From: Cytophagales bacterium
Lineage (GTDB): Bacteria; Bacteroidota; Bacteroidia; Cytophagales; Cyclobacteriaceae
Direction: 5' to 3'
Length of the DNA stretch: 64,000 bases
Assembly: GCA_017303795.1 (NCBI GenBank)
Contig: JAFLBR010000006.1
Coordinates: 285,470-349,469, forward strand
Part shown: one piece after another, positions 1-64,000 of the stretch
Layout of the letters: each line of letters opens with the position of its first letter
How positions within the stretch are numbered: position 1 is the first letter of the stretch
Notes under the pieces: generated by a model
Databases searched by the model: none
Told to the model about the DNA's origin: nothing
The model's input: only the letters and a program-made list of their open reading frames with translations
Position numbers and translations under genes: made by a program

Positions 1-909
1 CAGTTCTTCTTTCGCACGAAAATCCTGTTCATGAACTTCCAGGTGCTGGCGCTTAGCTTCTACCTTTCCGCTGATCTCATCTTTTTGAACAATGGCATAC
101 TTTAGTGCTGCACCCAAATCAGCAGCCAGTTTGCGCTGCTGTATTTTTAGTCGCTGGATCGTTGAAAAATTATCGCGAATCAAATCGCTGCGCTGACTGC
201 TGTCTTTTCGGAAAAACGTTTCGATATCCTGATACCGTTCCGAAAACTGACGCAACTGCCGCTCAATGGTTTTCAGTTCGATAGTGGTATGCTTGGAGCC
301 GATGGCGTTGGCAATACACTCTTTTACAAACTCCGCCCGGATGACCGATTCGGAACTGAGGAAGATGGAAGTAATAGCCAGCGGAATGTTGTGGTAGTTG
401 GCATTGCCTTTCATCAACGCATACTTCTTGTAACGCTTATCGGGGTCGGCACCATAAACAATGTTGCGATACCGTTCAAAGGTTTCGATCTGATCGCTGT
501 AGTCGATCTTGTTCTCGTTAAGCCGCGCCAGCACAGCTTTGGGCAGCAAGGCTTCTTTCTCGTTGATGTAATGCTCCGGATCGAAGGCGCCATCCACAAA
601 CCGATAAAACAACTTGGTGTTGCGATACACCATCACATGAAAAAATCCTTCTTCGGTAGCCAGTTCATACACGATGTACGAATTGGGATACTGAAAATAA
701 TAATCTTCAAAAGTTTTTTGCGAAGTAGAGATACCCAGTTGGCGCGTGTTGGCACTATAGAAAAATAAAATGGCCCGCTGCAACGTAGTTTTACCCATGT
801 TGTTGGTACCTACAAAGCAGGTGTTACCGGCTATCTCTACATTGGAATAGTCCGTATTGGCAATATTGATAAATACAATCCTGTTAAGAATTCTTTTGCT
901 CTCCGTCAT
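1..909 (-). CDS. mksB: SMC-like ATPase MksB/JetC, N-terminal part (cut by window edge)
   Basis: Reading the minus strand from an ATG at 909 gives 303 codons with no stop up to the window edge, so the C-terminal part lies outside. A Walker A P-loop (GTNNMGKT) sits at about residues 34-41, after an N-terminal beta-strand region, as in the head of SMC/MukB/MksB ATPases. From about residue 230 the sequence becomes charged and Glu/Lys/Gln/Arg-rich, fitting the start of a long coiled coil. The ATG lies 26 bases inside the end of the upstream mksE-like gene, so the two are translationally coupled. In the Wadjet scheme this would be JetC, the motor that extrudes DNA loops. Whether it is a defence (Wadjet) or housekeeping (MksBEF) condensin depends on a jetD/mksG gene beyond the left edge. 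Family call is from motif and context, without a search. Confidence 0.8.
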   Translation of the reverse strand, partial: MTESKRILNRIVFINIANTDYSNVEIAGNTCFVGTNNMGKTTLQRAILFFYSANTRQLGISTSQKTFEDYYFQYPNSYIVYELATEEGFFHVMVYRNTKLFYRFVDGAFDPEHYINEKEALLPKAVLARLNENKIDYSDQIETFERYRNIVYGADPDKRYKKYALMKGNANYHNIPLAITSIFLSSESVIRAEFVKECIANAIGSKHTTIELKTIERQLRQFSERYQDIETFFRKDSSQRSDLIRDNFSTIQRLKIQQRKLAADLGAALKYAIVQKDEISGKVEAKRQHLEVHEQDFRAKEEL

Positions 910-1435
910 CGTCAATCGTTATAAGGGTAATCACCTGTTCCAGATAATGAATGGCATCCATTACTTTATATGTGTCTTCATCTTCCTGTTCAAAAAAACC
1001 AGATAGTGCCAGGTCACCAGCAATCTCGGCTACTTTATCCACCATCTTCTCTCTTCGCGAAAGCGCCAGCAGTTTTTGTTTTAATCGTTCATTCGAAAAA
1101 CATTCTTCTGCAATTTGCGTAACGCGGTAGCGTGTACCCGCAGTGGGCTTCTGGTCCATCGATGAAAAAAAATCCATCACATCAATGTAATAGGCAAACT
1201 GCTCAATCTTCTTTTCGATGGAAAGATTCGGCTCATCGGACTGGCTGAAGTAATAGTAGTTATGCCCGTGCTCCAGTGAATAACCGGTGTGCGCAAAAAG
1301 TTCGCGAAGCTGATTGAAGTTATCTTCAAAACTGATGACATCATACAATTTTCCGCGGCTGCCGTTAGCACTGATAAACTGCCCGCGACTGAGGATACCG
1401 AAAATTTCAGGTGCTTGTTTAGGAATGGCGTTCAT
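884..1435 (-). CDS. mksE: MksE/JetB-like condensin accessory subunit
   Basis: A 183-residue acidic protein between a kleisin-like and an SMC-like gene, the position always held by MksE/MukE/JetB (DUF4194-type) winged-helix subunits, which bind the kleisin and DNA. Its length fits that family (about 180-230). The N-terminal half (FGILSRGQFIS) and the ending in acidic residues resemble JetB proteins, but no catalytic motif is expected. The ATG at 1435 overlaps the stop of the upstream gene by four bases (ATGA), and its own end overlaps the ATPase gene by 26 bases, so the three form a tight operon. The call rests mainly on context and size. Confidence 0.7.
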   Translation of the reverse strand: MNAIPKQAPEIFGILSRGQFISANGSRGKLYDVISFEDNFNQLRELFAHTGYSLEHGHNYYYFSQSDEPNLSIEKKIEQFAYYIDVMDFFSSMDQKPTAGTRYRVTQIAEECFSNERLKQKLLALSRREKMVDKVAEIAGDLALSGFFEQEDEDTYKVMDAIHYLEQVITLITIDDDGEQKNS

Positions 1436-2652
1436 GAAACTGGTTTGCGGGCCGGCTTGATGATGGCATAGCCCAGTTTAAGTTTTTGTTTTTTCTCGTT
1501 TACATAATCCATCTTTCCGAGCTTCCCGGAGATAGACAGTTTATGGTCGTAATCAATAGTGATACCTACATATAGAGAGATGCGTTTTTCCAACGACAAC
1601 GTACCTACCTTATCCGGAAATTTGTAGTTGATCACAAACTGAAAAAGATCACTACGACTGTCCATGAATTTTTCTACCAGGCTATCAATGTTTAAGCTGG
1701 TAGATTCTTCCAGCATGTTCGCATCGAAACCATCTTCCATACGTCCGGCAGGTTTTTGCTGATGGTTGCGCAACAGGTTTAACTTACCGGCCAGCTTACG
1801 GGTAATGGTATAGCCACGATCGGAATACAACAGATCCAACGACACCCTTGCCTTCAACGGATTTCTCCGCTGAAACATCAACGCCCGTGTGCCGGTTACC
1901 ACATCAATAAAATTGGTTTTGTATTTAAGCTCTTCGTAATCCTTTAATTCCTTCAGGCGTTGGATCTTCTTATAGATGGCTGCCTGATATTGAATGCGGT
2001 TGATGTAATCGATAATCTGCGATTGTATTTCGCTCAGGTAATCGCGGTTACGCACCAGCACATAACGCAAATCGCTTACAATGGAATTTAATTCTGCATC
2101 AATAACCGTATTAAAAAATCCCTGGGCCTCGGATATAATCTGTTCCGATTCTTTAATCAGATTGATGATGTCGTCACGCTTGGCTTTATACTTATCGAGT
2201 TCCTGAAGTTTGATCAGGTAGTTGTCCTGATTTTTATACGTGTCGTCTATGTTCTTGTGAAGCTTCATCACCTCACGGGAAGTAGTGGAGCTTATCTTCT
2301 TCAACGACCGCTTGATGTTGCGCAAAAAACGGGTGTTGCTGTCAATGCGGTAGTATTTCAGGTTTTCGTTTAACGATTGAATGTTATCGTTAATAAAGCT
2401 GGTGGTAACTTCCCCGATCTCCAGAAACTCTTCAATGAACGTAACGATGCGATCGTCCAGCCCGATGGTTTGATTATTCTCATGAATGATTTCATAGCTC
2501 ACCAGTTTCTCGAGCTTCTCGTCCGACATGTCATCGCGAGCCAGAATTTCGGCTTTGTTCACCGAGTCTTTACTGCCAAAAAGCAGCTCGATGACATCCC
2601 GGCTTTGGTACAGCAGGTTTACGAGATCGCGGATAGAAAGCGGGTGCTTCAA
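1432..2652 (-). CDS. mksF: MksF/JetA-like kleisin subunit
   Basis: A 406-residue protein, first gene of the three-gene condensin cassette. It has an N-terminal winged-helix-like segment (about 1-80), a long helical middle with Lys/Glu/Gln periodicity (about 100-260) and a C-terminal beta-rich domain. This matches kleisins of the MukF/MksF/JetA type, which bridge the SMC heads. No ATG is available: the only plausible starts are TTG at 2652 or a near-cognate ATT just upstream, with an in-frame stop seven codons before the TTG. The 166 bases upstream (2653-2818) hold no gene, so a promoter is likely there, though no clear TAnnTTTG box was found. Weak translation from TTG would suit a toxic-when-overmade system (inference). 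Confidence 0.7.
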   Translation of the reverse strand: MKHPLSIRDLVNLLYQSRDVIELLFGSKDSVNKAEILARDDMSDEKLEKLVSYEIIHENNQTIGLDDRIVTFIEEFLEIGEVTTSFINDNIQSLNENLKYYRIDSNTRFLRNIKRSLKKISSTTSREVMKLHKNIDDTYKNQDNYLIKLQELDKYKAKRDDIINLIKESEQIISEAQGFFNTVIDAELNSIVSDLRYVLVRNRDYLSEIQSQIIDYINRIQYQAAIYKKIQRLKELKDYEELKYKTNFIDVVTGTRALMFQRRNPLKARVSLDLLYSDRGYTITRKLAGKLNLLRNHQQKPAGRMEDGFDANMLEESTSLNIDSLVEKFMDSRSDLFQFVINYKFPDKVGTLSLEKRISLYVGITIDYDHKLSISGKLGKMDYVNEKKQKLKLGYAIIKPARKPVS

Positions 2653-2818
2653 AATGCAGAAAGTAGAACCTTAAAATTACCAAGAAAAATGGTTCTGTAG
2701 CAGAAAGCCTATCGGCATCACCAATCTGTTTATTTCAGATAATCAAGCAGATAGAATTTAATGCTGTACCAGTAATTGCCATCAGCCTAAAACTCAGGCA
2801 TTCAAACAAGTTTAAAGC

Positions 2819-3118
2819 TTATAGAGGCACGCCAGCCGTACAGGAAAGACATTGATTAGCGAACGCATCGTACTCGTCATAAGCAGCGCCAATTTTGCCA
2901 AACAGGGTAATAATTCTGTCTATGCGAACCCTGACACCAGAGTCTAACAAGATGAATATGCCTTGCCCCGATATTTCATCGAGCTTGATAACTCTGCCCG
3001 TTACTTCATCAACTTGGTAACCTGACCAGAAGAATACTTTACCAAAAGTTTGCAGCGCCATTTGTTCTGCAATTGTCTCTCTGAATTCGTAAGCAACTGG
3101 TGTAAAGGAGTTGTCCAT
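2819..3118 (-). CDS. small hypothetical protein (99 aa)
   Basis: An ATG-started 99-residue reading frame with no signal peptide or membrane segment. The middle is beta-strand-like (GQGIFILLDSGVRVRID) and the C-terminus carries two cysteines (QCLSC). I do not recognise a family. It lies 166 bases upstream of the condensin cassette on the same strand, but the gap is too large to argue for co-transcription. Codon use looks like its neighbours. It may be a lineage-specific gene. Confidence 0.45.
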   Translation of the reverse strand: MDNSFTPVAYEFRETIAEQMALQTFGKVFFWSGYQVDEVTGRVIKLDEISGQGIFILLDSGVRVRIDRIITLFGKIGAAYDEYDAFANQCLSCTAGVPL

Positions 3119-3199
3119 GCGGTATTAAATTAGCAGTACTTTTTTAAAACCAACTTTGTCGTAAATAGATTCATTTCCGATTCTTAAAATCTTGGCAAC

Positions 3200-4330
3200 T
3201 CAAAATGCTTCACCTACAGAAAAGTAGAAGTAGCCACCTTCTTTGCCAACCGCATAATCAAAACGGATATTTAATCGTTCGGCTGGATTAACCAACAAAC
3301 GCAAACCAGAGCCTACTGAATATTTAAGTGTTGATAACCGGATATCGTTAGGTGATCTAAACACATCGCCCACACCAGCAAAGCCTACAACGCCTAAACG
3401 CCAGAACAAATGTGCGCGGTATTCAACTTGTGTACCGATAAAGTGATTATCGCGATAACGGTAGCGGGGATAACCTCGTAGCATATCATCGCCACCAGCA
3501 ACAGAAAGATCGAGAAAAGGAACATCGCCATAGCTAAGGCGCAGTTTGGTTTGCAGGTTAAGCGATTGCTTTTTCTTAACGAGCCAATGTTGTTGATAAA
3601 TGGCATTAATACCAACAAAGGAAAAAGTACTACCAAAAGCTGGTGTATAAACATACGTAGATAACTCGGCAAGCTTACCCGTCTGTGCATTAATTGCATT
3701 GTCCCGGCTATCATAAACAGCAACGGCACCCAATGCAGACCCAATGCCGCCTTTATAACCGGTAATGGTACCTTGCTCCAGTACACCACCTGACGTGTAA
3801 CCAAAATTAAATTCGTATTCAAAATGATAATCGAATCCTACAAATAAAGAAGGCCTGATCTTTTTTAGCATCAGGTTTTTAATACTGACTAAACTATATT
3901 CATACCGCTCTTCCTGTGCTGATATTGTATTATTGCCAATGCCAAAAAAGCGATCAGGGAAATTGCGGTAACGTACTTCTCCCTTTAACAGATAATTTTC
4001 ATTACGTGTAAAAACATTCCAGACGCCCCACATATCTAATTGCCGGTTTTGGGTGTAGTCGGCCAAAAACTGGATATATGAAATCCGGGTAAGAACTTCG
4101 TCTTCAGTTTTAGGCGGCACCTTAAAGTAATATACACCTGCGCCACCATAAGCCCAACGCGTATCGGGTGTATAGTATAACAAGGGCAAAACAAAGAAAC
4201 CTTTCTTTTCAATGCTCAGTGTGTCATCCAGCGGAGCAAAGCCTAAAAACTTTTTTTGCTTTTGTGCAAATGCTGTTTGTGCAAACAACAGTATGGCCAT
4301 TAAATACAACACACGCAGCTTCAGGATCAT
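3200..4330 (-). CDS. BamA/TamA-like outer-membrane beta-barrel protein
   Basis: 376 residues with a signal peptide (cleavage after TAFAQ, about residue 22) and then alternating aromatic/hydrophobic strands to the end, finishing in phenylalanine (VGEAF), the usual C-terminal signature for barrel insertion by BAM. Motifs such as RGYPRYRYRDNHF and a Gly-rich late strand (GVVGFAGVGDVF) match the barrel half of the Omp85/surface antigen D15 superfamily. No POTRA domains are present, so this is a barrel-only relative, common in Bacteroidota, of unknown substrate. It may act in outer-membrane transport or assembly. It is followed after 25 bases upstream by the nucleoside hydrolase gene on the same strand. 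Confidence 0.75.
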   Translation of the reverse strand: MILKLRVLYLMAILLFAQTAFAQKQKKFLGFAPLDDTLSIEKKGFFVLPLLYYTPDTRWAYGGAGVYYFKVPPKTEDEVLTRISYIQFLADYTQNRQLDMWGVWNVFTRNENYLLKGEVRYRNFPDRFFGIGNNTISAQEERYEYSLVSIKNLMLKKIRPSLFVGFDYHFEYEFNFGYTSGGVLEQGTITGYKGGIGSALGAVAVYDSRDNAINAQTGKLAELSTYVYTPAFGSTFSFVGINAIYQQHWLVKKKQSLNLQTKLRLSYGDVPFLDLSVAGGDDMLRGYPRYRYRDNHFIGTQVEYRAHLFWRLGVVGFAGVGDVFRSPNDIRLSTLKYSVGSGLRLLVNPAERLNIRFDYAVGKEGGYFYFSVGEAF

Positions 4331-4355
4331 GCTCTAGAAAACTCTAAAATAATCT

Positions 4356-5333
4356 TTAATATTTCTTAAGCGACTCAATAAAATCCTGCACAATCGCATC
4401 GCGGTTAAAGTTCTCCCAGATTTTGATTTGCCGAACGTTATCAGGTCGCTCGATCCACTCACCATTTACAAACAATGGTGCAGGATGTGCAGTAACCTGC
4501 GCCCATTCCTGATTCTTCACGATAGCAACAGCAGCCATATCAAACAACGATCGTGCAGGCGGATCGCCATGATAATCGATGTGTTCAAAGAGATTCACAG
4601 CGTAATCACCAAAACAATAAAACTCACCACCGTGCCGACCGATAACAGATTTTGAAATACTAGGACCTAATCCAGGCATCACCTCGCCTACTTCACGTTT
4701 GGTAATGGTTACTACCGATGTACCGGTAGTCTTACCATAACGAACTGTAACCATTTCGAAATCTATTTTCTTATTGAGCAGGTAATTCATGGCTGTAGTG
4801 TCGTTATTCTGGTTGTGCTCACCAGGTTCTGGATAATTAGAGCCTAACCACACCAACCGGATGCGATCTGCTATCGTAGAATCTTTTGCCACTGCAAATG
4901 CCACATTGGTTAACTTCCCTACTGCCAGCACCACTAATTTATCGGTAGCGCGTTTATGTGTTTCTTCAATAATTCGGGCCACCGCTTCGTGGCCATCATA
5001 AACAGCCGAATCTATCGTAGAAACAATTTGCTGAAACGATTGATCGGCTCCTTTTAATACTGGCAATGTATCGGCATTACAAAGTTGAAGTACCCGAATA
5101 GCTTCGGCATATTGCATTTCAATGTTACCACCACTTGATGTGGTGTTAATAGTAATGGCTTCAATTTTAAATACATCCTGATTAAACAAGAGGTAAGCTA
5201 ATGCGTGCTGATCATCCAATTCGTTATTGGTGTCGGTATCAAACACTACTCTGATTTTCGGAGTCAATTTCTTTTTTGATGCATCACAACCTGCTAAAAG
5301 AATGACCAGAAGAAGAATAAGATATGATTTCAT
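4356..5333 (-). CDS. nucleoside hydrolase family lipoprotein
   Basis: 325 residues. The N-terminus has a lipoprotein signal with lipobox LAGC (Cys about residue 16). The mature protein starts with DTDTNNELDD, a variant of the DTDxGxDD calcium-binding motif of inosine-uridine preferring nucleoside hydrolases, which split N-glycosidic bonds of ribonucleosides. A late SLFDMAAVA segment matches the conserved region holding the second metal-binding Asp. The variant motif defines a secreted Bacteroidota subgroup whose substrate is uncertain, so nucleoside scavenging in the periplasm or at the surface is an inference. Length is normal for the family (about 310-330). Confidence 0.85.
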   Translation of the reverse strand: MKSYLILLLVILLAGCDASKKKLTPKIRVVFDTDTNNELDDQHALAYLLFNQDVFKIEAITINTTSSGGNIEMQYAEAIRVLQLCNADTLPVLKGADQSFQQIVSTIDSAVYDGHEAVARIIEETHKRATDKLVVLAVGKLTNVAFAVAKDSTIADRIRLVWLGSNYPEPGEHNQNNDTTAMNYLLNKKIDFEMVTVRYGKTTGTSVVTITKREVGEVMPGLGPSISKSVIGRHGGEFYCFGDYAVNLFEHIDYHGDPPARSLFDMAAVAIVKNQEWAQVTAHPAPLFVNGEWIERPDNVRQIKIWENFNRDAIVQDFIESLKKY

Positions 5334-5362
5334 TGGATAATGATTGTTTCAAATTTAATCTG

Positions 5363-6370
5363 CTACAACACAATATTATTTTGAGGCATAATCGGATCGG
5401 GCAACGAAACTTCATCCAGCATATCGCGCATATCAATCTCAATGGTGCGACTAATCTGTGTGATGGGCACATCGTTCGCACTACCTTCAAATGGATTTAC
5501 TGAACTTTCGCCCACCGTATCCAATGTAAGCAACGCCCAGGTAACTATTGCCGAAAAAGGAATGTTAAACCAGATGGAATAACCTTCCACTAAAGTACCC
5601 GTACCGAGTTTTTCAAATTCGTGTAGTAACCCAAATGGAAAGAAAATCACAAAAATCAACAACAAGTAAGTGGCTATGGACGCGAAATTTCGGGGATACG
5701 GAAAATTTTTAATTCGCTCTGCTTTACCTTGTTCATCTGTAAGGCGCATGAGTGCTTGCTGCAATTGAGTCCACTGAAAGTCGTTTATTGTACCTGCTTT
5801 TCTAAGTGTTGCTAATACTTCCGATTGCTTTGCTGTAAGTTGTGTAGCCCGGTTTTTCTTGGAAAGAATATAGGCAAGTTCTTCTGGTGTTAAGTAATTT
5901 TTTAACTCATCTTCCACTTTACCCACTCTTTCCGGAATGCGGTAATGCGATTCCTGAAATTCTTTATTGCGCCACTCCTGCATGTTTTCCCAGGCCCGTG
6001 GTTCCCGCAGTTGAAATCGTAAAGCAGTAAGCCAGGCAAAATGGCGGTAGAAAATTTGTTTTGTTGTTTCTGCATTTGATTCACCTAATGCATCGCGTAG
6101 GGTGTAAGCAAAACTGCGGCTGTTGTTAATGATTGCACCATAAATCTGGCGTGCCTCCCAAATGCGGTTGTAGCTTGCATTGTTCTTAAATCCTACAATA
6201 AAAGCTACTACAGTACCCATTATAGCAATGGGTTGCCATGGCAATGCAATAAACGTAAGCCCGAAGGCATACAATACTGTGGGAATTGTGGCCAACAAAA
6301 GCATCCAATAAGTATCTCTGCGGGTCCATCTAAAAAAATCTAAGGGTGAGTAACGTCTTCCGGTGTGCAT
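5363..6370 (-). CDS. bestrophin family ion channel
   Basis: 335 residues. The N-terminus (SPLDFFRWTRRDTYWMLL) leads into two membrane helices, then the bestrophin hallmark region FIVGFKNNASYNRIWEAR near residues 50-70, a long soluble helical part and two more membrane helices at about 225-285. This matches bacterial bestrophins (PF01062), pentameric channels in the inner membrane that pass anions or cations. Gene ends 29 bases before the nucleoside hydrolase start on the same strand. A Bacteroidota-type TAAATTTG box lies at 5350-5357 upstream of that neighbour, but without a convincing -33 partner. Confidence 0.88.
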   Translation of the reverse strand: MHTGRRYSPLDFFRWTRRDTYWMLLLATIPTVLYAFGLTFIALPWQPIAIMGTVVAFIVGFKNNASYNRIWEARQIYGAIINNSRSFAYTLRDALGESNAETTKQIFYRHFAWLTALRFQLREPRAWENMQEWRNKEFQESHYRIPERVGKVEDELKNYLTPEELAYILSKKNRATQLTAKQSEVLATLRKAGTINDFQWTQLQQALMRLTDEQGKAERIKNFPYPRNFASIATYLLLIFVIFFPFGLLHEFEKLGTGTLVEGYSIWFNIPFSAIVTWALLTLDTVGESSVNPFEGSANDVPITQISRTIEIDMRDMLDEVSLPDPIMPQNNIVL

Positions 6371-6458
6371 GGTTTAGAAAAAAATATACCTGATGCAAGC
6401 TAATCAAATAGTTTGATCAACCACCTGCTGGAATCATTCGTATCCATAAAGAAGCAAC

Positions 6459-7163
6459 CTACCTTTTAGATCTCAAAACTTTATCGACCGTAAGGTTAGT
6501 AAGAGTCAAGTGCCATTTTTTATCCAAAGGAAAATGATTTTTTTCAAAAATCTGAGGATCAGTTAAAAAGTACTGATCGTTAAATCGACTAACAAATTGT
6601 TTACTCTCACTATCAATCTTTCCGCTCGCCCAGGTGGCATCGCACAAATACCATTTGCCGTTTAGCTTAACGGCATTCCAGTTATGGTTGGGCAAATTTT
6701 TGTTCAGCTTTGCACCCGGTGTGCGACCGTAGCCATCTACAATTACACATTCAAGTCCGGAAGCCAAAGCCAGCTCGCGAATAAGGTAGGCGTAGCCGGT
6801 ACAAATTGTTTTATGATTATTCAAGAGTTCATAATACAAGGTCTTGCTAAATTCTTTATACCACGCTTTTAATTCTGCTTCTGTTTTACACTGCTCACGG
6901 TGTTGTTTATTTTTCAGATACAATTCGTAGTCGTTTCTGATGTTTAAACAAACCCATGTAAATACTGCGCGGAATTTCTCTGCTTCATTTGTAAATGGTC
7001 GCGTTAACTTACCAGCAAGGTCAGGTAAATTAGTTAAAGGGTAATTAGGATATAATCGTGCGACACTATCTGCCCTACCAAAATTTACCTCTTTAAAATC
7101 ACTTACCTGAGCCCTTGCCGATAATACTGCCAGCCATACCACTATGCATGCAAGCAATCGCAT
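6459..7163 (-). CDS. secreted transglutaminase-like domain protein
   Basis: 234 residues with a signal peptide (to about residue 19, SARAQ). The catalytic triad of the transglutaminase-like superfamily is visible: Cys121 in KTICTGYAYL, His160 in NHNWNAV and Asp175 in LCDATWA. Such papain-fold proteins act as proteases or peptide-bond-modifying enzymes in the periplasm, and the exact reaction cannot be told. The ATG at 7163 follows the upstream gene's stop by four bases, so the two are probably co-transcribed. Confidence 0.82.
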   Translation of the reverse strand: MRLLACIVVWLAVLSARAQVSDFKEVNFGRADSVARLYPNYPLTNLPDLAGKLTRPFTNEAEKFRAVFTWVCLNIRNDYELYLKNKQHREQCKTEAELKAWYKEFSKTLYYELLNNHKTICTGYAYLIRELALASGLECVIVDGYGRTPGAKLNKNLPNHNWNAVKLNGKWYLCDATWASGKIDSESKQFVSRFNDQYFLTDPQIFEKNHFPLDKKWHLTLTNLTVDKVLRSKR

Positions 7164-7167
7164 TTGC

Positions 7168-7632
7168 TTAGTGGTTTAAACTTCTGCGTTTCTGTTTTGA
7201 TTTCGCAGGTGCATCCATCCAAACTTCACCCAACACATTCAACGGATCTTCTTCCATGCGAATCTCAATAAACTCAGGCATGTTGGCCGTAACCGTATAT
7301 TCCTGTTTCTTCAAGCCGATAAAACTGAAAACCAAAGTCTCACCCGCTTTAAGTTTTCGAGGAAAGGTAAACTTGCCATTTACATCAGAGAAGGTACCTA
7401 CATTGGTATCTTTCAGGTAAATGTTTACGCCCGTAAGCGCGGTGTTTTCCTCGACTGAAAGCACCACTCCCTTCACTTCATAAGAAGTTTCAGAGGGCTG
7501 AGCACTGGTCTGTGCGAAGGCTACCACGCCTAAAAGCATGAGTACAATTGTTAGTGCATGGCGTAATCCTGAAAAGGTAAACGCTTGTCCGGAAACCGAA
7601 CCATTGGAAATAGAATTTGTTTTCATAAGCAT
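7168..7632 (-). CDS. carboxypeptidase-regulatory-like domain protein
   Basis: 154 residues with a membrane/signal segment at about 22-40 (ending FAQ) and one beta-sandwich domain of the CarboxypepD_reg-like type, seen from GVVLSVEENTALTGVNIYLK and GTFSDVNGKFTF to FSFIGLKKQEYTV. This domain is usually the N-terminal extension of SusC-like TonB-dependent receptors in Bacteroidota. Here it stands alone, followed by a short basic tail (KSKQKRRSLNH). It may be an accessory envelope protein. It is four bases from the transglutaminase gene, which suggests they work together, but no role can be named. Confidence 0.7.
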   Translation of the reverse strand: MLMKTNSISNGSVSGQAFTFSGLRHALTIVLMLLGVVAFAQTSAQPSETSYEVKGVVLSVEENTALTGVNIYLKDTNVGTFSDVNGKFTFPRKLKAGETLVFSFIGLKKQEYTVTANMPEFIEIRMEEDPLNVLGEVWMDAPAKSKQKRRSLNH

Positions 7633-7703
7633 TAGGTTTTTTTAAACCAGATGCAGCGGAAAGGGGGATTCCATAAAAAAATATGAAATATTTCTGCTTG
7701 GAC

Positions 7704-10148
7704 TTACTGACCCTTATCCTTCCCCAACGCTATCTTATAATTATCAGGAGTTCCTGACAATTTCAAATTGATAAACCGAGTGCGTTTTGCATCATCCCGA
7801 TACTGAATCTGGTCCTCCTTTAGAGAATCTGGTTCAACATTTTTGCCAAATAATTTTTGGGCAGCCACCTGCGTTACAAGTTTTAAGGGAATCCGTACAA
7901 AGTATTCCATATTCATATTCAAATCTTGCTTACCTGAAATTTCAATAAAGCCCAAAGTTGAATTGATATTCATGGCTGGTACGGTAAGTACACCATTTAC
8001 AAGATCAAATTTGTTTTGCAGGGTATCGAATCGTACCCGGTTCAGATTTTTATCTTTAAAGAAATCAGACATAGCATCCAGCGCACTATATCGCTCCAGC
8101 CTACCTTTCAAAACCTGTATATCTAAATGAAGTTCTGAATCATCAATGATAGGAACCATGTCGGCATGCATGTGAACTTTACCGGTTAACTTACCACTCA
8201 ACTTGCCATGCAGGTTTTCAGAAATAAGATGGTCTTGCCCAAAGTTTTCAAACTTGAATAACAATTTATCCAGATCAACTTGTTGCACAATCATATTCGG
8301 GCTGAAATAAATCTTATTTCGATCAGAACCATTAAAGTAGCCACTCACTCCTATCTGCCCACCTGCGGCAGCAAGGCTTAATGTATCCACATAGATAAAA
8401 TGATTAGTGGTTGTTCGGGCTTTTACTTTAAAATTGTCGATGAGATAGCGATGATAATTCAAATGACCAATATCAAAATCAAATGTCATATTGGTGAACG
8501 GTACATCGTAAATATTAAAACCAGCTTCATGGTCTTGTGGTGTTGATTTGCCTGCAGGCGGTGGATTATAGTTGAAGAGTTCGTCAAAATCCAGGTGCGA
8601 AGCTTTGAGGGAGAAATGATTATCGCGCTTGCGGATTATGGAATCCGGACCTAGGTAATAATTCAAATCGGCAGTGAACTGCGACTTACCCAACTTACCA
8701 CTAAAATTCTGAATCATGAGATGCTGATCTTCGTAATGAAGCCGGCCTTTGAAATTCTCAAATCGCATCGGATGCACCTTCATACTTGCTTCAACCTTAT
8801 CCAGATTTACATCGGCTGACTTTAGTCCTCTATTAAAATGAAGATCGGCAAAACCATGAAGTTTTAAGTTTTTAAATTCTTCATGACGGTAATCTTCCGG
8901 CACATAATTTTCACCACCATAAGCAAATACATCTTCAAGTTGCAATAGCGCAGAGGTAAGGTTAAATTCAATACGGGTATCACCTTCTGGTTCTGTCAAA
9001 AACCAAAGATCATAATTCTGCAACCTACCATTAAAATGAAAATCACTTTTATCAATCATGCCGGTAAAATCCACTACTCTAAAATCCTGATCATCGACAA
9101 ACACATCGGCATGAAAATCGTGTAGCGTGTGTGGGTAGTGCGTAAGTTTAGCGTACAAGTCTTCAATAAAAAACTCACCCACCGGTAAGTTGGGCGACTC
9201 GGTAAAAGCACGAGCCGAACTATTGAACTTAAGTTTCATGCTTAAGTTTTTGATCTGTTCGTCAATCGGTTTTTTCAGAAGCGTATCACCACTCGTTAAT
9301 TCTTTTACATTCAGCAGTGCTGATTTAATAGTTAGATGTGCCGTTATCGGATTTTTGGTATGATGTAGAATTGCCGGAAGATCGCTGATGTCGGCTGAAA
9401 TAGAAAGATCAGAGTTACCCACTTTTAAATCGAAGCGCTCAATCTTTGCTTCGTGGCCATCCATAGTGGCACGAATATTTACATTACGTACAGGCAAATG
9501 AAAACCGGGAGCCCTGAAAGTAAGGTTCTTTACATCCAGTTCGGTAAAGTACGATTCGTTCAACTTCTCAATACTCTTTTCAGGATTATCCAGATCAACG
9601 ATGTCGTGGAAATTCATGGTAAGCGAAACGTTACCCGACAAATCCTGCAGGTCTTTTATGTTGAGAAACTTGGCCAGAAAGTCGAGATCAAATTCAGAAC
9701 GAACTTTCATTTCAATCTCTGGCGATTCAAAATTTTTAACTGTTAGGTTACCACTAAATATTCCGGCTTCGGGCCGGGCCGAAAAATCAGACAATGAAAA
9801 TTCAGAAGTGGATGCATTCCCCTTTTCTCCGGTAGTAAATTTTCCTTTAAAGAAAAGCTGGTCTAATTTTTTTTGTGATTCTTTATTGTTGAAAAATGCA
9901 TCCTCACAACCAAACTCTGCCAGTACAACTGGGTTATGTCCGTTGGCGGCTTTACCAATTATGGATGCCTCGAAGAAAATTTTACCCGCATTATCGTACC
10001 GTTGCAATGCGGGCGTAAGTTCTTCAGGAGCAAAGGCAAGAAAAAGATCAAAGTTGGGTTTGTTGCCATGAAACCGGATGTCCATATTCATGTCGTCATC
10101 AAAATCAACAGCCCCATCCATCTTAAACAAGGCCCGCTCCAATTGCAA
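7704..10148 (-). CDS. AsmA-like protein, C-terminal piece of a frameshifted gene
   Basis: 814 residues from a TTG, but the frame is open further upstream to about 10200, so the TTG is not a real start. The sequence is a long run of amphipathic beta strands with an AsmA C-terminal-like region (SALDAMSDFFKDKNLNRVRFDTL and MNMEYFVRIPLKLV). AsmA-family proteins anchor in the inner membrane and reach through the periplasm, with roles in lipid transport to the outer membrane. Removing two bases from the (GT)5 run at 10199-10208 joins this piece to the N-terminal piece at 10193-10867, giving one protein of about 1053 residues (visible join FDLHTQLDFDQQ). The C-terminal end looks complete. Confidence 0.75.
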   Translation of the reverse strand: MQLERALFKMDGAVDFDDDMNMDIRFHGNKPNFDLFLAFAPEELTPALQRYDNAGKIFFEASIIGKAANGHNPVVLAEFGCEDAFFNNKESQKKLDQLFFKGKFTTGEKGNASTSEFSLSDFSARPEAGIFSGNLTVKNFESPEIEMKVRSEFDLDFLAKFLNIKDLQDLSGNVSLTMNFHDIVDLDNPEKSIEKLNESYFTELDVKNLTFRAPGFHLPVRNVNIRATMDGHEAKIERFDLKVGNSDLSISADISDLPAILHHTKNPITAHLTIKSALLNVKELTSGDTLLKKPIDEQIKNLSMKLKFNSSARAFTESPNLPVGEFFIEDLYAKLTHYPHTLHDFHADVFVDDQDFRVVDFTGMIDKSDFHFNGRLQNYDLWFLTEPEGDTRIEFNLTSALLQLEDVFAYGGENYVPEDYRHEEFKNLKLHGFADLHFNRGLKSADVNLDKVEASMKVHPMRFENFKGRLHYEDQHLMIQNFSGKLGKSQFTADLNYYLGPDSIIRKRDNHFSLKASHLDFDELFNYNPPPAGKSTPQDHEAGFNIYDVPFTNMTFDFDIGHLNYHRYLIDNFKVKARTTTNHFIYVDTLSLAAAGGQIGVSGYFNGSDRNKIYFSPNMIVQQVDLDKLLFKFENFGQDHLISENLHGKLSGKLTGKVHMHADMVPIIDDSELHLDIQVLKGRLERYSALDAMSDFFKDKNLNRVRFDTLQNKFDLVNGVLTVPAMNINSTLGFIEISGKQDLNMNMEYFVRIPLKLVTQVAAQKLFGKNVEPDSLKEDQIQYRDDAKRTRFINLKLSGTPDNYKIALGKDKGQ

Positions 10149-10192
10149 CTCTGAAGGTTGAATGGTTAGTATTTGTGTTTGCTGATCAAAAT

Positions 10193-10867
10193 CTAACTGT
10201 GTGTGTGTAAATCAAAATGTTTGTGTTTGGCAAATGTAGTATCCCCATTCAGCAGGACATTCATTTCAAAGCGGGTATCAAGTTTCACCAATACATGATT
10301 CTGGTCGGCTTTAAAACGTGATTGTGCGTCCTGTATAAAAGCGTCAATCAACAGGCTATCACTCTCGTTGATTTTTAATACATGAACATTGTTAAGTTCG
10401 ATCGCTTTTATATCGAGGTGGAACTCGGCTGCTGGATCAGAAACTTCTTCCTTTCCTGATAAGGCATTCGTGATGTTAAAACTTCCATCCGCATGTTGTA
10501 CCAGTTTAATGGCCCCATCTTTTACCCGAATAACTTTTATATCCATCTTACCTTGAATAATGGTAAGCAGATCGAACCCCAGGTACACATCGGCTACTTC
10601 AAGCAGCGCGGCCCCGGTCTTGTTCTTGTTTTCATAAATTTTTACGTGATCCAGATCGATGGAAACGTAAGGAAAGTTAGTGAAGGGTGAGATGTGACTA
10701 TCCTGAATTTCGAGTTCGCCTGCAAAATCACGATTAGCAGTATCAATCAATTGTTGTACAATGGTGTCTTGCTTCCAGTATAGCACGGCTACCAAAACTC
10801 CAAATAGAATTACCGGAATCAGAACTACAGAGAGCAGAATCCTTTTCCAGATTTTTTTACGTTTCAT
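10193..10867 (-). CDS. AsmA-like protein, N-terminal piece of a frameshifted gene
   Basis: 224 residues from ATG 10867. A basic start (MKRKKIWKRILL) is followed by one membrane helix (about 10-32) and then the typical AsmA N-terminal motif region (NRDFAGELEIQDSHISPFTNFPYVSIDLDHV in part). The frame ends at a TAG (10193-10195) just after the (GT)5 run, while the next frame continues the same protein family for 814 more residues. As it stands, the product would be a membrane-anchored stub. The start lies two bases after the DoxX stop, so the genes are likely in one operon. Confidence 0.75.
   Translation of the reverse strand: MKRKKIWKRILLSVVLIPVILFGVLVAVLYWKQDTIVQQLIDTANRDFAGELEIQDSHISPFTNFPYVSIDLDHVKIYENKNKTGAALLEVADVYLGFDLLTIIQGKMDIKVIRVKDGAIKLVQHADGSFNITNALSGKEEVSDPAAEFHLDIKAIELNNVHVLKINESDSLLIDAFIQDAQSRFKADQNHVLVKLDTRFEMNVLLNGDTTFAKHKHFDLHTHS
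10199..10208. repeat. (GT)5 dinucleotide run at AsmA frameshift
   Basis: Five GT units (CA on the coding strand) lie exactly where the AsmA-like frame breaks. Four units would restore one continuous reading frame across 7704-10867. Slipped-strand replication at such a run could switch the gene, and base-calling error is the alternative. Confidence 0.85.
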
Positions 10868-10869
10868 TA

Positions 10870-11283
10870 TTACTGTTGATTGCGTTTGAATAAACCATCA
10901 ACACTCCAGGCACCGGGACCGGTAAAGAAAAACAACACCCCAAATAACACAAACATAAACGGATGCTGGTCTTCATACCAGAAGCGGCCATGACCAACAA
11001 AAAAAGTAATGTAGGCTAATGTGCCCGCGGCTATCAATCCACCCAACCGTGTAAAAAGACCCAATGTTAACAGTACACCCGAAATAAATTCCGATGCCTT
11101 GCCGAGGTAAACCAAAAACTCTCCTGCGCCTCCATTAAAATTTTCCCATGTTAAATAACTCTGCATGGTTTCTCTATCAAAAACTTCCAGCCCATGGTAA
11201 GCCATCAACAAACCCACTGCTATGCGAATAATGGCAATTGCCTTATCGGGATAAATTGGCGTGGATGAAAAGAGTTTTTTCAT
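10870..11283 (-). CDS. DoxX family membrane protein
   Basis: 137 residues with four membrane helices. The pattern IIRIAVGLLMAYHG, GKASEFISGVLLTLGLFTRLGG and a final helix before FTGPGAWSVD is that of DoxX/SURF4-like proteins. The family is linked to quinone or thiol redox functions in some organisms, but the biochemical role of stand-alone bacterial members is unsettled. The gene lies 8 bases from the lipoprotein upstream and 2 bases from the AsmA-like gene downstream, all on the minus strand. Confidence 0.85.
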   Translation of the reverse strand: MKKLFSSTPIYPDKAIAIIRIAVGLLMAYHGLEVFDRETMQSYLTWENFNGGAGEFLVYLGKASEFISGVLLTLGLFTRLGGLIAAGTLAYITFFVGHGRFWYEDQHPFMFVLFGVLFFFTGPGAWSVDGLFKRNQQ

Positions 11284-11291
11284 TGATTATT

Positions 11292-11924
11292 TTAATAAAA
11301 TTCAAAAAACACCACATCCGACCTACCATAAATCTGTTTTACTTCACCTAAGTCGTTTGCTAAAGAACATTTGAACTCAAGTTCTCCCTTGATATAAAAA
11401 GTATTGAATCCTAAAAACTTACTATACTCTTCGATTACATTTAGATTAGTAATATTAAGTTCAGCGTTTATCTGCTCTTTATAACTTGACGTCCAAACTT
11501 CCTTATTTGACAGATCGCTCATATTCTCCATATAAATTATTGAATAGGTTGGGCTAACAATTTGATGGAAGCAGGTAAAACATTCATATTGATCTCGATC
11601 AACTATTGATACTGCTTGACCGTATGTTGGCATAAGGTGTTGCATTATTTCTATAGCTTTTTCTGCTTTCAGTTTTGGAGTTGTTTGAATGTTGATGAGA
11701 TTTCTCAGCGAATCTGAGCTTAGTATATGATTACCAAAAAAGATTGAATTATCTTCTTCGCCTTCCAGAGAAAAATAATCACCTACTGCATAACCATCAA
11801 TATTAACAAATAGCATATTAACTCCATCAATTGTTACGCTTGCCTTCGATTTTGGTTTAACTTCCTCATCATTACAGGAAATAGCAAGGGCAAATATGAA
11901 AATTAAGCTCCTTGAGAAACTCAT
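11292..11924 (-). CDS. hypothetical lipoprotein
   Basis: 210 residues with a lipoprotein signal peptide and lipobox ALAISC (Cys about residue 17), so probably anchored to the outer or inner membrane. The mature part has no motif I recognise. It includes a CFTCF segment with two cysteines and several Ser/Asn-rich loops. AT content is a little higher than in neighbours, with many aat/ata codons, suggesting a less conserved or more recently gained gene. The start is two bases after the cyclophilin stop. Confidence 0.6.
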   Translation of the reverse strand: MSFSRSLIFIFALAISCNDEEVKPKSKASVTIDGVNMLFVNIDGYAVGDYFSLEGEEDNSIFFGNHILSSDSLRNLINIQTTPKLKAEKAIEIMQHLMPTYGQAVSIVDRDQYECFTCFHQIVSPTYSIIYMENMSDLSNKEVWTSSYKEQINAELNITNLNVIEEYSKFLGFNTFYIKGELEFKCSLANDLGEVKQIYGRSDVVFFEFY

Positions 11925-11926
11925 AA

Positions 11927-12670
11927 TTATTTTGATTTAGACTTACGTGGTACTTTTAAAACAAACATTTTCATGCGCACATCCTCCAAAGGTCTGTCTG
12001 CAGGATTGGTTTTGCTTGTCGCGATTTTATCTAACACATCAAAGCCTGTAATCAATTCACCAAAAACTGTATAGCCACCATCCAGGTGTGGTGTTCCGCC
12101 CTCTGTTGTATAAAGTTTTTTCTGCGTGTCGTTGAGGGTAAGATTTCGCTGAACTATTGTACTATCTAATTGCGTTGTGCGCCAGGCTGGGCGTTGCACA
12201 ATGTAAAACTGACAATTGCTACTGGCCTTTTCAGGATTGTTATCGCGGGCTGCAGCCAATGCACCACGTCTATGGTAAATACCTTGCTCCGTTCTAAACT
12301 CAGCGGCAATTCTTTCGCCTGGTGCCGAGCCACCGCCCAACCTATCGCTATCGGTAGCTTTCTTACTGGTCGGGTCGCCCCCCTGAATCATAAAATTATT
12401 GATAACCCGATGAAACAAAAGACTATCGTAAAAACCAGCTTTAACTTTTGCCGCAAAGTTATCGCGATGAAGGGGTGTTTCGTTAAACAATTTAACCACC
12501 AGATTACCATAGTTGGTTAAAATCAATATCCGGTACGTGTCATCTTGTTTAAACTGCTTTTGATACTTTTTGATTTCCGCTACTTCATCTTTCGATAACG
12601 ACCTGAAATACTTTGGCTTACTGCAAGAACTTACCAGCAGTAGAATTAAGGCTAAACCAATTAAACGCAT
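11927..12670 (-). CDS. cyclophilin-type peptidylprolyl isomerase lipoprotein
   Basis: 247 residues with lipobox VSSC (Cys about residue 16). The cyclophilin core is clear: LLFHRVINNFMIQGGD holds the catalytic Arg and Phe, followed by GGTPHLDGGYTVFGELITGFDVLDKIA. It catalyses cis-trans isomerisation of prolyl bonds and, from the lipobox, acts in the periplasm on exported proteins. A long insertion after the QFYIVQ strand (about residues 165-190) is common in Bacteroidota members. A possible -7 box TATTTTTG lies at 12727-12734 on the minus strand, with no good -33. Confidence 0.9.
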   Translation of the reverse strand: MRLIGLALILLLVSSCSKPKYFRSLSKDEVAEIKKYQKQFKQDDTYRILILTNYGNLVVKLFNETPLHRDNFAAKVKAGFYDSLLFHRVINNFMIQGGDPTSKKATDSDRLGGGSAPGERIAAEFRTEQGIYHRRGALAAARDNNPEKASSNCQFYIVQRPAWRTTQLDSTIVQRNLTLNDTQKKLYTTEGGTPHLDGGYTVFGELITGFDVLDKIATSKTNPADRPLEDVRMKMFVLKVPRKSKSK

Positions 12671-12801
12671 ACGAATTTTTAGTCAATAAAATCAAACTAA
12701 AAGTAATCAAAAAAACATGTCGGGTACAAAAATATTAAGCTTATGCCAACTACCTTTTAGGTATGGTACGTATAGACGTGCAACTTTAATCTAACACCCT
12801 T

Positions 12802-13755
12802 ATGGAAGTATTCGAAGTTCTGCTGGTACTGGTTTTTGGACTAGGCCTTCTCCTCATGTTTACCATGTTCGTTACCGTGAAACAAGGTACCATTGCCGTG
12901 GTAACCATTTTTGGAAAGTACAGACGCATTATGCGGCCGGGTTTAAATATGCGCATCCCGGTAATCGAGAAAATTCTCACCCGTATTTCCATTCAAAATC
13001 AATCTGTTGAACTTGAGTTTCAGGCCACCACCATCGACCAGGCCAACGTAAACTTCAAAGCCATGCTCTTGTTTTCGGTTTTGAATCAACATGAAGAAAC
13101 CATTAAAAATGTGGCCTTTAAATTTATGGATGAGCAAAGTTTTATGACAGCCCTCATCCGTACCATCGAAGGCTCTATCCGTAGTTTTGTAGCTACCAAA
13201 AAACAATCTGAAATTCTTTCCCTTCGTACCGAGATTGTACTGGAAGTAAAGAGTCAACTCGATCATACCTTGGAAGATTGGGGTTATCATTTGCACGATC
13301 TTCAACTTAATGATATTGCATTCGATGAAACCATTATGAAATCAATGGCGAAAGTAGTGGCTTCCAATAACCTGCGGGCGGCTGCCGAAAATGAAGGCCA
13401 TGCTTTGCTGATTACCAAAACCAAAGCAGCTGAAGCCGATGGTAACGCGATTAAGATTGCTGCCGAAGCCGAAAAAATTGCAGCGCAGTTGCGCGGTCAG
13501 GGTGTGGCGTTATTCCGCGAAGAAGTATCAAAAGGTATGGCGCAGGCGGCAAAAGAAATGCAAAGCGCGCATCTCGATTCATCTTTTATCTTATTCTCGA
13601 TGTGGACAGAAGCCATCCGTCACTTTGCTGAACACGGAAAAGGAAATACCATTTTTCTGGATGGTTCCAGCGACAGCATGAAGCGAACCATGCAGGAACT
13701 GATGTCGATAAGCAAGGGTGGTTTACCTATTGAAGAAAAACAAAAGCCGGCTTAA
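12802..13755 (+). CDS. SPFH/band-7 domain membrane protein
   Basis: 317 residues. One N-terminal membrane helix (about 3-25) is followed by a band-7/SPFH domain (TVKQGTIAVVTIFGKYRRIMRPGLNMRIPVIEK in part) and a long Ala/Glu/Lys-rich helical region (about 190-260) typical of stomatin/flotillin-like proteins, which form membrane-associated oligomers. It is monocistronic, divergent from the cyclophilin gene and convergent with the CBS gene, with a shared terminator at its stop codon. The exact role is unknown, but quality control or organisation of the inner membrane is usual. Confidence 0.85.
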   Translation: MEVFEVLLVLVFGLGLLLMFTMFVTVKQGTIAVVTIFGKYRRIMRPGLNMRIPVIEKILTRISIQNQSVELEFQATTIDQANVNFKAMLLFSVLNQHEETIKNVAFKFMDEQSFMTALIRTIEGSIRSFVATKKQSEILSLRTEIVLEVKSQLDHTLEDWGYHLHDLQLNDIAFDETIMKSMAKVVASNNLRAAAENEGHALLITKTKAAEADGNAIKIAAEAEKIAAQLRGQGVALFREEVSKGMAQAAKEMQSAHLDSSFILFSMWTEAIRHFAEHGKGNTIFLDGSSDSMKRTMQELMSISKGGLPIEEKQKPA

Positions 13756-13771
13756 ACCGGCTTTTTCTTTT
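13742..13771. terminator. bidirectional Rho-independent terminator
   Basis: Stem AAAAGCCGG / CCGGCTTTT (13742-13750 with 13757-13765) and loop CTTAAA, followed on the plus strand by a T-rich run. On the minus strand the matching A run gives a T tract as well. It overlaps the stop codon of the band-7 gene and reaches the stop of the convergent CBS gene, so it should end both transcripts. Confidence 0.85.
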
Positions 13772-14243
13772 AACCACCCCAGGTTGTGGGGCTTATTGAT
13801 TTAGCGGCTCGCAGAATATCAATCCTGCTCACCTGCCCTATTAACACACCGTTTTCTACAACCGGCATTCTTCGTATAGGTGAGTTTAAGAACTCCGTTG
13901 CTGCTTCTACTACATTGTTTTCGGGCGACATGGTTTTAACATCGCGGGTCATATAATCCGAAACCTTGGGTTCGCTATGCGGTTGATTATGATAAGCCTG
14001 ATCCACAATAATGCGCAGGCAATCGCGCTCAGAAATAATGCCCACAAGTTTTCGGTTTTCATCTAACACGGGCGCCCCTGAAATTCGTTTTTCAATAAAG
14101 ATGTTAATCACTTCATTAATAGATTGATCGGGCCGCACCGTTACCAGGTTGTGCTGTTGCACCATGTACTTTACAATGGATTCGTACTTGGGCAAGCCAC
14201 CATTGAGCTGCTCCTTCGACTTGATTTCTGGTTTAAAATTCAT
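13770..14243 (-). CDS. CBS-domain pair protein
   Basis: 157 residues made almost wholly of two CBS domains (about 28-85 and 92-150), each with the typical pattern (SINEVINIFIEKRISGAPVLDE; VVEAATEFLNSPIRRMPVVEN). CBS pairs bind adenosine nucleotides and act as energy or ligand sensors. No catalytic domain is fused, so the partner is unknown. It converges on the band-7 gene with a shared terminator. Confidence 0.88.
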   Translation of the reverse strand: MNFKPEIKSKEQLNGGLPKYESIVKYMVQQHNLVTVRPDQSINEVINIFIEKRISGAPVLDENRKLVGIISERDCLRIIVDQAYHNQPHSEPKVSDYMTRDVKTMSPENNVVEAATEFLNSPIRRMPVVENGVLIGQVSRIDILRAAKSISPTTWGG

Positions 14244-14405
14244 GGGAGGTAGATTTTAGGTTAAAGAAATGTAAGTATTTAACCTGTAACTTGAAAGCCT
14301 TACCCGTTTGGCTTCCCGAAAAGGGCTTTTAATGCTGTATTAATCGCGCTTCGGTACACGTTAAAAATTGATTATTTTTAAAAACCAAGGTTAACACTAC
14401 ACACT

Positions 14406-16709
14406 ATGATCGACTCACCCATTGTAAAAAACAACCCCAAACTTCTGGTATTCGTACCCTTGTTCTATACGGTATGGTCCGATTCCATCCTTACACCCAG
14501 CGAAATCTCCGTATTGGAAGGTTTGCTTACTTCGCAAGACTGGCTGAGCGAACAAGAGCGCAAATTTCTATTATCTAAAATAGATCCCAAGCAACCGCCA
14601 TCTGTGGATGAACTGAATACATGGAAAACAGCCATAGCTCAGGTAACCCAACAATCACAAACAAAAGAAACCTTAGTTAACCTTGGCATTCGGTTGGCAA
14701 GCCTGCAAGGTAATGGCACTGTAAGCGAAACATTGGATAAAGCGCGACCCGCTCTTGCCAGGATTGAAGGCATACTCGGATTCATCAGCCATGAAGCCAT
14801 CTTTAATTTTCAAGCCGGGCATAAAACCATTACATCCGAACAATCTACGCAACGTAATTTTGATGTAGCTGAAATGACCCGCATTCTGGATGGCCATCAG
14901 GCAGCGATTATCAATAAAGTAAAAACATTACTAAGCGATCCGGAATTTACATACGTAGGCCCTGGTGATCTTGATCTCTATCGCAAGCAGGTATTGCAGT
15001 GGTGTAAGTTTCTTGCCGATCAGGGTTATGGTGCAATGGCTTATCCCAAAGAACATGGCGGGCAAGGCGATATGGCTGCATATTTCGCCATTATGGAAAC
15101 CTTAAGCTATCACGACCTGAGCATGGTGATAAAGTTTGGCGTTCAGTTTGGACTATGGGGCATGAGTGTTTATTTCCTGGGCACAGAAAAGCATCATGCC
15201 AAATACCTGAAGGATATAGGAACATTGGAACTACCCGGCTGCTTCGCCATGACGGAAACTAATCATGGTTCGAATGTAAAAGGAATTGAAACAACAGCTA
15301 CTTACGATCACGCTACCAAAACGTTTAACATCCACACTCCTTTCGAACTTGCCCGCAAAGAATACATTGGCAACGCAGCGTGCCATGGTCAAATGGCTAC
15401 CGTGTTTGCCAAGTTGATTATTGATGGTCAGGATTATGGGGTGAGTGCATTTGTAGTTCCCTTACGGGACAAGAAAGGAAAACTACACCCCGGTGTAAAG
15501 ATTAAAGACTGCGGCCGTAAGATGGGATTAAACGGAGTTGATAATGGTGTAATCTATTTCGATCATGTGGTTATTCCAAAAGAGAATATGCTTGATCGGT
15601 TTTCATCAGTAAGTGAAGCTGGAAAGTTTGAAAGTCCGATCTCAAGCGATAACCGAAGATTCTTTACCATGTTAGGTACGTTGGTGGGTGGTCGCATTGG
15701 TATTCCGCGTTCGGGTAACAGTGCCTCTAAATCAGGTTTAACCATTGCCATTCGCTATGGCGATCAGCGTAGGCAGTTTGGCCCTGAAGGCGGTACTGAA
15801 GTTCCGATTTTAAATTACAGAACACATCAACGTAGGTTAATGCCTTTGTTGGCCAATACGTATGCCTTGCATTTTGCCTTACAACATTTAACAGAGCGTT
15901 TCCTTAATCGCACCGAAGAAGAAATGCAGGAGATTGAAGCGTTGGCTGCTGGGCTTAAATCATTCGCTACATGGAATACAACCGCTACATTACAGGAATG
16001 CCGCGAAGCCTGCGGTGGTAAAGGTTATCTATCAGAAAACAGAATTGAAGTATTAAAGAACGATACCGATGTTTATACCACTTTTGAAGGCGACAACACC
16101 GTGTTGATGCAATTAGTAGCCAAAAGCAGGCTCACCGAATTCCGACAGGAGTTTGCCAACATGAATGTGTTTACCATTTTGAATTATGTAGCTGAAAAAG
16201 CAAAGACAGGCATTACCGAAATGAACCCGATTACGGTGCGCAATACCGATGAAGCCCATCTACTCGATCCTGAATTTCAACTCAACGCATTTAAATATCG
16301 CGAGCGCGACATCTTAACTTCTGCAGCCAAAAGATTGAAGCGCCATATAGACAGTGGCATGGATAGTTTTGATGCCTTCAATGTAAGCCAACATCATTTG
16401 GTGCAAGTTGGTTTTGCCTACATCGAACGGATTATTCTGGAACAGTTTATTGAACAGATTAATAAAACCAGCAATGCAGGTTGCAAGGCAACACTCAAGA
16501 AACTATGCGATCTCTTTGCGCTTTCGCAAATAGATAAAAACAAAGGTTGGTACCTGGAGCAAGGCTATATGGAAGGCGTTAAGACCAAAGCCATTCGTAA
16601 AATGGTAAACCAACTCTGTTGGGAAATCCGACAAGACGCGGTTCCGCTTACCGATGCATTCAATATTCCTGAAAGTTGCCTCGCAGCACCTATTGCAGTT
16701 AGAAGTTAA
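14406..16709 (+). CDS. acyl-CoA oxidase/dehydrogenase family enzyme
   Basis: 767 residues, longer than ordinary acyl-CoA dehydrogenases (about 380) and close to peroxisomal acyl-CoA oxidases (about 660-700). Motifs support this: CFAMTETNHGSNVKG in the FAD/substrate region, the GNAACHGQMATVFAKL segment, and a late CGGKGYLSENRIEVLKNDTDVYTTFEGDN block. It should introduce the trans-2 double bond in acyl-CoA during beta-oxidation, with FAD. Whether electrons go to oxygen or to an electron-transfer flavoprotein cannot be told. An N-terminal domain of about 120 residues precedes the oxidase fold. The stop overlaps the convergent T9SS gene by four bases. Confidence 0.85.
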   Translation: MIDSPIVKNNPKLLVFVPLFYTVWSDSILTPSEISVLEGLLTSQDWLSEQERKFLLSKIDPKQPPSVDELNTWKTAIAQVTQQSQTKETLVNLGIRLASLQGNGTVSETLDKARPALARIEGILGFISHEAIFNFQAGHKTITSEQSTQRNFDVAEMTRILDGHQAAIINKVKTLLSDPEFTYVGPGDLDLYRKQVLQWCKFLADQGYGAMAYPKEHGGQGDMAAYFAIMETLSYHDLSMVIKFGVQFGLWGMSVYFLGTEKHHAKYLKDIGTLELPGCFAMTETNHGSNVKGIETTATYDHATKTFNIHTPFELARKEYIGNAACHGQMATVFAKLIIDGQDYGVSAFVVPLRDKKGKLHPGVKIKDCGRKMGLNGVDNGVIYFDHVVIPKENMLDRFSSVSEAGKFESPISSDNRRFFTMLGTLVGGRIGIPRSGNSASKSGLTIAIRYGDQRRQFGPEGGTEVPILNYRTHQRRLMPLLANTYALHFALQHLTERFLNRTEEEMQEIEALAAGLKSFATWNTTATLQECREACGGKGYLSENRIEVLKNDTDVYTTFEGDNTVLMQLVAKSRLTEFRQEFANMNVFTILNYVAEKAKTGITEMNPITVRNTDEAHLLDPEFQLNAFKYRERDILTSAAKRLKRHIDSGMDSFDAFNVSQHHLVQVGFAYIERIILEQFIEQINKTSNAGCKATLKKLCDLFALSQIDKNKGWYLEQGYMEGVKTKAIRKMVNQLCWEIRQDAVPLTDAFNIPESCLAAPIAVRS

Positions 16710-19700
16710 TCGAGGACAACTCGCAGCGATTGTTGCCAGAAACCTTTGCGCACCTGCAGGATGTAAATACCTGCAGGTACATTTTTAATCTCTATCTCCG
16801 CTTCGTTGCCGACTTGATGAAACTGAAGGGGTACCGGCTGACCAATTGTATTGAGTAGGCGGATATCTCCCTGCTCAAGACTAAACCCAGTGGTTACTAT
16901 AAGTTTTCCTGTTGTAGGATTTGGATATGCTTTTAATTGATAGCCCGGAGCAAACTCTATCCGCCTGATGGTGGAGAGTGTAAATGTTCCATCGGTATCG
17001 GTTTGTTTTAATCTGTAATACGAAACTCCGCGCAGCGGATTAGTGTCCACTAATTCATAGTCATTTCGCTCTACACTGGTGCCCGCACCTTCTTTCCTAC
17101 CAATATCTTCCCAGGCTTCGCCAGTTGATGAACGCAAAATATTAAAGTAGTGATTGTTGGTTTCGGAAGCGGTTGACCATTTCAGCACCACATCGTTTTG
17201 TACTACCGAAGCTGTAAATGAAAGTAATTCAATGGGCAGTGGTGTTGCCAGATCAGTATTACCCAAGGTAAAACGATCGCCATTCTGAAAATTAACACCA
17301 GAAAAAGTTATGATGTTACTTGCCAGCGATCCTGCACTGATGGGTGTAACATCGTTATCGGCAAAACCATCACCATCGCGATCAATCAGCAAGCGCAGGT
17401 TGCCACCTAAAGCCGCGCCAGCAAATCCACTTATGTCGAATGAAATAGAAACTGTTCCTACATCTCCGACTTCGCTTATCCGCCAGACACGATTAATACG
17501 TTGTCTGATTGTGGTACCATCTACCCCAGAAGTAGTTCCGGCCAGATTGCCAGAATCATTACCCCATATCAGGTATTCATTGTTGGCTAAGTTATTGGGA
17601 TTTCGCATGCGCACAATGCCAGCACCTTGCGCATCAATATGACGACTGCCGTCACCAGCCTGCCCAATACCAGCCACATTGAAATCGAAATTACCATTGC
17701 CCACATCGTCTTGTGTGTATACATCGTTGGCGGTAAGTGCTATTGCATACTTTGCCGATAAATAATTTTGAATCAGAATTCGTTGAGCCTGATTGATCCT
17801 TGCATTGAAGATTATTACTTCTGTTACATCGCCCTCAAAACCTGCCGATCCGGTTGTATTACCGCCTATATTAAAGCGATGTGTGGCATGGCTTGAATAT
17901 GCAAGCACATTTGCCCTGTCTTGCAGGAGTGTACCATTTCTATATAATTGTTTTCCTGCCGCTGAGTTTGCATCGTACGACCAAATGGAATAACCTGTTA
18001 GGCCTGTCAATGCTCCAACCTCAATTCGTGCATCAGTCCCACAACAATTACCAAAATCATAATAAACGGTTCCCGCCCACGGAATATGGTTGGAAAATCT
18101 GTTAACCTCCAAAGGATCGGTAAGGTAAACACTACTACTCTGTGTAGTATTATCGGCACGATTAACTACAAACGATGATGCCTGAGTAGTAATAAAATTT
18201 GACGTGGTTAATGTTAAGCCCGTGCGTAAGCGATTAGACCCGTTAAAGCTTACTTCAGAAAAACCGTTGATAGCACCTGCGACCAAGGTGGGTCGCTGTG
18301 ATCCAGCCTCACTTAAATCTAACGCTGCAACACCAGCTGAATTTGCCCAACTGTTTATGGTGGCTCCTGTTGTATTCAAACCGTTATCTACCTTAAACCA
18401 TAGTTTAAGAAATGAAGTACCTGCATTGCTACCAACACCGCCTGGGCCAGTAACACCCGTAACCACCACAGTCGTACCAACAACAGGAAATCCGATACAA
18501 CCGCCACCGGTACAGTTAATCGTAAATGATGTACAAATCTGGTTAACGGTTCCTAAGTTTGTATAGGTTACCTGACTACCCATACCATTCTGCAAGGTAG
18601 CCGTACCACTTCCACAAAGTGTGGCGTTGGTATGGTCTATAATCAAATCATCGGTAGAGGTTGAATTGGTATTGATGATGGTTACACTGTTACCAGTTAA
18701 TACAAGATCATCCAAACTGCTGAATATAGATCCTGCATCTACTTCCAGATACCCAACCTGAACAAGATTAGAGCCCAAACTGAATGTTCCACCACTAAGC
18801 ACATGCGTGTATCCGGCCGTCATCATCTCTATTCCTGTTACATTCAGCGTACCCGATACAGTTATATCTCCGGTGTGATAAAACATGGCGAGATTACTGG
18901 AAACAAATGGACCAATATTCGCCTGCGCTAATCCATCAGGTGAAACTCCACAACTCCGGTTATCGCTGGTTGAATTAACCGTAATGGTATGACCACTTCT
19001 GATCACAACATTGTCATGCCTTCTTGGCCAAACGCCTGTAGCCAATGGGCCACCGGTTCCATCTGAACTCGTTGTCCAGGCTGTGTTACTATCCCACTGC
19101 CCGCCAAAGGTGGCATTACGGGAATAATACGTTACTGTTCCAAAGGCCGCTCCATAAAAATTACACGGCACGCTGCTGGGAAAATTTGGTGCAGTACCAA
19201 TAGAATCATCGCCTGCTGTATTCTGAGTACTCCAATTTGCTGCAGTAGCTATTGCGGTTGCACAGGTTGTTATTGTCCCCGTACAGTCTATGCTTCCCGT
19301 ATAAACCATTATATCTTCATCACCAGTTATGGATGTGGCTGTAGAGCCTGCCGTTAAACCTGTATTGGTGAGAGTTCCGTTTGCCCCAAAACCATCGTTA
19401 CCAATTGCCGTAATAAAAGTTGTTGGTGTAGATGCATTTGTACCAATGAACATATAAATAACTTCATTGTCATTTCCAAGTGTCATAGTCCCGCCTGCCA
19501 TTGCACCGATTGAAGCGACAGGAGCGGTATTAAGATTAGTTATCGTAATTACGGTACCTGCAAATATGGTACCCCCAGTATTATTCGTCCAGCTAATAGC
19601 AGATTCTCCAGCATTAAATGCACCACCGCTACCAATTGCTAAACCATTCCATTCATTATCGTTAAAGCGAACCGTGGTAGTATTAGGCACATCCACAAAC

Positions 19701-19837
19701 GTGACAAATGCAAACCCATGGTTGCCATCTGAATTATAGGCCACAAACATGCCGTTACCGGGAGCCTGAGCAAAAACAGCAGCGGGAACTGCGACCAAAA
19801 TCCCTAACAAGAAACGTTTTAGGTGTAAAAAGGCCAT
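16706..19837 (-). CDS. secreted T9SS type A sorting protein with LamG-like domain
   Basis: 1043 residues. A signal peptide (to about residue 23, AVFAQ) is followed by a beta-rich N-terminal domain (about 25-230), a segment of about 200 residues shared nearly word for word with the neighbouring paralog (GGPLATGVWP onward), a concanavalin A/LamG-like domain (about 480-700), a shared domain ending RLLIDRDGDGFADNDVTPI, a fibronectin-like region (ELLSFTASVVQNDVVLKWSTASETNN in part) and a C-terminal T9SS type A sorting domain (AYPNPTTGKLIV to GIYILQVRKG). The protein should cross the outer membrane by T9SS and stay on the surface or be released. Role in adhesion or polysaccharide binding is an inference. 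Confidence 0.85.
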   Translation of the reverse strand: MAFLHLKRFLLGILVAVPAAVFAQAPGNGMFVAYNSDGNHGFAFVTFVDVPNTTTVRFNDNEWNGLAIGSGGAFNAGESAISWTNNTGGTIFAGTVITITNLNTAPVASIGAMAGGTMTLGNDNEVIYMFIGTNASTPTTFITAIGNDGFGANGTLTNTGLTAGSTATSITGDEDIMVYTGSIDCTGTITTCATAIATAANWSTQNTAGDDSIGTAPNFPSSVPCNFYGAAFGTVTYYSRNATFGGQWDSNTAWTTSSDGTGGPLATGVWPRRHDNVVIRSGHTITVNSTSDNRSCGVSPDGLAQANIGPFVSSNLAMFYHTGDITVSGTLNVTGIEMMTAGYTHVLSGGTFSLGSNLVQVGYLEVDAGSIFSSLDDLVLTGNSVTIINTNSTSTDDLIIDHTNATLCGSGTATLQNGMGSQVTYTNLGTVNQICTSFTINCTGGGCIGFPVVGTTVVVTGVTGPGGVGSNAGTSFLKLWFKVDNGLNTTGATINSWANSAGVAALDLSEAGSQRPTLVAGAINGFSEVSFNGSNRLRTGLTLTTSNFITTQASSFVVNRADNTTQSSSVYLTDPLEVNRFSNHIPWAGTVYYDFGNCCGTDARIEVGALTGLTGYSIWSYDANSAAGKQLYRNGTLLQDRANVLAYSSHATHRFNIGGNTTGSAGFEGDVTEVIIFNARINQAQRILIQNYLSAKYAIALTANDVYTQDDVGNGNFDFNVAGIGQAGDGSRHIDAQGAGIVRMRNPNNLANNEYLIWGNDSGNLAGTTSGVDGTTIRQRINRVWRISEVGDVGTVSISFDISGFAGAALGGNLRLLIDRDGDGFADNDVTPISAGSLASNIITFSGVNFQNGDRFTLGNTDLATPLPIELLSFTASVVQNDVVLKWSTASETNNHYFNILRSSTGEAWEDIGRKEGAGTSVERNDYELVDTNPLRGVSYYRLKQTDTDGTFTLSTIRRIEFAPGYQLKAYPNPTTGKLIVTTGFSLEQGDIRLLNTIGQPVPLQFHQVGNEAEIEIKNVPAGIYILQVRKGFWQQSLRVVLD
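18471..18890. repeat. paralogous repeat, copy 1
   Basis: About 420 bases that match 21719-22138 at a constant offset of 3248 with only scattered, mostly third-position differences. It encodes the shared segment of the two T9SS proteins. The much lower similarity on either side suggests duplication followed by local gene conversion. Confidence 0.75.
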
Positions 19838-19923
19838 AATCTGCGTAATTTACGTGGTTGGGAAAATCCAAACACAAAATAAGCAAATGCCCGAAAAGAA
19901 GAAGGCAGTTTTGGCAACCTTAT

Positions 19924-22900
19924 TTATTCCACAATAAGCCGCACCGACTGGCTCCAGAATCCTTTCTTAACCTGAAGGATGTAAACACCGGGTACATGTA
20001 AGGTTGGTGTAGCCATGTATTCTGTTCCAGATCGCTCTAATGTAATTGGCACTTCCTGACCAAGCAGATTCATCAATTTTACATTGCTCTTGTCCAACTC
20101 AAAACCAGTGGTAAGCGTAAACTTACCTTCCGTTGGATTAGGAAAAGCTTTTAATTGATATACCGGAACTACGTCTACACGCCTAACAGAAGAGTAACTG
20201 AACTGACCATCTTCATCGGTTTGTTTTAGACGATAATACGAAACGCCCGCGTGCGGCATACCATCGGATGTTTGATAGTGACGGGTTTCTGTGGTAGTAC
20301 CAGCACCTTTAATTTTGTCACCAACAGTCTCCCACTCCTCGCCTGATTTAGATCGTTGAATGGTGAAATAATCATTATTCAATTCTGATGCGGTTGTCCA
20401 TTTCAACATTACTTCATTTTGAATTACTTCAGCATTAAACGACACCAACTCGATAGGAAGCGGAAGCGCTATGTTGGTATTACCAATTGTAAACCGATCG
20501 CCACCTTGTAGATTTATTCCAGAGAAGGTGATAGTAGTGCCACTAAATGAACCTGCTATTGGAGTTACATCGTTATCGGCAAACCCATCACCATCACGAT
20601 CTATCAACAAGCGCAGATTACTACCCAGAGCCGAGCCCATTGTTCCGGCCAGATCAACAGAAATAGAAACATTACCAACATCACCAGTTTCGCCAACTCT
20701 CCAAATACGGTTTAAACGTTCCTGAATCACTACGCCATCTACACTTGTATTGCCTCCTGAAAAATCTGATCCATTATGACCCCAGATCAGAAATTCCCCA
20801 TTCGATAAGTTAGATGGATTCCACATGCGCACGGCTCCACTGCCTTTTGCATCAATGTGCCTGCTGCCATCACTGGCTTGCCCTATACCGGCAACTTCAA
20901 AATCAAAATTACCATTGGCCGGATTATCCATGGTATATAAATCGTTGGTACCTAATGAATACCCATACTGCGCAGAAATATTATTGTTTAACAAAATGCG
21001 TTGAGCTTCATTTAGCGCAGCCGAGTAGATAATGAATTCATAGATAAAGCCACGCAAACCACCATTGGTTGTGTTGGTATGTCTTCCAATACGGGGTTGA
21101 GGCGGTGTGGTATCACCATCGCCATCCGCAACTGAACCTTCTTGCACTCCATTGAAATAAAATCTATAATTAACCCCCCGGTTACGCACCATTTCAACCC
21201 ACTTACTAGTGCCGGTGGTAATAGTTGTGGTAGAAGTTGGGCCACCTAAACCACCGCCTCCGTTATCGCGCTTTTGGTAGTAATAAACATTGCCCGATAA
21301 GTGTTTAAAGGAATACAACTCATTGGTAGGAGTAGTTCTATCTAAAATGTAGTGACCCGCTCCGTCATTAGCTCCACCAGTTCCAATTTGCGTATCGCGG
21401 AAAACTATAAAATAGGTGGCACTGTTATTACCGGCAATACCCAGTGCCGAGGAGGCATCTATAAATGTATCCCCCGTAAACTCAAGTGCTGGTCGGCCAT
21501 TATCCTGACCGGTTCTGTAGATGGGTCTGTTACCCGCTGTGTTTTGAATGGCATGATTGTTATTGCCCGAAAAATCATTCCATTGCCTGATTGTACCGGC
21601 ATTAACTGCATTTGTTACTCCCAGATCAGAGAATGTTCCAGAACCTGATCGTAACCATAACTTATTGTTAGTAGCATTTCCAACACCAGCCGGACCAACA
21701 TTGCCACTTAACACAACGGTCGTTCCAACAACAGGAAATCCAGAACAACCGCCACCAGTACAGTTAATTGTGAACGATGTACAAATCTGATTCACTGTTC
21801 CTAAGTTTGTATAGGTTATCTGACTACCCACACCATTCTGTAAGGTGGCCGTACCACTTCCACAAAGTGTGGCGTTGGTGTGGTCTATAATCAAATCATC
21901 GGTAGAGGTTGAGTTGGTATTGATGATGGTTACGCTGTTACCTGTTAGTACAAGATCATCCAGACTGCTGAATGTAGAACCTGCATCCACTTCCAGATAC
22001 CCAACCTGAACGAGGTTAGAACCCAAACTAAATGTTGCACCACTTAGTACATGTGTATATCCAGCTGTCATCATTTCAATACCAGTTACTGTGAGCGTAC
22101 CCGAAATGGTAATGTCGCCTGTTTGATAAAACATAGTTAGGTTTGATGATCCAAATGATCCAATGTTGGGTTGACCCAGACCATCAGGAGAAACACCGCA
22201 TTGTTTGTTATCATCGGTGGCGTTTACGGTAATGGTATGACCGGCCCTTATCACAATGTTATCGGTGCGGGTCGGCCAAACACCGGCTGCCAACGGACCA
22301 CCAGTACCATCTGAATTTAACGTCCATGAATTTGGATCGTCCCATTGCCCACCAGATGTTGCATTGCGGGAATAATAGGTAATTACATCGGTAGCCGTTA
22401 CACCATTAAAGCCAACCCCAACACTAATTAACCGCGAGTCTGGAGCTGTCCAAGTAGCTGTGGGATTTTCATTTCCTGCAACTGTAATAGCGCGGGTTGC
22501 AGTTGCCATGCTTGTTCCGCCTGCGCCTCCAATAATTTGATCGGTGCGTTCAGTATAAGTTCCAGGAGGGCTATGTGTTCTGCTATTATCTGAAGATGAT
22601 GCATAAACCATAATGTCATTTACACCAACCGCCACATTTCCTGTATTTCGGGTTTGTGCTGCTCCAGACTGCGCACTGTTTACGGCAGCCACTGGCGTAG
22701 TTTGATCTATATCTTTTAATGTAAATGCAGCGAAGACCTCATTGGTTGGGGCTGAAGACCATGTAACTACAAAATTAAAATTGCATGCACTTCTGGCTGC
22801 CGAAATTCCGGCCTCATTTAAATACCAGATTTCAGTTCGAATTGTCGCACCACTTTGTTGCGCTCGCGCTAAAGTTAGAGCCTGTCCACCCCAGGTAACA

Positions 22901-23094
22901 CCAGTTATGGTTACTCCACCCCCTACTTCGGCTGTAATTGCGGCAACAATTAGTCTATTCTTACCAGTGCCTGCGGTATAGGCTGTCTTGGAGGTAGTAA
23001 TTGAACCTGTAACTACGCTTGCCTGAGCCTGAACATCATTGTGCCACATCAGAGCTACCAAAACAAGTAAAAATGTAACTATTTGCTTAACCAT
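19924..23094 (-). CDS. secreted T9SS type A sorting protein with LamG-like domain (paralog)
   Basis: 1056 residues from the ATG at 23094, chosen because it opens with a clean signal peptide (MVKQIVTFLLVLVALMW to VQAQ) just after a promoter match. The open frame upstream lies inside the next gene and is not used. The N-terminal domain (about 25-240) differs from the neighbour's. The segment from GGQWDDPNSW onward, the LamG-like domain (about 505-740), the RLLIDRDGDGFADNDVTPI domain and the C-terminal T9SS type A domain (AFPNPTEGKFTL to GVYILQVKKG) all match the neighbour. The pair looks like a tandem duplication with a swapped N-terminal domain, so the two may bind different ligands at the cell surface. 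Confidence 0.87.
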   Translation of the reverse strand: MVKQIVTFLLVLVALMWHNDVQAQASVVTGSITTSKTAYTAGTGKNRLIVAAITAEVGGGVTITGVTWGGQALTLARAQQSGATIRTEIWYLNEAGISAARSACNFNFVVTWSSAPTNEVFAAFTLKDIDQTTPVAAVNSAQSGAAQTRNTGNVAVGVNDIMVYASSSDNSRTHSPPGTYTERTDQIIGGAGGTSMATATRAITVAGNENPTATWTAPDSRLISVGVGFNGVTATDVITYYSRNATSGGQWDDPNSWTLNSDGTGGPLAAGVWPTRTDNIVIRAGHTITVNATDDNKQCGVSPDGLGQPNIGSFGSSNLTMFYQTGDITISGTLTVTGIEMMTAGYTHVLSGATFSLGSNLVQVGYLEVDAGSTFSSLDDLVLTGNSVTIINTNSTSTDDLIIDHTNATLCGSGTATLQNGVGSQITYTNLGTVNQICTSFTINCTGGGCSGFPVVGTTVVLSGNVGPAGVGNATNNKLWLRSGSGTFSDLGVTNAVNAGTIRQWNDFSGNNNHAIQNTAGNRPIYRTGQDNGRPALEFTGDTFIDASSALGIAGNNSATYFIVFRDTQIGTGGANDGAGHYILDRTTPTNELYSFKHLSGNVYYYQKRDNGGGGLGGPTSTTTITTGTSKWVEMVRNRGVNYRFYFNGVQEGSVADGDGDTTPPQPRIGRHTNTTNGGLRGFIYEFIIYSAALNEAQRILLNNNISAQYGYSLGTNDLYTMDNPANGNFDFEVAGIGQASDGSRHIDAKGSGAVRMWNPSNLSNGEFLIWGHNGSDFSGGNTSVDGVVIQERLNRIWRVGETGDVGNVSISVDLAGTMGSALGSNLRLLIDRDGDGFADNDVTPIAGSFSGTTITFSGINLQGGDRFTIGNTNIALPLPIELVSFNAEVIQNEVMLKWTTASELNNDYFTIQRSKSGEEWETVGDKIKGAGTTTETRHYQTSDGMPHAGVSYYRLKQTDEDGQFSYSSVRRVDVVPVYQLKAFPNPTEGKFTLTTGFELDKSNVKLMNLLGQEVPITLERSGTEYMATPTLHVPGVYILQVKKGFWSQSVRLIVE
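21719..22138. repeat. paralogous repeat, copy 2
   Basis: Counterpart of 18471-18890 (offset 3248), encoding the shared segment of the second T9SS protein. See copy 1 for the comparison. Confidence 0.75.
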
Positions 23095-23111
23095 AGCATT
23101 CTCAGAATAGC

Positions 23112-23140
23112 CAAAATTAGCAAAATTAATCGGCTCCAAA
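23112..23140 (-). promoter_or_regulatory. Bacteroidota-type promoter for T9SS gene
   Basis: Read on the minus strand: TTTG (23140-23137), 17 bases, then TAATTTTG (23119-23112), matching the -33 TTTG / -7 TAnnTTTG consensus of Bacteroidota. It lies 18 bases before the ATG at 23094. A second TAATTTTG copy sits at 23128-23121, so the box is duplicated. Confidence 0.5.
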
Positions 23141-23155
23141 CAATACGCCTGAGTA

Positions 23156-23974
23156 CTAATAATCCGTCTTAATCGACTTATCGAATGGAATCCGAAACTG
23201 AAAACCAATGTTTTCATCTTTAGATCCATCCAACACATCCAATCCATATTTAATTTTTTTCGGATCGTCATATACAAATGTGCCAAACAACCGATCCCAG
23301 ATAGAAAACATATTACCAAAATTACTGTCAGTCCATGGCCGCTCAAAGTGATGATGAAACTTGTGCATGTTGGGTGTTATAAACACATAGCTTAAGGGCT
23401 TATCTAACCAATAGGGAATAGAAATATTGGCATGTGTGAAATAGGTAAAGAATACTGTACAGATTCTATAAAAGAAGTAAAACGAAACCGGAGCTCCGGT
23501 AATTACTACCGCGAGCAACGCAAACAACTCGCGCATAATAAAATCACCCGGATGATGGCGCGTGCCACTGGTTGCATCCAAATGGGTATCGCTGTGGTGA
23601 ATCATGTGAAACTTCCACATCCACTTTACACGATGCAAAATATAATGAATGGTGTATTGTGCCAGCAATTCAAAAATCAATAAGCAAATCAGCAACTCAA
23701 CCCAAATCGGCCAATCAACCAGAAATATTAATCCAAATTGATTTTTACCAATCCATTCAAAAACACTAACCGTAACAATTCCAAAAGCCACGTTAATAAT
23801 CATGGTGGTGAGTAAAAAAGTAAAGTTCACCCTGGCATGTTTCCACTTTTTGTAATTGAACTTAAACAGTGGAAAACTACCTTCCAGTATCCAGCAAAAG
23901 GTTAAACAGATAATAATCCAAACGGCACGTTGCCACGTAGGCATGGTTTCGAAAAAGTTGAGGAAAGATTCCAT
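23156..23974 (-). CDS. sterol desaturase / fatty acid hydroxylase family protein
   Basis: 272 residues with about four to five membrane helices and the histidine boxes of the family: HYILH, HMIHH and a late HKFHHH. These histidines hold a di-iron centre that hydroxylates or desaturates lipid chains using oxygen. The substrate is unknown: in Bacteroidota candidates are fatty acids, sphingolipids or carotenoids. It ends 62 bases upstream of the T9SS gene start, with a promoter match in between, so it is probably transcribed apart. Confidence 0.85.
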   Translation of the reverse strand: MESFLNFFETMPTWQRAVWIIICLTFCWILEGSFPLFKFNYKKWKHARVNFTFLLTTMIINVAFGIVTVSVFEWIGKNQFGLIFLVDWPIWVELLICLLIFELLAQYTIHYILHRVKWMWKFHMIHHSDTHLDATSGTRHHPGDFIMRELFALLAVVITGAPVSFYFFYRICTVFFTYFTHANISIPYWLDKPLSYVFITPNMHKFHHHFERPWTDSNFGNMFSIWDRLFGTFVYDDPKKIKYGLDVLDGSKDENIGFQFRIPFDKSIKTDY

Positions 23975-24039
23975 AGAAACAACTTAAAGTTAAAAGCTCA
24001 TAAGTTTAAACCGACTCAAAGTTAAATGGATAACCTGAA

Positions 24040-24918
24040 TCACAAGATACGTTCCAAAGGCCTTGTCAGGCAAGTGGGGCCACCACCACCCTTCACACTT
24101 ATCTCGTTACCTTCATAGTAATGAACTATACACCCGGCTGCTGTTAAGCGTTGTGCCGTTACCGGATTACCTTTCACAACAATTACTTCGCGGGGTGCAA
24201 TAGCCAATACATTACAACCCATCGAATCCCATTCGGCATCAGGTACTTCAATCAGGTTATAGCCTCTATCGAGTAATCCATTACGAAATGAAATCGGCAT
24301 AAGTGGTGAATACACTACGGCCAGATTTTTATCTACCGGACTAAACACCGACATCAAATGAAAAACATCAGCCGGGCCTTTGTAGTGCGGCAATTCGGCA
24401 ACCCAAATAGTAATGCCGTGCGGTTGCAGCAAAGCCTTAAGTTGCGCAATACCTTCTTGATTGGTGCGATACGTGTGACCAACGGCCAGCGCGTGTTCAT
24501 CTACCCAGGCTACATCACCACCTTCAACGGTACCTGGTAATTTAATTGCGCCTAAAATTTTTATGTTGACATTTTCAAGTGCTTTCGCGGATGCAGCCGG
24601 CTCTGGAATGCGGGCCGCCTTACCCATGTTGCACAATATCATTCCAAAATCGGTAGCAATAGAAGCATCGCGACAATAAACTGAATCGAGTGTTGTTGTT
24701 TCGTCTGTGGGCAAGTAATCTACTTGCGTGCCTGAAGCAAGTAAAAGTCTTTCGAGTTGATTGAACTCAAGAATGGATTGTGCTAAATCTGGTTTCGATA
24801 GAAAATTAAGTTGCTGCCATTCACGTGAAATTTTGGCATCGTTTATAAACGCAGCTTCTGGTCGTTTTATAAAAACACGTTTTAGTTTTCCGTAGTCCGA
24901 GTGACAAGTAATTTTCAC
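24040..24918 (-). CDS. dimethylargininase / arginine deiminase-like amidinohydrolase
   Basis: 292 residues starting at GTG 24918. The amidinotransferase/DDAH fold is shown by GTVEGGDVAWVD (substrate-binding acidic residues), His187 in VFHLMSVFS and the catalytic Cys283 in GGGPTCLTRPL near the C-terminus. Such enzymes hydrolyse the guanidino group of methylarginines or arginine relatives, giving citrulline. Size fits DDAH (about 255-290) better than arginine deiminase (about 400). The amino-acid permease gene ends three bases upstream, so the pair probably imports and breaks down a guanidino amino acid. Confidence 0.82.
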   Translation of the reverse strand: MKITCHSDYGKLKRVFIKRPEAAFINDAKISREWQQLNFLSKPDLAQSILEFNQLERLLLASGTQVDYLPTDETTTLDSVYCRDASIATDFGMILCNMGKAARIPEPAASAKALENVNIKILGAIKLPGTVEGGDVAWVDEHALAVGHTYRTNQEGIAQLKALLQPHGITIWVAELPHYKGPADVFHLMSVFSPVDKNLAVVYSPLMPISFRNGLLDRGYNLIEVPDAEWDSMGCNVLAIAPREVIVVKGNPVTAQRLTAAGCIVHYYEGNEISVKGGGGPTCLTRPLERIL

Positions 24919-24921
24919 AAC

Positions 24922-26211
24922 CTAATCCTGATTAATCCGAATGAAAGCATAAAACGGAAGCCCCGCCATCAGCAAAATAAATCCCCAAAAAACAATCTCT
25001 TCGCCAGAACCAATAATGGCCCACATCGAAAACAAAAAAGCAAGTGTGGCTACGATGTATTTAACCGGGCTTAACTTTTTCTGTTTTGAACCGATCATCA
25101 CAAATGAAACAATAGAAAATAAATACGGCAGCAAAACAGTTAATGTAGAAAGTAGAATGATAAACGTGTACGTATCGGCTAAACTTTTAGAAAAGTTCAT
25201 GCTCATTAAAACCGAGACCAACACACTCGACATTACAATGCCAAACACCGGTATGCCCTTCTTGCTTTCGCGGGCAAAAATTCGTGGAAACAATTTATCG
25301 CGTGCAGCGGCATACGGCATCTGCCCTTGCACCATTATCCAACCATTTAATGCACCGAAAGTTGAGATAACCGCACCACCTGCTACCAGATACCGTGCAT
25401 TCTCGCCCCAGATGGAAGCTGCAGCATCGGCAAACGGAGCTTTTGATTGACTTAACACATCGGGCGGAATTAAACCCATCACGGCAACGGTACTGGCAAT
25501 GTAGAGTACAGTTGTAATCAGCGTTCCGATTATGGTAGCTTTTGCTACAGTCTTTTCCGGATTAATTACCTGCCCTGATGGAATAGTAGCGCACTCCAAT
25601 CCCAGAAAAGCAAAAAGTGTTAGTGTGGTAGTGCTGGTAACGGCCGATAAGGTTGACTGCGAACTTAAATTGAATGGTGTAAAGTGATCGCTGTTCAGAT
25701 AGAATAATCCGCCAAGGGTAATAACAACTAGTGGAACAATTTTAAGAATGGTTGTAATTACCTGAACAACCCCAGCCTCTTTAACACCTTGCGTATTGAT
25801 CCATGTCAAAAACCAGATGGCGGCCAGTCCGGTGCCAACCGATAAAAATGCGTTATCGCCAAGAGCGGGAATAAATGCCGTGAGGTAACTTACAAACGCA
25901 ACTGCAATTGCCGCATTGGTACACCACACCGAAATCCAATAACCCCATGCCACTAAGTAAGAAGCAAAATCGCCCATGCCAGCATGAGTATAAGCATAAG
26001 GCCCACCGGTTGCTTCGGGTTTTAATTTACTGAGCCACGCAAACACAAGTGCCAGGCACATGGCACCCATTCCTGAAATAATCCAACCGATAAGACTAAT
26101 GCCACCGTAAGCGCCCAGCGTTGCCGGAAGCATAAATAAACCGGAAGCAATCATGTTTCCGATTACCAGCGAAGTGGCTGTCCAAATACCGATCTGTTTG
26201 GGTTGACTCAT
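24922..26211 (-). CDS. APC superfamily amino-acid permease
   Basis: 429 residues with about twelve membrane helices. The first helix motif (SLVIGNMIASGLFMLPATLG) and the GGPYAYTHAGMG loop are typical of APC antiporters close to AdiC/PotE/CadB (arginine-agmatine, ornithine-putrescine, lysine-cadaverine). With the guanidino hydrolase three bases downstream, arginine, a methylarginine or citrulline/ornithine are the likely substrates (inference). Length is normal for the family. Confidence 0.85.
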   Translation of the reverse strand: MSQPKQIGIWTATSLVIGNMIASGLFMLPATLGAYGGISLIGWIISGMGAMCLALVFAWLSKLKPEATGGPYAYTHAGMGDFASYLVAWGYWISVWCTNAAIAVAFVSYLTAFIPALGDNAFLSVGTGLAAIWFLTWINTQGVKEAGVVQVITTILKIVPLVVITLGGLFYLNSDHFTPFNLSSQSTLSAVTSTTTLTLFAFLGLECATIPSGQVINPEKTVAKATIIGTLITTVLYIASTVAVMGLIPPDVLSQSKAPFADAAASIWGENARYLVAGGAVISTFGALNGWIMVQGQMPYAAARDKLFPRIFARESKKGIPVFGIVMSSVLVSVLMSMNFSKSLADTYTFIILLSTLTVLLPYLFSIVSFVMIGSKQKKLSPVKYIVATLAFLFSMWAIIGSGEEIVFWGFILLMAGLPFYAFIRINQD

Positions 26212-26287
26212 ACCGGATGTTAATTACAACTAATTATTTGAATTAACATAATGAGTCTGATGCTTAAACCAATTTATGCAAACGGAG

Positions 26288-27472
26288 TTATAACTTATCT
26301 ATATCCAGTATTGCCGACTTTATCATTTTAGTTTCATCATCGGTCCACGCAAAAAATAATTGATTGTTCAGTCTCGTCATTTGAGGAAAGCCGCTGGAAC
26401 GAGCTTCAGAAGTGGTAGCAATCTGCTTTACATTACTCCGAATTCCATCTTTGTTAATTCGCATTACATTAATAGAACCGGTTTCCATCCAACTCACCAC
26501 GGCATCATCATTCACCAACACCACATCTACATGCCCAATCGGATTACCGGCATCTACCCTAACCGGCCTGCCAAAACTCGCGCCACCATCTTGCGAAAAA
26601 ATTACACGAACAGCAGGTTCGTTACCGGCTGAGGTAAACCAAGCGACTACCAGATTATTTCCGTTTGCATCTACGCGCGGGCCATTTACCGGGCAACCGG
26701 CAATCTTCCAATTATCTGCGTAAACAGATTGTGGAACCGTCCACGCGCCATCTACAAAACGCGTAATGGAAACATCCCGAACTTCTTGCTCAGAGCGATC
26801 GCGGTAGACAACTACCGGACCAGTGGAAGTTAATGCAGCCGCAGTCTGACAGCAATCGCATGTGCGTGAATCCAACTCCCACTCATTTAATTTATTCCCA
26901 GATGGATCTACTACAGCAGCACGCAATGTCATCACCCCATGATGACCATCGTGATGATCCATATTTTCCATTCCTTCCATTACCGTGTTGCGACCATCAA
27001 GCCACGCCACCAGAAAATTATCACCGTAAGGAAGCAACGAGACAAAACCATGCTCGGCTTGTTTTTGATCATCGTGAATAACAACTGGTTTATTCCACGT
27101 AATGCCATCATTGGATGTGGTGAGGTTTACATCGTAAGTAAACTTTCCGTCACCACTTTTAGCGAGAAAGTGCGCTACGAATTTTTCTTTGTTAACGGCA
27201 AGCATTGGATAGTCGGCCCAATTCACAAACCAGTTATTTCCAGCTGCGATAAGATTTGGTGCCGACCATGAACCGTTGTTCCACTTCGAGAATTTAAGCG
27301 TACTTATTGTATCCAATTTTTCTATCCACGAAAGATAAACTTGTCCGGCCTCATCTGTAAAAAGAAAAGGTTCGGCACTTTCGGCTACAGCCGGAGTAGA
27401 TACTTCAACAACATCTTTTGATGTACATCCAACTATTGTGAGTAAAACTAAAAGAACAAAAAAACGACTCAT
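26288..27472 (-). CDS. sialidase-fold lipoprotein with Met/His-rich loop
   Basis: 394 residues with lipobox TIVGC (Cys about residue 16). The mature protein has repeated beta-propeller blades with Asp-box-like turns (TTSNDGITWNKP; FSQDGGASFGRPV), as in exo-alpha-sialidases, but I cannot identify the full sialidase active site. A striking loop, MEGMENMDHHDGHHGVM, carries four methionines and four histidines, followed by CDCC and a later AGCP, all good copper ligands. The start overlaps the TlpA gene by four bases (ATGA) at the end of a copper-efflux operon. A periplasmic or surface copper-binding role is inferred, and no glycosidase activity is claimed. Confidence 0.7.
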   Translation of the reverse strand: MSRFFVLLVLLTIVGCTSKDVVEVSTPAVAESAEPFLFTDEAGQVYLSWIEKLDTISTLKFSKWNNGSWSAPNLIAAGNNWFVNWADYPMLAVNKEKFVAHFLAKSGDGKFTYDVNLTTSNDGITWNKPVVIHDDQKQAEHGFVSLLPYGDNFLVAWLDGRNTVMEGMENMDHHDGHHGVMTLRAAVVDPSGNKLNEWELDSRTCDCCQTAAALTSTGPVVVYRDRSEQEVRDVSITRFVDGAWTVPQSVYADNWKIAGCPVNGPRVDANGNNLVVAWFTSAGNEPAVRVIFSQDGGASFGRPVRVDAGNPIGHVDVVLVNDDAVVSWMETGSINVMRINKDGIRSNVKQIATTSEARSSGFPQMTRLNNQLFFAWTDDETKMIKSAILDIDKL

Positions 27473-27948
27473 GGTTTGGGCAGAATGTTAGTTATGATTT
27501 CAATGCTTGCTGGTGATGTCCAATCGCGAAAGCCAATTTCTGAAAACTTAAGCTCACCAGTCTGATCGAAAATAAATGTAGTGGGTAACGCCTGAATTTT
27601 CAATGCTTCCAGATTACCCAGATGGAGATAATTGAACTCAAACTTTTGCTTGTTCTTAAATCGGTTGATTTGTTCAGTCGTTTCGTTTGATGCAAACAGA
27701 AATACAATGGGTTGATCTTTAAACCGGTTTTGAGTTGCTGCAAGCGATGGCATCTCCTGCAAACAAGGCTTACACCAGGTTGCCCAAAAATTAACCAGCA
27801 CCGTTTTATCCTTAAACTGTGAAACATCAACCGCGTTACCTGCTAAATCAGTTAACCGAATGTCTTCCAACTTAAGTGAATTGCTCTCCTTACGGGAAGG
27901 TGAACATCCCGCAATGATTATCAAGAACAGAAATAGAAATCGGATCAT
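27469..27948 (-). CDS. TlpA-like thioredoxin lipoprotein
   Basis: 159 residues from ATG 27948, which overlaps the upstream stop by four bases and opens a short lipoprotein signal (lipobox IIAGC). An earlier in-frame start would be inside the neighbour. The thioredoxin fold has the WCKPC redox motif in NFWATWCKPCLQEMP, as in TlpA/ResA reductases that keep periplasmic cysteines reduced. In a copper operon it may reduce metal-binding cysteines or protect against copper-driven oxidation (inference). It is translationally coupled to both neighbours. Confidence 0.87.
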   Translation of the reverse strand: MIRFLFLFLIIIAGCSPSRKESNSLKLEDIRLTDLAGNAVDVSQFKDKTVLVNFWATWCKPCLQEMPSLAATQNRFKDQPIVFLFASNETTEQINRFKNKQKFEFNYLHLGNLEALKIQALPTTFIFDQTGELKFSEIGFRDWTSPASIEIITNILPKP

Positions 27949-28550
27949 TGAAGCATTTCCTGAACAGAACCACACTTTAACATTTTGCTACCAAAGTAAG
28001 GATTGCGGATCGCCTCGTTATCGCTAAGCCAATAACCGCCTTCGTTGTTAAAGGCCATCGGGCAATATTCATAGTAGGCTATTGTGCCACCCAACCCAAA
28101 TGCTTTTATGCTTTTATAAAAATTATCAGAAAGCGGACTAAAAGCCACGCGCTGTTGTTCAACATCATCTGTAGCCTGAATTTCTTTTAACGCAATATCC
28201 AAGCCCGACAGGTAAGTCATCCAATCGTTATGTGCAGCATCAGTAACCAGATTCATATCAATGCCCGCTAATGCTTTGCGCATCACCTCTGCTTTTTCTT
28301 TAACAAGCTTGGCATCCGTTGCTACAAAGGCATCTTTTAGTTCTACATAAGCTGCAAAGGCAGTGGCCAGTTGCTTTTGAAATTCAACATCAACTGTATA
28401 GGCCGGTATCGAAGCTTCTGTAGGCATAGTTTCGGTTGAAGCATGGTCGGTATGTTCATCTTGTTTAGTCTCTTGTTTTTTATCGCTGCATGCAAAAACA
28501 AATGCCGCCAGGTAAACGAAAAGAGTTAACGTACTTAGTCTGGTTTTCAT
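27945..28550 (-). CDS. DUF3347 domain lipoprotein
   Basis: 201 residues with lipobox FACSDKK (Cys about residue 21). After a His/Glu/Thr-rich linker comes a helical DUF3347 domain, ending with a conserved CPMAFNNEGGYWLSD and a final MLKCGSVQEML. This domain is common in Bacteroidota copper and heavy-metal efflux loci, also as a fused part of CusB-like adaptors. The Cys and Met residues suggest metal binding, but the role is not known. It lies 27 bases from the adaptor gene upstream and overlaps TlpA downstream. Confidence 0.85.
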   Translation of the reverse strand: MKTRLSTLTLFVYLAAFVFACSDKKQETKQDEHTDHASTETMPTEASIPAYTVDVEFQKQLATAFAAYVELKDAFVATDAKLVKEKAEVMRKALAGIDMNLVTDAAHNDWMTYLSGLDIALKEIQATDDVEQQRVAFSPLSDNFYKSIKAFGLGGTIAYYEYCPMAFNNEGGYWLSDNEAIRNPYFGSKMLKCGSVQEMLQ

Positions 28551-28577
28551 AAAAATGTATTTAAGGGTTAAAATTAA

Positions 28578-29669
28578 TTAATGTTGATGAACAGGGTTTA
28601 CACCATGCTTTAAAATATATTCACTATACAAAAGATAAGCGCCCGAGGTAACAGCAATCTCGCCTTCTGAAAGTCCGTGTACAATTTGCACTTCCGTAGA
28701 AGTTTCCATTCCGGTTTTAACAACGCGGGGTTTAAATGTATTCTTTTCAGTCTCTATAAATACTACGTTACCCTTTTCGCTGCGAATAACCGCTTGCACC
28801 GGTAAGATGATGCCCTCCATTACTTGATTTAACCTGACCTGCACCGGCATACCGGATTGCAGGTTTCCGGTATTGGCAATCGATGCCCGCAAGGTGTAGG
28901 TTTGATTGCCCGGTTTTAGTTCGGGGTTAATAAAATCCACCACAGCATTCAAAACCGGTTGGCCGTTAATCAGTACATCAAGTTGATCGCCCACTTTTAC
29001 GCTATTACCTTCCGCGGCATAAAGTTCGGCCTCTACCCAAAGAGTACCTAAGTTTGAAAGTGAGTAAAGTTTACTGCCTTCCGAAACATATTGTCCCTCG
29101 GCAGCATCTATCGATTGAATAGTACCTGATGCTAGTGAATAGAAGATGTTTGTTGGTTTTACCTTGCCGGATTTCAACATTTCATCTAGTTGATGCTGCA
29201 TAACACCAGCCAACAATAACTTTTTCAATGCAGCTTCGGCAAGATTCTGGTAGTGCTGATTCTGACTTTCAGTTTGCATCTTTTGTTGTAGTAACAAATA
29301 CTCATGCTGTAAGGCTTGCAGCGATTCGCTGTAAATCTCGTACAACGGTTCACCAGCCTTAACGGAACGCCCGGTTTCTTTTACAAACAACTTTTCAATT
29401 CTGCCTGCCACCCGACTGCTGATAACAGTTGAAGATTTTGTATTGGTGGTCAGGCGCGCCTGTATAATTTTTGCTTCTGTTGCTTTTTGCCTGGCTACCT
29501 TTCGCGTTTTGATGTTAGCCAACAACACCTGCGAATCGCTCAACATCAAATCGGTTGCTTTGTCTGTTTCAGCTTGTTGATGTTGATGCGTATGATTTTC
29601 TGGCACTTCGCAAGCTCCTATTAATAATCCTATAAAAATCACTTTTAATGTTCTCATCGTTTTAATCAT
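28578..29669 (-). CDS. CusB-type RND efflux periplasmic adaptor
   Basis: 363 residues with lipobox IGACE (Cys about residue 20) and a His/Gln-rich start (NHTHQHQQ) that could bind metal. The membrane-fusion-protein layout is visible: beta-barrel/lipoyl halves (SSRVAGRIEKLFVKETGRSVKAG in part; GTIQSIDAAEGQYVSEG) around a helical hairpin (about 115-170). It links the inner-membrane pump to the outer-membrane channel. The ATG at 29669 overlaps the stop of the other adaptor gene by four bases. It has no heavy-metal-binding zinc-ribbon-like domain, unlike its partner. Confidence 0.85.
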   Translation of the reverse strand: MIKTMRTLKVIFIGLLIGACEVPENHTHQHQQAETDKATDLMLSDSQVLLANIKTRKVARQKATEAKIIQARLTTNTKSSTVISSRVAGRIEKLFVKETGRSVKAGEPLYEIYSESLQALQHEYLLLQQKMQTESQNQHYQNLAEAALKKLLLAGVMQHQLDEMLKSGKVKPTNIFYSLASGTIQSIDAAEGQYVSEGSKLYSLSNLGTLWVEAELYAAEGNSVKVGDQLDVLINGQPVLNAVVDFINPELKPGNQTYTLRASIANTGNLQSGMPVQVRLNQVMEGIILPVQAVIRSEKGNVVFIETEKNTFKPRVVKTGMETSTEVQIVHGLSEGEIAVTSGAYLLYSEYILKHGVNPVHQH

Positions 29670-30919
29670 TTACTCGTGCGAATAAAGCCTTCACTATCAA
29701 CCAAAAATTGTGCGTTCAAGGCAATCTCATCCATCGAACTTAGTCCGGTTAACGCAATCTTATCAGATGTGGAAGATTGAATAACAACTTGCTTAGCCAC
29801 AAATGAACCCCGTTCTTTTACAAACACAATTGCTTCTGTGCCCAGGTCCACAACGGCCTGCCGGGGCAACCACATCCACGCACTTGTTTTGGTTGACCAT
29901 TGCGCAGTAGCCAACTCCCCAATTTTTAAATTAGCACCGGGCACATATATCCGCACAAGCGCTAACTCCTGATTGGTATTATAAAACGGTTGAATAAACC
30001 CAACACGTGCAGGCACCACAGTTTGCCTTAACTTTAGATTTATAGTATCGCCAACGCTTAAGTTTTTACTTTGCTCTGCCGAAACCGATAATTCAATTAG
30101 CAAAGAATTTGTATCGACTATGCTAAACAAAGTTGCACCAGCGTTTACATAGTCTCCCTCTTTAATTATATCTGTATTGTTAGCTTGTGGTATTGTAGCA
30201 TTGGTTTGCATACCCATGTTTGGCTGCGTAGCAATTGTTGGCTGTGGTTGTTCACCCATCACAACAAATCCACTTACCGGACTTATAATCGGAAAGCGAT
30301 ATTGAACTGCCTTCGATTGAACTAGATTGGCAAGCAATGGCTCCGTAAAGCCCAACAAACTTAGTTTATCTTTTGCCTGTTGAATCGCTTGCTCGTTATC
30401 ATCTTGTTGTAACAACCATAACAACTCTTGTTGTGCAGTTGCCAACTCAGCACTATAAATCTCTGCAATTTTTTGTCCTTTACTTACCGATTGATAAGGA
30501 TACTTCAGAAAAACTTTTTCCAGTCGCCCGCCAATACGAGCCGGGATAGTAAACCGGTTACGCGAATCATAGGTAACTACACCGGTAGCTTCCGTAGATA
30601 AAGTTTGTGAAGCAAACTCGCCTTTTATGGTTTTGATGGATGACACCACTCGTTCATTTGGAGATTTGAGCAAGCGCACCAAATCCTCCGTTACTTTTAC
30701 CTCTTCTCCCGGCCAAGCCTTACGCACCAAATCCATATTGCACACCGGACACACACCTTGTTTATCTGAAAAAACCGTAGGGTGCATTGGACAGATATAG
30801 GTGTCGACATTAGCAGAATGCTGTTTTGAATCACAAGCAATCAACATCCAAGCTATTATCACGAAAATTGTCAATTGGCAATTGACAATTGACAATTTAT
30901 TTTTCAATCTCACGCTCAT
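29666..30919 (-). CDS. CusB-type adaptor with heavy-metal-binding domain
   Basis: 417 residues from ATG 30919. A TTG three codons earlier is less likely. The lipobox is MLIAC. A heavy-metal-binding domain follows (YICPMHPTVFSD to CPVCNMDLV, about residues 42-67), then the CusB membrane-fusion core (AGRIGGRLEK-like lipoyl region, helical hairpin, barrel). An unusual Met/Asn/Gln-rich stretch at about 220-250 lies before the barrel. The signal peptide is partly encoded by an AATTG-rich repeat (30864-30902). Two adaptors in one operon suggest a mixed or two-part complex. Confidence 0.87.
   Translation of the reverse strand: MSVRLKNKLSIVNCQLTIFVIIAWMLIACDSKQHSANVDTYICPMHPTVFSDKQGVCPVCNMDLVRKAWPGEEVKVTEDLVRLLKSPNERVVSSIKTIKGEFASQTLSTEATGVVTYDSRNRFTIPARIGGRLEKVFLKYPYQSVSKGQKIAEIYSAELATAQQELLWLLQQDDNEQAIQQAKDKLSLLGFTEPLLANLVQSKAVQYRFPIISPVSGFVVMGEQPQPTIATQPNMGMQTNATIPQANNTDIIKEGDYVNAGATLFSIVDTNSLLIELSVSAEQSKNLSVGDTINLKLRQTVVPARVGFIQPFYNTNQELALVRIYVPGANLKIGELATAQWSTKTSAWMWLPRQAVVDLGTEAIVFVKERGSFVAKQVVIQSSTSDKIALTGLSSMDEIALNAQFLVDSEGFIRTSK
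30864..30902. repeat. AATTGACAATTG-type short repeat in signal peptide region
   Basis: A run of imperfect AATTGACA/AATTGTCA units, partly palindromic, in the 5' end of the second adaptor gene and reaching the TolC stop. It translates as LSIVNCQLTI. A related repeat lies at 32122-32156. Such units seem to spread in Bacteroidota genomes, from memory. Confidence 0.65.
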
Positions 30920-32186
30920 AGCTAACAATCATTTCGTAATACTTCAGTTTTGTGTCCAGATATTGCAGGCGGATCATATTCAACGTTTCCCAACCATCAA
31001 TTACCATGGGCAATTCTTCTTTGTTCTCTTCATAAGCCAGCATTAAATTTTCATAACTCTTTTTCAACACCGGAATAATACGCAGCTCATAATTTACTAG
31101 CTGTTGCTGTAAGGTTTTGATTTCTGCAATCATACTTGCAGTCATTCCTTGTACTTCGTTCATGATTGCCAATCGCTCGGCTTTCATGGATTCGATTTCG
31201 TAATCCATTGCCTTAGCATTTGCTTTGTACATTTTAGACGACCACGGAGCAATGGGTATTGTAACCATACCCAACAACATAAATTGATTAGGCATGCCCT
31301 GCCCCATCGAAATCATGTGACTAAAGTTCAGATTAAAATCAGGCCGACTCTGGGCCTTTTCTACTTGTTGATTCAAGCGCATAGATTTTATAGTACGCTC
31401 AAGTTGATACAGGTCACTTCGGTTTTGAGTAAGTAAAATCGTATCGATAGTTACCAACTCAAATTCTCGTTCAATAGCAGTTGTATCAATTACAAAATTG
31501 ATTGATTGTGAGGCATTCATTAATTGCTTGAGGATTATCTGCTGCTTCTGAATTTCATTCTCATTCATCAACTGCATATTTTTAACTTCATGCAGTCGGC
31601 CTTCAGCTTTATAAATGTTAGAAAGTTTTTCCTGATTGTAGGGATAACGCACTCGCCCTACGCGAATCATAAGATTAAGAATCTCTTCCGACTCCAGAAG
31701 CTGTTTTTGCTTTTGTTCAACCAAATACCATTTATAATAAGCAAGTTTTGCCTGAGCCTTTAACCCGTTGTAAAAAACACGTTCATTGGCTTGTTCAATT
31801 CCTGCACGTGATGACAAATACTGTTGATTCGCTTTTAGCTTAGCCGGATTAGTAAACGTCTGCGATACGGAAACCATTATTTGCCGCGTATCTGCCAGGT
31901 GCTCGTAGTTTTGTTTCTGATACGGAAACATCCACAATCCCCCACCCACTTCAGGAGCCATTAAACTTTTTGAACCGGCCACGTATGCGTTCATCGCTTG
32001 CGCTCTATTCCGATAGGTATTCAACATCGGGTTTTGCTTTTCGATTACGTGCAGCACACTATCCAAGCTTAAGATTTGAACCTGACTATTAGCTATCAGT
32101 GGTGCCCCGAATAGAAAAAGCAAAATTGACAATCGAAAATTGACAATCGAAAATCCAAATACAGATTTCAAACAATTATTCTCCAT
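30897..32186 (-). CDS. TolC family outer-membrane efflux channel
   Basis: 429 residues from ATG 32186, chosen because GGAAGG lies just upstream and the CusA stop overlaps it. An earlier in-frame ATG at 32219 would reach further into cusA. A signal peptide ending near ANSQ is followed by long amphipathic helices of the TolC/CusC type, with two repeated halves (about 40-220 and 230-420). It forms the outer-membrane channel of the copper/silver efflux complex. The signal region contains two 14-base repeats. Confidence 0.85.
   Translation of the reverse strand: MENNCLKSVFGFSIVNFRLSILLFLFGAPLIANSQVQILSLDSVLHVIEKQNPMLNTYRNRAQAMNAYVAGSKSLMAPEVGGGLWMFPYQKQNYEHLADTRQIMVSVSQTFTNPAKLKANQQYLSSRAGIEQANERVFYNGLKAQAKLAYYKWYLVEQKQKQLLESEEILNLMIRVGRVRYPYNQEKLSNIYKAEGRLHEVKNMQLMNENEIQKQQIILKQLMNASQSINFVIDTTAIEREFELVTIDTILLTQNRSDLYQLERTIKSMRLNQQVEKAQSRPDFNLNFSHMISMGQGMPNQFMLLGMVTIPIAPWSSKMYKANAKAMDYEIESMKAERLAIMNEVQGMTASMIAEIKTLQQQLVNYELRIIPVLKKSYENLMLAYEENKEELPMVIDGWETLNMIRLQYLDTKLKYYEMIVSYEREIEK
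32122..32156. repeat. 14-bp tandem repeat in tolC signal peptide
   Basis: Two exact AAAATTGACAATCG units (32122-32135 and 32136-32149) and a partial third, encoding SIVNFRLSI on the minus strand. It is related to the repeat at 30864-30902. Confidence 0.75.
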
Positions 32187-35100
32187 AACCTTCCAGTTTT
32201 CCAAACTTGCGTAATTCATATTCTTTTGTGATTAAGAAAATAAGTGGAGTTACCAATAAGATGTGCGTGGCCGATGTAAGTACACCGCCAATCATCGGTA
32301 GCACAATAGGTTGCATAACATCGCTGCCCACACCGGTTGACCACAGCACAGGTACTAATCCAAAAAGAGAAACGCACACCGTCATAATTTTAGGACGCAA
32401 TCGTTTTGCTGCACCCATTACTACGTACTCTTTCAATTCTTGAAAAGAAATTGCTTCGCGCGTGTTGCCACGTAATTGAATCAATTGCTTCATGGCATCG
32501 TTCAGGTAAATCACCATCACCACTCCTGTTTCTACGGCAATTCCAAACAAGGCAATAAATCCAACCGCTACGGCCACCGATAAATTCACGCCATAGAAAT
32601 AAACCATGTACGCACCACCGATCAAGGCAAACGGTACGGTGATCAGACTAAGAAAAGCTTCGCGAATGGATTTGAATGCGAGGTACAACGAAATAAAAAT
32701 GATCAGCAGTACAATCGGTAAAATGAGCATTAACGTTTGCTTGCCGCGAATCAGGTTTTCATATTGACCACTCCACTCCAGAAAATAACCTTTTGGTAAA
32801 GTTCCCAATTCCGTATTCACTTTTTCAATGGCAGCTTCAACCGTAGAACCTAAATCGCGATCGCGCACATTAAACAACACCGCGCCTCGCAACAATGCAT
32901 TGTCCGAAACAATCATGGGCGGACCATCTTCATAACGCAAAGTGGCCACCGCACTAAGTGGAATAATTCCCAATGCCGGAGTTTTGATTGGTGTTCGTTC
33001 CATCTGCGAAATGCTGCTTCGAAAGTTTTGGGCTAATCGTACGCTGATTGAGAAGCGCTGCCGGCCTTCAATGGTTTGCCCGATAGCGGTGCCACCCAAA
33101 CCAGACTCCACAATCATGTTCACTTCATCAACTGTTAAGCCATAACGTCCCAACGCTTCACGGTTAATATCGATAGTCAGGTATTTGCCGCCCGTAATAG
33201 GATCGACATACAAATCCTTTACACCATCTACAACTTTTAGAATGGATTTCACTTTCTCTGAAATAGCATAAATGCTATCCAGATTCTGGCCAAATACTTT
33301 TATGCCTACATCGGTGCGAATACCAGTTGCCAACATGTTAATGCGATTGATGATGGGCTGCGTCCAACCATTAACCACACCGGGTATTTGCAGTTTGGCA
33401 TCCAGTTCATTGATGATATCCTTTTTTGAAATTCCTTCCCGCCATTCCGATTTTGGTTTGAGCGTAATAATGGTTTCGATCATGGAGATCGGTGCATTGT
33501 CGGTGGCAGTGCTTGCGCGACCCGCTTTACCCAACACTTTATCTACTTCGGGTACTGATTTGATTATCTTATCCTGCACCTGTAAAATCCGTTTTACTTC
33601 TTCATTCGAAACATCGGGCAAGGTTACGGGCATGAATAGAATAGATTGTTCATCAAGCGGTGGCATAAACTCCGTTCCGAGGCTAATCAACAAAGGGATA
33701 CTGATTCCCAATGCAAGAATGTTAATACCTATGGTAGTCTTGCGCCAGTTTAAACAAGCCCGCAGTATGGGTTCATAAATCTTTTCCAGAAAGCGATTGA
33801 TCGGATTGCTACCCTCCGGTTTGAATTTTCCCTTCATGAAAAAAGAAATTAGTACGGGTGCAAGTGTTATCACCAGAATGGCATCCACTAGCATAATGAA
33901 TGTTTTGGTAAAGGCCAGTGGATGAAAAAGTTTTCCCTCCTGCCCGGTAAGCATAAACACAGGCAAGAATGAAGTGATGATAATGATGGTAGAATAAAAT
34001 AATCCTCTTGAAACCTGCTGCGAAGATTTCTCAATGATTTGAAGCCTCACCCCCGGCCCCTCTACAGATGAGGATTGGAGTGATAAATTCCGATACGCAT
34101 TCTCGGCCATAATAATCCCATTGTCCACTATTACGCCTATGGCCAATACAATACCGGTAAGCGACATGATATTGGACGTAATTCCGAAAAGGTTGAGCAG
34201 AATAAAACTGATGGCCAGTGTAATGGGAATCTGGATAATGATGCTGAGTGAACTTCGCCAATGAAACAAAAACAAAATTACCACCAGCGAAACCACAATC
34301 ATCTCTTCTACCAATGTGGTTTTAATAGATGCAATTGATTCTTCAATCAACTCACTCCTGTCGTACACAATCTTAAACTGCATGCCCTCCGGAAAACCTT
34401 TGGCCACATCGTTCATTTTTGCTTTGATGCGCGTAATTACTTCATCGGCATTTTCGCCATAGCGCATTACCACAATCCCGCCCACTACTTCGCCTTCACC
34501 ATCAAAATCAAAAATACCGAGGCGCGGTTCGCCTGTCATTTGTACCGTGCCCAGATCGCGTACTTTAACCGGTGTTGTGTTTACAGTTTTTACAGCGATG
34601 TTTTCAATCTCATCAATCGATTTAAGATATCCTGTAGTTTTAATAATGTACCCAATGTCGTTGATCTCAAATTTGCGCCCACCAGTTTCGTTGTTGTTGG
34701 CACGAATGCTTTGGATAACTTCTGAAACGGAAAGATTATAATACTGAAGCTTATTGGGATTGAGTGCAACCTGATATTGTTTTTGAAAGCCACCAAAGCT
34801 AGCAATCTCACTTACACCCGATACATTCTGCAAAGCAAACTTGATGTACCAATCCTGAATGGCACGTTGTTCACCCAGATCCATTCCCGGTGCATCCAAC
34901 GTGTACCACAAGATATGACCCACACCTGTTCCATCGGGGCCAAGTGTGGGTACAACGCCTTCCGGCAGAAGTCGGGTGGCGTAATTTAATCGCTCAAGAA
35001 CGCGTTCGCGTGCCCAATACACATCGGTATCGTCATTAAAGATTACATACACGAAACTCATTCCGAACATGGAGCTGCCGCGCACATACTTTACTTGTGG

Positions 35101-35328
35101 TAAGCCTTGCAGGTTGGTTACTAACGGATAGGTAACCTGGTCTTCCATAATCTGCGGACTGCGTCCCATCCATTCGGTAAAAACAATTACCTGGTTTTCG
35201 GATAAGTCTGGTATGGCATCGATCTTACTGGTTTGCACCGATAGCACACCCCAGAAAAACAATCCGGCCGCGACCAGCAATACGAGGAAGCGATTACGAA
35301 GAGAAAAAGAAATTATATTTTCAATCAT
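32176..35328 (-). CDS. cusA: CusA-type heavy-metal RND efflux pump
   Basis: 1050 residues from ATG 35328 (MIENIISFSLRNRF), the usual CusA/CzcA start. An in-frame codon further upstream adds an unlikely Cys-rich tail. It has the RND layout of two sets of helices and large periplasmic loops. The fourth-helix motif GVIVDNGIIMAEN has one Asp and the EN pair, like CusA and unlike the DFG form of CzcA, which points to monovalent copper or silver. The porter segment EFMPPLDEQSILFMP supplies Met residues for metal transfer. A short insert of about 14 residues (near 417-430) looks like a palindromic repeat element. It is the inner-membrane engine of the efflux system. Confidence 0.92.
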   Translation of the reverse strand: MIENIISFSLRNRFLVLLVAAGLFFWGVLSVQTSKIDAIPDLSENQVIVFTEWMGRSPQIMEDQVTYPLVTNLQGLPQVKYVRGSSMFGMSFVYVIFNDDTDVYWARERVLERLNYATRLLPEGVVPTLGPDGTGVGHILWYTLDAPGMDLGEQRAIQDWYIKFALQNVSGVSEIASFGGFQKQYQVALNPNKLQYYNLSVSEVIQSIRANNNETGGRKFEINDIGYIIKTTGYLKSIDEIENIAVKTVNTTPVKVRDLGTVQMTGEPRLGIFDFDGEGEVVGGIVVMRYGENADEVITRIKAKMNDVAKGFPEGMQFKIVYDRSELIEESIASIKTTLVEEMIVVSLVVILFLFHWRSSLSIIIQIPITLAISFILLNLFGITSNIMSLTGIVLAIGVIVDNGIIMAENAYRNLSLQSSSVEGPGVRLQIIEKSSQQVSRGLFYSTIIIITSFLPVFMLTGQEGKLFHPLAFTKTFIMLVDAILVITLAPVLISFFMKGKFKPEGSNPINRFLEKIYEPILRACLNWRKTTIGINILALGISIPLLISLGTEFMPPLDEQSILFMPVTLPDVSNEEVKRILQVQDKIIKSVPEVDKVLGKAGRASTATDNAPISMIETIITLKPKSEWREGISKKDIINELDAKLQIPGVVNGWTQPIINRINMLATGIRTDVGIKVFGQNLDSIYAISEKVKSILKVVDGVKDLYVDPITGGKYLTIDINREALGRYGLTVDEVNMIVESGLGGTAIGQTIEGRQRFSISVRLAQNFRSSISQMERTPIKTPALGIIPLSAVATLRYEDGPPMIVSDNALLRGAVLFNVRDRDLGSTVEAAIEKVNTELGTLPKGYFLEWSGQYENLIRGKQTLMLILPIVLLIIFISLYLAFKSIREAFLSLITVPFALIGGAYMVYFYGVNLSVAVAVGFIALFGIAVETGVVMVIYLNDAMKQLIQLRGNTREAISFQELKEYVVMGAAKRLRPKIMTVCVSLFGLVPVLWSTGVGSDVMQPIVLPMIGGVLTSATHILLVTPLIFLITKEYELRKFGKLEGYGE
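34045..34073. repeat. REP-like palindromic element inside cusA
   Basis: CCTCA and TGAGG flank a C-rich core (CCCCCGGCCCC), read on the coding strand as SSSVEGPGVRL. The same GEGPGVR-type translation occurs in many Bacteroidota genes that carry a small interspersed element, from memory. Here it sits in a cytoplasmic linker between two membrane helices and keeps the frame. Confidence 0.6.
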
Positions 35329-35387
35329 AGATTTGACATGAGTAGAACACGAAATGCGAGGACACGCGTGTGCCTTCAAGACCAACA

Positions 35388-35407
35388 CAGGATTGAATAA
35401 AATCCTG
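35388..35407. repeat. inverted repeat upstream of cusA
   Basis: Perfect 7-base arms CAGGATT / AATCCTG with a 6-base loop, between the HYC_CC_PP gene stop and the cusA start. A second palindrome, ACACGCGTGT, lies at 35362-35371. These may act as operator, attenuator or mRNA-processing sites, and neither has a T run. Confidence 0.4.
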
Positions 35408-35429
35408 AATTAAGTCTTGCTACTGAAGT

Positions 35430-35837
35430 CTAAATCAAAAAAGATTGAATCAACACTGGAATATCGTGTTGAAGCAAAGGTGGTTTGTAAAGTGTGTAAT
35501 GCGAAAACGTTGCTGCCGCAACGGGTACTATCTGCGCCAACAAGGGAAGGTCAACAACCCAGGCTTGTTGTACAACCTGAATGTTTGCTGCTTCATGGTT
35601 CTTGAAATCCTGACCCTGATATAAAAACTGTTCATCATCGCAGCAGGAAGAACGTTTTGCAAAGGCTTTATGGCAAGGTGGAGTTTTGACCTCCATAGGA
35701 CAAGGTGTTGCCTTTTCAATCAGCGAAACACTCTGCACACTTCCACCGCACAAATGCATGTTTACCGTAAAGCTGCTGGATGCAACCAACACCAATGCGG
35801 CAAGTGCGAGTGAAACTATGGAGCGTATGGCTTTCAT
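35430..35837 (-). CDS. HYC_CC_PP family small exported metal-associated protein
   Basis: 135 residues with a signal/membrane segment (about 8-25). The pattern FTVNMHLCGG, then CPMEV, PCHK and SSCCDDE, then a C-terminal PP motif fits the Bacteroidota HYC_CC_PP family, here with HLC in place of HYC. Seven cysteines and two near histidines could bind metal ions. The family is often next to copper or heavy-metal exporters, as here, 101 bases before cusA. Its biochemical role is not established. A -7 box TACATTTG ends nine bases before the ATG. Confidence 0.8.
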   Translation of the reverse strand: MKAIRSIVSLALAALVLVASSSFTVNMHLCGGSVQSVSLIEKATPCPMEVKTPPCHKAFAKRSSCCDDEQFLYQGQDFKNHEAANIQVVQQAWVVDLPLLAQIVPVAAATFSHYTLYKPPLLQHDIPVLIQSFLI

Positions 35838-35845
35838 GCGATTGA

Positions 35846-35853
35846 CAAATGTA
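35846..35853 (-). promoter_or_regulatory. candidate -7 promoter box TACATTTG
   Basis: A perfect TAnnTTTG match nine bases before the ATG at 35837, so an mRNA starting from it would be almost leaderless. No good -33 TTTG at the usual spacing was found. The same bases also resemble a copper-repressor box (TACAnnTGTA) with one mismatch. Confidence 0.35.
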
Positions 35854-35871
35854 GTACTTTTTTGCTATGTA

Positions 35872-35917
35872 AAGGCTTACAACCTTTTATGCTATGCCCT
35901 ACAAGGTTGTAAACCTT
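35872..35917. promoter_or_regulatory. 14-bp imperfect palindrome, candidate operator or terminator
   Basis: Arms AAGGCTTACAACCTT and AAGGTTGTAAACCTT pair with a single mismatch around a 16-base centre. It starts at the stop codon of the HMA-DUF4396 gene and lies upstream of the HYC_CC_PP/cusA operon. It could be a metal-regulator binding site or a hairpin ending the upstream transcript. There is no clear T run, which favours the operator reading slightly. Confidence 0.5.
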
Positions 35918-36605
35918 AGTGGCAAGCCTTGTTGTACTTCTTCAACTTATAGTAATTGTACGGCAGTGGTGCCAGAAAACCAGCTACCATTGCAATAACC
36001 AGAGCTGTCCAGTACATCGGGTTGCCGAATGCGGCCTTGCCACCGGTAAGCATAAAGTCTGTTGCATTCATCACAACTTCCATCGCCACCATCGAAATGA
36101 ACGACATGGAAAAAGCAGTACGCAAAGCAGCCGACCAGCTAAACTTCTCGCGTAAGCGAAGTAAGGTGGTCTCGAATAAAACAGAAGTCGTAAGACCAGC
36201 CAGAATTGCCAAAACCATTTGGGCTGTCATGGAAACTTCGGGGTGATAAGCCTGCAAATAAATAATCATCCCGAAATCGCCCAGTGAGCAACCGATCAAA
36301 CAATTTAAGGTGTTGAACGAAGCGCGTTTCCAAACGCTACCATCTTGCCAAAATCCAGATACTACAACAGGTGCCGAGCCCGCTACCCGATATTTATATG
36401 GGGCCAGTGCTTCCACAAAAGCCTGCTCCGCCATTTTGCTTTGAGCATAAATATCAGCTTCGGCTTTCTCAAGGTTAACCTGAACCCGATCAACGCCTTT
36501 CACTGATCCTAAAACATATTCAACCTTGGCGGCACAACCCGCGCAGGTCATACCCTCTATTTTTAATGTTTGCGACAATTTAATTACGGATTTAGAATTT
36601 AACAT
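35916..36605 (-). CDS. HMA domain fused to DUF4396 membrane domain
   Basis: 229 residues from ATG 36605. A GTG seven codons upstream is a possible alternative. The N-terminus is a heavy-metal-associated domain with the GMTCAGC copper-binding motif (about residues 18-24) and a typical ferredoxin-like layout to about 80. Then come a short linker and four membrane helices of DUF4396 type (about 100-225), ending in a basic tail. It may receive copper and pass it to a membrane site, or act as a sensor or buffer. No P-type ATPase motifs are present. Confidence 0.83.
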   Translation of the reverse strand: MLNSKSVIKLSQTLKIEGMTCAGCAAKVEYVLGSVKGVDRVQVNLEKAEADIYAQSKMAEQAFVEALAPYKYRVAGSAPVVVSGFWQDGSVWKRASFNTLNCLIGCSLGDFGMIIYLQAYHPEVSMTAQMVLAILAGLTTSVLFETTLLRLREKFSWSAALRTAFSMSFISMVAMEVVMNATDFMLTGGKAAFGNPMYWTALVIAMVAGFLAPLPYNYYKLKKYNKACH

Positions 36606-36705
36606 TTCGGATTCACCCTGAATCACGATCGTCTGTTATGATGACAAAGGAACAACAAACCCAGAGTCCGGTAGTTATACAATTCCCGAAAGGTGTTACA
36701 GAATT

Positions 36706-37284
36706 TTATGCCACCGAATCCAATGGTTTACGCGGAGTTTCAACTGGCTTGATTTTTTTTAGCTCTGTGGGAGTCATGCCGGTAACTTTTTTAAACTGTG
36801 CCGAAAGGTGCGCTACACTGCTGTAGTCCAACCGATCAGCAATCTGGCTAAGCGTAAGCTCATCATAAAAAAGCAATTCCTTAACTTTTTCAATTTTTTG
36901 GTGGATGATATATTGTTCCAGTGTTAAACCTTCTACGGCCGAAAATAAACTGCTGAGGTAATTGTAATCGTAATGAAGTTGACCGGCCAGCCAAGCCGAC
37001 CAGTTTATTTTTTTTGTACGATGGTTTTTGTGATGAATTTCTTCAATAACTAATTTTTTAATAGACTCAATCAGCCGTGCTTTCCTATCATCAATGCGCT
37101 CAAAGCCAAGACCCTTCAAAACATGATCTAATGCTATTAGTTTTTCAGTTGTTGGTTCCTGCTTCAGTGCCACCTCGCCAAGTGTAATCCGCTCGGCCTC
37201 AAGCCCAAGCTTTTCTAACTCTTGCCCCACCACCAGTATGCAGCGGTTACAAACCATATTTTTAATGTGAAGAACCTTATTCAT
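36706..37284 (-). CDS. AraC family regulator with CxxC N-terminal domain
   Basis: 192 residues from ATG 37284, which starts at the domain edge (MNKVLHIKNMVCNRC). An earlier in-frame start is unlikely. The N-terminal 70 residues resemble a small ferredoxin-like HMA-type domain with CNRC in place of CxxC of GMTCxxC. The C-terminal 90 residues are an AraC helix-turn-helix pair (LSQIADRLDYSSVAHLSAQFKKVTG). The CxxC could sense copper or another soft metal. It is first in line with the copper genes, so it is probably their regulator. The palindrome at 35872 is a candidate target. Confidence 0.83.
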   Translation of the reverse strand: MNKVLHIKNMVCNRCILVVGQELEKLGLEAERITLGEVALKQEPTTEKLIALDHVLKGLGFERIDDRKARLIESIKKLVIEEIHHKNHRTKKINWSAWLAGQLHYDYNYLSSLFSAVEGLTLEQYIIHQKIEKVKELLFYDELTLSQIADRLDYSSVAHLSAQFKKVTGMTPTELKKIKPVETPRKPLDSVA

Positions 37285-37396
37285 GCTGAAGTAATAACTT
37301 AATTGATTCCAGAAAAGTTGCTGATGCCGATAAATCCGGTTGAAGCACTTCGCAAAATACACTCAGTCGGTTAACTTTACAGTTTTTAAGTGAACT

Positions 37397-39055
37397 ATGG
37401 CCGAAGAAAAGAGTCTGAATTTCCTGGAAGAGATTGTTGAAGCCGACCTTAAGTCGGGAAAATATACCAGTATTGCTACGCGTTTCCCACCCGAACCGAA
37501 CGGCTACCTGCATCTGGGGCATGCCAAAAGTATTTGCCTAAACTTTGGGTTAGCGTTGAAGTATGGAGGCAAAACCAACTTGCGTTTTGATGATACCAAT
37601 CCTGTAACGGAAGAAACCGAATACGTAGAAAGTATTAAAGGCGATGTAAAATGGCTGGGTTTTCAGTGGGCTGAAGAACTATATGCTTCTGATTACTTTC
37701 CGCAGTTATACGAATTTGCTGTTCTGTTAATCAAAAAAGGATTGGCGTATGTGGACGATAGCACCAGCGAAGAGATGGCTGCGCAAAAAGGAACGCCTAC
37801 CCAACCCGGAAAAAATAGTCCGTATCGCACTCGTACCATAGAAGAAAACCTGACGCTGTTTGCCGACATGAAGGCCGGTAAATATCCAGATGGATCAAAA
37901 GTACTGCGCGCTAAAATCGACATGACGCATACCAACATGCTAATGCGTGACCCGGTGATTTACCGCATTAAGCATGCGCATCATCATCGCACGGGCGATG
38001 CGTGGTGCATTTACCCGATGTATGATTTTGCACATGGCCAAAGTGATTCGATAGAAAAGATTACACACAGCATTTGTACACTGGAGTTTGTTCCGCATCG
38101 CGAACTGTATAATTGGTGTATTGATAACCTTGAAATTTATCCATCGCGCCAGTATGAGTTTGCCCGCTTAAACATGACGTACACCATGATGAGCAAACGC
38201 AAATTGCTTCAATTGGTAAACGAAAAGCATGTTACCGGTTGGGACGATCCGCGCATGCCTACGTTAAGTGGTGTGCGTAGACGGGGTTATACTCCCGAAG
38301 CTATTCGCGATTTCTGCGACCGCATAGGGGTGGCTAAACGCGATAACCTCATCGATATAAGTTTGCTGGAATTTTGCGTACGCGAACATCTCAATAAAGT
38401 AGCAGCTCGCAGAATGGTGGTGTTCGATCCGTTAAAAGTGGTGATCACCAATTATCCGGAAGGCAAAACCGAAATAATGAACAGCGAAAACTATCCGGAA
38501 GATCATAGCAATGTGCGTGAGATGCCATTTGGGCGCGAGCTTTACATTGAACGGGAAGATTTTATGGAAGTACCGGTTAAGAAGTATTTCCGGTTATCGC
38601 CTGGCCAGATGGTGCGTTTAAAAAGTGGATTCATTATTAAGTGCGATGATTTTGTAAAGGATGCCAACGGCAATGTTACCGAATTACGCTGCTCTTACAT
38701 TCCGGAAAGTCGCAGTGGTTCTGATACCTCTGGTATAAATGTAAAAGGCGTTATCCATTGGGTGAATGCTGAAAAAGCTGTGCCTGTTGAAGTGCGATTA
38801 TACGACCGTCTATTCAATGTAGAAGATATGGGCGCCTTGGATGATGACTTCAGAAATCACCTTAACCCCGATTCATTAAAAGTATTACCAACCGTTTATG
38901 CGGAACCTGAAATTCTGAATGCAAAATCTGGCGAGCATTTTCAGTTTTTACGAATGGGTTATTTTTGTCTGGATATGGACTCCACTACAGGTAAGTTGAT
39001 TTTTAATCGTACTTCCACCTTACGGGATATGTGGGCGAAAGAGGTGAAGAAATAG
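37397..39055 (+). CDS. glnS: glutamine--tRNA ligase
   Basis: 552 residues. The class I signature PPEPNGYLHLGHAKS (HIGH motif, about residue 31-45) and the MSKRK form of the KMSKS motif are present, with the anticodon-binding beta-barrel C-terminal half from about residue 340. It charges tRNA-Gln with glutamine in the cytoplasm. Length matches GlnS (about 550). The gene is divergent from the AraC regulator and stands alone. A direct GlnRS means the organism need not depend on the Glu-tRNA amidotransferase route for this tRNA. Confidence 0.96.
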   Translation: MAEEKSLNFLEEIVEADLKSGKYTSIATRFPPEPNGYLHLGHAKSICLNFGLALKYGGKTNLRFDDTNPVTEETEYVESIKGDVKWLGFQWAEELYASDYFPQLYEFAVLLIKKGLAYVDDSTSEEMAAQKGTPTQPGKNSPYRTRTIEENLTLFADMKAGKYPDGSKVLRAKIDMTHTNMLMRDPVIYRIKHAHHHRTGDAWCIYPMYDFAHGQSDSIEKITHSICTLEFVPHRELYNWCIDNLEIYPSRQYEFARLNMTYTMMSKRKLLQLVNEKHVTGWDDPRMPTLSGVRRRGYTPEAIRDFCDRIGVAKRDNLIDISLLEFCVREHLNKVAARRMVVFDPLKVVITNYPEGKTEIMNSENYPEDHSNVREMPFGRELYIEREDFMEVPVKKYFRLSPGQMVRLKSGFIIKCDDFVKDANGNVTELRCSYIPESRSGSDTSGINVKGVIHWVNAEKAVPVEVRLYDRLFNVEDMGALDDDFRNHLNPDSLKVLPTVYAEPEILNAKSGEHFQFLRMGYFCLDMDSTTGKLIFNRTSTLRDMWAKEVKK

Positions 39056-39079
39056 TTACCAGTTGACAATAACAGGCAA

Positions 39080-39430
39080 CTACTTCCCTATCCAACCTAA
39101 ATGGGTATTCTTAAAGTTGTCTGCATGTTTTAAGCCGTAACCAAAAATCCGGTCGAACGAACTATGTCCAAATAACACTACGCCTGTAAGCATAAGTTCT
39201 GGAATGGTAAACCACATTCCGACAAGGTAAAAGGCAATCGCAATACCTTTGTGATGAAAGAGATTGTAAGCAACAGCGCCAACGCGTGTGTTTACCAGAT
39301 AGCCAATCATGCCGATGTCTGGCACGAGAAACAACGCCCAGAAAACCCAGCCAGCAAAGGGCAACAGCGAATTGAGGTAAATGGCGAGGCCCAACATAAA
39401 GGCTTCTTCAATAAGCAGCAGGTTTTTCAT
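39080..39430 (-). CDS. DUF4260 small membrane protein
   Basis: 116 residues with three to four membrane helices. The pattern EEAFMLGLAIYLNS, FLVPDIGMIGYL, YNLFHHKG and HSSFDRIFGYGLKH matches the DUF4260 family. No function is known. It is convergent with glnS, ending 24 bases from its stop, with no strong hairpin between them. Confidence 0.85.
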   Translation of the reverse strand: MKNLLLIEEAFMLGLAIYLNSLLPFAGWVFWALFLVPDIGMIGYLVNTRVGAVAYNLFHHKGIAIAFYLVGMWFTIPELMLTGVVLFGHSSFDRIFGYGLKHADNFKNTHLGWIGK

Positions 39431-39491
39431 ACTCTTTTTGTTTTAAGTCGGAAAGGTAGCGAGATTTATTGCCACGACTGAAAGCCAAAAT

Positions 39492-39872
39492 TTGATGAGA
39501 AAAATATCGGTAATACTTATTGCGGTAATCATAGCATGCCAACCCAAGCCAGAATCTTCTAACCCAACCGCAGAAACAGAAGTAAACTCCTCAGGATTTC
39601 TGGACTATCTTAAAGAAGAATCTACTATAGGTTTTGCTAATGAGTTTAATTGCCTGATTCTTCCACCAGCTGAACTCTACCCCGACTCTGTAATCGACAG
39701 CACTCTTCCTGATATTATTAAGGTTACACCAGCTACCTGGATTTCGAAAACCAATGGGCTTTACAGCTACTCTGCCACTAACGATTTATGTGAGGGGTTT
39801 CCGCTCTTTCAGTTTCAATTTTCTGCCGATAGCAAAGGCTGGGTGCATGGCACAGGTATTTTTAACTGCTGA
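39492..39872 (+). CDS. hypothetical lipoprotein, N-terminal piece (frameshifted)
   Basis: 126 residues with lipobox IIAC (Cys about residue 15). The frame stops at TGA just after a T5 run (39859-39863). Removing one T joins the reading frame to the piece that ends at 40275 (join GTGILTADHV), giving one lipoprotein of about 260 residues. No family is recognised. The short spacing to the next gene fits one intact gene rather than two. Confidence 0.55.
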   Translation: MMRKISVILIAVIIACQPKPESSNPTAETEVNSSGFLDYLKEESTIGFANEFNCLILPPAELYPDSVIDSTLPDIIKVTPATWISKTNGLYSYSATNDLCEGFPLFQFQFSADSKGWVHGTGIFNC

Positions 39873-40275
39873 TCATGTAGCAGCTACAGTTACATTACAG
39901 AATACTTCCTATGAACTTCGTCTGGCTATCAGTACTGGAATTGGAGTAGCTAATGATTTTGGCACAACAGGATGCATGGAATACCAACTTTTATATTTGT
40001 TAGATAGAAGTAACCAGTTGATTCATTTGGTTTCTGTAAGTCCTGCTCTTCAAAACCTAAACATACTGGGCAATGCCAATCAACAGTGGTTCAGTTACGT
40101 TTCTGATGAAGGAATGTTTGTCACTATTAAATCGGCAACTGCAGTAAACGATCAACTTGTAATTGATCATTTGATCGAATACCAGGAGGGTAGTCGTGAA
40201 GCAAAAATGTATCTGACTAAAGAGGGGAAGAATTTTCTGATAGCCAGAATTGATGCTGGTGCGGTAATGGAATAA
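39754..40275 (+). CDS. hypothetical lipoprotein, C-terminal piece (frameshifted)
   Basis: Only the part after about 39864 is likely real coding sequence. The first 37 codons overlap the N-terminal piece in a different frame and are probably a shadow. The real part (TADHVAATVTLQNTS onward) is beta-rich, with repeated aromatic and polar strands, and continues the preceding lipoprotein once the T5 run is corrected by one base. Confidence 0.5.
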   Translation: MGFTATLPLTIYVRGFRSFSFNFLPIAKAGCMAQVFLTADHVAATVTLQNTSYELRLAISTGIGVANDFGTTGCMEYQLLYLLDRSNQLIHLVSVSPALQNLNILGNANQQWFSYVSDEGMFVTIKSATAVNDQLVIDHLIEYQEGSREAKMYLTKEGKNFLIARIDAGAVME

Positions 40276-40284
40276 GCCTACATG

Positions 40285-40692
40285 TCAATCCTGTGACTTG
40301 AACCTATAGCGAATTCCCCAACTTCCTCGTAAGAGAGATTCTTCACCCAGTATCGGTGTTAGCTCAATATGAAATCCAAACTTCTTTACTTCAAAGGGGT
40401 AAACATTTATTCCGATAGGAACAGTAAGACCTCTAAAGTCATCGCCCCGATACCCTAACCCCGCATAAAATTCAAAATCAGATTTGTTTACTATATCATA
40501 GGTTAAGATTGCTTCCGCAGAAAGCGCTTCGAAATAGTTATCGGTACTAATGCGAAACTCCGGGCGAAAGCGGTCTTCAAGTTCGTAACTGAAACCAACA
40601 AAGGGAAGATTAGATTGATGTATTCCAATTCCAAACTGAGCCCAAACACTGGCGGGCGCTAAAATCAAAAAAGCACAAACAATATTTTTCAT
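40285..40692 (-). CDS. small predicted outer-membrane barrel protein
   Basis: 135 residues from ATG 40692, which opens a signal peptide (MKNIVCAFLILAPASVWAQ). An earlier start at 40740 would add a tail without signal character. The mature protein has about eight alternating strands (EFRISTDNYFEALS; YAGLGYRGDDFRGL) as in a small barrel or an outer-membrane-associated protein. No family is recognised. It converges on the frameshifted lipoprotein gene. Confidence 0.6.
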   Translation of the reverse strand: MKNIVCAFLILAPASVWAQFGIGIHQSNLPFVGFSYELEDRFRPEFRISTDNYFEALSAEAILTYDIVNKSDFEFYAGLGYRGDDFRGLTVPIGINVYPFEVKKFGFHIELTPILGEESLLRGSWGIRYRFKSQD

Positions 40693-40740
40693 CGTAATAC
40701 TTATTTGGTGACTTAACAACCGGAGACCGATAACTATCAA

Positions 40741-41253
40741 CTACCTTCCAAAATCATCTTGCAACCTTACAATATCACTTTCATCCGATGGATTTGCTGC
40801 ATCGGTATGTTGCCAGATTTCGGCTACAATTCCCCAACCGTCTAAACCTACCAGCCGGTGGCGTTGGCCTTTATGTAAACGAACAATTTCACCTATGCTT
40901 AATTTTTGAACTGAGCCTTGCTCATCCGTTTCACTTTTTACAACTCCGGCTGTTCCGGCAATCAATTTCCAGATTTCAGCTCTTCTAAAATGATATTGCC
41001 AGCTTAGCCTTTTATTGGTGTCCACAATCAGAATTTTTGGACTAAGCTTACCTGCAATCTTTAGCGTGGCGAAATCTACCTCAGGAAAATACTTGGCAGC
41101 AAACGCAGGCGCGTTGTTCTCTTCCAAAACAAAAAAGCCACCCCACGGCCGGTTAAAATCTTTATCAGCAACGGTAAAGCCTTCCGCTTTTAAATAGTTG
41201 GCAATATTTTCAAAAACCTGAGTTCGATTTGCGTTTGATTCAATAGTAAGCAT
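40741..41253 (-). CDS. cupin protein of mannose-6-phosphate isomerase type
   Basis: 170 residues. NRPWGGF and the cupin pattern SWQYHFRRAEIWKLIAGTAGV to IVRLHKGQRHRLVG resemble the type II phosphomannose isomerase domain, with metal-binding histidines. In Bacteroidota such stand-alone proteins are often annotated as phosphoheptose isomerase, but catalytic activity is not shown. It should be cytoplasmic and may bind a sugar phosphate. Confidence 0.7.
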   Translation of the reverse strand: MLTIESNANRTQVFENIANYLKAEGFTVADKDFNRPWGGFFVLEENNAPAFAAKYFPEVDFATLKIAGKLSPKILIVDTNKRLSWQYHFRRAEIWKLIAGTAGVVKSETDEQGSVQKLSIGEIVRLHKGQRHRLVGLDGWGIVAEIWQHTDAANPSDESDIVRLQDDFGR

Positions 41254-41263
41254 GCGTACAGTT

Positions 41264-41791
41264 CTATTTTTTTGGTGGATAATTTTTAAGTGCTTGTTTT
41301 ATTCCTTTGTTAATGTTGGCTTCCGATAAGTCGGGTTTTGTTTCCATATAAGCTGACACATGCGATTGCCAAACCATGCGACTTTCCTTTGCATCGGCCA
41401 TGCCAATAATCAATGAGCCCTTCTGATAATTTATGACTTTCTTATCCAGTTCAAGTGGAGCTATAAAAAAAGGAGAATCTTCTGTGCGGTGATATACAAT
41501 CGCTTGCTCGTCTTTAACAGTAATGGTAAAACCCACCAGCAGATCAGGATTATCGGTTCGAATGGTAAGTCCTTTCTGCTTTAACTCCGCTTCAATTGCT
41601 TTGCGAATGTTTTCTCGCGCAATACTGTCATTAAGATAATCCGGGCCAGTAACGTTGAACTCGCAGCCTGCCATCCAACAATAGGTTTTGTATTGCGAAA
41701 AGTCTGTTTGTTTGTCAAACGTTTCTTTAACGGTTACCGAGCATGCGCTCGCAACAACAAAAATCAAGAAAATTAAAACAGATGGTTTCAT
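41264..41791 (-). CDS. DUF4136 lipoprotein
   Basis: 175 residues with lipobox SAC (Cys about residue 17). The mature part (TFDKQTDFSQYKTYCWMAG; NIRKAIEAELKQKGLTIRTDNPDLLVGF in part) fits the DUF4136 pattern of envelope lipoproteins, whose role is unknown. It lies 10 bases from the cupin gene on the same strand and 45 bases from the GH20 gene upstream. Confidence 0.82.
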   Translation of the reverse strand: MKPSVLIFLIFVVASACSVTVKETFDKQTDFSQYKTYCWMAGCEFNVTGPDYLNDSIARENIRKAIEAELKQKGLTIRTDNPDLLVGFTITVKDEQAIVYHRTEDSPFFIAPLELDKKVINYQKGSLIIGMADAKESRMVWQSHVSAYMETKPDLSEANINKGIKQALKNYPPKK

Positions 41792-41836
41792 TGAGGGCCG
41801 AAGTTACTACATCGACCACCTAAACGAAAGAAGTTT

Positions 41837-43423
41837 TCAATTACTCCAATCAACTTTTGGCGAACGGTAAAAATCTATTCCTAATTTTTGTAGGTGCGAT
41901 GCATGTTTACCAAGTCTGATTTTGTACTCATCCCAGCTCCTACCTTCGGCCTGCGACCAACCAATTTCTGCCACACCAATCAATCGCGGAAAAGCCATGT
42001 ATTCAATGTCTTCCATATTTACTACCGTTTCCGACCAAAGCGGAGCTTCAACACCTAGAACATTTTCACGGGTAATTCCTTGTACCCGCGTTGCCGGATC
42101 CCAGTTGTACGATTCATCCACTTCGATGTAAGCGGCCCAATGTAACCCGATGCGGGTAGTGGAATCATATTGCATATCCAGATACACTTTTTTAGAAGGC
42201 GACATAATAATCTTTGCACCTTTAGCAGCTGCTGCTGTGGCATGCTCTTCCGAGGACCAATGTTGGGCAATGGCGTTACCATCAATATCGGCTTGCGCAA
42301 TTTCCTCCCAGCCAATCATCTTTTTGTTGTTGGCTTTTACAATCTCGCTAAACTGATTAATGAATTTTATATACTCTTCTTTTTTTGTTACGTGGGCTTC
42401 ATCGCCACCAATGTGCAGATATGGGCCTGGTGTAATTTCTGCCAACTCACGAATTACATCGTTTACAAACTTTAGTGTGTTAGGTTTAGCAAGACTCAGC
42501 GTACTCCACCCAACATCAATACCCGTATATAAATCGGTTGGTTTGTTATTGCCATCAACTATGCCACGCGTTTCAACAGGACCGGCATAGTTTCCATCTT
42601 TCGGATATTTTGTATCGGGATTGTTTAACGTGCCATAAGCTGCCAATGCCGAATTGATGTGACTAGGCATATCAATTTCGGGTACAATGGTTACAAAACG
42701 TTTTGCCGCATGGGCAACAATCTCTTTGTAATCTTCCTGTGTGTAGAAACCACCTTTTCCACCACCTACTTGCGTAGTGCCACCATGCACGGCAAGGTTA
42801 GGCCACGATTTTATTTCAATACGCCAACCCTGATCATCCGTAAGGTGCAAATGCAATACATTCATTTTATAATGACTGATCAGATCGATGTAACGCTTCA
42901 CATCGGCTACACTAAAAAAATGCCGCGATACATCCAGCATAGAACCACGCCACGCATACGTGGGGTAATCGCGAATGGTGCCGGTGGGAATTAATATCTT
43001 GTTCTCAACGCGTGGTCGCGATGCTAATTGCAAAAATGTTTGCATGCCATAAAACAAACCAGCCGGTTCATAGGCCTTTATGGTTACTTGTCCAGTTTCT
43101 ATTGTGAGTTCATATCCTTCTGCACCCAGATCAGTTTCTGCCGAGTCAAGCTTAAGGTAAACTCCGGATTCAGGTGAGCCTTCAGCAGCCGATTTAAAAG
43201 TAAAACCCGTAGCCAATGCCAATGAATCGCCAAGCGTTTTATGCGCAGCATCCACTACAATCTCTGTTTCCGATGTAAGTTCAAATGATTTACCGGTAGC
43301 GGTAACCGAAATTGGTTTGGGTATCAGGCTTTCGTCAGCCAGGTTGGTGGGAATACTTTCTTTACACGAAGAAAAAAAAGCCACCACTGAAAAAAATAGT
43401 GCAAGCTTGAAAATGGATTTCAT
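41837..43423 (-). CDS. beta-N-acetylhexosaminidase (GH20) lipoprotein
   Basis: 528 residues with lipobox FFSSC (Cys about residue 20). The GH20b domain (about 30-150) precedes the barrel, where HLHLTDDQGWR and the catalytic pair Asp341-Glu342 in HIGGDEAHV are present. It removes terminal GlcNAc or GalNAc using substrate-assisted catalysis. With its lipid anchor it should act in the periplasm or on the surface, for chitooligosaccharides, peptidoglycan fragments or glycans. Length is normal for the family. Confidence 0.93.
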   Translation of the reverse strand: MKSIFKLALFFSVVAFFSSCKESIPTNLADESLIPKPISVTATGKSFELTSETEIVVDAAHKTLGDSLALATGFTFKSAAEGSPESGVYLKLDSAETDLGAEGYELTIETGQVTIKAYEPAGLFYGMQTFLQLASRPRVENKILIPTGTIRDYPTYAWRGSMLDVSRHFFSVADVKRYIDLISHYKMNVLHLHLTDDQGWRIEIKSWPNLAVHGGTTQVGGGKGGFYTQEDYKEIVAHAAKRFVTIVPEIDMPSHINSALAAYGTLNNPDTKYPKDGNYAGPVETRGIVDGNNKPTDLYTGIDVGWSTLSLAKPNTLKFVNDVIRELAEITPGPYLHIGGDEAHVTKKEEYIKFINQFSEIVKANNKKMIGWEEIAQADIDGNAIAQHWSSEEHATAAAAKGAKIIMSPSKKVYLDMQYDSTTRIGLHWAAYIEVDESYNWDPATRVQGITRENVLGVEAPLWSETVVNMEDIEYMAFPRLIGVAEIGWSQAEGRSWDEYKIRLGKHASHLQKLGIDFYRSPKVDWSN

Positions 43424-43432
43424 AGGGTTGAA

Positions 43433-43457
43433 TTAGGTAGAGCGCGAATCTACCTAA
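43433..43457. repeat. 9-bp perfect hairpin upstream of GH20 gene
   Basis: TTAGGTAGA / TCTACCTAA with a 7-base loop, ten bases before the GH20 ATG and 70 bases after the histidine kinase stop. It may end the kinase transcript or hide the translation start of the GH20 gene. It has no T run. Confidence 0.4.
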
Positions 43458-43526
43458 AATGCAAAACCCATTAAAAAAGTTGCGTGTGAAATCTGAAAAT
43501 AAAACGAGTTACTTAGCAAGGGACCG

Positions 43527-45242
43527 TTAGGCAACTTCCGGAATTTCCAGGCGCACCAGCGTGCCCTTTCCAATTTCAGATTCAATTTTGATCTGACCTC
43601 TGAGTTTGTCCATCGTTTCCTTCACGATGTACAATCCTAATCCAGAGCCGGCACCGTCATCGGTAGCGCGATAAAACATATCGTAAACCCGGCCCAGGTG
43701 CTCGCGTTCAATACCACGGCCATTGTCTTCCACTTCAATCAATGCTTTATGTTTTTCAATGGCTACGTTTACCCGGATAACCGGTTCGCGACCATTTCTA
43801 TACCGGATGGCATTTGAGATGATATTATTTAAAACAACTTTTAATCGCCAGCGATCGCTATGAAAAGCCTGTGTCTGCGTTACGCTTACAATCTTTTCTA
43901 ATGATGAAGCTGAATTGGTAGCAAACTTCAATTGATTAAACGTTTCTTCTATCAACGACTCGAAGTACACTTCTTCTTTCTTAACATCTAACCGCGCATT
44001 GCGCGATTGATCCAGAATTTCGCGGATAAAATCGTCCTGCTGCATCGCACTGTGATTGATTCGATTCAGGTATTCATTCTTCATAGCCGGATCGTCATCT
44101 TTACGCGCCAGATTGATAAGTCCTAATACCGAAGCAATGGGTGCCCGCAAATCGTGCGACACACTATACACAAAATTATCTAACTCAGTATTTCGTTTAC
44201 TTAATTCCTGATTGGTTTGCAGCAGTTTTGTCTCGGCAAATTTACGGGTGTTGATTTCTTCATTCAACGCCTGCGTGCGGTCTTGTACAATGCCTTCCAG
44301 GTTACTGTTAAACTTTCGCAATTGTTCCTGAGCTTGCTCCCGTTCAGCCACAGTAGCCGAAAGCACAATGGTTGACATGCTGATTACAGCAATGAATACT
44401 TGTACAAACAACATCGACTCCAGCGGCAGCGGTTGTACAAACGGCCCTACTTGCTGCACCGTAAAATAGATAGCGGTAAGCGAAGCCGCGAGGGCTACGG
44501 CCATACCGGCAACCAGATCGAACCGGAAGGCCAGCCAGAGTAAAAAAGGAATTAACATATACGGCAATGCATTGATTAGTGTGGTATTAAAATAACCGTA
44601 CCGCACCAAAAGTGATAATCCGAGCAAACTCGCTGCGCAGATTCCGCCTTCAATTATCTTTTGCGGATTTGTGGGCCATGTAATGGTTCGCTTCCGCGCG
44701 ATTGCCAGAATGAGTGGCGTAAATAAAAGTATGCCCACCACATTGCTTATCCATGCATGGATAAAGTAATCTGAAAATGAAATTGAGTTTACAACACCAG
44801 CCGCCCACAAGCTAAGGCTGGCCGTGCCCGAACCAATCACGCACATAAAAACAGATGCAAACAAAAACCGGAACGTATCGCGGGTGCGCCTGAAGGGATA
44901 ATTGTCTTTAATCCATCGCGTAAGCAGCAACCTGCCTGTAAGAGCTTCGCCCGTTTGCCCAACGGCAATACAAACTGAAACGGCAATTAGCGCTGACTGA
45001 CTTAGACCTTGTTGATTCCAGAATGCAAGCAGGTTAGCGGCCAATGCGCCCATAGCAATACCTGGCCAAACCTGGCGGCCCATCAAAATCAAAAGTGCAA
45101 AGGCCATCCCGGAAGGAGGCCAAACCGCCAAAGCGGTTCCGGTAAACGCTAACGCCTGACCCAGCCACGCAGCACTGAAATAAAGTATCGCTGCAATGCC
45201 AATCTGTAAATCGGTGGAGTACTTAAGTATGAGTTTAGGCAT
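43527..45242 (-). CDS. MASE1-domain sensor histidine kinase
   Basis: 571 residues. The N-terminal 290 residues form about eight membrane helices of the MASE1 type (VWPPSGMAFALLILMGRQVWPG). Then a coiled coil (about 300-350), the HisKA domain with His363 in SVSHDLRAP, and the HATPase domain with N box NNIISNAIRYRN, DNGRGI and GSGLGLYIVKE. It autophosphorylates on His363 in response to an unknown signal. No cognate response regulator is next to it. Confidence 0.9.
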   Translation of the reverse strand: MPKLILKYSTDLQIGIAAILYFSAAWLGQALAFTGTALAVWPPSGMAFALLILMGRQVWPGIAMGALAANLLAFWNQQGLSQSALIAVSVCIAVGQTGEALTGRLLLTRWIKDNYPFRRTRDTFRFLFASVFMCVIGSGTASLSLWAAGVVNSISFSDYFIHAWISNVVGILLFTPLILAIARKRTITWPTNPQKIIEGGICAASLLGLSLLVRYGYFNTTLINALPYMLIPFLLWLAFRFDLVAGMAVALAASLTAIYFTVQQVGPFVQPLPLESMLFVQVFIAVISMSTIVLSATVAEREQAQEQLRKFNSNLEGIVQDRTQALNEEINTRKFAETKLLQTNQELSKRNTELDNFVYSVSHDLRAPIASVLGLINLARKDDDPAMKNEYLNRINHSAMQQDDFIREILDQSRNARLDVKKEEVYFESLIEETFNQLKFATNSASSLEKIVSVTQTQAFHSDRWRLKVVLNNIISNAIRYRNGREPVIRVNVAIEKHKALIEVEDNGRGIEREHLGRVYDMFYRATDDGAGSGLGLYIVKETMDKLRGQIKIESEIGKGTLVRLEIPEVA

Positions 45243-45340
45243 TTAAAATAATTATCTCATTATCAGTACAATATTGATAATAGATTGTTTCCATAACAGG
45301 TAATTAATGTTAAGATGCCATTAACGAAGTCGAACGGGCA

Positions 45341-45370
45341 AAAGTAGCGGCAAGCGGGTTTCGCTTCCGC
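45341..45370 (-). terminator. candidate terminator after the TonB-ExbD-ExbB genes
   Basis: On the minus strand, GCGGAAGCG and CGCTTGCCGC pair (one bulged G) and are followed by TACTTTT, after the TonB stop at 45417. The T run is short, so efficiency is uncertain. Confidence 0.45.
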
Positions 45371-45416
45371 GGATTTACCATCCGGAAAGTGGGATTAACC
45401 CTGGCTTTAAAAGGAA

Positions 45417-46307
45417 TTACTTGGTTTTGAGGATGAAGACGACTGTGCCAGTGGAACTTGGTTGTGCTTGGCCACTAGACTTCTTAACGAGTGAGTTTTT
45501 GAGAATTTCAGCCCTTAGTATTTTTTCTGCTTCTAAACTCAAGCCTCTACTTATGGTCTCGATTTTATATATATCCCCATTTTCATCGCAAGTAATTTTG
45601 AATTCTATGCGACCACCTTGATTATCGGGAAGAGTAGGAATTTTTGGTTGATCTGCCCAATCCCAACCCGACATTCCTAACCCAAAACCCTCACCATTAT
45701 CACCGCCACCAGGTTTACCTTTATATTGACCATTATCATCTAACTTACCTTCTGGATTTCCCTTATCACCTACCTTGCCGGGATCGTCACCATGGCTGGT
45801 ACCGCCTTCGCCTTTTTTATCGGCAGGCTTTGTTTCAGTGGGTTTGTATTCTGTCTTAACCGCCTCTTTGGGTTCAACCTTTTTCACTTCCTCTTTAGGT
45901 TCAACCTTCGCTTTGGTTTCGGTTTTATTCTCTTTTACCGGCTCTTTGGTTGGTTCTTTCTTTTCTTCTTTTTTTACGACCACCGGACTTTCAATCTTTG
46001 AAACAATTGGCTCTTCCGCTTTTACGGGTTGTACTTCAGCAGGGCTTTGTTCCTGCGGAGTTTCCTGAGCTTCTTCTGGTTGGGGATCAGGTGTGTTTGT
46101 TTCTGTGCCCGGAGCTTTCTCGGGCTGCACTTCGCCACCACCTTGCTGATCTAATCCAAAGTTTAATTCAATACCATATTCGGGATGGGGCGGATTGGGT
46201 GCCCGCCATGCCATCAGCAACAGAAATGCAATCAATAAAACAGCATGAAACCCGATGGAAATCATCATGGCAATGCGTTTGTTCTTTTGTTCCTGTTGTG
46301 TGATCAT
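45417..46307 (-). CDS. TonB-like energy transducer
   Basis: 296 residues. One N-terminal membrane helix (about 15-35) is followed by a long Pro/Glu/Lys-rich spacer (about 55-200), a Gly/Asp-rich linker and a C-terminal TonB-type domain (about 220-290, GRIEFKITCDENGDIYKIE in part). It should cross the periplasm to pass proton-motive energy from ExbB/ExbD to an outer-membrane protein. It lies nine bases from exbD and completes the cluster. The probable client is the barrel gene at 48274. Confidence 0.82.
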   Translation of the reverse strand: MITQQEQKNKRIAMMISIGFHAVLLIAFLLLMAWRAPNPPHPEYGIELNFGLDQQGGGEVQPEKAPGTETNTPDPQPEEAQETPQEQSPAEVQPVKAEEPIVSKIESPVVVKKEEKKEPTKEPVKENKTETKAKVEPKEEVKKVEPKEAVKTEYKPTETKPADKKGEGGTSHGDDPGKVGDKGNPEGKLDDNGQYKGKPGGGDNGEGFGLGMSGWDWADQPKIPTLPDNQGGRIEFKITCDENGDIYKIETISRGLSLEAEKILRAEILKNSLVKKSSGQAQPSSTGTVVFILKTK

Positions 46308-46315
46308 ACCAGTAG

Positions 46316-46708
46316 TTAATTACCCGGTTTAGTTGCAATTGAAACCTTTGCTTCCAGTTTAGTGGCTACACCCGCCACAAATACCATTTCGCGTGTGGGC
46401 ACGCTTTCATCAATATGTAAAACAACAACTCCTTTCGGGCCACCAAGTTTGCTTTTAAGCTCACCCTCCAGAGTTGATTTAGTTACCTTCTTTTCATTAA
46501 CGAAAATCTGTAGGTCTTTGGTTACCGTAACCGAAACTTTCTGCACCTCTATGGTACTTTGAATGCTGGATGGCAGATTAACCGGTAAGCCAGATGGAGT
46601 TACAAACGATGAGGTAAGCATGAAGAAGATCAGCAGCAAAAAGATCAGGTCGGTCATAGACGACATGTTGAAGGCCGGATCTACTTTATTTCGTGCTTGC
46701 AGATTCAT
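46316..46708 (-). CDS. ExbD/TolR family biopolymer transport protein
   Basis: 130 residues. One N-terminal membrane helix (about 12-35) with the conserved Asp in MTDLIFLLLIFFMLTS, then a periplasmic domain with the pattern VSVTVTKDLQIFVNEKKV. It uses the proton gradient together with ExbB. The start lies two bases after the ExbB stop. Confidence 0.9.
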   Translation of the reverse strand: MNLQARNKVDPAFNMSSMTDLIFLLLIFFMLTSSFVTPSGLPVNLPSSIQSTIEVQKVSVTVTKDLQIFVNEKKVTKSTLEGELKSKLGGPKGVVVLHIDESVPTREMVFVAGVATKLEAKVSIATKPGN

Positions 46709-46710
46709 AA

Positions 46711-47385
46711 TTAGCGGGGTTCTTGCAACAAGTCAATAAACTCAATAGACGAATATTCCATCCTATGAATTACTTTGGATACCCGGGTAACCAGAAAGTT
46801 GTACCCCAGGTAGGCAATAATACCCACCACCAATCCGGCAACGGTAGTAACCATGGCCGTGTAAATACCATCGGCTAATAGTTTAGGACTAACCGAACCT
46901 TCTTCTTGCGCGATTGCAATAAAAGCATTGACCATACCAATCACAGTTCCGAGAAATCCGATCATAGGTGCTGCACCGGCAATGGTAGCCAGTACGGAAA
47001 GGTTTTTCTCTAACCGGAACACTTCAATTTTACCAACGTTTTCGATAGAGGCTTCAATAGTTTTAAGCGGACTACCGATGCGCGATACACCTTTCTCAAT
47101 CATCCGAGCGGTTGGTGTATCGTGTTGAGAGCATAGTACTTTAGCTCCGTTTATATCACCACGCAATACCAATTCTTTTACGCGGCCCATAAATGCATCG
47201 GAACTTACGTTGGCTTTGTTTACGGTAAGCAATCGTTCTACAAAAATGTAAATGGCAATTACCGAACAAATAGCGAGGGGAATCATTAACGGCCCACCGG
47301 CCATTACCAAACTCCACATAGAAATGGATTGCTCGGCAGTTGTGGCGGCTGCTTCCGATCCGGTTACAATTTGGGCTAGCATCAT
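46711..47385 (-). CDS. ExbB/TolQ/MotA family proton channel
   Basis: 224 residues with three membrane helices (about 25-45, 115-140 and 165-190). AAPMIGFLGTVIGMVNAF and GIYTAMVTTVAGLVVGIIAYLGYNF match ExbB/TolQ. It forms the pentameric proton channel that drives ExbD and TonB. It is preceded by an inverted repeat at 47439-47487. Confidence 0.92.
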   Translation of the reverse strand: MMLAQIVTGSEAAATTAEQSISMWSLVMAGGPLMIPLAICSVIAIYIFVERLLTVNKANVSSDAFMGRVKELVLRGDINGAKVLCSQHDTPTARMIEKGVSRIGSPLKTIEASIENVGKIEVFRLEKNLSVLATIAGAAPMIGFLGTVIGMVNAFIAIAQEEGSVSPKLLADGIYTAMVTTVAGLVVGIIAYLGYNFLVTRVSKVIHRMEYSSIEFIDLLQEPR

Positions 47386-47438
47386 AAGTTTAAAAAATAT
47401 TAACTCCTTTACGATTAAAAAATTGTGCTATTATGTAT

Positions 47439-47487
47439 AGTCGTCAGTCGGCTTGAAGGCTTAAGCAAATAAGCCGTCAAGACGACT
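47439..47487. repeat. inverted repeat between SPOR gene and exbB
   Basis: AGTCGTC ... GACGACT and CGGCTT ... AAGCCG form a two-part stem (13 pairs) around a 16-base loop. It lies 11 bases after the SPOR stop and 54 bases before exbB. It may end the upstream transcript or adjust expression. It has no T run. Confidence 0.45.
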
Positions 47488-47497
47488 AACGATGAAC

Positions 47498-48208
47498 TTA
47501 ATACTTGATCACCCACGCACCTGGTCCAAACTCAGGTTTGGAAGAATCTGCGCTGGTTTGTGCCGCTGCATACGAATCAAAATCGCCACTTGTGGTAAGT
47601 CTGTAAAATTTCCATTTACCAAATGGCGGAATGATTTTAGAACTTGTGCCTTTGGCGCTTAACTTCTTAGCATAATCTGAAATCAGATCGCCATCTACCG
47701 CACTCGCAATTACAACATAATACCGGCCGGTGCGGCTGGTCAAAGTCTCGAATGTACCTACGGCAGGTTTAGCATTTGCGGCCGCGGCCTCAGCTTCTAA
47801 TCTCTTGCGTTCAGCTTCTTCATTTTCACGAGCCAACCGTGCGGCTTCATCGTCTTTACGCTTCTGTTCGTCAAGGCGTTTCTTTTCGGCTAACTCACGT
47901 TTCTCTTTATCGGCCTTTGGCTTATACACGTATTGATAAATGAGGAATGCACCCACAATCAAAACCAAACCAATTACCACCGCAATAATTATGGGGGCGT
48001 TTGATTTAGATTCTTCTTGTGGTTTATAGGTATAGGCTTCGCGAACCGTTTCTTCTTTAGCTTCAGTAACGGATTCGGATTCAGGCTCGCCTGTAGTTTC
48101 GGTATCCAAAGGTTTATACTCGATATCGGGTAAGCCAAAGTTATCTTCGGAGTTGTTCTCGTTGTTCTGGTCGTTAGCCGATTCGTTTTTGTCTTTACGC
48201 TTTGCCAT
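47498..48208 (-). CDS. SPOR-domain membrane protein
   Basis: 236 residues. The N-terminal 75 residues are acidic and cytoplasmic, followed by one membrane helix (about 75-95), a Lys/Glu-rich coiled coil (about 95-145) and a C-terminal SPOR-like domain (about 155-236, RYYVVIASAVDGDLISDYAKKL). SPOR domains bind denuded peptidoglycan, so the C-terminus should lie in the periplasm at the cell wall. A TAATTTTG box lies 31 bases before the ATG (48239-48246) without a clear -33. Confidence 0.83.
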   Translation of the reverse strand: MAKRKDKNESANDQNNENNSEDNFGLPDIEYKPLDTETTGEPESESVTEAKEETVREAYTYKPQEESKSNAPIIIAVVIGLVLIVGAFLIYQYVYKPKADKEKRELAEKKRLDEQKRKDDEAARLARENEEAERKRLEAEAAAANAKPAVGTFETLTSRTGRYYVVIASAVDGDLISDYAKKLSAKGTSSKIIPPFGKWKFYRLTTSGDFDSYAAAQTSADSSKPEFGPGAWVIKY

Positions 48209-48273
48209 TTGGTTTTGGTTTTTGTCTGGGTGTTATCACAAAATTAACGCAATTTCATCAAAATAAGCTATTA

Positions 48274-49947
48274 TCAAAATACCCAGGTAAGGCCCCCCAT
48301 CACGTTCAACCCTCGCACCGGATAATTCAGGTAGATCGGATACTCGTTTGAAAGCAGGTTATTACCTTTTACAAACACCGAGAACTGCTTCGAGAACAGG
48401 TAGCTCAACTTGGCATTCAGATCGAAGGCAGCCGGCAACGTAGTGGTAACATCAGTATCCACATCAAATGCCTTTGCACCACCCTGCGCCAATGCATCTA
48501 CATTAAATAACAACTTGGAATAAATATTAAAGGCCGTATTTACACCCAATCTATATTTGGGCCGGTGCCAGGCTTCGGCCACTGTGGAAGTACTGTAACC
48601 AAAGTAATCGCCTCTAACTGAAATTCTTGCTTTATCAGCATGCGCAAAGCTTAACTCACCAAAAAAGTTGGTGCGTTTGGCATTGCCCACATCATACTGT
48701 ACATTAAACTTAGCCTGGTCCGTTTCATCGTTGCGATAGAAATACCAATTCTTCAGGTTGGCAATAGATAATCCACCCCCATACGAAATCTTGCTTCCCA
48801 GCTTACCTCTTACACCACCCGTAAACTCAGCTGTGCGATTGGTATGATAGGTACCCACATTGGAATTGATCCACGCATTTTCGCGGGCAAGATTATGCAA
48901 CGATACCTTATCCATATCGCCTGTAAAGGCTGCATACAATTCAATGGATGGACTGATGGGATAGCTTGCACGTAAGTCAGGATACAGATGTAAATCTTTA
49001 GGATTTCCAAGCGTATCGTTTTCATATGCTACCGTTGCACCGGCACTAAACAAAATATCATCCAGCAGGTAAAACTGGTACGCGCCTTTTACTTTAAACA
49101 AATGCCGAGGCTTGGCTTCAATGGCTGCATCTTTGCGTGTGATTAAAAAATATTCAGTACCAAATACAATCTTACTCTCTTTAGAGATTTCATAATCTCC
49201 AGAGAACCCAAGATTTACTTCACTCTCTTTAGCCTGATAATGATCATCCAGGTAACTGAAAGCACCTTTCAGTTTATAATTGAGTTTACTAGTTGTGGTG
49301 TTTTCAACTTCAGCGCCAAGCCCAACTATGTTATACGTTTGCCTGATCAATGCGCGATTGATATCGGTACCGGGTGTATAGCCATAAAAGTAAGTGCCTA
49401 TGCGTTCGTAATCCAGATACCCACCGGTAGTAGCCTGCTTACCAAAAGCTTTACCAAAAAGTCTTAACTGCGAATTAGAACCAGCCGAATTGTTTTGATC
49501 AACCGGGCCGCGACCAAAACCCAGATGCGAAAGTTTAACACCATAAAATTTATCTTTATCGCGCTTGGTGGTGGCGTATGCATCCACAAAAGCCGATGCA
49601 TAGTTACCCAAGGCTGCACTTACATAGTTGCCATAGATTTTTGAAATGGGCTCGTTCTGCAAACGCAACGGCCGAAGTGCAGGATTATAATCGGGAGTTG
49701 TAAAACTCAGGTTTTTGAAGTCGTACTTAATCTCCGGTTTGATTGGCTCAGCTGGCCGGGGTGGAATTTTTTCAAAGTTGCGATTAGCTTGAGGTAGCGT
49801 GATTTTTTTATCAATTATAATCTCGATTTCTACTTTCTCAATCTGACCAGCATCGCCCCACTTTTCAGGAGGTTGTGCCATCACTGGTATCGTTAGTACG
49901 AGACCCAAACAAAATAATATTAGTTGTATGCTACGTGTGTTGCGCAT
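48274..49947 (-). CDS. TonB-dependent-receptor-like outer-membrane barrel
   Basis: 557 residues with a signal peptide (to about residue 24, PVMAQ). A Pro-rich segment (EKIPPRPAEPIKPEIKYDF, about 60-78) is followed by about twenty alternating strands and a C-terminal aromatic end (GGLTWVF). The barrel resembles the C-terminal half of TonB-dependent receptors, but no plug domain is present. It lies four bases after the TPR gene and upstream of the SPOR and ExbBD-TonB genes. It may anchor the energised module in the outer membrane. Confidence 0.75.
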   Translation of the reverse strand: MRNTRSIQLILFCLGLVLTIPVMAQPPEKWGDAGQIEKVEIEIIIDKKITLPQANRNFEKIPPRPAEPIKPEIKYDFKNLSFTTPDYNPALRPLRLQNEPISKIYGNYVSAALGNYASAFVDAYATTKRDKDKFYGVKLSHLGFGRGPVDQNNSAGSNSQLRLFGKAFGKQATTGGYLDYERIGTYFYGYTPGTDINRALIRQTYNIVGLGAEVENTTTSKLNYKLKGAFSYLDDHYQAKESEVNLGFSGDYEISKESKIVFGTEYFLITRKDAAIEAKPRHLFKVKGAYQFYLLDDILFSAGATVAYENDTLGNPKDLHLYPDLRASYPISPSIELYAAFTGDMDKVSLHNLARENAWINSNVGTYHTNRTAEFTGGVRGKLGSKISYGGGLSIANLKNWYFYRNDETDQAKFNVQYDVGNAKRTNFFGELSFAHADKARISVRGDYFGYSTSTVAEAWHRPKYRLGVNTAFNIYSKLLFNVDALAQGGAKAFDVDTDVTTTLPAAFDLNAKLSYLFSKQFSVFVKGNNLLSNEYPIYLNYPVRGLNVMGGLTWVF

Positions 49948-49951
49948 AAAA

Positions 49952-52900
49952 TCAATTGTCTAATGAATCTGGTTTTACTTCCGCTTTCTTTTTCAACTCG
50001 TCAGCCTCAATCTTCTTCAACTTTTCGCGGGCCATTCCTTTAATGTTATCTAACGGAAATGCTTCCAACGATCGTAATGTACCCTTTGCTTGAAAGGCAT
50101 CGCCCATAGCGAGGTAGTTATCGGCCAGCAACAAGAACGACCTTCCCACCCACTCTGGGTACGCTGAAAAATCTGAATTAAGACTTACCAGTGTTTCGTA
50201 ACATTGTTTGTGTTGTTTGGTGAGGTATTGAATTTCACCTATCAGGTATTTCGCTTCTGCGCCATATTCATCTTGTGCCGAGTTTAGTGTACTTAGAAAT
50301 TCATCTTGTGCCAATTCATAATCGCCACGCGCCATAGCGGCTTTACCCAGAAAGAGTGACGCTTTATTTTGAGCACCGGCATTAATGTTTCCTTTCTCTA
50401 AAATAATTCGGGCATATTTCTCTGCTGAATCATACTGCGCCAGCAGGTAATGCGATTCCATTAAACCTGACCAGGCCGTGTACTGTTCTTTTTTATTGGC
50501 GGCAACTTTTACCAATTGCTGAAAGTTTACAACTGCTTTAGTGTAGTTGGCTTGCTTAAACTCTAATTCTGCCAAACGACCTACTACTTTACCTGCGAAG
50601 AGGAAATTTTTATCCTGCGCCACATCCTGATAAATAGCGAGTGCTTTGTTCCACTCTTTAAGCCGATAGTGCGATTCGGCCTGGTAATATTTAGCTTCTG
50701 ATGCATTGGCGCTTTGCGGATACGAAATCAGGTAATTGCCCAATGAAGTAATTGCCTTTTGGTAATTCTGATTGAAGTAAAAATTCTTGGCCGCTTCATA
50801 TTCCACCGACTCGATACCTTTTGCATCCGGATGTGCAGTTTTATAACCTGCCAGATACTTATCAAATTCACCTGAGCGACTGCTAAGGTTCAAAGCTTCC
50901 TGCAACGGAATCAATACATCTTTGCTGGCCGGGTGGCTTGGAAAGTTTTCCAGCACGGCTATGTAGTCGTTAGCAGTTTTGCTGTATTCTTTAAGATTAA
51001 AGTTAGATGCCGCCCTGCGGGTGTATGCGTAAGGCACATACTGCGATGTTGGTCTGGTTTGGATCAATGAAGTGTAACCTGCTACGGCATTGGCATAGTT
51101 GCCTTGTTCAAATTCAATCTGGGCTCGTTCATACATGGCTTCATCCAGAAAACTGGATTGCCCGAAGTTTCGGATTACCAGATCAAGTTCAGTGGCGGCC
51201 TCATCATATTTACTCATGGTGGCCAATACCACACCAGCCTGCAAATGCGCATAGTCTTCATCGGCTGAGCGTAGTTGTGCAGCTTTGCGGTAATTCACCA
51301 ACGCATCAGCGTAAGCTTTAGATACATAATAACAATCGGCCAATCGAAGCGTACCATCAGCCAGGTTAGGTTGGTTGCGCGGTGCTTTGTTTACAAACTC
51401 TTTAAAGTTAAATAACGCTCTATCGTATTGTTTCAAATTAAAATAGGTATAACCCAAACCATAACGGGTCTTCACCAATAATTCGGTATTGGTATAGCCC
51501 GGTAATGCTACAATGCGTTGATATTGCTCAGCAGCTTGCTCATACCGTTTACCAATGGAGTAGGCCTCGCCACTCCAGAAACTTGCTTCGGCTACGTAGT
51601 CGGGCTCAACCGGAAAGCGCAATGACTTCTCAAAAGTCTGAACGGCATTTAAATAATCTTCTTTATTAAAGTACTCTATGCCTTTTAGCAAAGTAGCTTT
51701 CTGAAACGCACGATCAACTGCCGGGCTTCGGGTTTTCATAGCTTCGATGTACTCGATAGCTTTGTTGTAGTTAGAAGCATTTACATAAGCCTGACCCAAC
51801 AACTCCTTAATCTCTTCAGCATGCGCACTGTTCGGATAGGTCTTCAGCATTTTTTCGAACTCGGCAATGGCTTTATCAGGTTGCCCCATATCGTACGATA
51901 CTTTAGCAAACTGATAGGTGCTTTCTTCTACCAGGCGCGGATCGGATTTGAATTTGCGCGCAATATCAAATGCAGTTTGCGCCATGGGTTTCTGGTTTTG
52001 CTTCAGATAAAGCGAGCCTAGGTAGTAAGCCGAGTAAAATCCAATTGAATCAGAATCGGCAAACGAGGTTTTCAAATATTTTATAGCCGTTTCATTTTCG
52101 CCTAACGAGTAAGCCGAAAACCCTGCTCTTAACAAAACTCCTTTGTCGGCTTTTGCTTCGCGTCCTTGCAGGTATTCCTGATAGCCAACATACGCATTCT
52201 TATAATCTGTTTTCTTGAAATACGCTTCCGCTGAAAGCAATGCAATTTCTTCTTTGTTGCTCAGGCCTTCACGCGTTGAAACTTCTTTCGCGTAAGCAAT
52301 TAACTCATCGTAATTCTTTTGGCGGTAATACACATTGGCAATCAGGTAAGGCACTACTTTGCTGTAGGCCTCGTTTTGTCCGGCCCGTTTTAAATCAATC
52401 AAGGCGTTAGTATAATCACCTTGACTGTATTCAATAAATCCGGCATAATAACTTGAAGCCGGACCATACTCCCCGCCCAGTGCTTTATTATAATTAAATT
52501 GATCTAATGCTTCCTTTAGCGAACGTTGATTGAAATGACTATAGCCCCACCGGAAATGCGCAGTGCGTTGCTGGTCCTGCGCCAATGCACCAAAATCTAT
52601 TTTAGTATAGAATGACGCTGCCTTCTTGTAATTCTTTTCAGCATAATAAAAGTTGGCCAGATCGTAGTTGGCCGTACCCGCACGCGGATGTGTAGGATTT
52701 TTTACGATAAAACTTTCAATCTGCTTCTCGGCATCGGAGTGATACAGATTAAGCGAACAGAATGCTTTATAATATTCAGCATCGGCTCGTCTTGCATCGG
52801 TAGCAGCAGCCACGGAAAGGTATTCGCCAAACACTTCGCGGGCGGCACCATATTGGTTGTGGTTAACCAAATCAACACCTGAGTTAAAAAGTCGTTCGGC

Positions 52901-52981
52901 TTGCTGCTGCGATAAATTATTTTGAGCGAAAACGAACGATACAAGAAACCAGGCTCCGGTAAATATCAGGAGTTTCCTCAT
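49952..52981 (-). CDS. large tetratricopeptide repeat protein
   Basis: 1009 residues from ATG 52981 (MRKLLIFTGAWFLVSFVFAQ), which opens a signal peptide. The in-frame extension upstream adds only an unlikely tail. Almost the whole mature protein consists of TPR units (about 22-24 helical pairs such as DYKNAYVGYQEYLQG and NYTKAVVNFQQLVK). TPR arrays bind other proteins, here in the periplasm. The gene starts a run of genes (barrel, SPOR, ExbB, ExbD, TonB). A hairpin lies in its 5' leader and a TAGTTTTG box at 53081-53088. Confidence 0.85.
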   Translation of the reverse strand: MRKLLIFTGAWFLVSFVFAQNNLSQQQAERLFNSGVDLVNHNQYGAAREVFGEYLSVAAATDARRADAEYYKAFCSLNLYHSDAEKQIESFIVKNPTHPRAGTANYDLANFYYAEKNYKKAASFYTKIDFGALAQDQQRTAHFRWGYSHFNQRSLKEALDQFNYNKALGGEYGPASSYYAGFIEYSQGDYTNALIDLKRAGQNEAYSKVVPYLIANVYYRQKNYDELIAYAKEVSTREGLSNKEEIALLSAEAYFKKTDYKNAYVGYQEYLQGREAKADKGVLLRAGFSAYSLGENETAIKYLKTSFADSDSIGFYSAYYLGSLYLKQNQKPMAQTAFDIARKFKSDPRLVEESTYQFAKVSYDMGQPDKAIAEFEKMLKTYPNSAHAEEIKELLGQAYVNASNYNKAIEYIEAMKTRSPAVDRAFQKATLLKGIEYFNKEDYLNAVQTFEKSLRFPVEPDYVAEASFWSGEAYSIGKRYEQAAEQYQRIVALPGYTNTELLVKTRYGLGYTYFNLKQYDRALFNFKEFVNKAPRNQPNLADGTLRLADCYYVSKAYADALVNYRKAAQLRSADEDYAHLQAGVVLATMSKYDEAATELDLVIRNFGQSSFLDEAMYERAQIEFEQGNYANAVAGYTSLIQTRPTSQYVPYAYTRRAASNFNLKEYSKTANDYIAVLENFPSHPASKDVLIPLQEALNLSSRSGEFDKYLAGYKTAHPDAKGIESVEYEAAKNFYFNQNYQKAITSLGNYLISYPQSANASEAKYYQAESHYRLKEWNKALAIYQDVAQDKNFLFAGKVVGRLAELEFKQANYTKAVVNFQQLVKVAANKKEQYTAWSGLMESHYLLAQYDSAEKYARIILEKGNINAGAQNKASLFLGKAAMARGDYELAQDEFLSTLNSAQDEYGAEAKYLIGEIQYLTKQHKQCYETLVSLNSDFSAYPEWVGRSFLLLADNYLAMGDAFQAKGTLRSLEAFPLDNIKGMAREKLKKIEADELKKKAEVKPDSLDN

Positions 52982-53001
52982 GGAAGATTTTTTCGTAAAA
53001 C

Positions 53002-53028
53002 AGTCTGCAGTTAAAAATATTGCAGACT
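53002..53028. repeat. 8-bp hairpin in 5' leader of TPR gene
   Basis: AGTCTGCA / TGCAGACT with an 11-base loop, ending 20 bases before the ATG of the TPR gene on the minus strand. It may affect translation or mRNA stability. The rest of 52982-53197 shows no gene. Confidence 0.45.
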
Positions 53029-53197
53029 TCAGTTTAAAAAATAAGCTCATGCAAAAAATTAAGACATGAATGCATGGACTCAAAACTACTAATTCTAATT
53101 GAAAGAACCATCATTCTAAATTGAAATGATGAACGCATCAAGAATTATTCCAGTAATCTAAACGGTGAAATCTTTAAGAAGTTTCTAATCGTTGCCT

Positions 53198-54220
53198 TTA
53201 CATCATCATGCGCAAAACCAACTCACGCAACAACTGACCTTCGCTGGCATCGCCCGAGTCAACACCTTTTAGTTTAAGGTCGGTTTGCTTTAGCAGCGAA
53301 ATGGTGTTCATAATCTGCTTGCCTGAATAATTCCTTAAAGTAACACTGTAATCACCGGCAAAATATCGATTGATTTTTAGAAACGTGGCTATTCCATTAT
53401 CGCTCTTGTCGGGCGATGATGAAGCGATCAAAACCTTGCTGAAAAACGAATACAGAAACGCAACCATCGGGATAACCGGATTCTTTTTAGTGTTGGCTTC
53501 GAAGTAGTTTACTATCTTATTAACCTGAAGTTGGTCTTTACGAATCAGTGCTTTCTGTAATTCGAAGATGTTATACTCTTTGCTGATACCCACGTGCGCC
53601 ATTACCAGATCGGCTGTTATGGTTTGGCCAGCTTGTGTGTTTATCAAAACCTTGTCAATCTCGTTAGCCAATCGGTTTAAATCGTTACCCACATATTCGG
53701 CTAATACCTGAATGGCGCGATCATCCATTTTGAATTGCTTACTGGCAGCATGCTCTTGAATGAAAGTCCCCAACTCGTTGTCTTTCGGTTTCTTAAAGGT
53801 GGCTGCTTCAGTAAGTTGTTCAATCTTTTTGCCCAGCTCTTTGCGCTTATCAAAGGTTTTATGCTTGTGGCACAAAACCAATAATGTAGATGGCACTGGC
53901 CGTTGCAGATAATCCAGCAACATTTTGGCTCCGCCCTCCTTTTGCAAATCCAGAATATCCTGCGCTTCTTTTACAATCACCACTTGCCGCTCGGCCATCA
54001 TGGGAAACCGCCTGGCGTGGGTAAGAATAGCGTTAACCGTTACGTCTTTACCATACACAATAACCTGATTGAAACTCTTTTCAGCATCGGTTAAAACACT
54101 GCTCTCTATATAATTGGAAATCAAATCAATATAGTAAGTCTCCTCACCTTGCAACACATATACCGGATCGTACTTACGTGATTTGAGTTTGTCCAGAATT
54201 TTCTTGGCTCCACTATCCAT
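53198..54220 (-). CDS. holA: DNA polymerase III delta subunit
   Basis: 340 residues with the delta-subunit layout: an N-terminal domain (VYVLQGEETYYIDLI), a RarA/delta-type middle segment (RRFPMMAERQVVIVKEAQDI) and the C-terminal helical domain (KQIMNTISLLKQTDLKLKGVDSG in part). Delta opens the sliding clamp within the clamp loader complex. Its start overlaps the rhomboid gene by eight bases. Length matches HolA of Bacteroidota (about 340). Confidence 0.88.
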   Translation of the reverse strand: MDSGAKKILDKLKSRKYDPVYVLQGEETYYIDLISNYIESSVLTDAEKSFNQVIVYGKDVTVNAILTHARRFPMMAERQVVIVKEAQDILDLQKEGGAKMLLDYLQRPVPSTLLVLCHKHKTFDKRKELGKKIEQLTEAATFKKPKDNELGTFIQEHAASKQFKMDDRAIQVLAEYVGNDLNRLANEIDKVLINTQAGQTITADLVMAHVGISKEYNIFELQKALIRKDQLQVNKIVNYFEANTKKNPVIPMVAFLYSFFSKVLIASSSPDKSDNGIATFLKINRYFAGDYSVTLRNYSGKQIMNTISLLKQTDLKLKGVDSGDASEGQLLRELVLRMMM

Positions 54221-54779
54221 GCTTTCTCTTTTGCGCTAAGTTAAATGCTGTGTACGTACCTACCAACGCTCCGGCCAGGTGCGACTCCCACGAAATGAAT
54301 GGATCGCCCGGAAAAATTCCGTAAAACAATCCGCCATATATCAATAGAATGATGATGCTGATGAGCATAGACATAAACTCCTGCCGGATGAATCCATAAA
54401 AAATAAGAAAGGCAGCCAGGCCATACACCAGGCCGCTGGCTCCGATGTGATACGCTTCGCGCGGACTAAAAAGCCAGACCAGCACATTGGTAATAAAGTA
54501 GCATCGGAAGAATACGATACCGCCAATCCGATCATAAAAGAAATAAAGGACTGCTCCGAGAAACAATAATGGAAATGTATTTGACAACAAGTGCATATAC
54601 CCACCATGAATCATTGGCGCGGTAAAAATTCCGATCAAGCCTTCAAGCGTGCGCGGCTTAATTCCCAGAAAACCTAAATCGAAATGGTAGTAAAACTGGA
54701 TAGAAAACACCAGCCACATGATAAAAACCAAACGAAAAGGTACAACCGAACTATTGAAATACTTGGAACCTGATGCCAT
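54213..54779 (-). CDS. rhomboid family intramembrane serine protease
   Basis: 188 residues with about six membrane helices. The catalytic dyad is Ser115 in HIGASGLVYG and His167 in SWESHLAGALVG, and HGGYMHLLSN gives the conserved HxxxHLxxN of the family. It cuts membrane proteins within or near helices. It overlaps holA by eight bases, so the pair is translationally coupled, perhaps only by compact gene order. Confidence 0.92.
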   Translation of the reverse strand: MASGSKYFNSSVVPFRLVFIMWLVFSIQFYYHFDLGFLGIKPRTLEGLIGIFTAPMIHGGYMHLLSNTFPLLFLGAVLYFFYDRIGGIVFFRCYFITNVLVWLFSPREAYHIGASGLVYGLAAFLIFYGFIRQEFMSMLISIIILLIYGGLFYGIFPGDPFISWESHLAGALVGTYTAFNLAQKRKHG

Positions 54780-54781
54780 TC

Positions 54782-55249
54782 TTAGAAAGTAGCCGGGTCT
54801 TTAATCATGGGCAGATTAACTAACAGCGCCTCTTCATCTCCAATGGTTTTCATACCTAATAAACCGCCCGATGATTCGGCTATTTCTGTGGCGATCTCGC
54901 GTAAACTTGTGTAAAATTCTTTCGCGAATTGTTTATCTAATTTTTTAAAGATGCTTTCGAGTTGCGAAAGTGTTGTTGAGATCTCAATTGTTCGCTTATC
55001 TACTTTAGAAGGCAAAGATTGAATCACAATTCTGATCTTATCCTCAAAGTCGGTGCCCACTTCAGTATAAAAGGTCATCAGACTGGAGCGGGATTGCTTT
55101 TGTTTTGCTTCAGCGAGCGATATGGCTCGATTCACTTCTTTGTTATCAATTTTGCCATCAGCACCGGCAATTAAAATGGATACTAAGACAGGTGCCTTAT
55201 GCATCAGTTCAATCTCTGCCGAAGTAAGTTTTTCAAATTCCTTAATCAT
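54782..55249 (-). CDS. TerB-like helical protein
   Basis: 155 residues, all helical. ILIAGADGKIDNKEVNRAI is a typical TerB/DUF533-like metal-binding segment (D-x-D/N pattern) from tellurite-resistance-like proteins. No membrane helix. The role is unknown. It lies two bases from the rhomboid gene, on the same strand. Confidence 0.65.
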   Translation of the reverse strand: MIKEFEKLTSAEIELMHKAPVLVSILIAGADGKIDNKEVNRAISLAEAKQKQSRSSLMTFYTEVGTDFEDKIRIVIQSLPSKVDKRTIEISTTLSQLESIFKKLDKQFAKEFYTSLREIATEIAESSGGLLGMKTIGDEEALLVNLPMIKDPATF

Positions 55250-55341
55250 GGTTTTCTATCGTGCTGGAATTGCAGTAAATTTCAAATATTTTAGCCGAAT
55301 GTACCAGTATTCCGGGTGAACTAAAAGATAAACTGTTACGC

Positions 55342-56703
55342 ATGTACGAAAATGATCAGGTACGAATATTTGTAGTGGAGGACGATCCGGCCTACACCAA
55401 ATTTTTAAAGTATGTATTGGGCCTCAATCCTGATTTTGAACCTGAATACTTTACATCAGGAAAGGATTGCCTCGCTCAACTTCATAAAAAGCCATCGATA
55501 GTAACGTTAGATTATTCCTTGCCCGATATGGAGGGCGAAAAAGTTTTGAAATCGATTCGTGAGTTCGATCCGGATATCAGCGTAATAATTGTATCGGCTC
55601 AGGAGAAAATTGGTACCGCTGTGGAATTATTAAAGGCCGGTGCGTTCGATTACATCACCAAAGATGAAGATGCGAAAGATCGGATTCTTAACTCCATCAA
55701 GAATGCACGTAACAAAACTTCATTAATTCGGGAGATCGATCGCCTGAAACATGAGATTACTACCAAGTACGAGTTTGAAAAAAGTATTATAGGAACAAGT
55801 CCGGCCATTAAGAAAATTTTTGATTTAATTGAGAAAGCCGTCAAAACACAAATAACGGTTTCCGTAACAGGCGAAACCGGAACGGGAAAGGAACTTATCG
55901 CGAAAGCCATTCATTACAATTCTAAACGCAAAAACAAATCGTTGGTAGCAGTAAATGTGGCGGCTATTCCCAAGGAGTTAATTGAAAGTGAATTATTCGG
56001 ACACGAGAAAGGTGCGTTTACCGGAGCGGCCAGTCGCAGAATAGGAAAGTTTGAAGAAGCCGAAGGTGGTACGATCTTTCTGGATGAAATTGGCGAGATG
56101 GACCTTTCACTCCAATCCAAATTACTCCGTGTTTTACAAGAGAAAGAATTAACCCGTATTGGCGGTAATCAGGTTATCAAACTAGATGTTCGGGTAATTG
56201 TAGCTACCCATCGCAATCTGTTGGAAGAAGTAAGAGCAGGACGCTTTCGCGAAGATTTATATTATCGTTTATTGGGGTTACCTATACACCTGCCAGCGTT
56301 GCGCGAACGTGGACAAGACATCTTATTATTAGCCCGGCACTTCCTCGACCAGTTTGCCAAGGAGAACGATTTAAAGAAGATCAAACTATCCGCGCAAGCG
56401 CAAGACAAATTGCTTCAATACCCGTTTCCGGGAAACGTGCGAGAGTTAAAATCGATTATAGAACTGGCTGCAGTAATGGCTACTGAAAACGAAATCCAGG
56501 AAAAGGACATTACGTTCACAACTCCCCTACGCGATGATTCTATGATGCTGAAAGAAATGACCTTGCAGGAGTACACGTATCGCATCATCAGAAACTACCT
56601 GAATAAATATAACAACAACGTGCTGGATGTAGCACGCAGATTAGACATTGGCAAATCATCCATCTATCGCTACCTGAAAGAGATGGAAGACCTTGGCATT
56701 TAA
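55342..56703 (+). CDS. sigma-54-dependent response regulator
   Basis: 453 residues. Receiver domain with phospho-acceptor Asp57 (TLDYSLPDMEG), AAA+ domain with Walker A GETGTGKE (177-184), the sigma-54 contact GAFTGA (224-229) and the Walker B block TIFLDEIGEMD, and a Fis-type helix-turn-helix at the end (NNNVLDVARRLDIGKSSIYRYLKEM in part). It activates RpoN promoters after phosphorylation. The likely sensor kinase is the next gene, 21 bases downstream. Confidence 0.95.
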   Translation: MYENDQVRIFVVEDDPAYTKFLKYVLGLNPDFEPEYFTSGKDCLAQLHKKPSIVTLDYSLPDMEGEKVLKSIREFDPDISVIIVSAQEKIGTAVELLKAGAFDYITKDEDAKDRILNSIKNARNKTSLIREIDRLKHEITTKYEFEKSIIGTSPAIKKIFDLIEKAVKTQITVSVTGETGTGKELIAKAIHYNSKRKNKSLVAVNVAAIPKELIESELFGHEKGAFTGAASRRIGKFEEAEGGTIFLDEIGEMDLSLQSKLLRVLQEKELTRIGGNQVIKLDVRVIVATHRNLLEEVRAGRFREDLYYRLLGLPIHLPALRERGQDILLLARHFLDQFAKENDLKKIKLSAQAQDKLLQYPFPGNVRELKSIIELAAVMATENEIQEKDITFTTPLRDDSMMLKEMTLQEYTYRIIRNYLNKYNNNVLDVARRLDIGKSSIYRYLKEMEDLGI

Positions 56704-56724
56704 ATGATAACCCCACCCCTCTAA

Positions 56725-58635
56725 ATGAAATTAACACTACAAGCCTACGTTCGAAAAGGTCTGTTTTATAAATCGGTAGTTGAAGATGGCTCAGATATCA
56801 TTTTTATTGTTGATTATGAAGGCACTGTTTTGTACCACAATCACTCCGTGCGCGAAACGTTAGGGTATAGTAATAACAGCCTGGTTGGAAAAAATTTCTT
56901 CGATTATGTTCCTTCACACCTCCTGCCCTACGTTAAAAAACAATTTGCTATTAGTACCCGCAAAACCTATAACAAGGGCATAGAGTTTCAGTTTAAGTGC
57001 AAAGACAAGAGTTACAAATACCTGGAGTTTAACTCCGTTAACCTGAACAAGAAAGAAGGTATTAAGGGTTTGATTCTGGATTGCCGCGATATAACCCAAC
57101 GCAAGAAAGATGGCGAAGAATTATCGCGTGCGCAAAAAGCAAAAGAACAATTTCTGGCTAACATCAGTCACGAAATCCGTACTCCTATTAATGGCATTGC
57201 CGGTATGGCCGGATTGTTAAGTCAAAATCCAACACACGAGGAACAAAAGACTTACCTCAATGCCATTAAAAGTGCAGCCGATAACCTGAAAGTAATCATC
57301 AATGATATTCTGGATCTTGCCTCTATCGAATCGGGCAAGATGCAATTGGAAAAAATTGGTTTTAACCTGAACGACCTCTTACGCTCGCTGATTGAAACGT
57401 TCAGTATGCAAGCAAAAGAAAAACGGATTGACCTCACGTATACGCTGGAAAAAGAAGCCGATCGGATTTTTATAGGAGACCCCGTTCGGTTAAATCAGAT
57501 TTTGATTAACCTGATCAGCAATGCGGTGAAGTTTACACATGCCGGTTCTATCAAGATAAGTGTGCAGGCACAAAAACAAAAGAATGATTCTTATAAACTT
57601 AGGTTTGATATAACCGATACGGGCATTGGTATTCCTCAGGATAAACTGCAAACTATTTTTGAAAGCTTCAGCCAGGCCGATGCGAGTGTTACCCGCAAGT
57701 ATGGCGGCACTGGTCTTGGTCTTACCATTGTGAAACAATTGGTTGAATTACAGGAAGGCTCTATCTTCGTTTCCAGTAAAGAGAATGTGGGTTCTACATT
57801 TACTTTCTATCTGCCATACAAAGCCGGTAAAAAGGCTAAGCCTGTTGAAACCAATCATTATCAACCAAAAAGCAAAGAACCATTTAAATATCATTCTATT
57901 TTATTGGTAGAAGACAACGACATCAACCGGCTTTATGCAAGCAGCATTCTAAAAATGTGGGGCTGTCATTTTGAAACAGCTGAGAATGGAGTTGTAGCGC
58001 TTGAAAAAATCCGCAATCATTCGTTTGATGCTATTCTGATGGATGTGCAAATGCCGGTAATGGATGGATTGGAAACAACTAAAGCCATCCGGCAGGGCGA
58101 TCCGAAGAAAAGAAACGTATTGATTATTGCACTCACGGCTAATGCTACCCAGCAAGACTATCAAAAATGTTTGGATGCCGGTATGAACGATTGCATTATA
58201 AAACCCTTTACACAACAAGATTTATTCAACTCACTTAATAAACATCTGGGACGCAAAGTGGCTCCTAAAAAAGAAAATGGAGCTAAAGAAAGTAAACCCG
58301 ACACGCTTGTAGATTTGAGTTACTTAAGAAAAATGTCGAACAACAATCAGGATTTTATAGATGAAATTATCGGTACTTTCTTAGAATCAATGCCTGGCAA
58401 CATTAACGAAATTACACAAAGTGCAGCTTCGGGAAATTGGGAACAAGTTGCTAAAATAGTTCATAAGATTAAGCCCACTATTACCCTGATGGGCATCCAT
58501 TCCCTTAAAGATAAAATAGTGACGTTGGAACAAGAGGCAAAGAATAACCCCGGTTCGCCACAGGCAACAACACTGGCACAAGAAGTTTCAGCTTCCTTGA
58601 ATCAGGTTGTTGAATCGTTGCGTAAGAAAGTTTAA
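56725..58635 (+). CDS. PAS hybrid sensor histidine kinase with receiver and Hpt domains
   Basis: 636 residues without membrane helices. PAS domain (about 15-125), HisKA with His149 in NISHEIRTPING, HATPase (about 255-370, DTGIGI and GGTGLGLTIV), receiver domain with Asp440 in ILMDVQMPVMDG, and an Hpt domain with His580 (AKIVHKIKPTITLMG). This full phosphorelay in one protein can pass phosphate to the adjacent sigma-54 regulator. Its stop overlaps the convergent adhesin gene by four bases. Confidence 0.93.
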   Translation: MKLTLQAYVRKGLFYKSVVEDGSDIIFIVDYEGTVLYHNHSVRETLGYSNNSLVGKNFFDYVPSHLLPYVKKQFAISTRKTYNKGIEFQFKCKDKSYKYLEFNSVNLNKKEGIKGLILDCRDITQRKKDGEELSRAQKAKEQFLANISHEIRTPINGIAGMAGLLSQNPTHEEQKTYLNAIKSAADNLKVIINDILDLASIESGKMQLEKIGFNLNDLLRSLIETFSMQAKEKRIDLTYTLEKEADRIFIGDPVRLNQILINLISNAVKFTHAGSIKISVQAQKQKNDSYKLRFDITDTGIGIPQDKLQTIFESFSQADASVTRKYGGTGLGLTIVKQLVELQEGSIFVSSKENVGSTFTFYLPYKAGKKAKPVETNHYQPKSKEPFKYHSILLVEDNDINRLYASSILKMWGCHFETAENGVVALEKIRNHSFDAILMDVQMPVMDGLETTKAIRQGDPKKRNVLIIALTANATQQDYQKCLDAGMNDCIIKPFTQQDLFNSLNKHLGRKVAPKKENGAKESKPDTLVDLSYLRKMSNNNQDFIDEIIGTFLESMPGNINEITQSAASGNWEQVAKIVHKIKPTITLMGIHSLKDKIVTLEQEAKNNPGSPQATTLAQEVSASLNQVVESLRKKV

Positions 58636-61600
58636 TTCCGGTTTACTACTACCAATTTGCGGTGCACGGTTGCGCCTTGTGGCGAGGTCATTACTACGTA
58701 ATACACGGCATTGGCAAGTTCAGAAATATCAACTGGCTTAATTCCATTCACCGCACCTTCAAAGTCGCCACTCAATACGGCAATACCGCGCTGATCTAAA
58801 ATTTTCCAAGACGTTCCGGGAGCCACATCGGCCGGTAACCCAAACTTAAATTCAAGGCTTGCCGGATTCGGGAAGATCATAATCGCATTAAGCGCAGCTT
58901 TGGCTGGAATATCATCTACAGCAGTAATCGGATCGGTTTGTTTAGGAGCCACACCGTTGCGCATCACAACCGACTGTAAGATCTCGTTAGTTTGAAGGTC
59001 TTGCACATAAGCTACCAACATCAACCCATTCGGATTTACTATTGGAACATTCAACACTACATTCAACTGTTCAACTGTCCGCTGTTCATTAGTAGTAAAT
59101 GGCAATTCAATTACCCGACCTGCCGGAGTAAACAGATTTTTACGCAACACATTTTTGTTACCGTTAACGTCTTTCTCCAGTAATGCCACATTAACCAGAA
59201 TTGGCCGGGTATAAGCCTTACGTGCTGTGAGCGTTAACCGCACACTCATTTTGGTATTCTCTGCTGTTGGTAAATCTTCTAATTCAAGATCAAACACCGG
59301 ATCAACCAGAGCTCTACGATCAAGTTCAATTTTGTTTATTTCATTATACAAGCCTGTGAACTTACCTGGCTCCAGTTTACCATCCATAATGGTATAAGGA
59401 GGTTGTGAAACCCTATACCGCAAGGCGCGGGCAGCAGGATCTTCCGGATTATCGCGGTTTAGCGGGTCAACCCCATTAAAGTTTACGTGGTATTGAATGT
59501 GATCGAAATCGGAAGAATCTCTGCTTAATAGTTGTTGATCATACAAACCATTTAACCAAGCGTCAGCGGTAAGACTAATATTAAGTTGAGAAGTAGTAAA
59601 ATGTTCCACCAACACCTTACGTTGCTTCTCGCCTACATATACATTATCAAACGCAAAACCATCAAAAGTTTTGTTTGGATCATTGGTACCATTAGATCCC
59701 AATGCCAATCTGAAACGCACTTGCCGCCTTTCGTTGCCAGCTTTCGGAATCATATCCAGATTGAATCGGGCATTCTTCCAGTTTTTCTGTTCATCAGTCC
59801 AACCAAATTGCCCTAAAATCTGGTTGCCCGGATTGGATGGAATAGCTGCACCATTAAACCAGTTGATTCCCTGATCGCGCGTTTCGGTTATTGCCGGGCC
59901 TACCAGTTCCCAGGTTGCGCCACCATTTATGGAATATTGTAACACCACACCGTCTAAGCTATTCTCTAAATCAGAGAAGTAATCAAGAGCAATCATAGGG
60001 CGCTCAAGTAAATCCAGATCAAAACATGGGCTATTAACTGCTGATTTCTCGTTTGCAAAATACGTGTTGGCATTGTTTCCACTCCACCACACATTGCCAG
60101 TGCTACTAGCTGCTGTGATTTCTACTCCGGCAGGAGCACCGTGTTTCCAGCTTACAAACGTATTATCATCCGGATCAATCAGGTTTTCAATAAACCAGCC
60201 AGCCGGAGTGTCGAAAGTTTCAGGTGGGGTATTAGAAGAAATCAACACTGTTACATAAGGTACAATTGTAATCGGTCTTGTTCTTACCAAGCTGGTACAA
60301 CCTAAGTTAGTAGTAACTGAAAGTGTTGGGTCGTAACCACCAGTACTTACATACTTATGTGTAGGCTCATCAAATGAACCTGTGGTTCTGCCTCCGTGTG
60401 TAGCTGGCGGCACTGTACCAAGGCCACTCAATACATCACCGTCATCAAAATTCCAGTTATATTGGGCAATTGTACTTGAGCCCAGGTTTGTAATCAAGGC
60501 TTTAAATACAGTGCTATCGTTATTACAAATCGCGAAGTAATCAAAATTAACTACTGGAATAGTACCTACAATTACAGGCGTTGAGTTTGTGAACGTACTG
60601 GCACAACCTTGTGTAGTGGTAACCTTAAGCGACACGTTGTAACTGCTGGCATTACCGTAGGTATGGCTTGGAACATCATACGTACCTGTTGTTCTTCCTG
60701 CATTGGTTCCCAAAGGTATAGTACCAGCAGGCGCGCCCGTTACACCACTGAAATCACCAAAGTTCCATTCTACTGAAGCTATAGTTGGGGTTCCAATTGG
60801 TCCAGCAGGAGTTGGGTTGAGTGTGGAAGTGTTGGTAAAAGTTGTAGGGCTATCAATACAACTACCGGTTGAGGTGAAGGATACTACTGGGCTTGCTTGT
60901 ACTTTAATATTCCGTGACTTAATAGTTTGAACTCCCGAAGAGTTTGTGAAATAGAAATCTACCGTATAAATACCTGCAGGAGTATTGGTAGTTCGAATAA
61001 AGTAATTAGTCCCATCGAATATTATTGGCAACAATATCGGATCTGAACTAATAAAATTACGAGAGAGGCCTGGATCGGGAGGGATTCCTGGAATTATTGG
61101 AGTCAATAAAAGATCGCCAGTGTCCGCACATACTCTTAAATCTCCTTCACCATCAAGCGATGCTTTCTCTATTATTGTAAAATCAACATTGGTAAGCGGA
61201 TTTACCCTTAAGGTCTGGGAAGTTGAATTAGTACAACCATTCGCATTGGTAAATGTGTACGTGATTGTATTAATAGTTGCTGGTGTACCATCATACAAAG
61301 TAGCATTTGCAGGAGTTAAAAATGTTTGATCAAAACCAGTACCTCCATCAATTGTGGTTCCAGTCAATCCTGAACCTGGTGCAATAGTAAATAAACCCCC
61401 AGTCTGGAATGCATTTAATATTAGGTCCGGTCCGTTTTCTGGTGTTGCTGCTGGAAGCCCAATAAACGAAGCATTCGGAAGTGGATTAAGTGTCAGGTTC
61501 ATGGTTTCCGTTTCAACCGGACAAACACCAGAAGCCGCGATGGTAAGGGTTAACACGCGCACGGTTGGAACTAGTACAGCTTTATCGGCAGCGCTTAGAA

Positions 61601-64000
61601 TATATCGCGGCTTTTCAAGCGTGTTGTTATCAAACGTTCCCGTACCACCCGACCATGAATAAGCGCCTGGCGCAAATGTTACTAATCCTTGAATCTCAAT
61701 ATCATTCTGATCAACACATATCGCCAGATCAGGGCCAGCTGTAAAAATTGCTTTCGGATTTACATTCACTGTAATGGTGAATGAATTACCCAAACAACTT
61801 CCGGTTTGAGAAGTTGGTGTAACAGTATAGGTTACTACCTGGTTAACACCCGAGTTGTTGATCAGCACATCGTCAATGATCGAACCTGACGCCAACGAAG
61901 TAGTTTCTCCGGTAACATTGGGTTGCGCTGCCGCAGTCCACGTAAAGTTTGCCGCTAATGCATTCCCTACGGTGTTCACATTGTTTTGCAAATCATAACC
62001 CACCGTAGAACCACTACAGATATCCGGTGCTGTTGCAGAAATACCTACTGGTTCAGGTTTAACTGTTATCGTAATCTGGAATGAAGCACCTATGCAACCA
62101 TTTGTCCCGGTTGGTGTAATCGTATAAACCACTAGTTGATCGGTGTTGCTGAGGTTGGTTATGATATCTGTAATGATCGGACCATTAACAGCAATCGTAC
62201 TTTCTCCGGTTACCAAAGGATTAACATTGTTGGTAGCTACCCAGCTAAACGTGCTTCCTACATTATTTCCAAGCGAAGCAACATTCAACAGTAAGTTGTA
62301 ATTGATGGCCTCATCGCTACACACCGTTTTAATATCGTTCACCCCTACCGGCTCAGGATTAACCGTTACCACGTAATTAAACGAAGCTCCGATACAACCA
62401 CCAGGGGCAGTTGGAATAAAGGTATAGGTTACGGTACCCGGCAGACTTCCAACATTAACCGGATTATCAAGTATGGTAGAGGTTCCATTTGCCGTTACTG
62501 TTGCCGGAGTTATGGAGCCCGCTATTGTACTTGTCCACGTATAGGTTGTACCCGTCACATTAAATGCAGGTGTAAAATTCAATGCCCCTTCTCCACTGCA
62601 ACGAGTTACCGCTAACGGACTACTGGTAGTGATAGAAGCCGGATTAACCGTTACTACAACTACAATCGCAGTTCCGTTGCAACCATTCGCTGCTGGTGTG
62701 ATGGTGTAGGTAGCCGTACCTGCTACACTTGTTGTAGCGGTTAACGTTTGATTGATTGATGTTCCAAAGCCTGCGGTCGCTCCGCTTACATTGCTCTGTA
62801 CAACTGTCCAGCTATACGTTGCACTTGCTACGCCATTGCTCGTACTTAAGTTGATGTTGGTGGTCGCACCACTGCAAATCGCTTCTGCATTCGGGGCAGC
62901 AACTACATCCGGTAACGGATTTACCGTTACGATAACTGTGATCGGAGTTCCGTTGCAGCCTCCTGCATTAGGAGTAATTGTATACGTTGCAGTTCCAGCT
63001 GTTGAGCCGGTAGCTGTTAAGGTCTGATTGATTGTTGCGCCACTGGATGCTGTTGCTCCACTTACATTGTTTTGAACAACTGTCCAGCTATACGTTGCAC
63101 CTGCCACGCCATTGGTAGTGCTTAACGCGATGCTTGTATTCGCTCCGCTGCAAATAGTTTGACTAGCCGGTAACGCAACTACGTTTGGTGTAGGGTTAAC
63201 CGTTACCACCACTACTATCGGAGTTCCGTTGCAACCATTAGCACTTGGCGTGATGGTATAGGTAGCTGTTCCTGCTGCGCTGGTTGTAGCTGTTAAGGTT
63301 TGATTGATTGATGTTCCAAAGCCTGCTGTCGCTCCGCTTACATTGCTTTGTACAACGGTCCAGCTATACGTAGCACCTGTTACGCCATTGCTCGTACTTA
63401 AGTTGATGTTGGTGGTCGCACCACTGCAAATCGCTTCTGCATTCGGGGCAGCAACTACATCCGGTAACGGATTTACCGTTACGATTACAATTATCGGAGT
63501 GCCGTTACATCCGCCTGCTGCTGGTGTGATCGTATAAGTAGCCGTTCCCGCTGTTGAGCCGGTCGCTGTTAAGGTCTGATTGATTGTTGCTCCACTGGAT
63601 GCTGTTGCTCCACTTACATTGTTTTGAACAACTGTCCAGCTATAGGTTGCACCTGCTACGCCATTAGTGGTGCTTAACGCGATGCTTGTATTCGCTCCGC
63701 TGCAAATCGTTTGACTGGCCGGTAACGCAACTACGTTCGGTGTAGGGTTAACGGTTACTACCACTACTATCGGAGTACCGTTGCAACCATTCGCTGCTGG
63801 TGTGATGGTGTAGGTAGCTGTTCCTGCTGAACTTGTTGTAGCGGTTAAGGTTTGATTGATTGATGTTCCAAAGCCTGCGGTCGCTCCGCTTACATTGCTC
63901 TGAACAACTGTCCAGCTATACGTAGCACCCGCTACGCCATTGCTCGTACTTAAGTTGATGTTGGTGGTCGCACCACTGCAAATCGTTTCTGCATTCGGAG
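58632..64000 (-). CDS. giant T9SS adhesin-like protein with PKD-like repeats (partial at right edge)
   Basis: The minus-strand frame stays open through the right edge, so the start lies outside; 1788 residues are visible. In order: five near-identical PKD-like repeats of about 92 residues, alternating two types and each with a conserved Cys pair (TICSGA ... GGCNGT), three diverged repeats, an Ig-like region, two PKD domains (VEWNFGDFSG; YNWNFDDGDVLSG), a sandwich domain, an Omp28-like domain (KVLVEHFTTSQLN) without its usual CxxC, and a C-terminal T9SS type A signal (MIFPNPASLEFKFG to KLVVVNRN). It should be exported by T9SS and serve in adhesion or gliding (inference). Confidence 0.85.
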   Translation of the reverse strand, partial: PNAETICSGATTNINLSTSNGVAGATYSWTVVQSNVSGATAGFGTSINQTLTATTSSAGTATYTITPAANGCNGTPIVVVVTVNPTPNVVALPASQTICSGANTSIALSTTNGVAGATYSWTVVQNNVSGATASSGATINQTLTATGSTAGTATYTITPAAGGCNGTPIIVIVTVNPLPDVVAAPNAEAICSGATTNINLSTSNGVTGATYSWTVVQSNVSGATAGFGTSINQTLTATTSAAGTATYTITPSANGCNGTPIVVVVTVNPTPNVVALPASQTICSGANTSIALSTTNGVAGATYSWTVVQNNVSGATASSGATINQTLTATGSTAGTATYTITPNAGGCNGTPITVIVTVNPLPDVVAAPNAEAICSGATTNINLSTSNGVASATYSWTVVQSNVSGATAGFGTSINQTLTATTSVAGTATYTITPAANGCNGTAIVVVVTVNPASITTSSPLAVTRCSGEGALNFTPAFNVTGTTYTWTSTIAGSITPATVTANGTSTILDNPVNVGSLPGTVTYTFIPTAPGGCIGASFNYVVTVNPEPVGVNDIKTVCSDEAINYNLLLNVASLGNNVGSTFSWVATNNVNPLVTGESTIAVNGPIITDIITNLSNTDQLVVYTITPTGTNGCIGASFQITITVKPEPVGISATAPDICSGSTVGYDLQNNVNTVGNALAANFTWTAAAQPNVTGETTSLASGSIIDDVLINNSGVNQVVTYTVTPTSQTGSCLGNSFTITVNVNPKAIFTAGPDLAICVDQNDIEIQGLVTFAPGAYSWSGGTGTFDNNTLEKPRYILSAADKAVLVPTVRVLTLTIAASGVCPVETETMNLTLNPLPNASFIGLPAATPENGPDLILNAFQTGGLFTIAPGSGLTGTTIDGGTGFDQTFLTPANATLYDGTPATINTITYTFTNANGCTNSTSQTLRVNPLTNVDFTIIEKASLDGEGDLRVCADTGDLLLTPIIPGIPPDPGLSRNFISSDPILLPIIFDGTNYFIRTTNTPAGIYTVDFYFTNSSGVQTIKSRNIKVQASPVVSFTSTGSCIDSPTTFTNTSTLNPTPAGPIGTPTIASVEWNFGDFSGVTGAPAGTIPLGTNAGRTTGTYDVPSHTYGNASSYNVSLKVTTTQGCASTFTNSTPVIVGTIPVVNFDYFAICNNDSTVFKALITNLGSSTIAQYNWNFDDGDVLSGLGTVPPATHGGRTTGSFDEPTHKYVSTGGYDPTLSVTTNLGCTSLVRTRPITIVPYVTVLISSNTPPETFDTPAGWFIENLIDPDDNTFVSWKHGAPAGVEITAASSTGNVWWSGNNANTYFANEKSAVNSPCFDLDLLERPMIALDYFSDLENSLDGVVLQYSINGGATWELVGPAITETRDQGINWFNGAAIPSNPGNQILGQFGWTDEQKNWKNARFNLDMIPKAGNERRQVRFRLALGSNGTNDPNKTFDGFAFDNVYVGEKQRKVLVEHFTTSQLNISLTADAWLNGLYDQQLLSRDSSDFDHIQYHVNFNGVDPLNRDNPEDPAARALRYRVSQPPYTIMDGKLEPGKFTGLYNEINKIELDRRALVDPVFDLELEDLPTAENTKMSVRLTLTARKAYTRPILVNVALLEKDVNGNKNVLRKNLFTPAGRVIELPFTTNEQRTVEQLNVVLNVPIVNPNGLMLVAYVQDLQTNEILQSVVMRNGVAPKQTDPITAVDDIPAKAALNAIMIFPNPASLEFKFGLPADVAPGTSWKILDQRGIAVLSGDFEGAVNGIKPVDISELANAVYYVVMTSPQGATVHRKLVVVNRN
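62640..64000. repeat. 552-bp super-repeats encoding paired PKD-like domains
   Basis: Anchor strings such as GCTTCTGCATTCGG recur at 62881, 63433 and (one base changed) 63985, exactly 552 bases apart. Each 552-base unit codes two repeats of about 92 residues of slightly different type. Identity between units is high, which suggests recent expansion or conversion. The array continues past the right edge. Confidence 0.9.

Follow-up and report, generated by a model that had tools for sequence, protein, structure and literature searches.

The left edge of the window, by which we mean the whole 64,000-nucleotide stretch of Cytophagales DNA analysed here, carries the first genes of an SMC-type cassette, and the question it raises is whether this is an anti-plasmid defence system of the Wadjet type or a chromosome condensin of the MksBEF type. 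We consider it likely that the locus encodes an MksFEB (Wadjet-like) cassette armed with a nuclease and probably acquired horizontally, and our best reading places it in a clade where one motor switches between armed and unarmed forms. Throughout, 'armed' denotes an operon with a JetD-like nuclease and 'unarmed' a kleisin–MksE–ATPase operon without one. The window corresponds to C21:285470-349469 in an assembly of 4.87 Mb and 24 contigs; its left flank was read as L002, and a window position equals the L002 position minus 15470.

Gene content of the cassette

The genes run leftwards on the minus strand. A kleisin subunit (MksF/JetA-like; 1432..2652, 406 aa, TTG start) is followed by the KITE subunit MksE/JetB (884..1435, 183 aa) and by an SMC-type ATPase, MksB/JetC, of which positions 1..915 lie in the window (ATG at 909, in-frame TTG at 915). 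The first part of the ATPase continues on the same strand to L002 13170 (1071 aa in all) and its C-terminal part lies in another frame at L002 12698-13249; next, on the same strand and likewise left of window position 1, comes a gene for a JetD/MksG-like nuclease of 293 aa (L002 11813-12694). The kleisin and MksE genes overlap by 4 bases (1432-1435), and the MksE and ATPase genes by 26 (884-909, taking the ATG at 909). The initial annotation had described the order MksF–MksE–MksB with these same overlaps, and the same minus-strand ORFs were recovered; its expectation that a JetD/MksG gene might lie beyond position 1 was borne out, as reading the ORFs of the window and its left flank gives four adjacent genes in JetA-B-C-D order (kleisin-KITE-SMC-nuclease), with the nuclease directly after the ATPase. 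Neither of the findings it had named as counting against it, no nuclease-like gene after the ATPase or an ATPase best matched by another SMC-like or AAA family, was encountered: the best family of the ATPase is DUF3584 (PF12128; E=1.4e-54 for the first part and 6.2e-07, under the cut-off, for the second), with a weak PADLOC match to JetC3 (E=3e-06).

MksE was recognized as such (PF21980, E=1e-34), as expected of the JetB/MksE KITE subunit of Wadjet. The kleisin had no match below E=0.1 in Pfam, PADLOC or NCBIfam, and 11 aligned orthologues were 56-82% identical. Its low-confidence AlphaFold model (mean pLDDT 61.6) gave no Foldseek match at E <= 0.001; ranks 1-6 were all chains of MukBEF, MukE-MukF, MukF or JetABCD entries (E 0.0012 to 0.058, with low TM-scores), and these fold matches are supportive at most. 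Across 16 loci, including the window copy at 2652, the aligned kleisin start codon was GTG in 9, TTG in 5, CTG in 1 and ATG in 1; the TTG is thus not peculiar to the window copy, and the prevalence of TTG or GTG (14/16) fits a conserved weak start, a candidate limit on the amount of protein.

The nuclease matches DUF7281 (E=4.6e-15), PADLOC JetD1 (E=7.9e-06) and JetD_C (E=0.0052, below its cut-off), and it contains all three catalytic motifs expected of a JetD Toprim domain, E..ENF, DxDxxG and LEQE. The same motifs occur in canonical JetD of five other Bacteroidota genomes, save that the first pattern was unmatched in one (L081). Among eight close nucleases E..ENF and DxDxxG were present in all and LEQE was exact in five, the others having AQE (L015), YEQE (L040) or no such motif (L009). 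We note that the L009 gene (13683-14528) ends just ahead of the LEQE position. For MksG and JetD, acidic residues have been put forward as catalytic (PMC10123090); by motif order they would correspond to these motifs. The protein is 293 aa long, against 394-438 aa in five canonical JetD controls, and lacks the DUF3322 arm, which among 10 proteins scanned was seen in five, namely those controls; four controls scanned with PADLOC JetD1 scored E=4.7e-115 or better, and hhalign against canonical JetD aligned 43 columns only (probability 16.6%, E=0.0015). A low-confidence AlphaFold model of the L009 nuclease (pLDDT 58.4) had no Foldseek match at E <= 0.001; ranks 1-4 were topoisomerase VI-A chains (E 0.011-0.027, TM-scores < 0.3), again supportive at most. 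Judged by its motifs and profile matches, the nuclease is a short, divergent JetD. DUF7281, for which a search of the open-access literature found no paper, would thereby be likely to serve as a compact JetD. No relatives of the nuclease were found in viral contigs or phage records, and sequence searches of solved structures with the nuclease and the ATPase gave nothing useful.

A JetD/MksG-related Toprim nuclease gene after the ATPase makes the cassette Wadjet-like. It shares with type I Wadjet JetABCD, or MksBEFG, all four subunits, their order and a Toprim nuclease with E..NF, DxDxxG and LEQE; it differs in its shorter, armless nuclease with a weak JetD1 match and in its unrecognized kleisin. 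For JetABCD it has been proposed that kleisin–KITE–SMC dimers extrude DNA loops, collide with themselves on small circles and so activate the nuclease (PMC10586767). By homology, the SMC-type ATPase of this cassette, together with the KITE dimer and the kleisin, would work as a dimeric motor that extrudes DNA loops; on a small circle the motors would use up the free DNA and the complex would stall, and in that state it would switch on the short JetD-like Toprim nuclease, which would cut the plasmid.

The interrupted ATPase

The reading frame of the window-copy ATPase is broken near its 3' end by the stop at L002 13170, so that the conserved blocks which we take to be the signature and Walker B regions lie in the separate C-terminal part. 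The uninterrupted proteins of congeners L004 and L005 have 1225 and 1228 aa. As assembled, the window copy therefore lacks an intact JetC, although the family is right (PF12128), and it is filed as Wadjet-like rather than as a proven member. The prediction that a following jetD would make this an anti-plasmid system thus holds in part: the nuclease is in place and the cassette is Wadjet-like, but the nuclease is short and divergent and the ATPase ORF is interrupted. Also against a Wadjet-like reading are the kleisin without a PADLOC match, the weak JetC and JetD matches, the missing DUF3322 arm, the 43-column profile alignment to canonical JetD and the relatives without a nuclease that are described below.

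The possibility that the break is conserved across the family was rejected, as 14 of the 16 related loci fetched, and also L004, L005 and L006, encode the ATPase in one uninterrupted frame. The frame is split in L017 and L019 too; canonical SMC genes of both genomes are likewise in pieces, and so these breaks are probably assembly errors. The canonical SMC gene of the window genome is whole, and no split gene was seen among eight window proteins, a weak test in that three of these had no family match. Beyond the break, 157 residues of the window copy are 88.5-90.4% identical to four relatives and contain no second lesion, which argues that the break is either a recent lesion or an assembly error. 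Only if the break is such an error, or if the two ATPase pieces cooperate, would the cassette as assembled be active.

One explanation for these data, to which we give somewhat less than an even chance, is that the broken ATPase marks a recent pseudogene without function; this is compatible with the Wadjet-like reading, which names the kind of system. The stop after 1071 aa, against about 1228 in relatives, is consistent with it, as is the branch of the window copy in a quick tree (0.54 vs 0.15 and 0.12 for its groupmates), whose excess is concentrated in the central part of the protein and may reflect relaxed constraint. The C-terminal part, at about 90% identity to relatives, also compares with 97% in the corresponding 100-column block in three comparisons among the relatives themselves. 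Against decay, nothing further is damaged after the break, the nuclease, kleisin and MksE frames are all open, and a lone frame break may stem from misassembly. Another possibility, which we regard as improbable, is a working system whose ATPase arises by frameshifting or as two separate polypeptides (a split head). The C-terminal ORF does possess a separate TTG, located upstream of the break, and mksB seems to be split in Pseudomonas putida KT2440 (Weiss et al. 2023, PMC10123090), but the single ORF in relatives implies that there is no conserved frameshift site.

Armed and unarmed relatives

A GTDB scan queried with the ATPase rather than with the nuclease returned the 16 related loci; L009, L022 and L024 among them are genomes G034, G015 and G064 of a separate search of 77 genomes. 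The nuclease lies directly after the ATPase in three (L009, L022 and the Chryseolinea lacunae locus L015), and a whole-genome profile search (E <= 0.001; some genomes being draft MAGs) found none in the other 13 genomes, which indicates that the motor persists without the nuclease too. Eleven of these 13 have a complete kleisin–MksE–ATPase operon, including the two with a split ATPase frame (L017 and L019), so that plasmid defence does not follow from the three genes alone. The remaining two are L023, which stops at a contig edge, and L024, with ATPase and MksE on separate contigs. A split operon of this kind, with the ATPase gene on another contig than the sole MksE found in the genome, was seen both in L024 and in L070 (G479). 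G412 (L072) is also unarmed, and L046 was left out of the count as its ATPase runs off the record. The uninterrupted four-gene form was found in L005/L022 and L015 among genomes and on four plasmid records. In all three carriers of the window's genus (the window genome, L009/G034 and L022/G015) the nuclease comes right after the ATPase, with flanks that are not common to them.

Ten downstream proteins scanned at eight loci comprised eight of ordinary families (among them HSP70-like, peptidase M50, AraC, LuxR, MacB and Pvc16) and two with none. Three synteny blocks (L012/L016/L018/L019, L011/L020 and L013/L017) take in eight of the 11 unarmed loci, in part owing to close kinship (the ATPases of L012 and of L018, the latter from Ohtaekwangia koreensis, are 99% identical), and L010, L014 and L021 are in no block. 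No flanking family was common to the armed loci, L015 being tied to others through broad clusters (c4, c20). For kleisin, MksE and ATPase respectively, dN/dS was 0.054, 0.062 and 0.026 in L011-L020, 0.108, 0 and 0.016 in L012-L018, and 0.082, 0.060 and 0.042 in L013-L017 (frames taken stop to stop, with a few upstream codons included); in the other five pairs dS was saturated in at least one gene. The first three pairs show purifying selection on the unarmed core.

ATPase identity was 60-80% in 70 of 78 pairs of the Bacteroidota clade. A single clade of armed ATPases was rejected (AU p=0.0004; quick tree of 14 rows, no bootstrap), and the window-genome, L009 and L015 ATPases grouped together in a quick tree (SH-aLRT 98). 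These smaller quick trees, which carry the conclusions, have no bootstrap; L024 was dropped from the tree used for branch lengths, and L017, L019 and L024 from that used for the AU test. They suggest that the nuclease state changed, as gain or loss, at least twice as a minimum. A 27-row ATPase tree with plasmid and outgroup rows, also in quick form, had long branches and needed seven label changes; it scored L025 and L046 as unarmed when their status was unknown, and did not group the window-genome, L009 and L015 ATPases. Residues that might mark nuclease docking did not emerge from a scan without L017, L019, L023 and L024: columns separating armed from unarmed proteins numbered 0 in kleisin, 0 in MksE and 1 in the ATPase, compared with 0-1, 0 and 0-2 in nine control sets.

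These relatives bring in the alternative that the core works chiefly as a chromosome condensin (MksBEF), with the nuclease an accessory or decaying add-on. The MksBEF condensin of P. aeruginosa (PMC10586767) has the same three core subunits and the unarmed relatives have exactly that content; the window copy, in contrast, has an adjacent nuclease, and the likeness is one of gene content. In its favour are the 11 complete operons in genomes where no nuclease was found, with dN/dS <= 0.11 in the three pairs unsaturated for all three genes, shared synteny for eight of the 11 loci and cores that no residues separate from armed ones beyond control sets, as well as the L009 nuclease, cut short before LEQE. 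What makes this account unlikely for the window copy is that the nuclease directly follows the ATPase in all three carriers of the genus in the absence of common flanks, and that full-length canonical SMC is also present in these genomes, so that the housekeeping role is already filled. A third account, membership of Lamassu or another SMC-like defence family, we consider highly improbable: matches to LmuB (E=0.27) and AriA (E=0.0011) can be cited for it, but DUF3584 is far stronger, the locus has both MksE and a JetD-like nuclease, and LmuA had no match among five proteins scanned.

We therefore retain the nuclease-armed, Wadjet-like cassette as the preferred reading. For the clade as a whole we propose, with the balance about even, that a JetD nuclease was gained or lost at least twice on one essentially unchanged Bacteroidota motor, giving armed forms for defence and unarmed, selected, condensin-like forms. 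If this is true, defence and chromosome-organizing SMC complexes interchange by one subunit, and the close relatives with and without the nuclease, like the armed and unarmed copies on different replicons of Persicobacter psychrovividus, are matched pairs for testing that idea. Our searches of open-access papers turned up none on this Bacteroidota armed/unarmed series, which is not proof that none exists.

Probable acquisition, plasmid copies and neighbouring loci

The cassette lies in a segment of about 10.3 kb (L002 8337-18671; 1..3201 in the window) that also contains a 99-aa ORF (window 2819-3118) and, outside the window, genes for an FG-GAP protein and an OmpA-family protein. Its conserved right flank is an Omp85-family gene (3200..4330, minus strand; PF01103), 92% identical in the congener G009. 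There, only 66 bases separate the flanking Omp85 and PhyH genes, against 10.3 kb here, and G009 has no ATPase match; the site would be an empty one, a deletion in G009 being also possible from this one comparison. Neither a target-site duplication at the ends of the segment nor an integrase gene was seen, and the GC content is like that of the flanks. Horizontal acquisition is nonetheless probable, given this site and the patchy distribution among congeners. The OmpA-family gene of the segment has a second copy, 89% identical, about 9 kb away (G000:C21:269105-269818).

The subfamily is rare. A strong ATPase match was present in two of 46 congeners (77 genomes searched), a third having a short match of 27%, and the ATPase subfamily was found in 2/392 Bacteroidota genomes (E <= 1e-30, two candidates scored per genome). 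The nuclease profile was matched in 3/392, two of these partial, and Pfam DUF7281 in 1/392; MksE occurred in 52/392.

Within the stretches fetched, four plasmid records (L039-L042) carry the four-gene form and three (L043-L045) the unarmed form. In Persicobacter psychrovividus the armed copy is carried by pPP6 and the unarmed one by pPP3; Plasmid1 and Plasmid2 of Persicobacter sp. JZB09 are likewise armed and unarmed respectively. The operons of pPP6, JZB09-Plasmid1 and two Phocaeicola massiliensis records have the same kleisin–MksE–ATPase–nuclease content as the window cassette; their nucleases are 31.5-36.2% identical to that of the window genome and their ATPases just 27-28% identical to that of L004, all being records filed as plasmids. 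In a quick tree four chromosomal nucleases split from the four plasmid ones (support 80). The Parabacteroides record (L044), with the housekeeping-type neighbours gcvT and NAD synthase, may be chromosomal DNA filed as plasmid, and as the Phocaeicola records share its strain-series name, their plasmid status is uncertain. Pseudomonas sp. Leaf58 pBASL58 (L047, 4860-11378) has another order: ATPase, proteins of 213 and 412 aa, and a 285-aa relative of the nuclease.

The window genome also contains a second, different Mks-type operon (L067, G000:C12:160000-179000, at 4826-10940), which encodes a 442-aa protein, MksE (221 aa), a MukB-N-like ATPase (1113 aa) and a 282-aa JetD-like protein with DxDxxG as the only motif of the three. 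It adjoins a gene for a strawberry-notch-type helicase and may sit on a mobile element. The genus also has a canonical type I Wadjet JetD, in the congener G221 (L073; PADLOC JetD1 E=3.3e-135). Elsewhere in the window, a row of efflux genes at 29666-35388 encodes an AcrB-type transporter, an outer-membrane efflux protein and an HlyD/CusB-type adaptor with a heavy-metal-binding domain.
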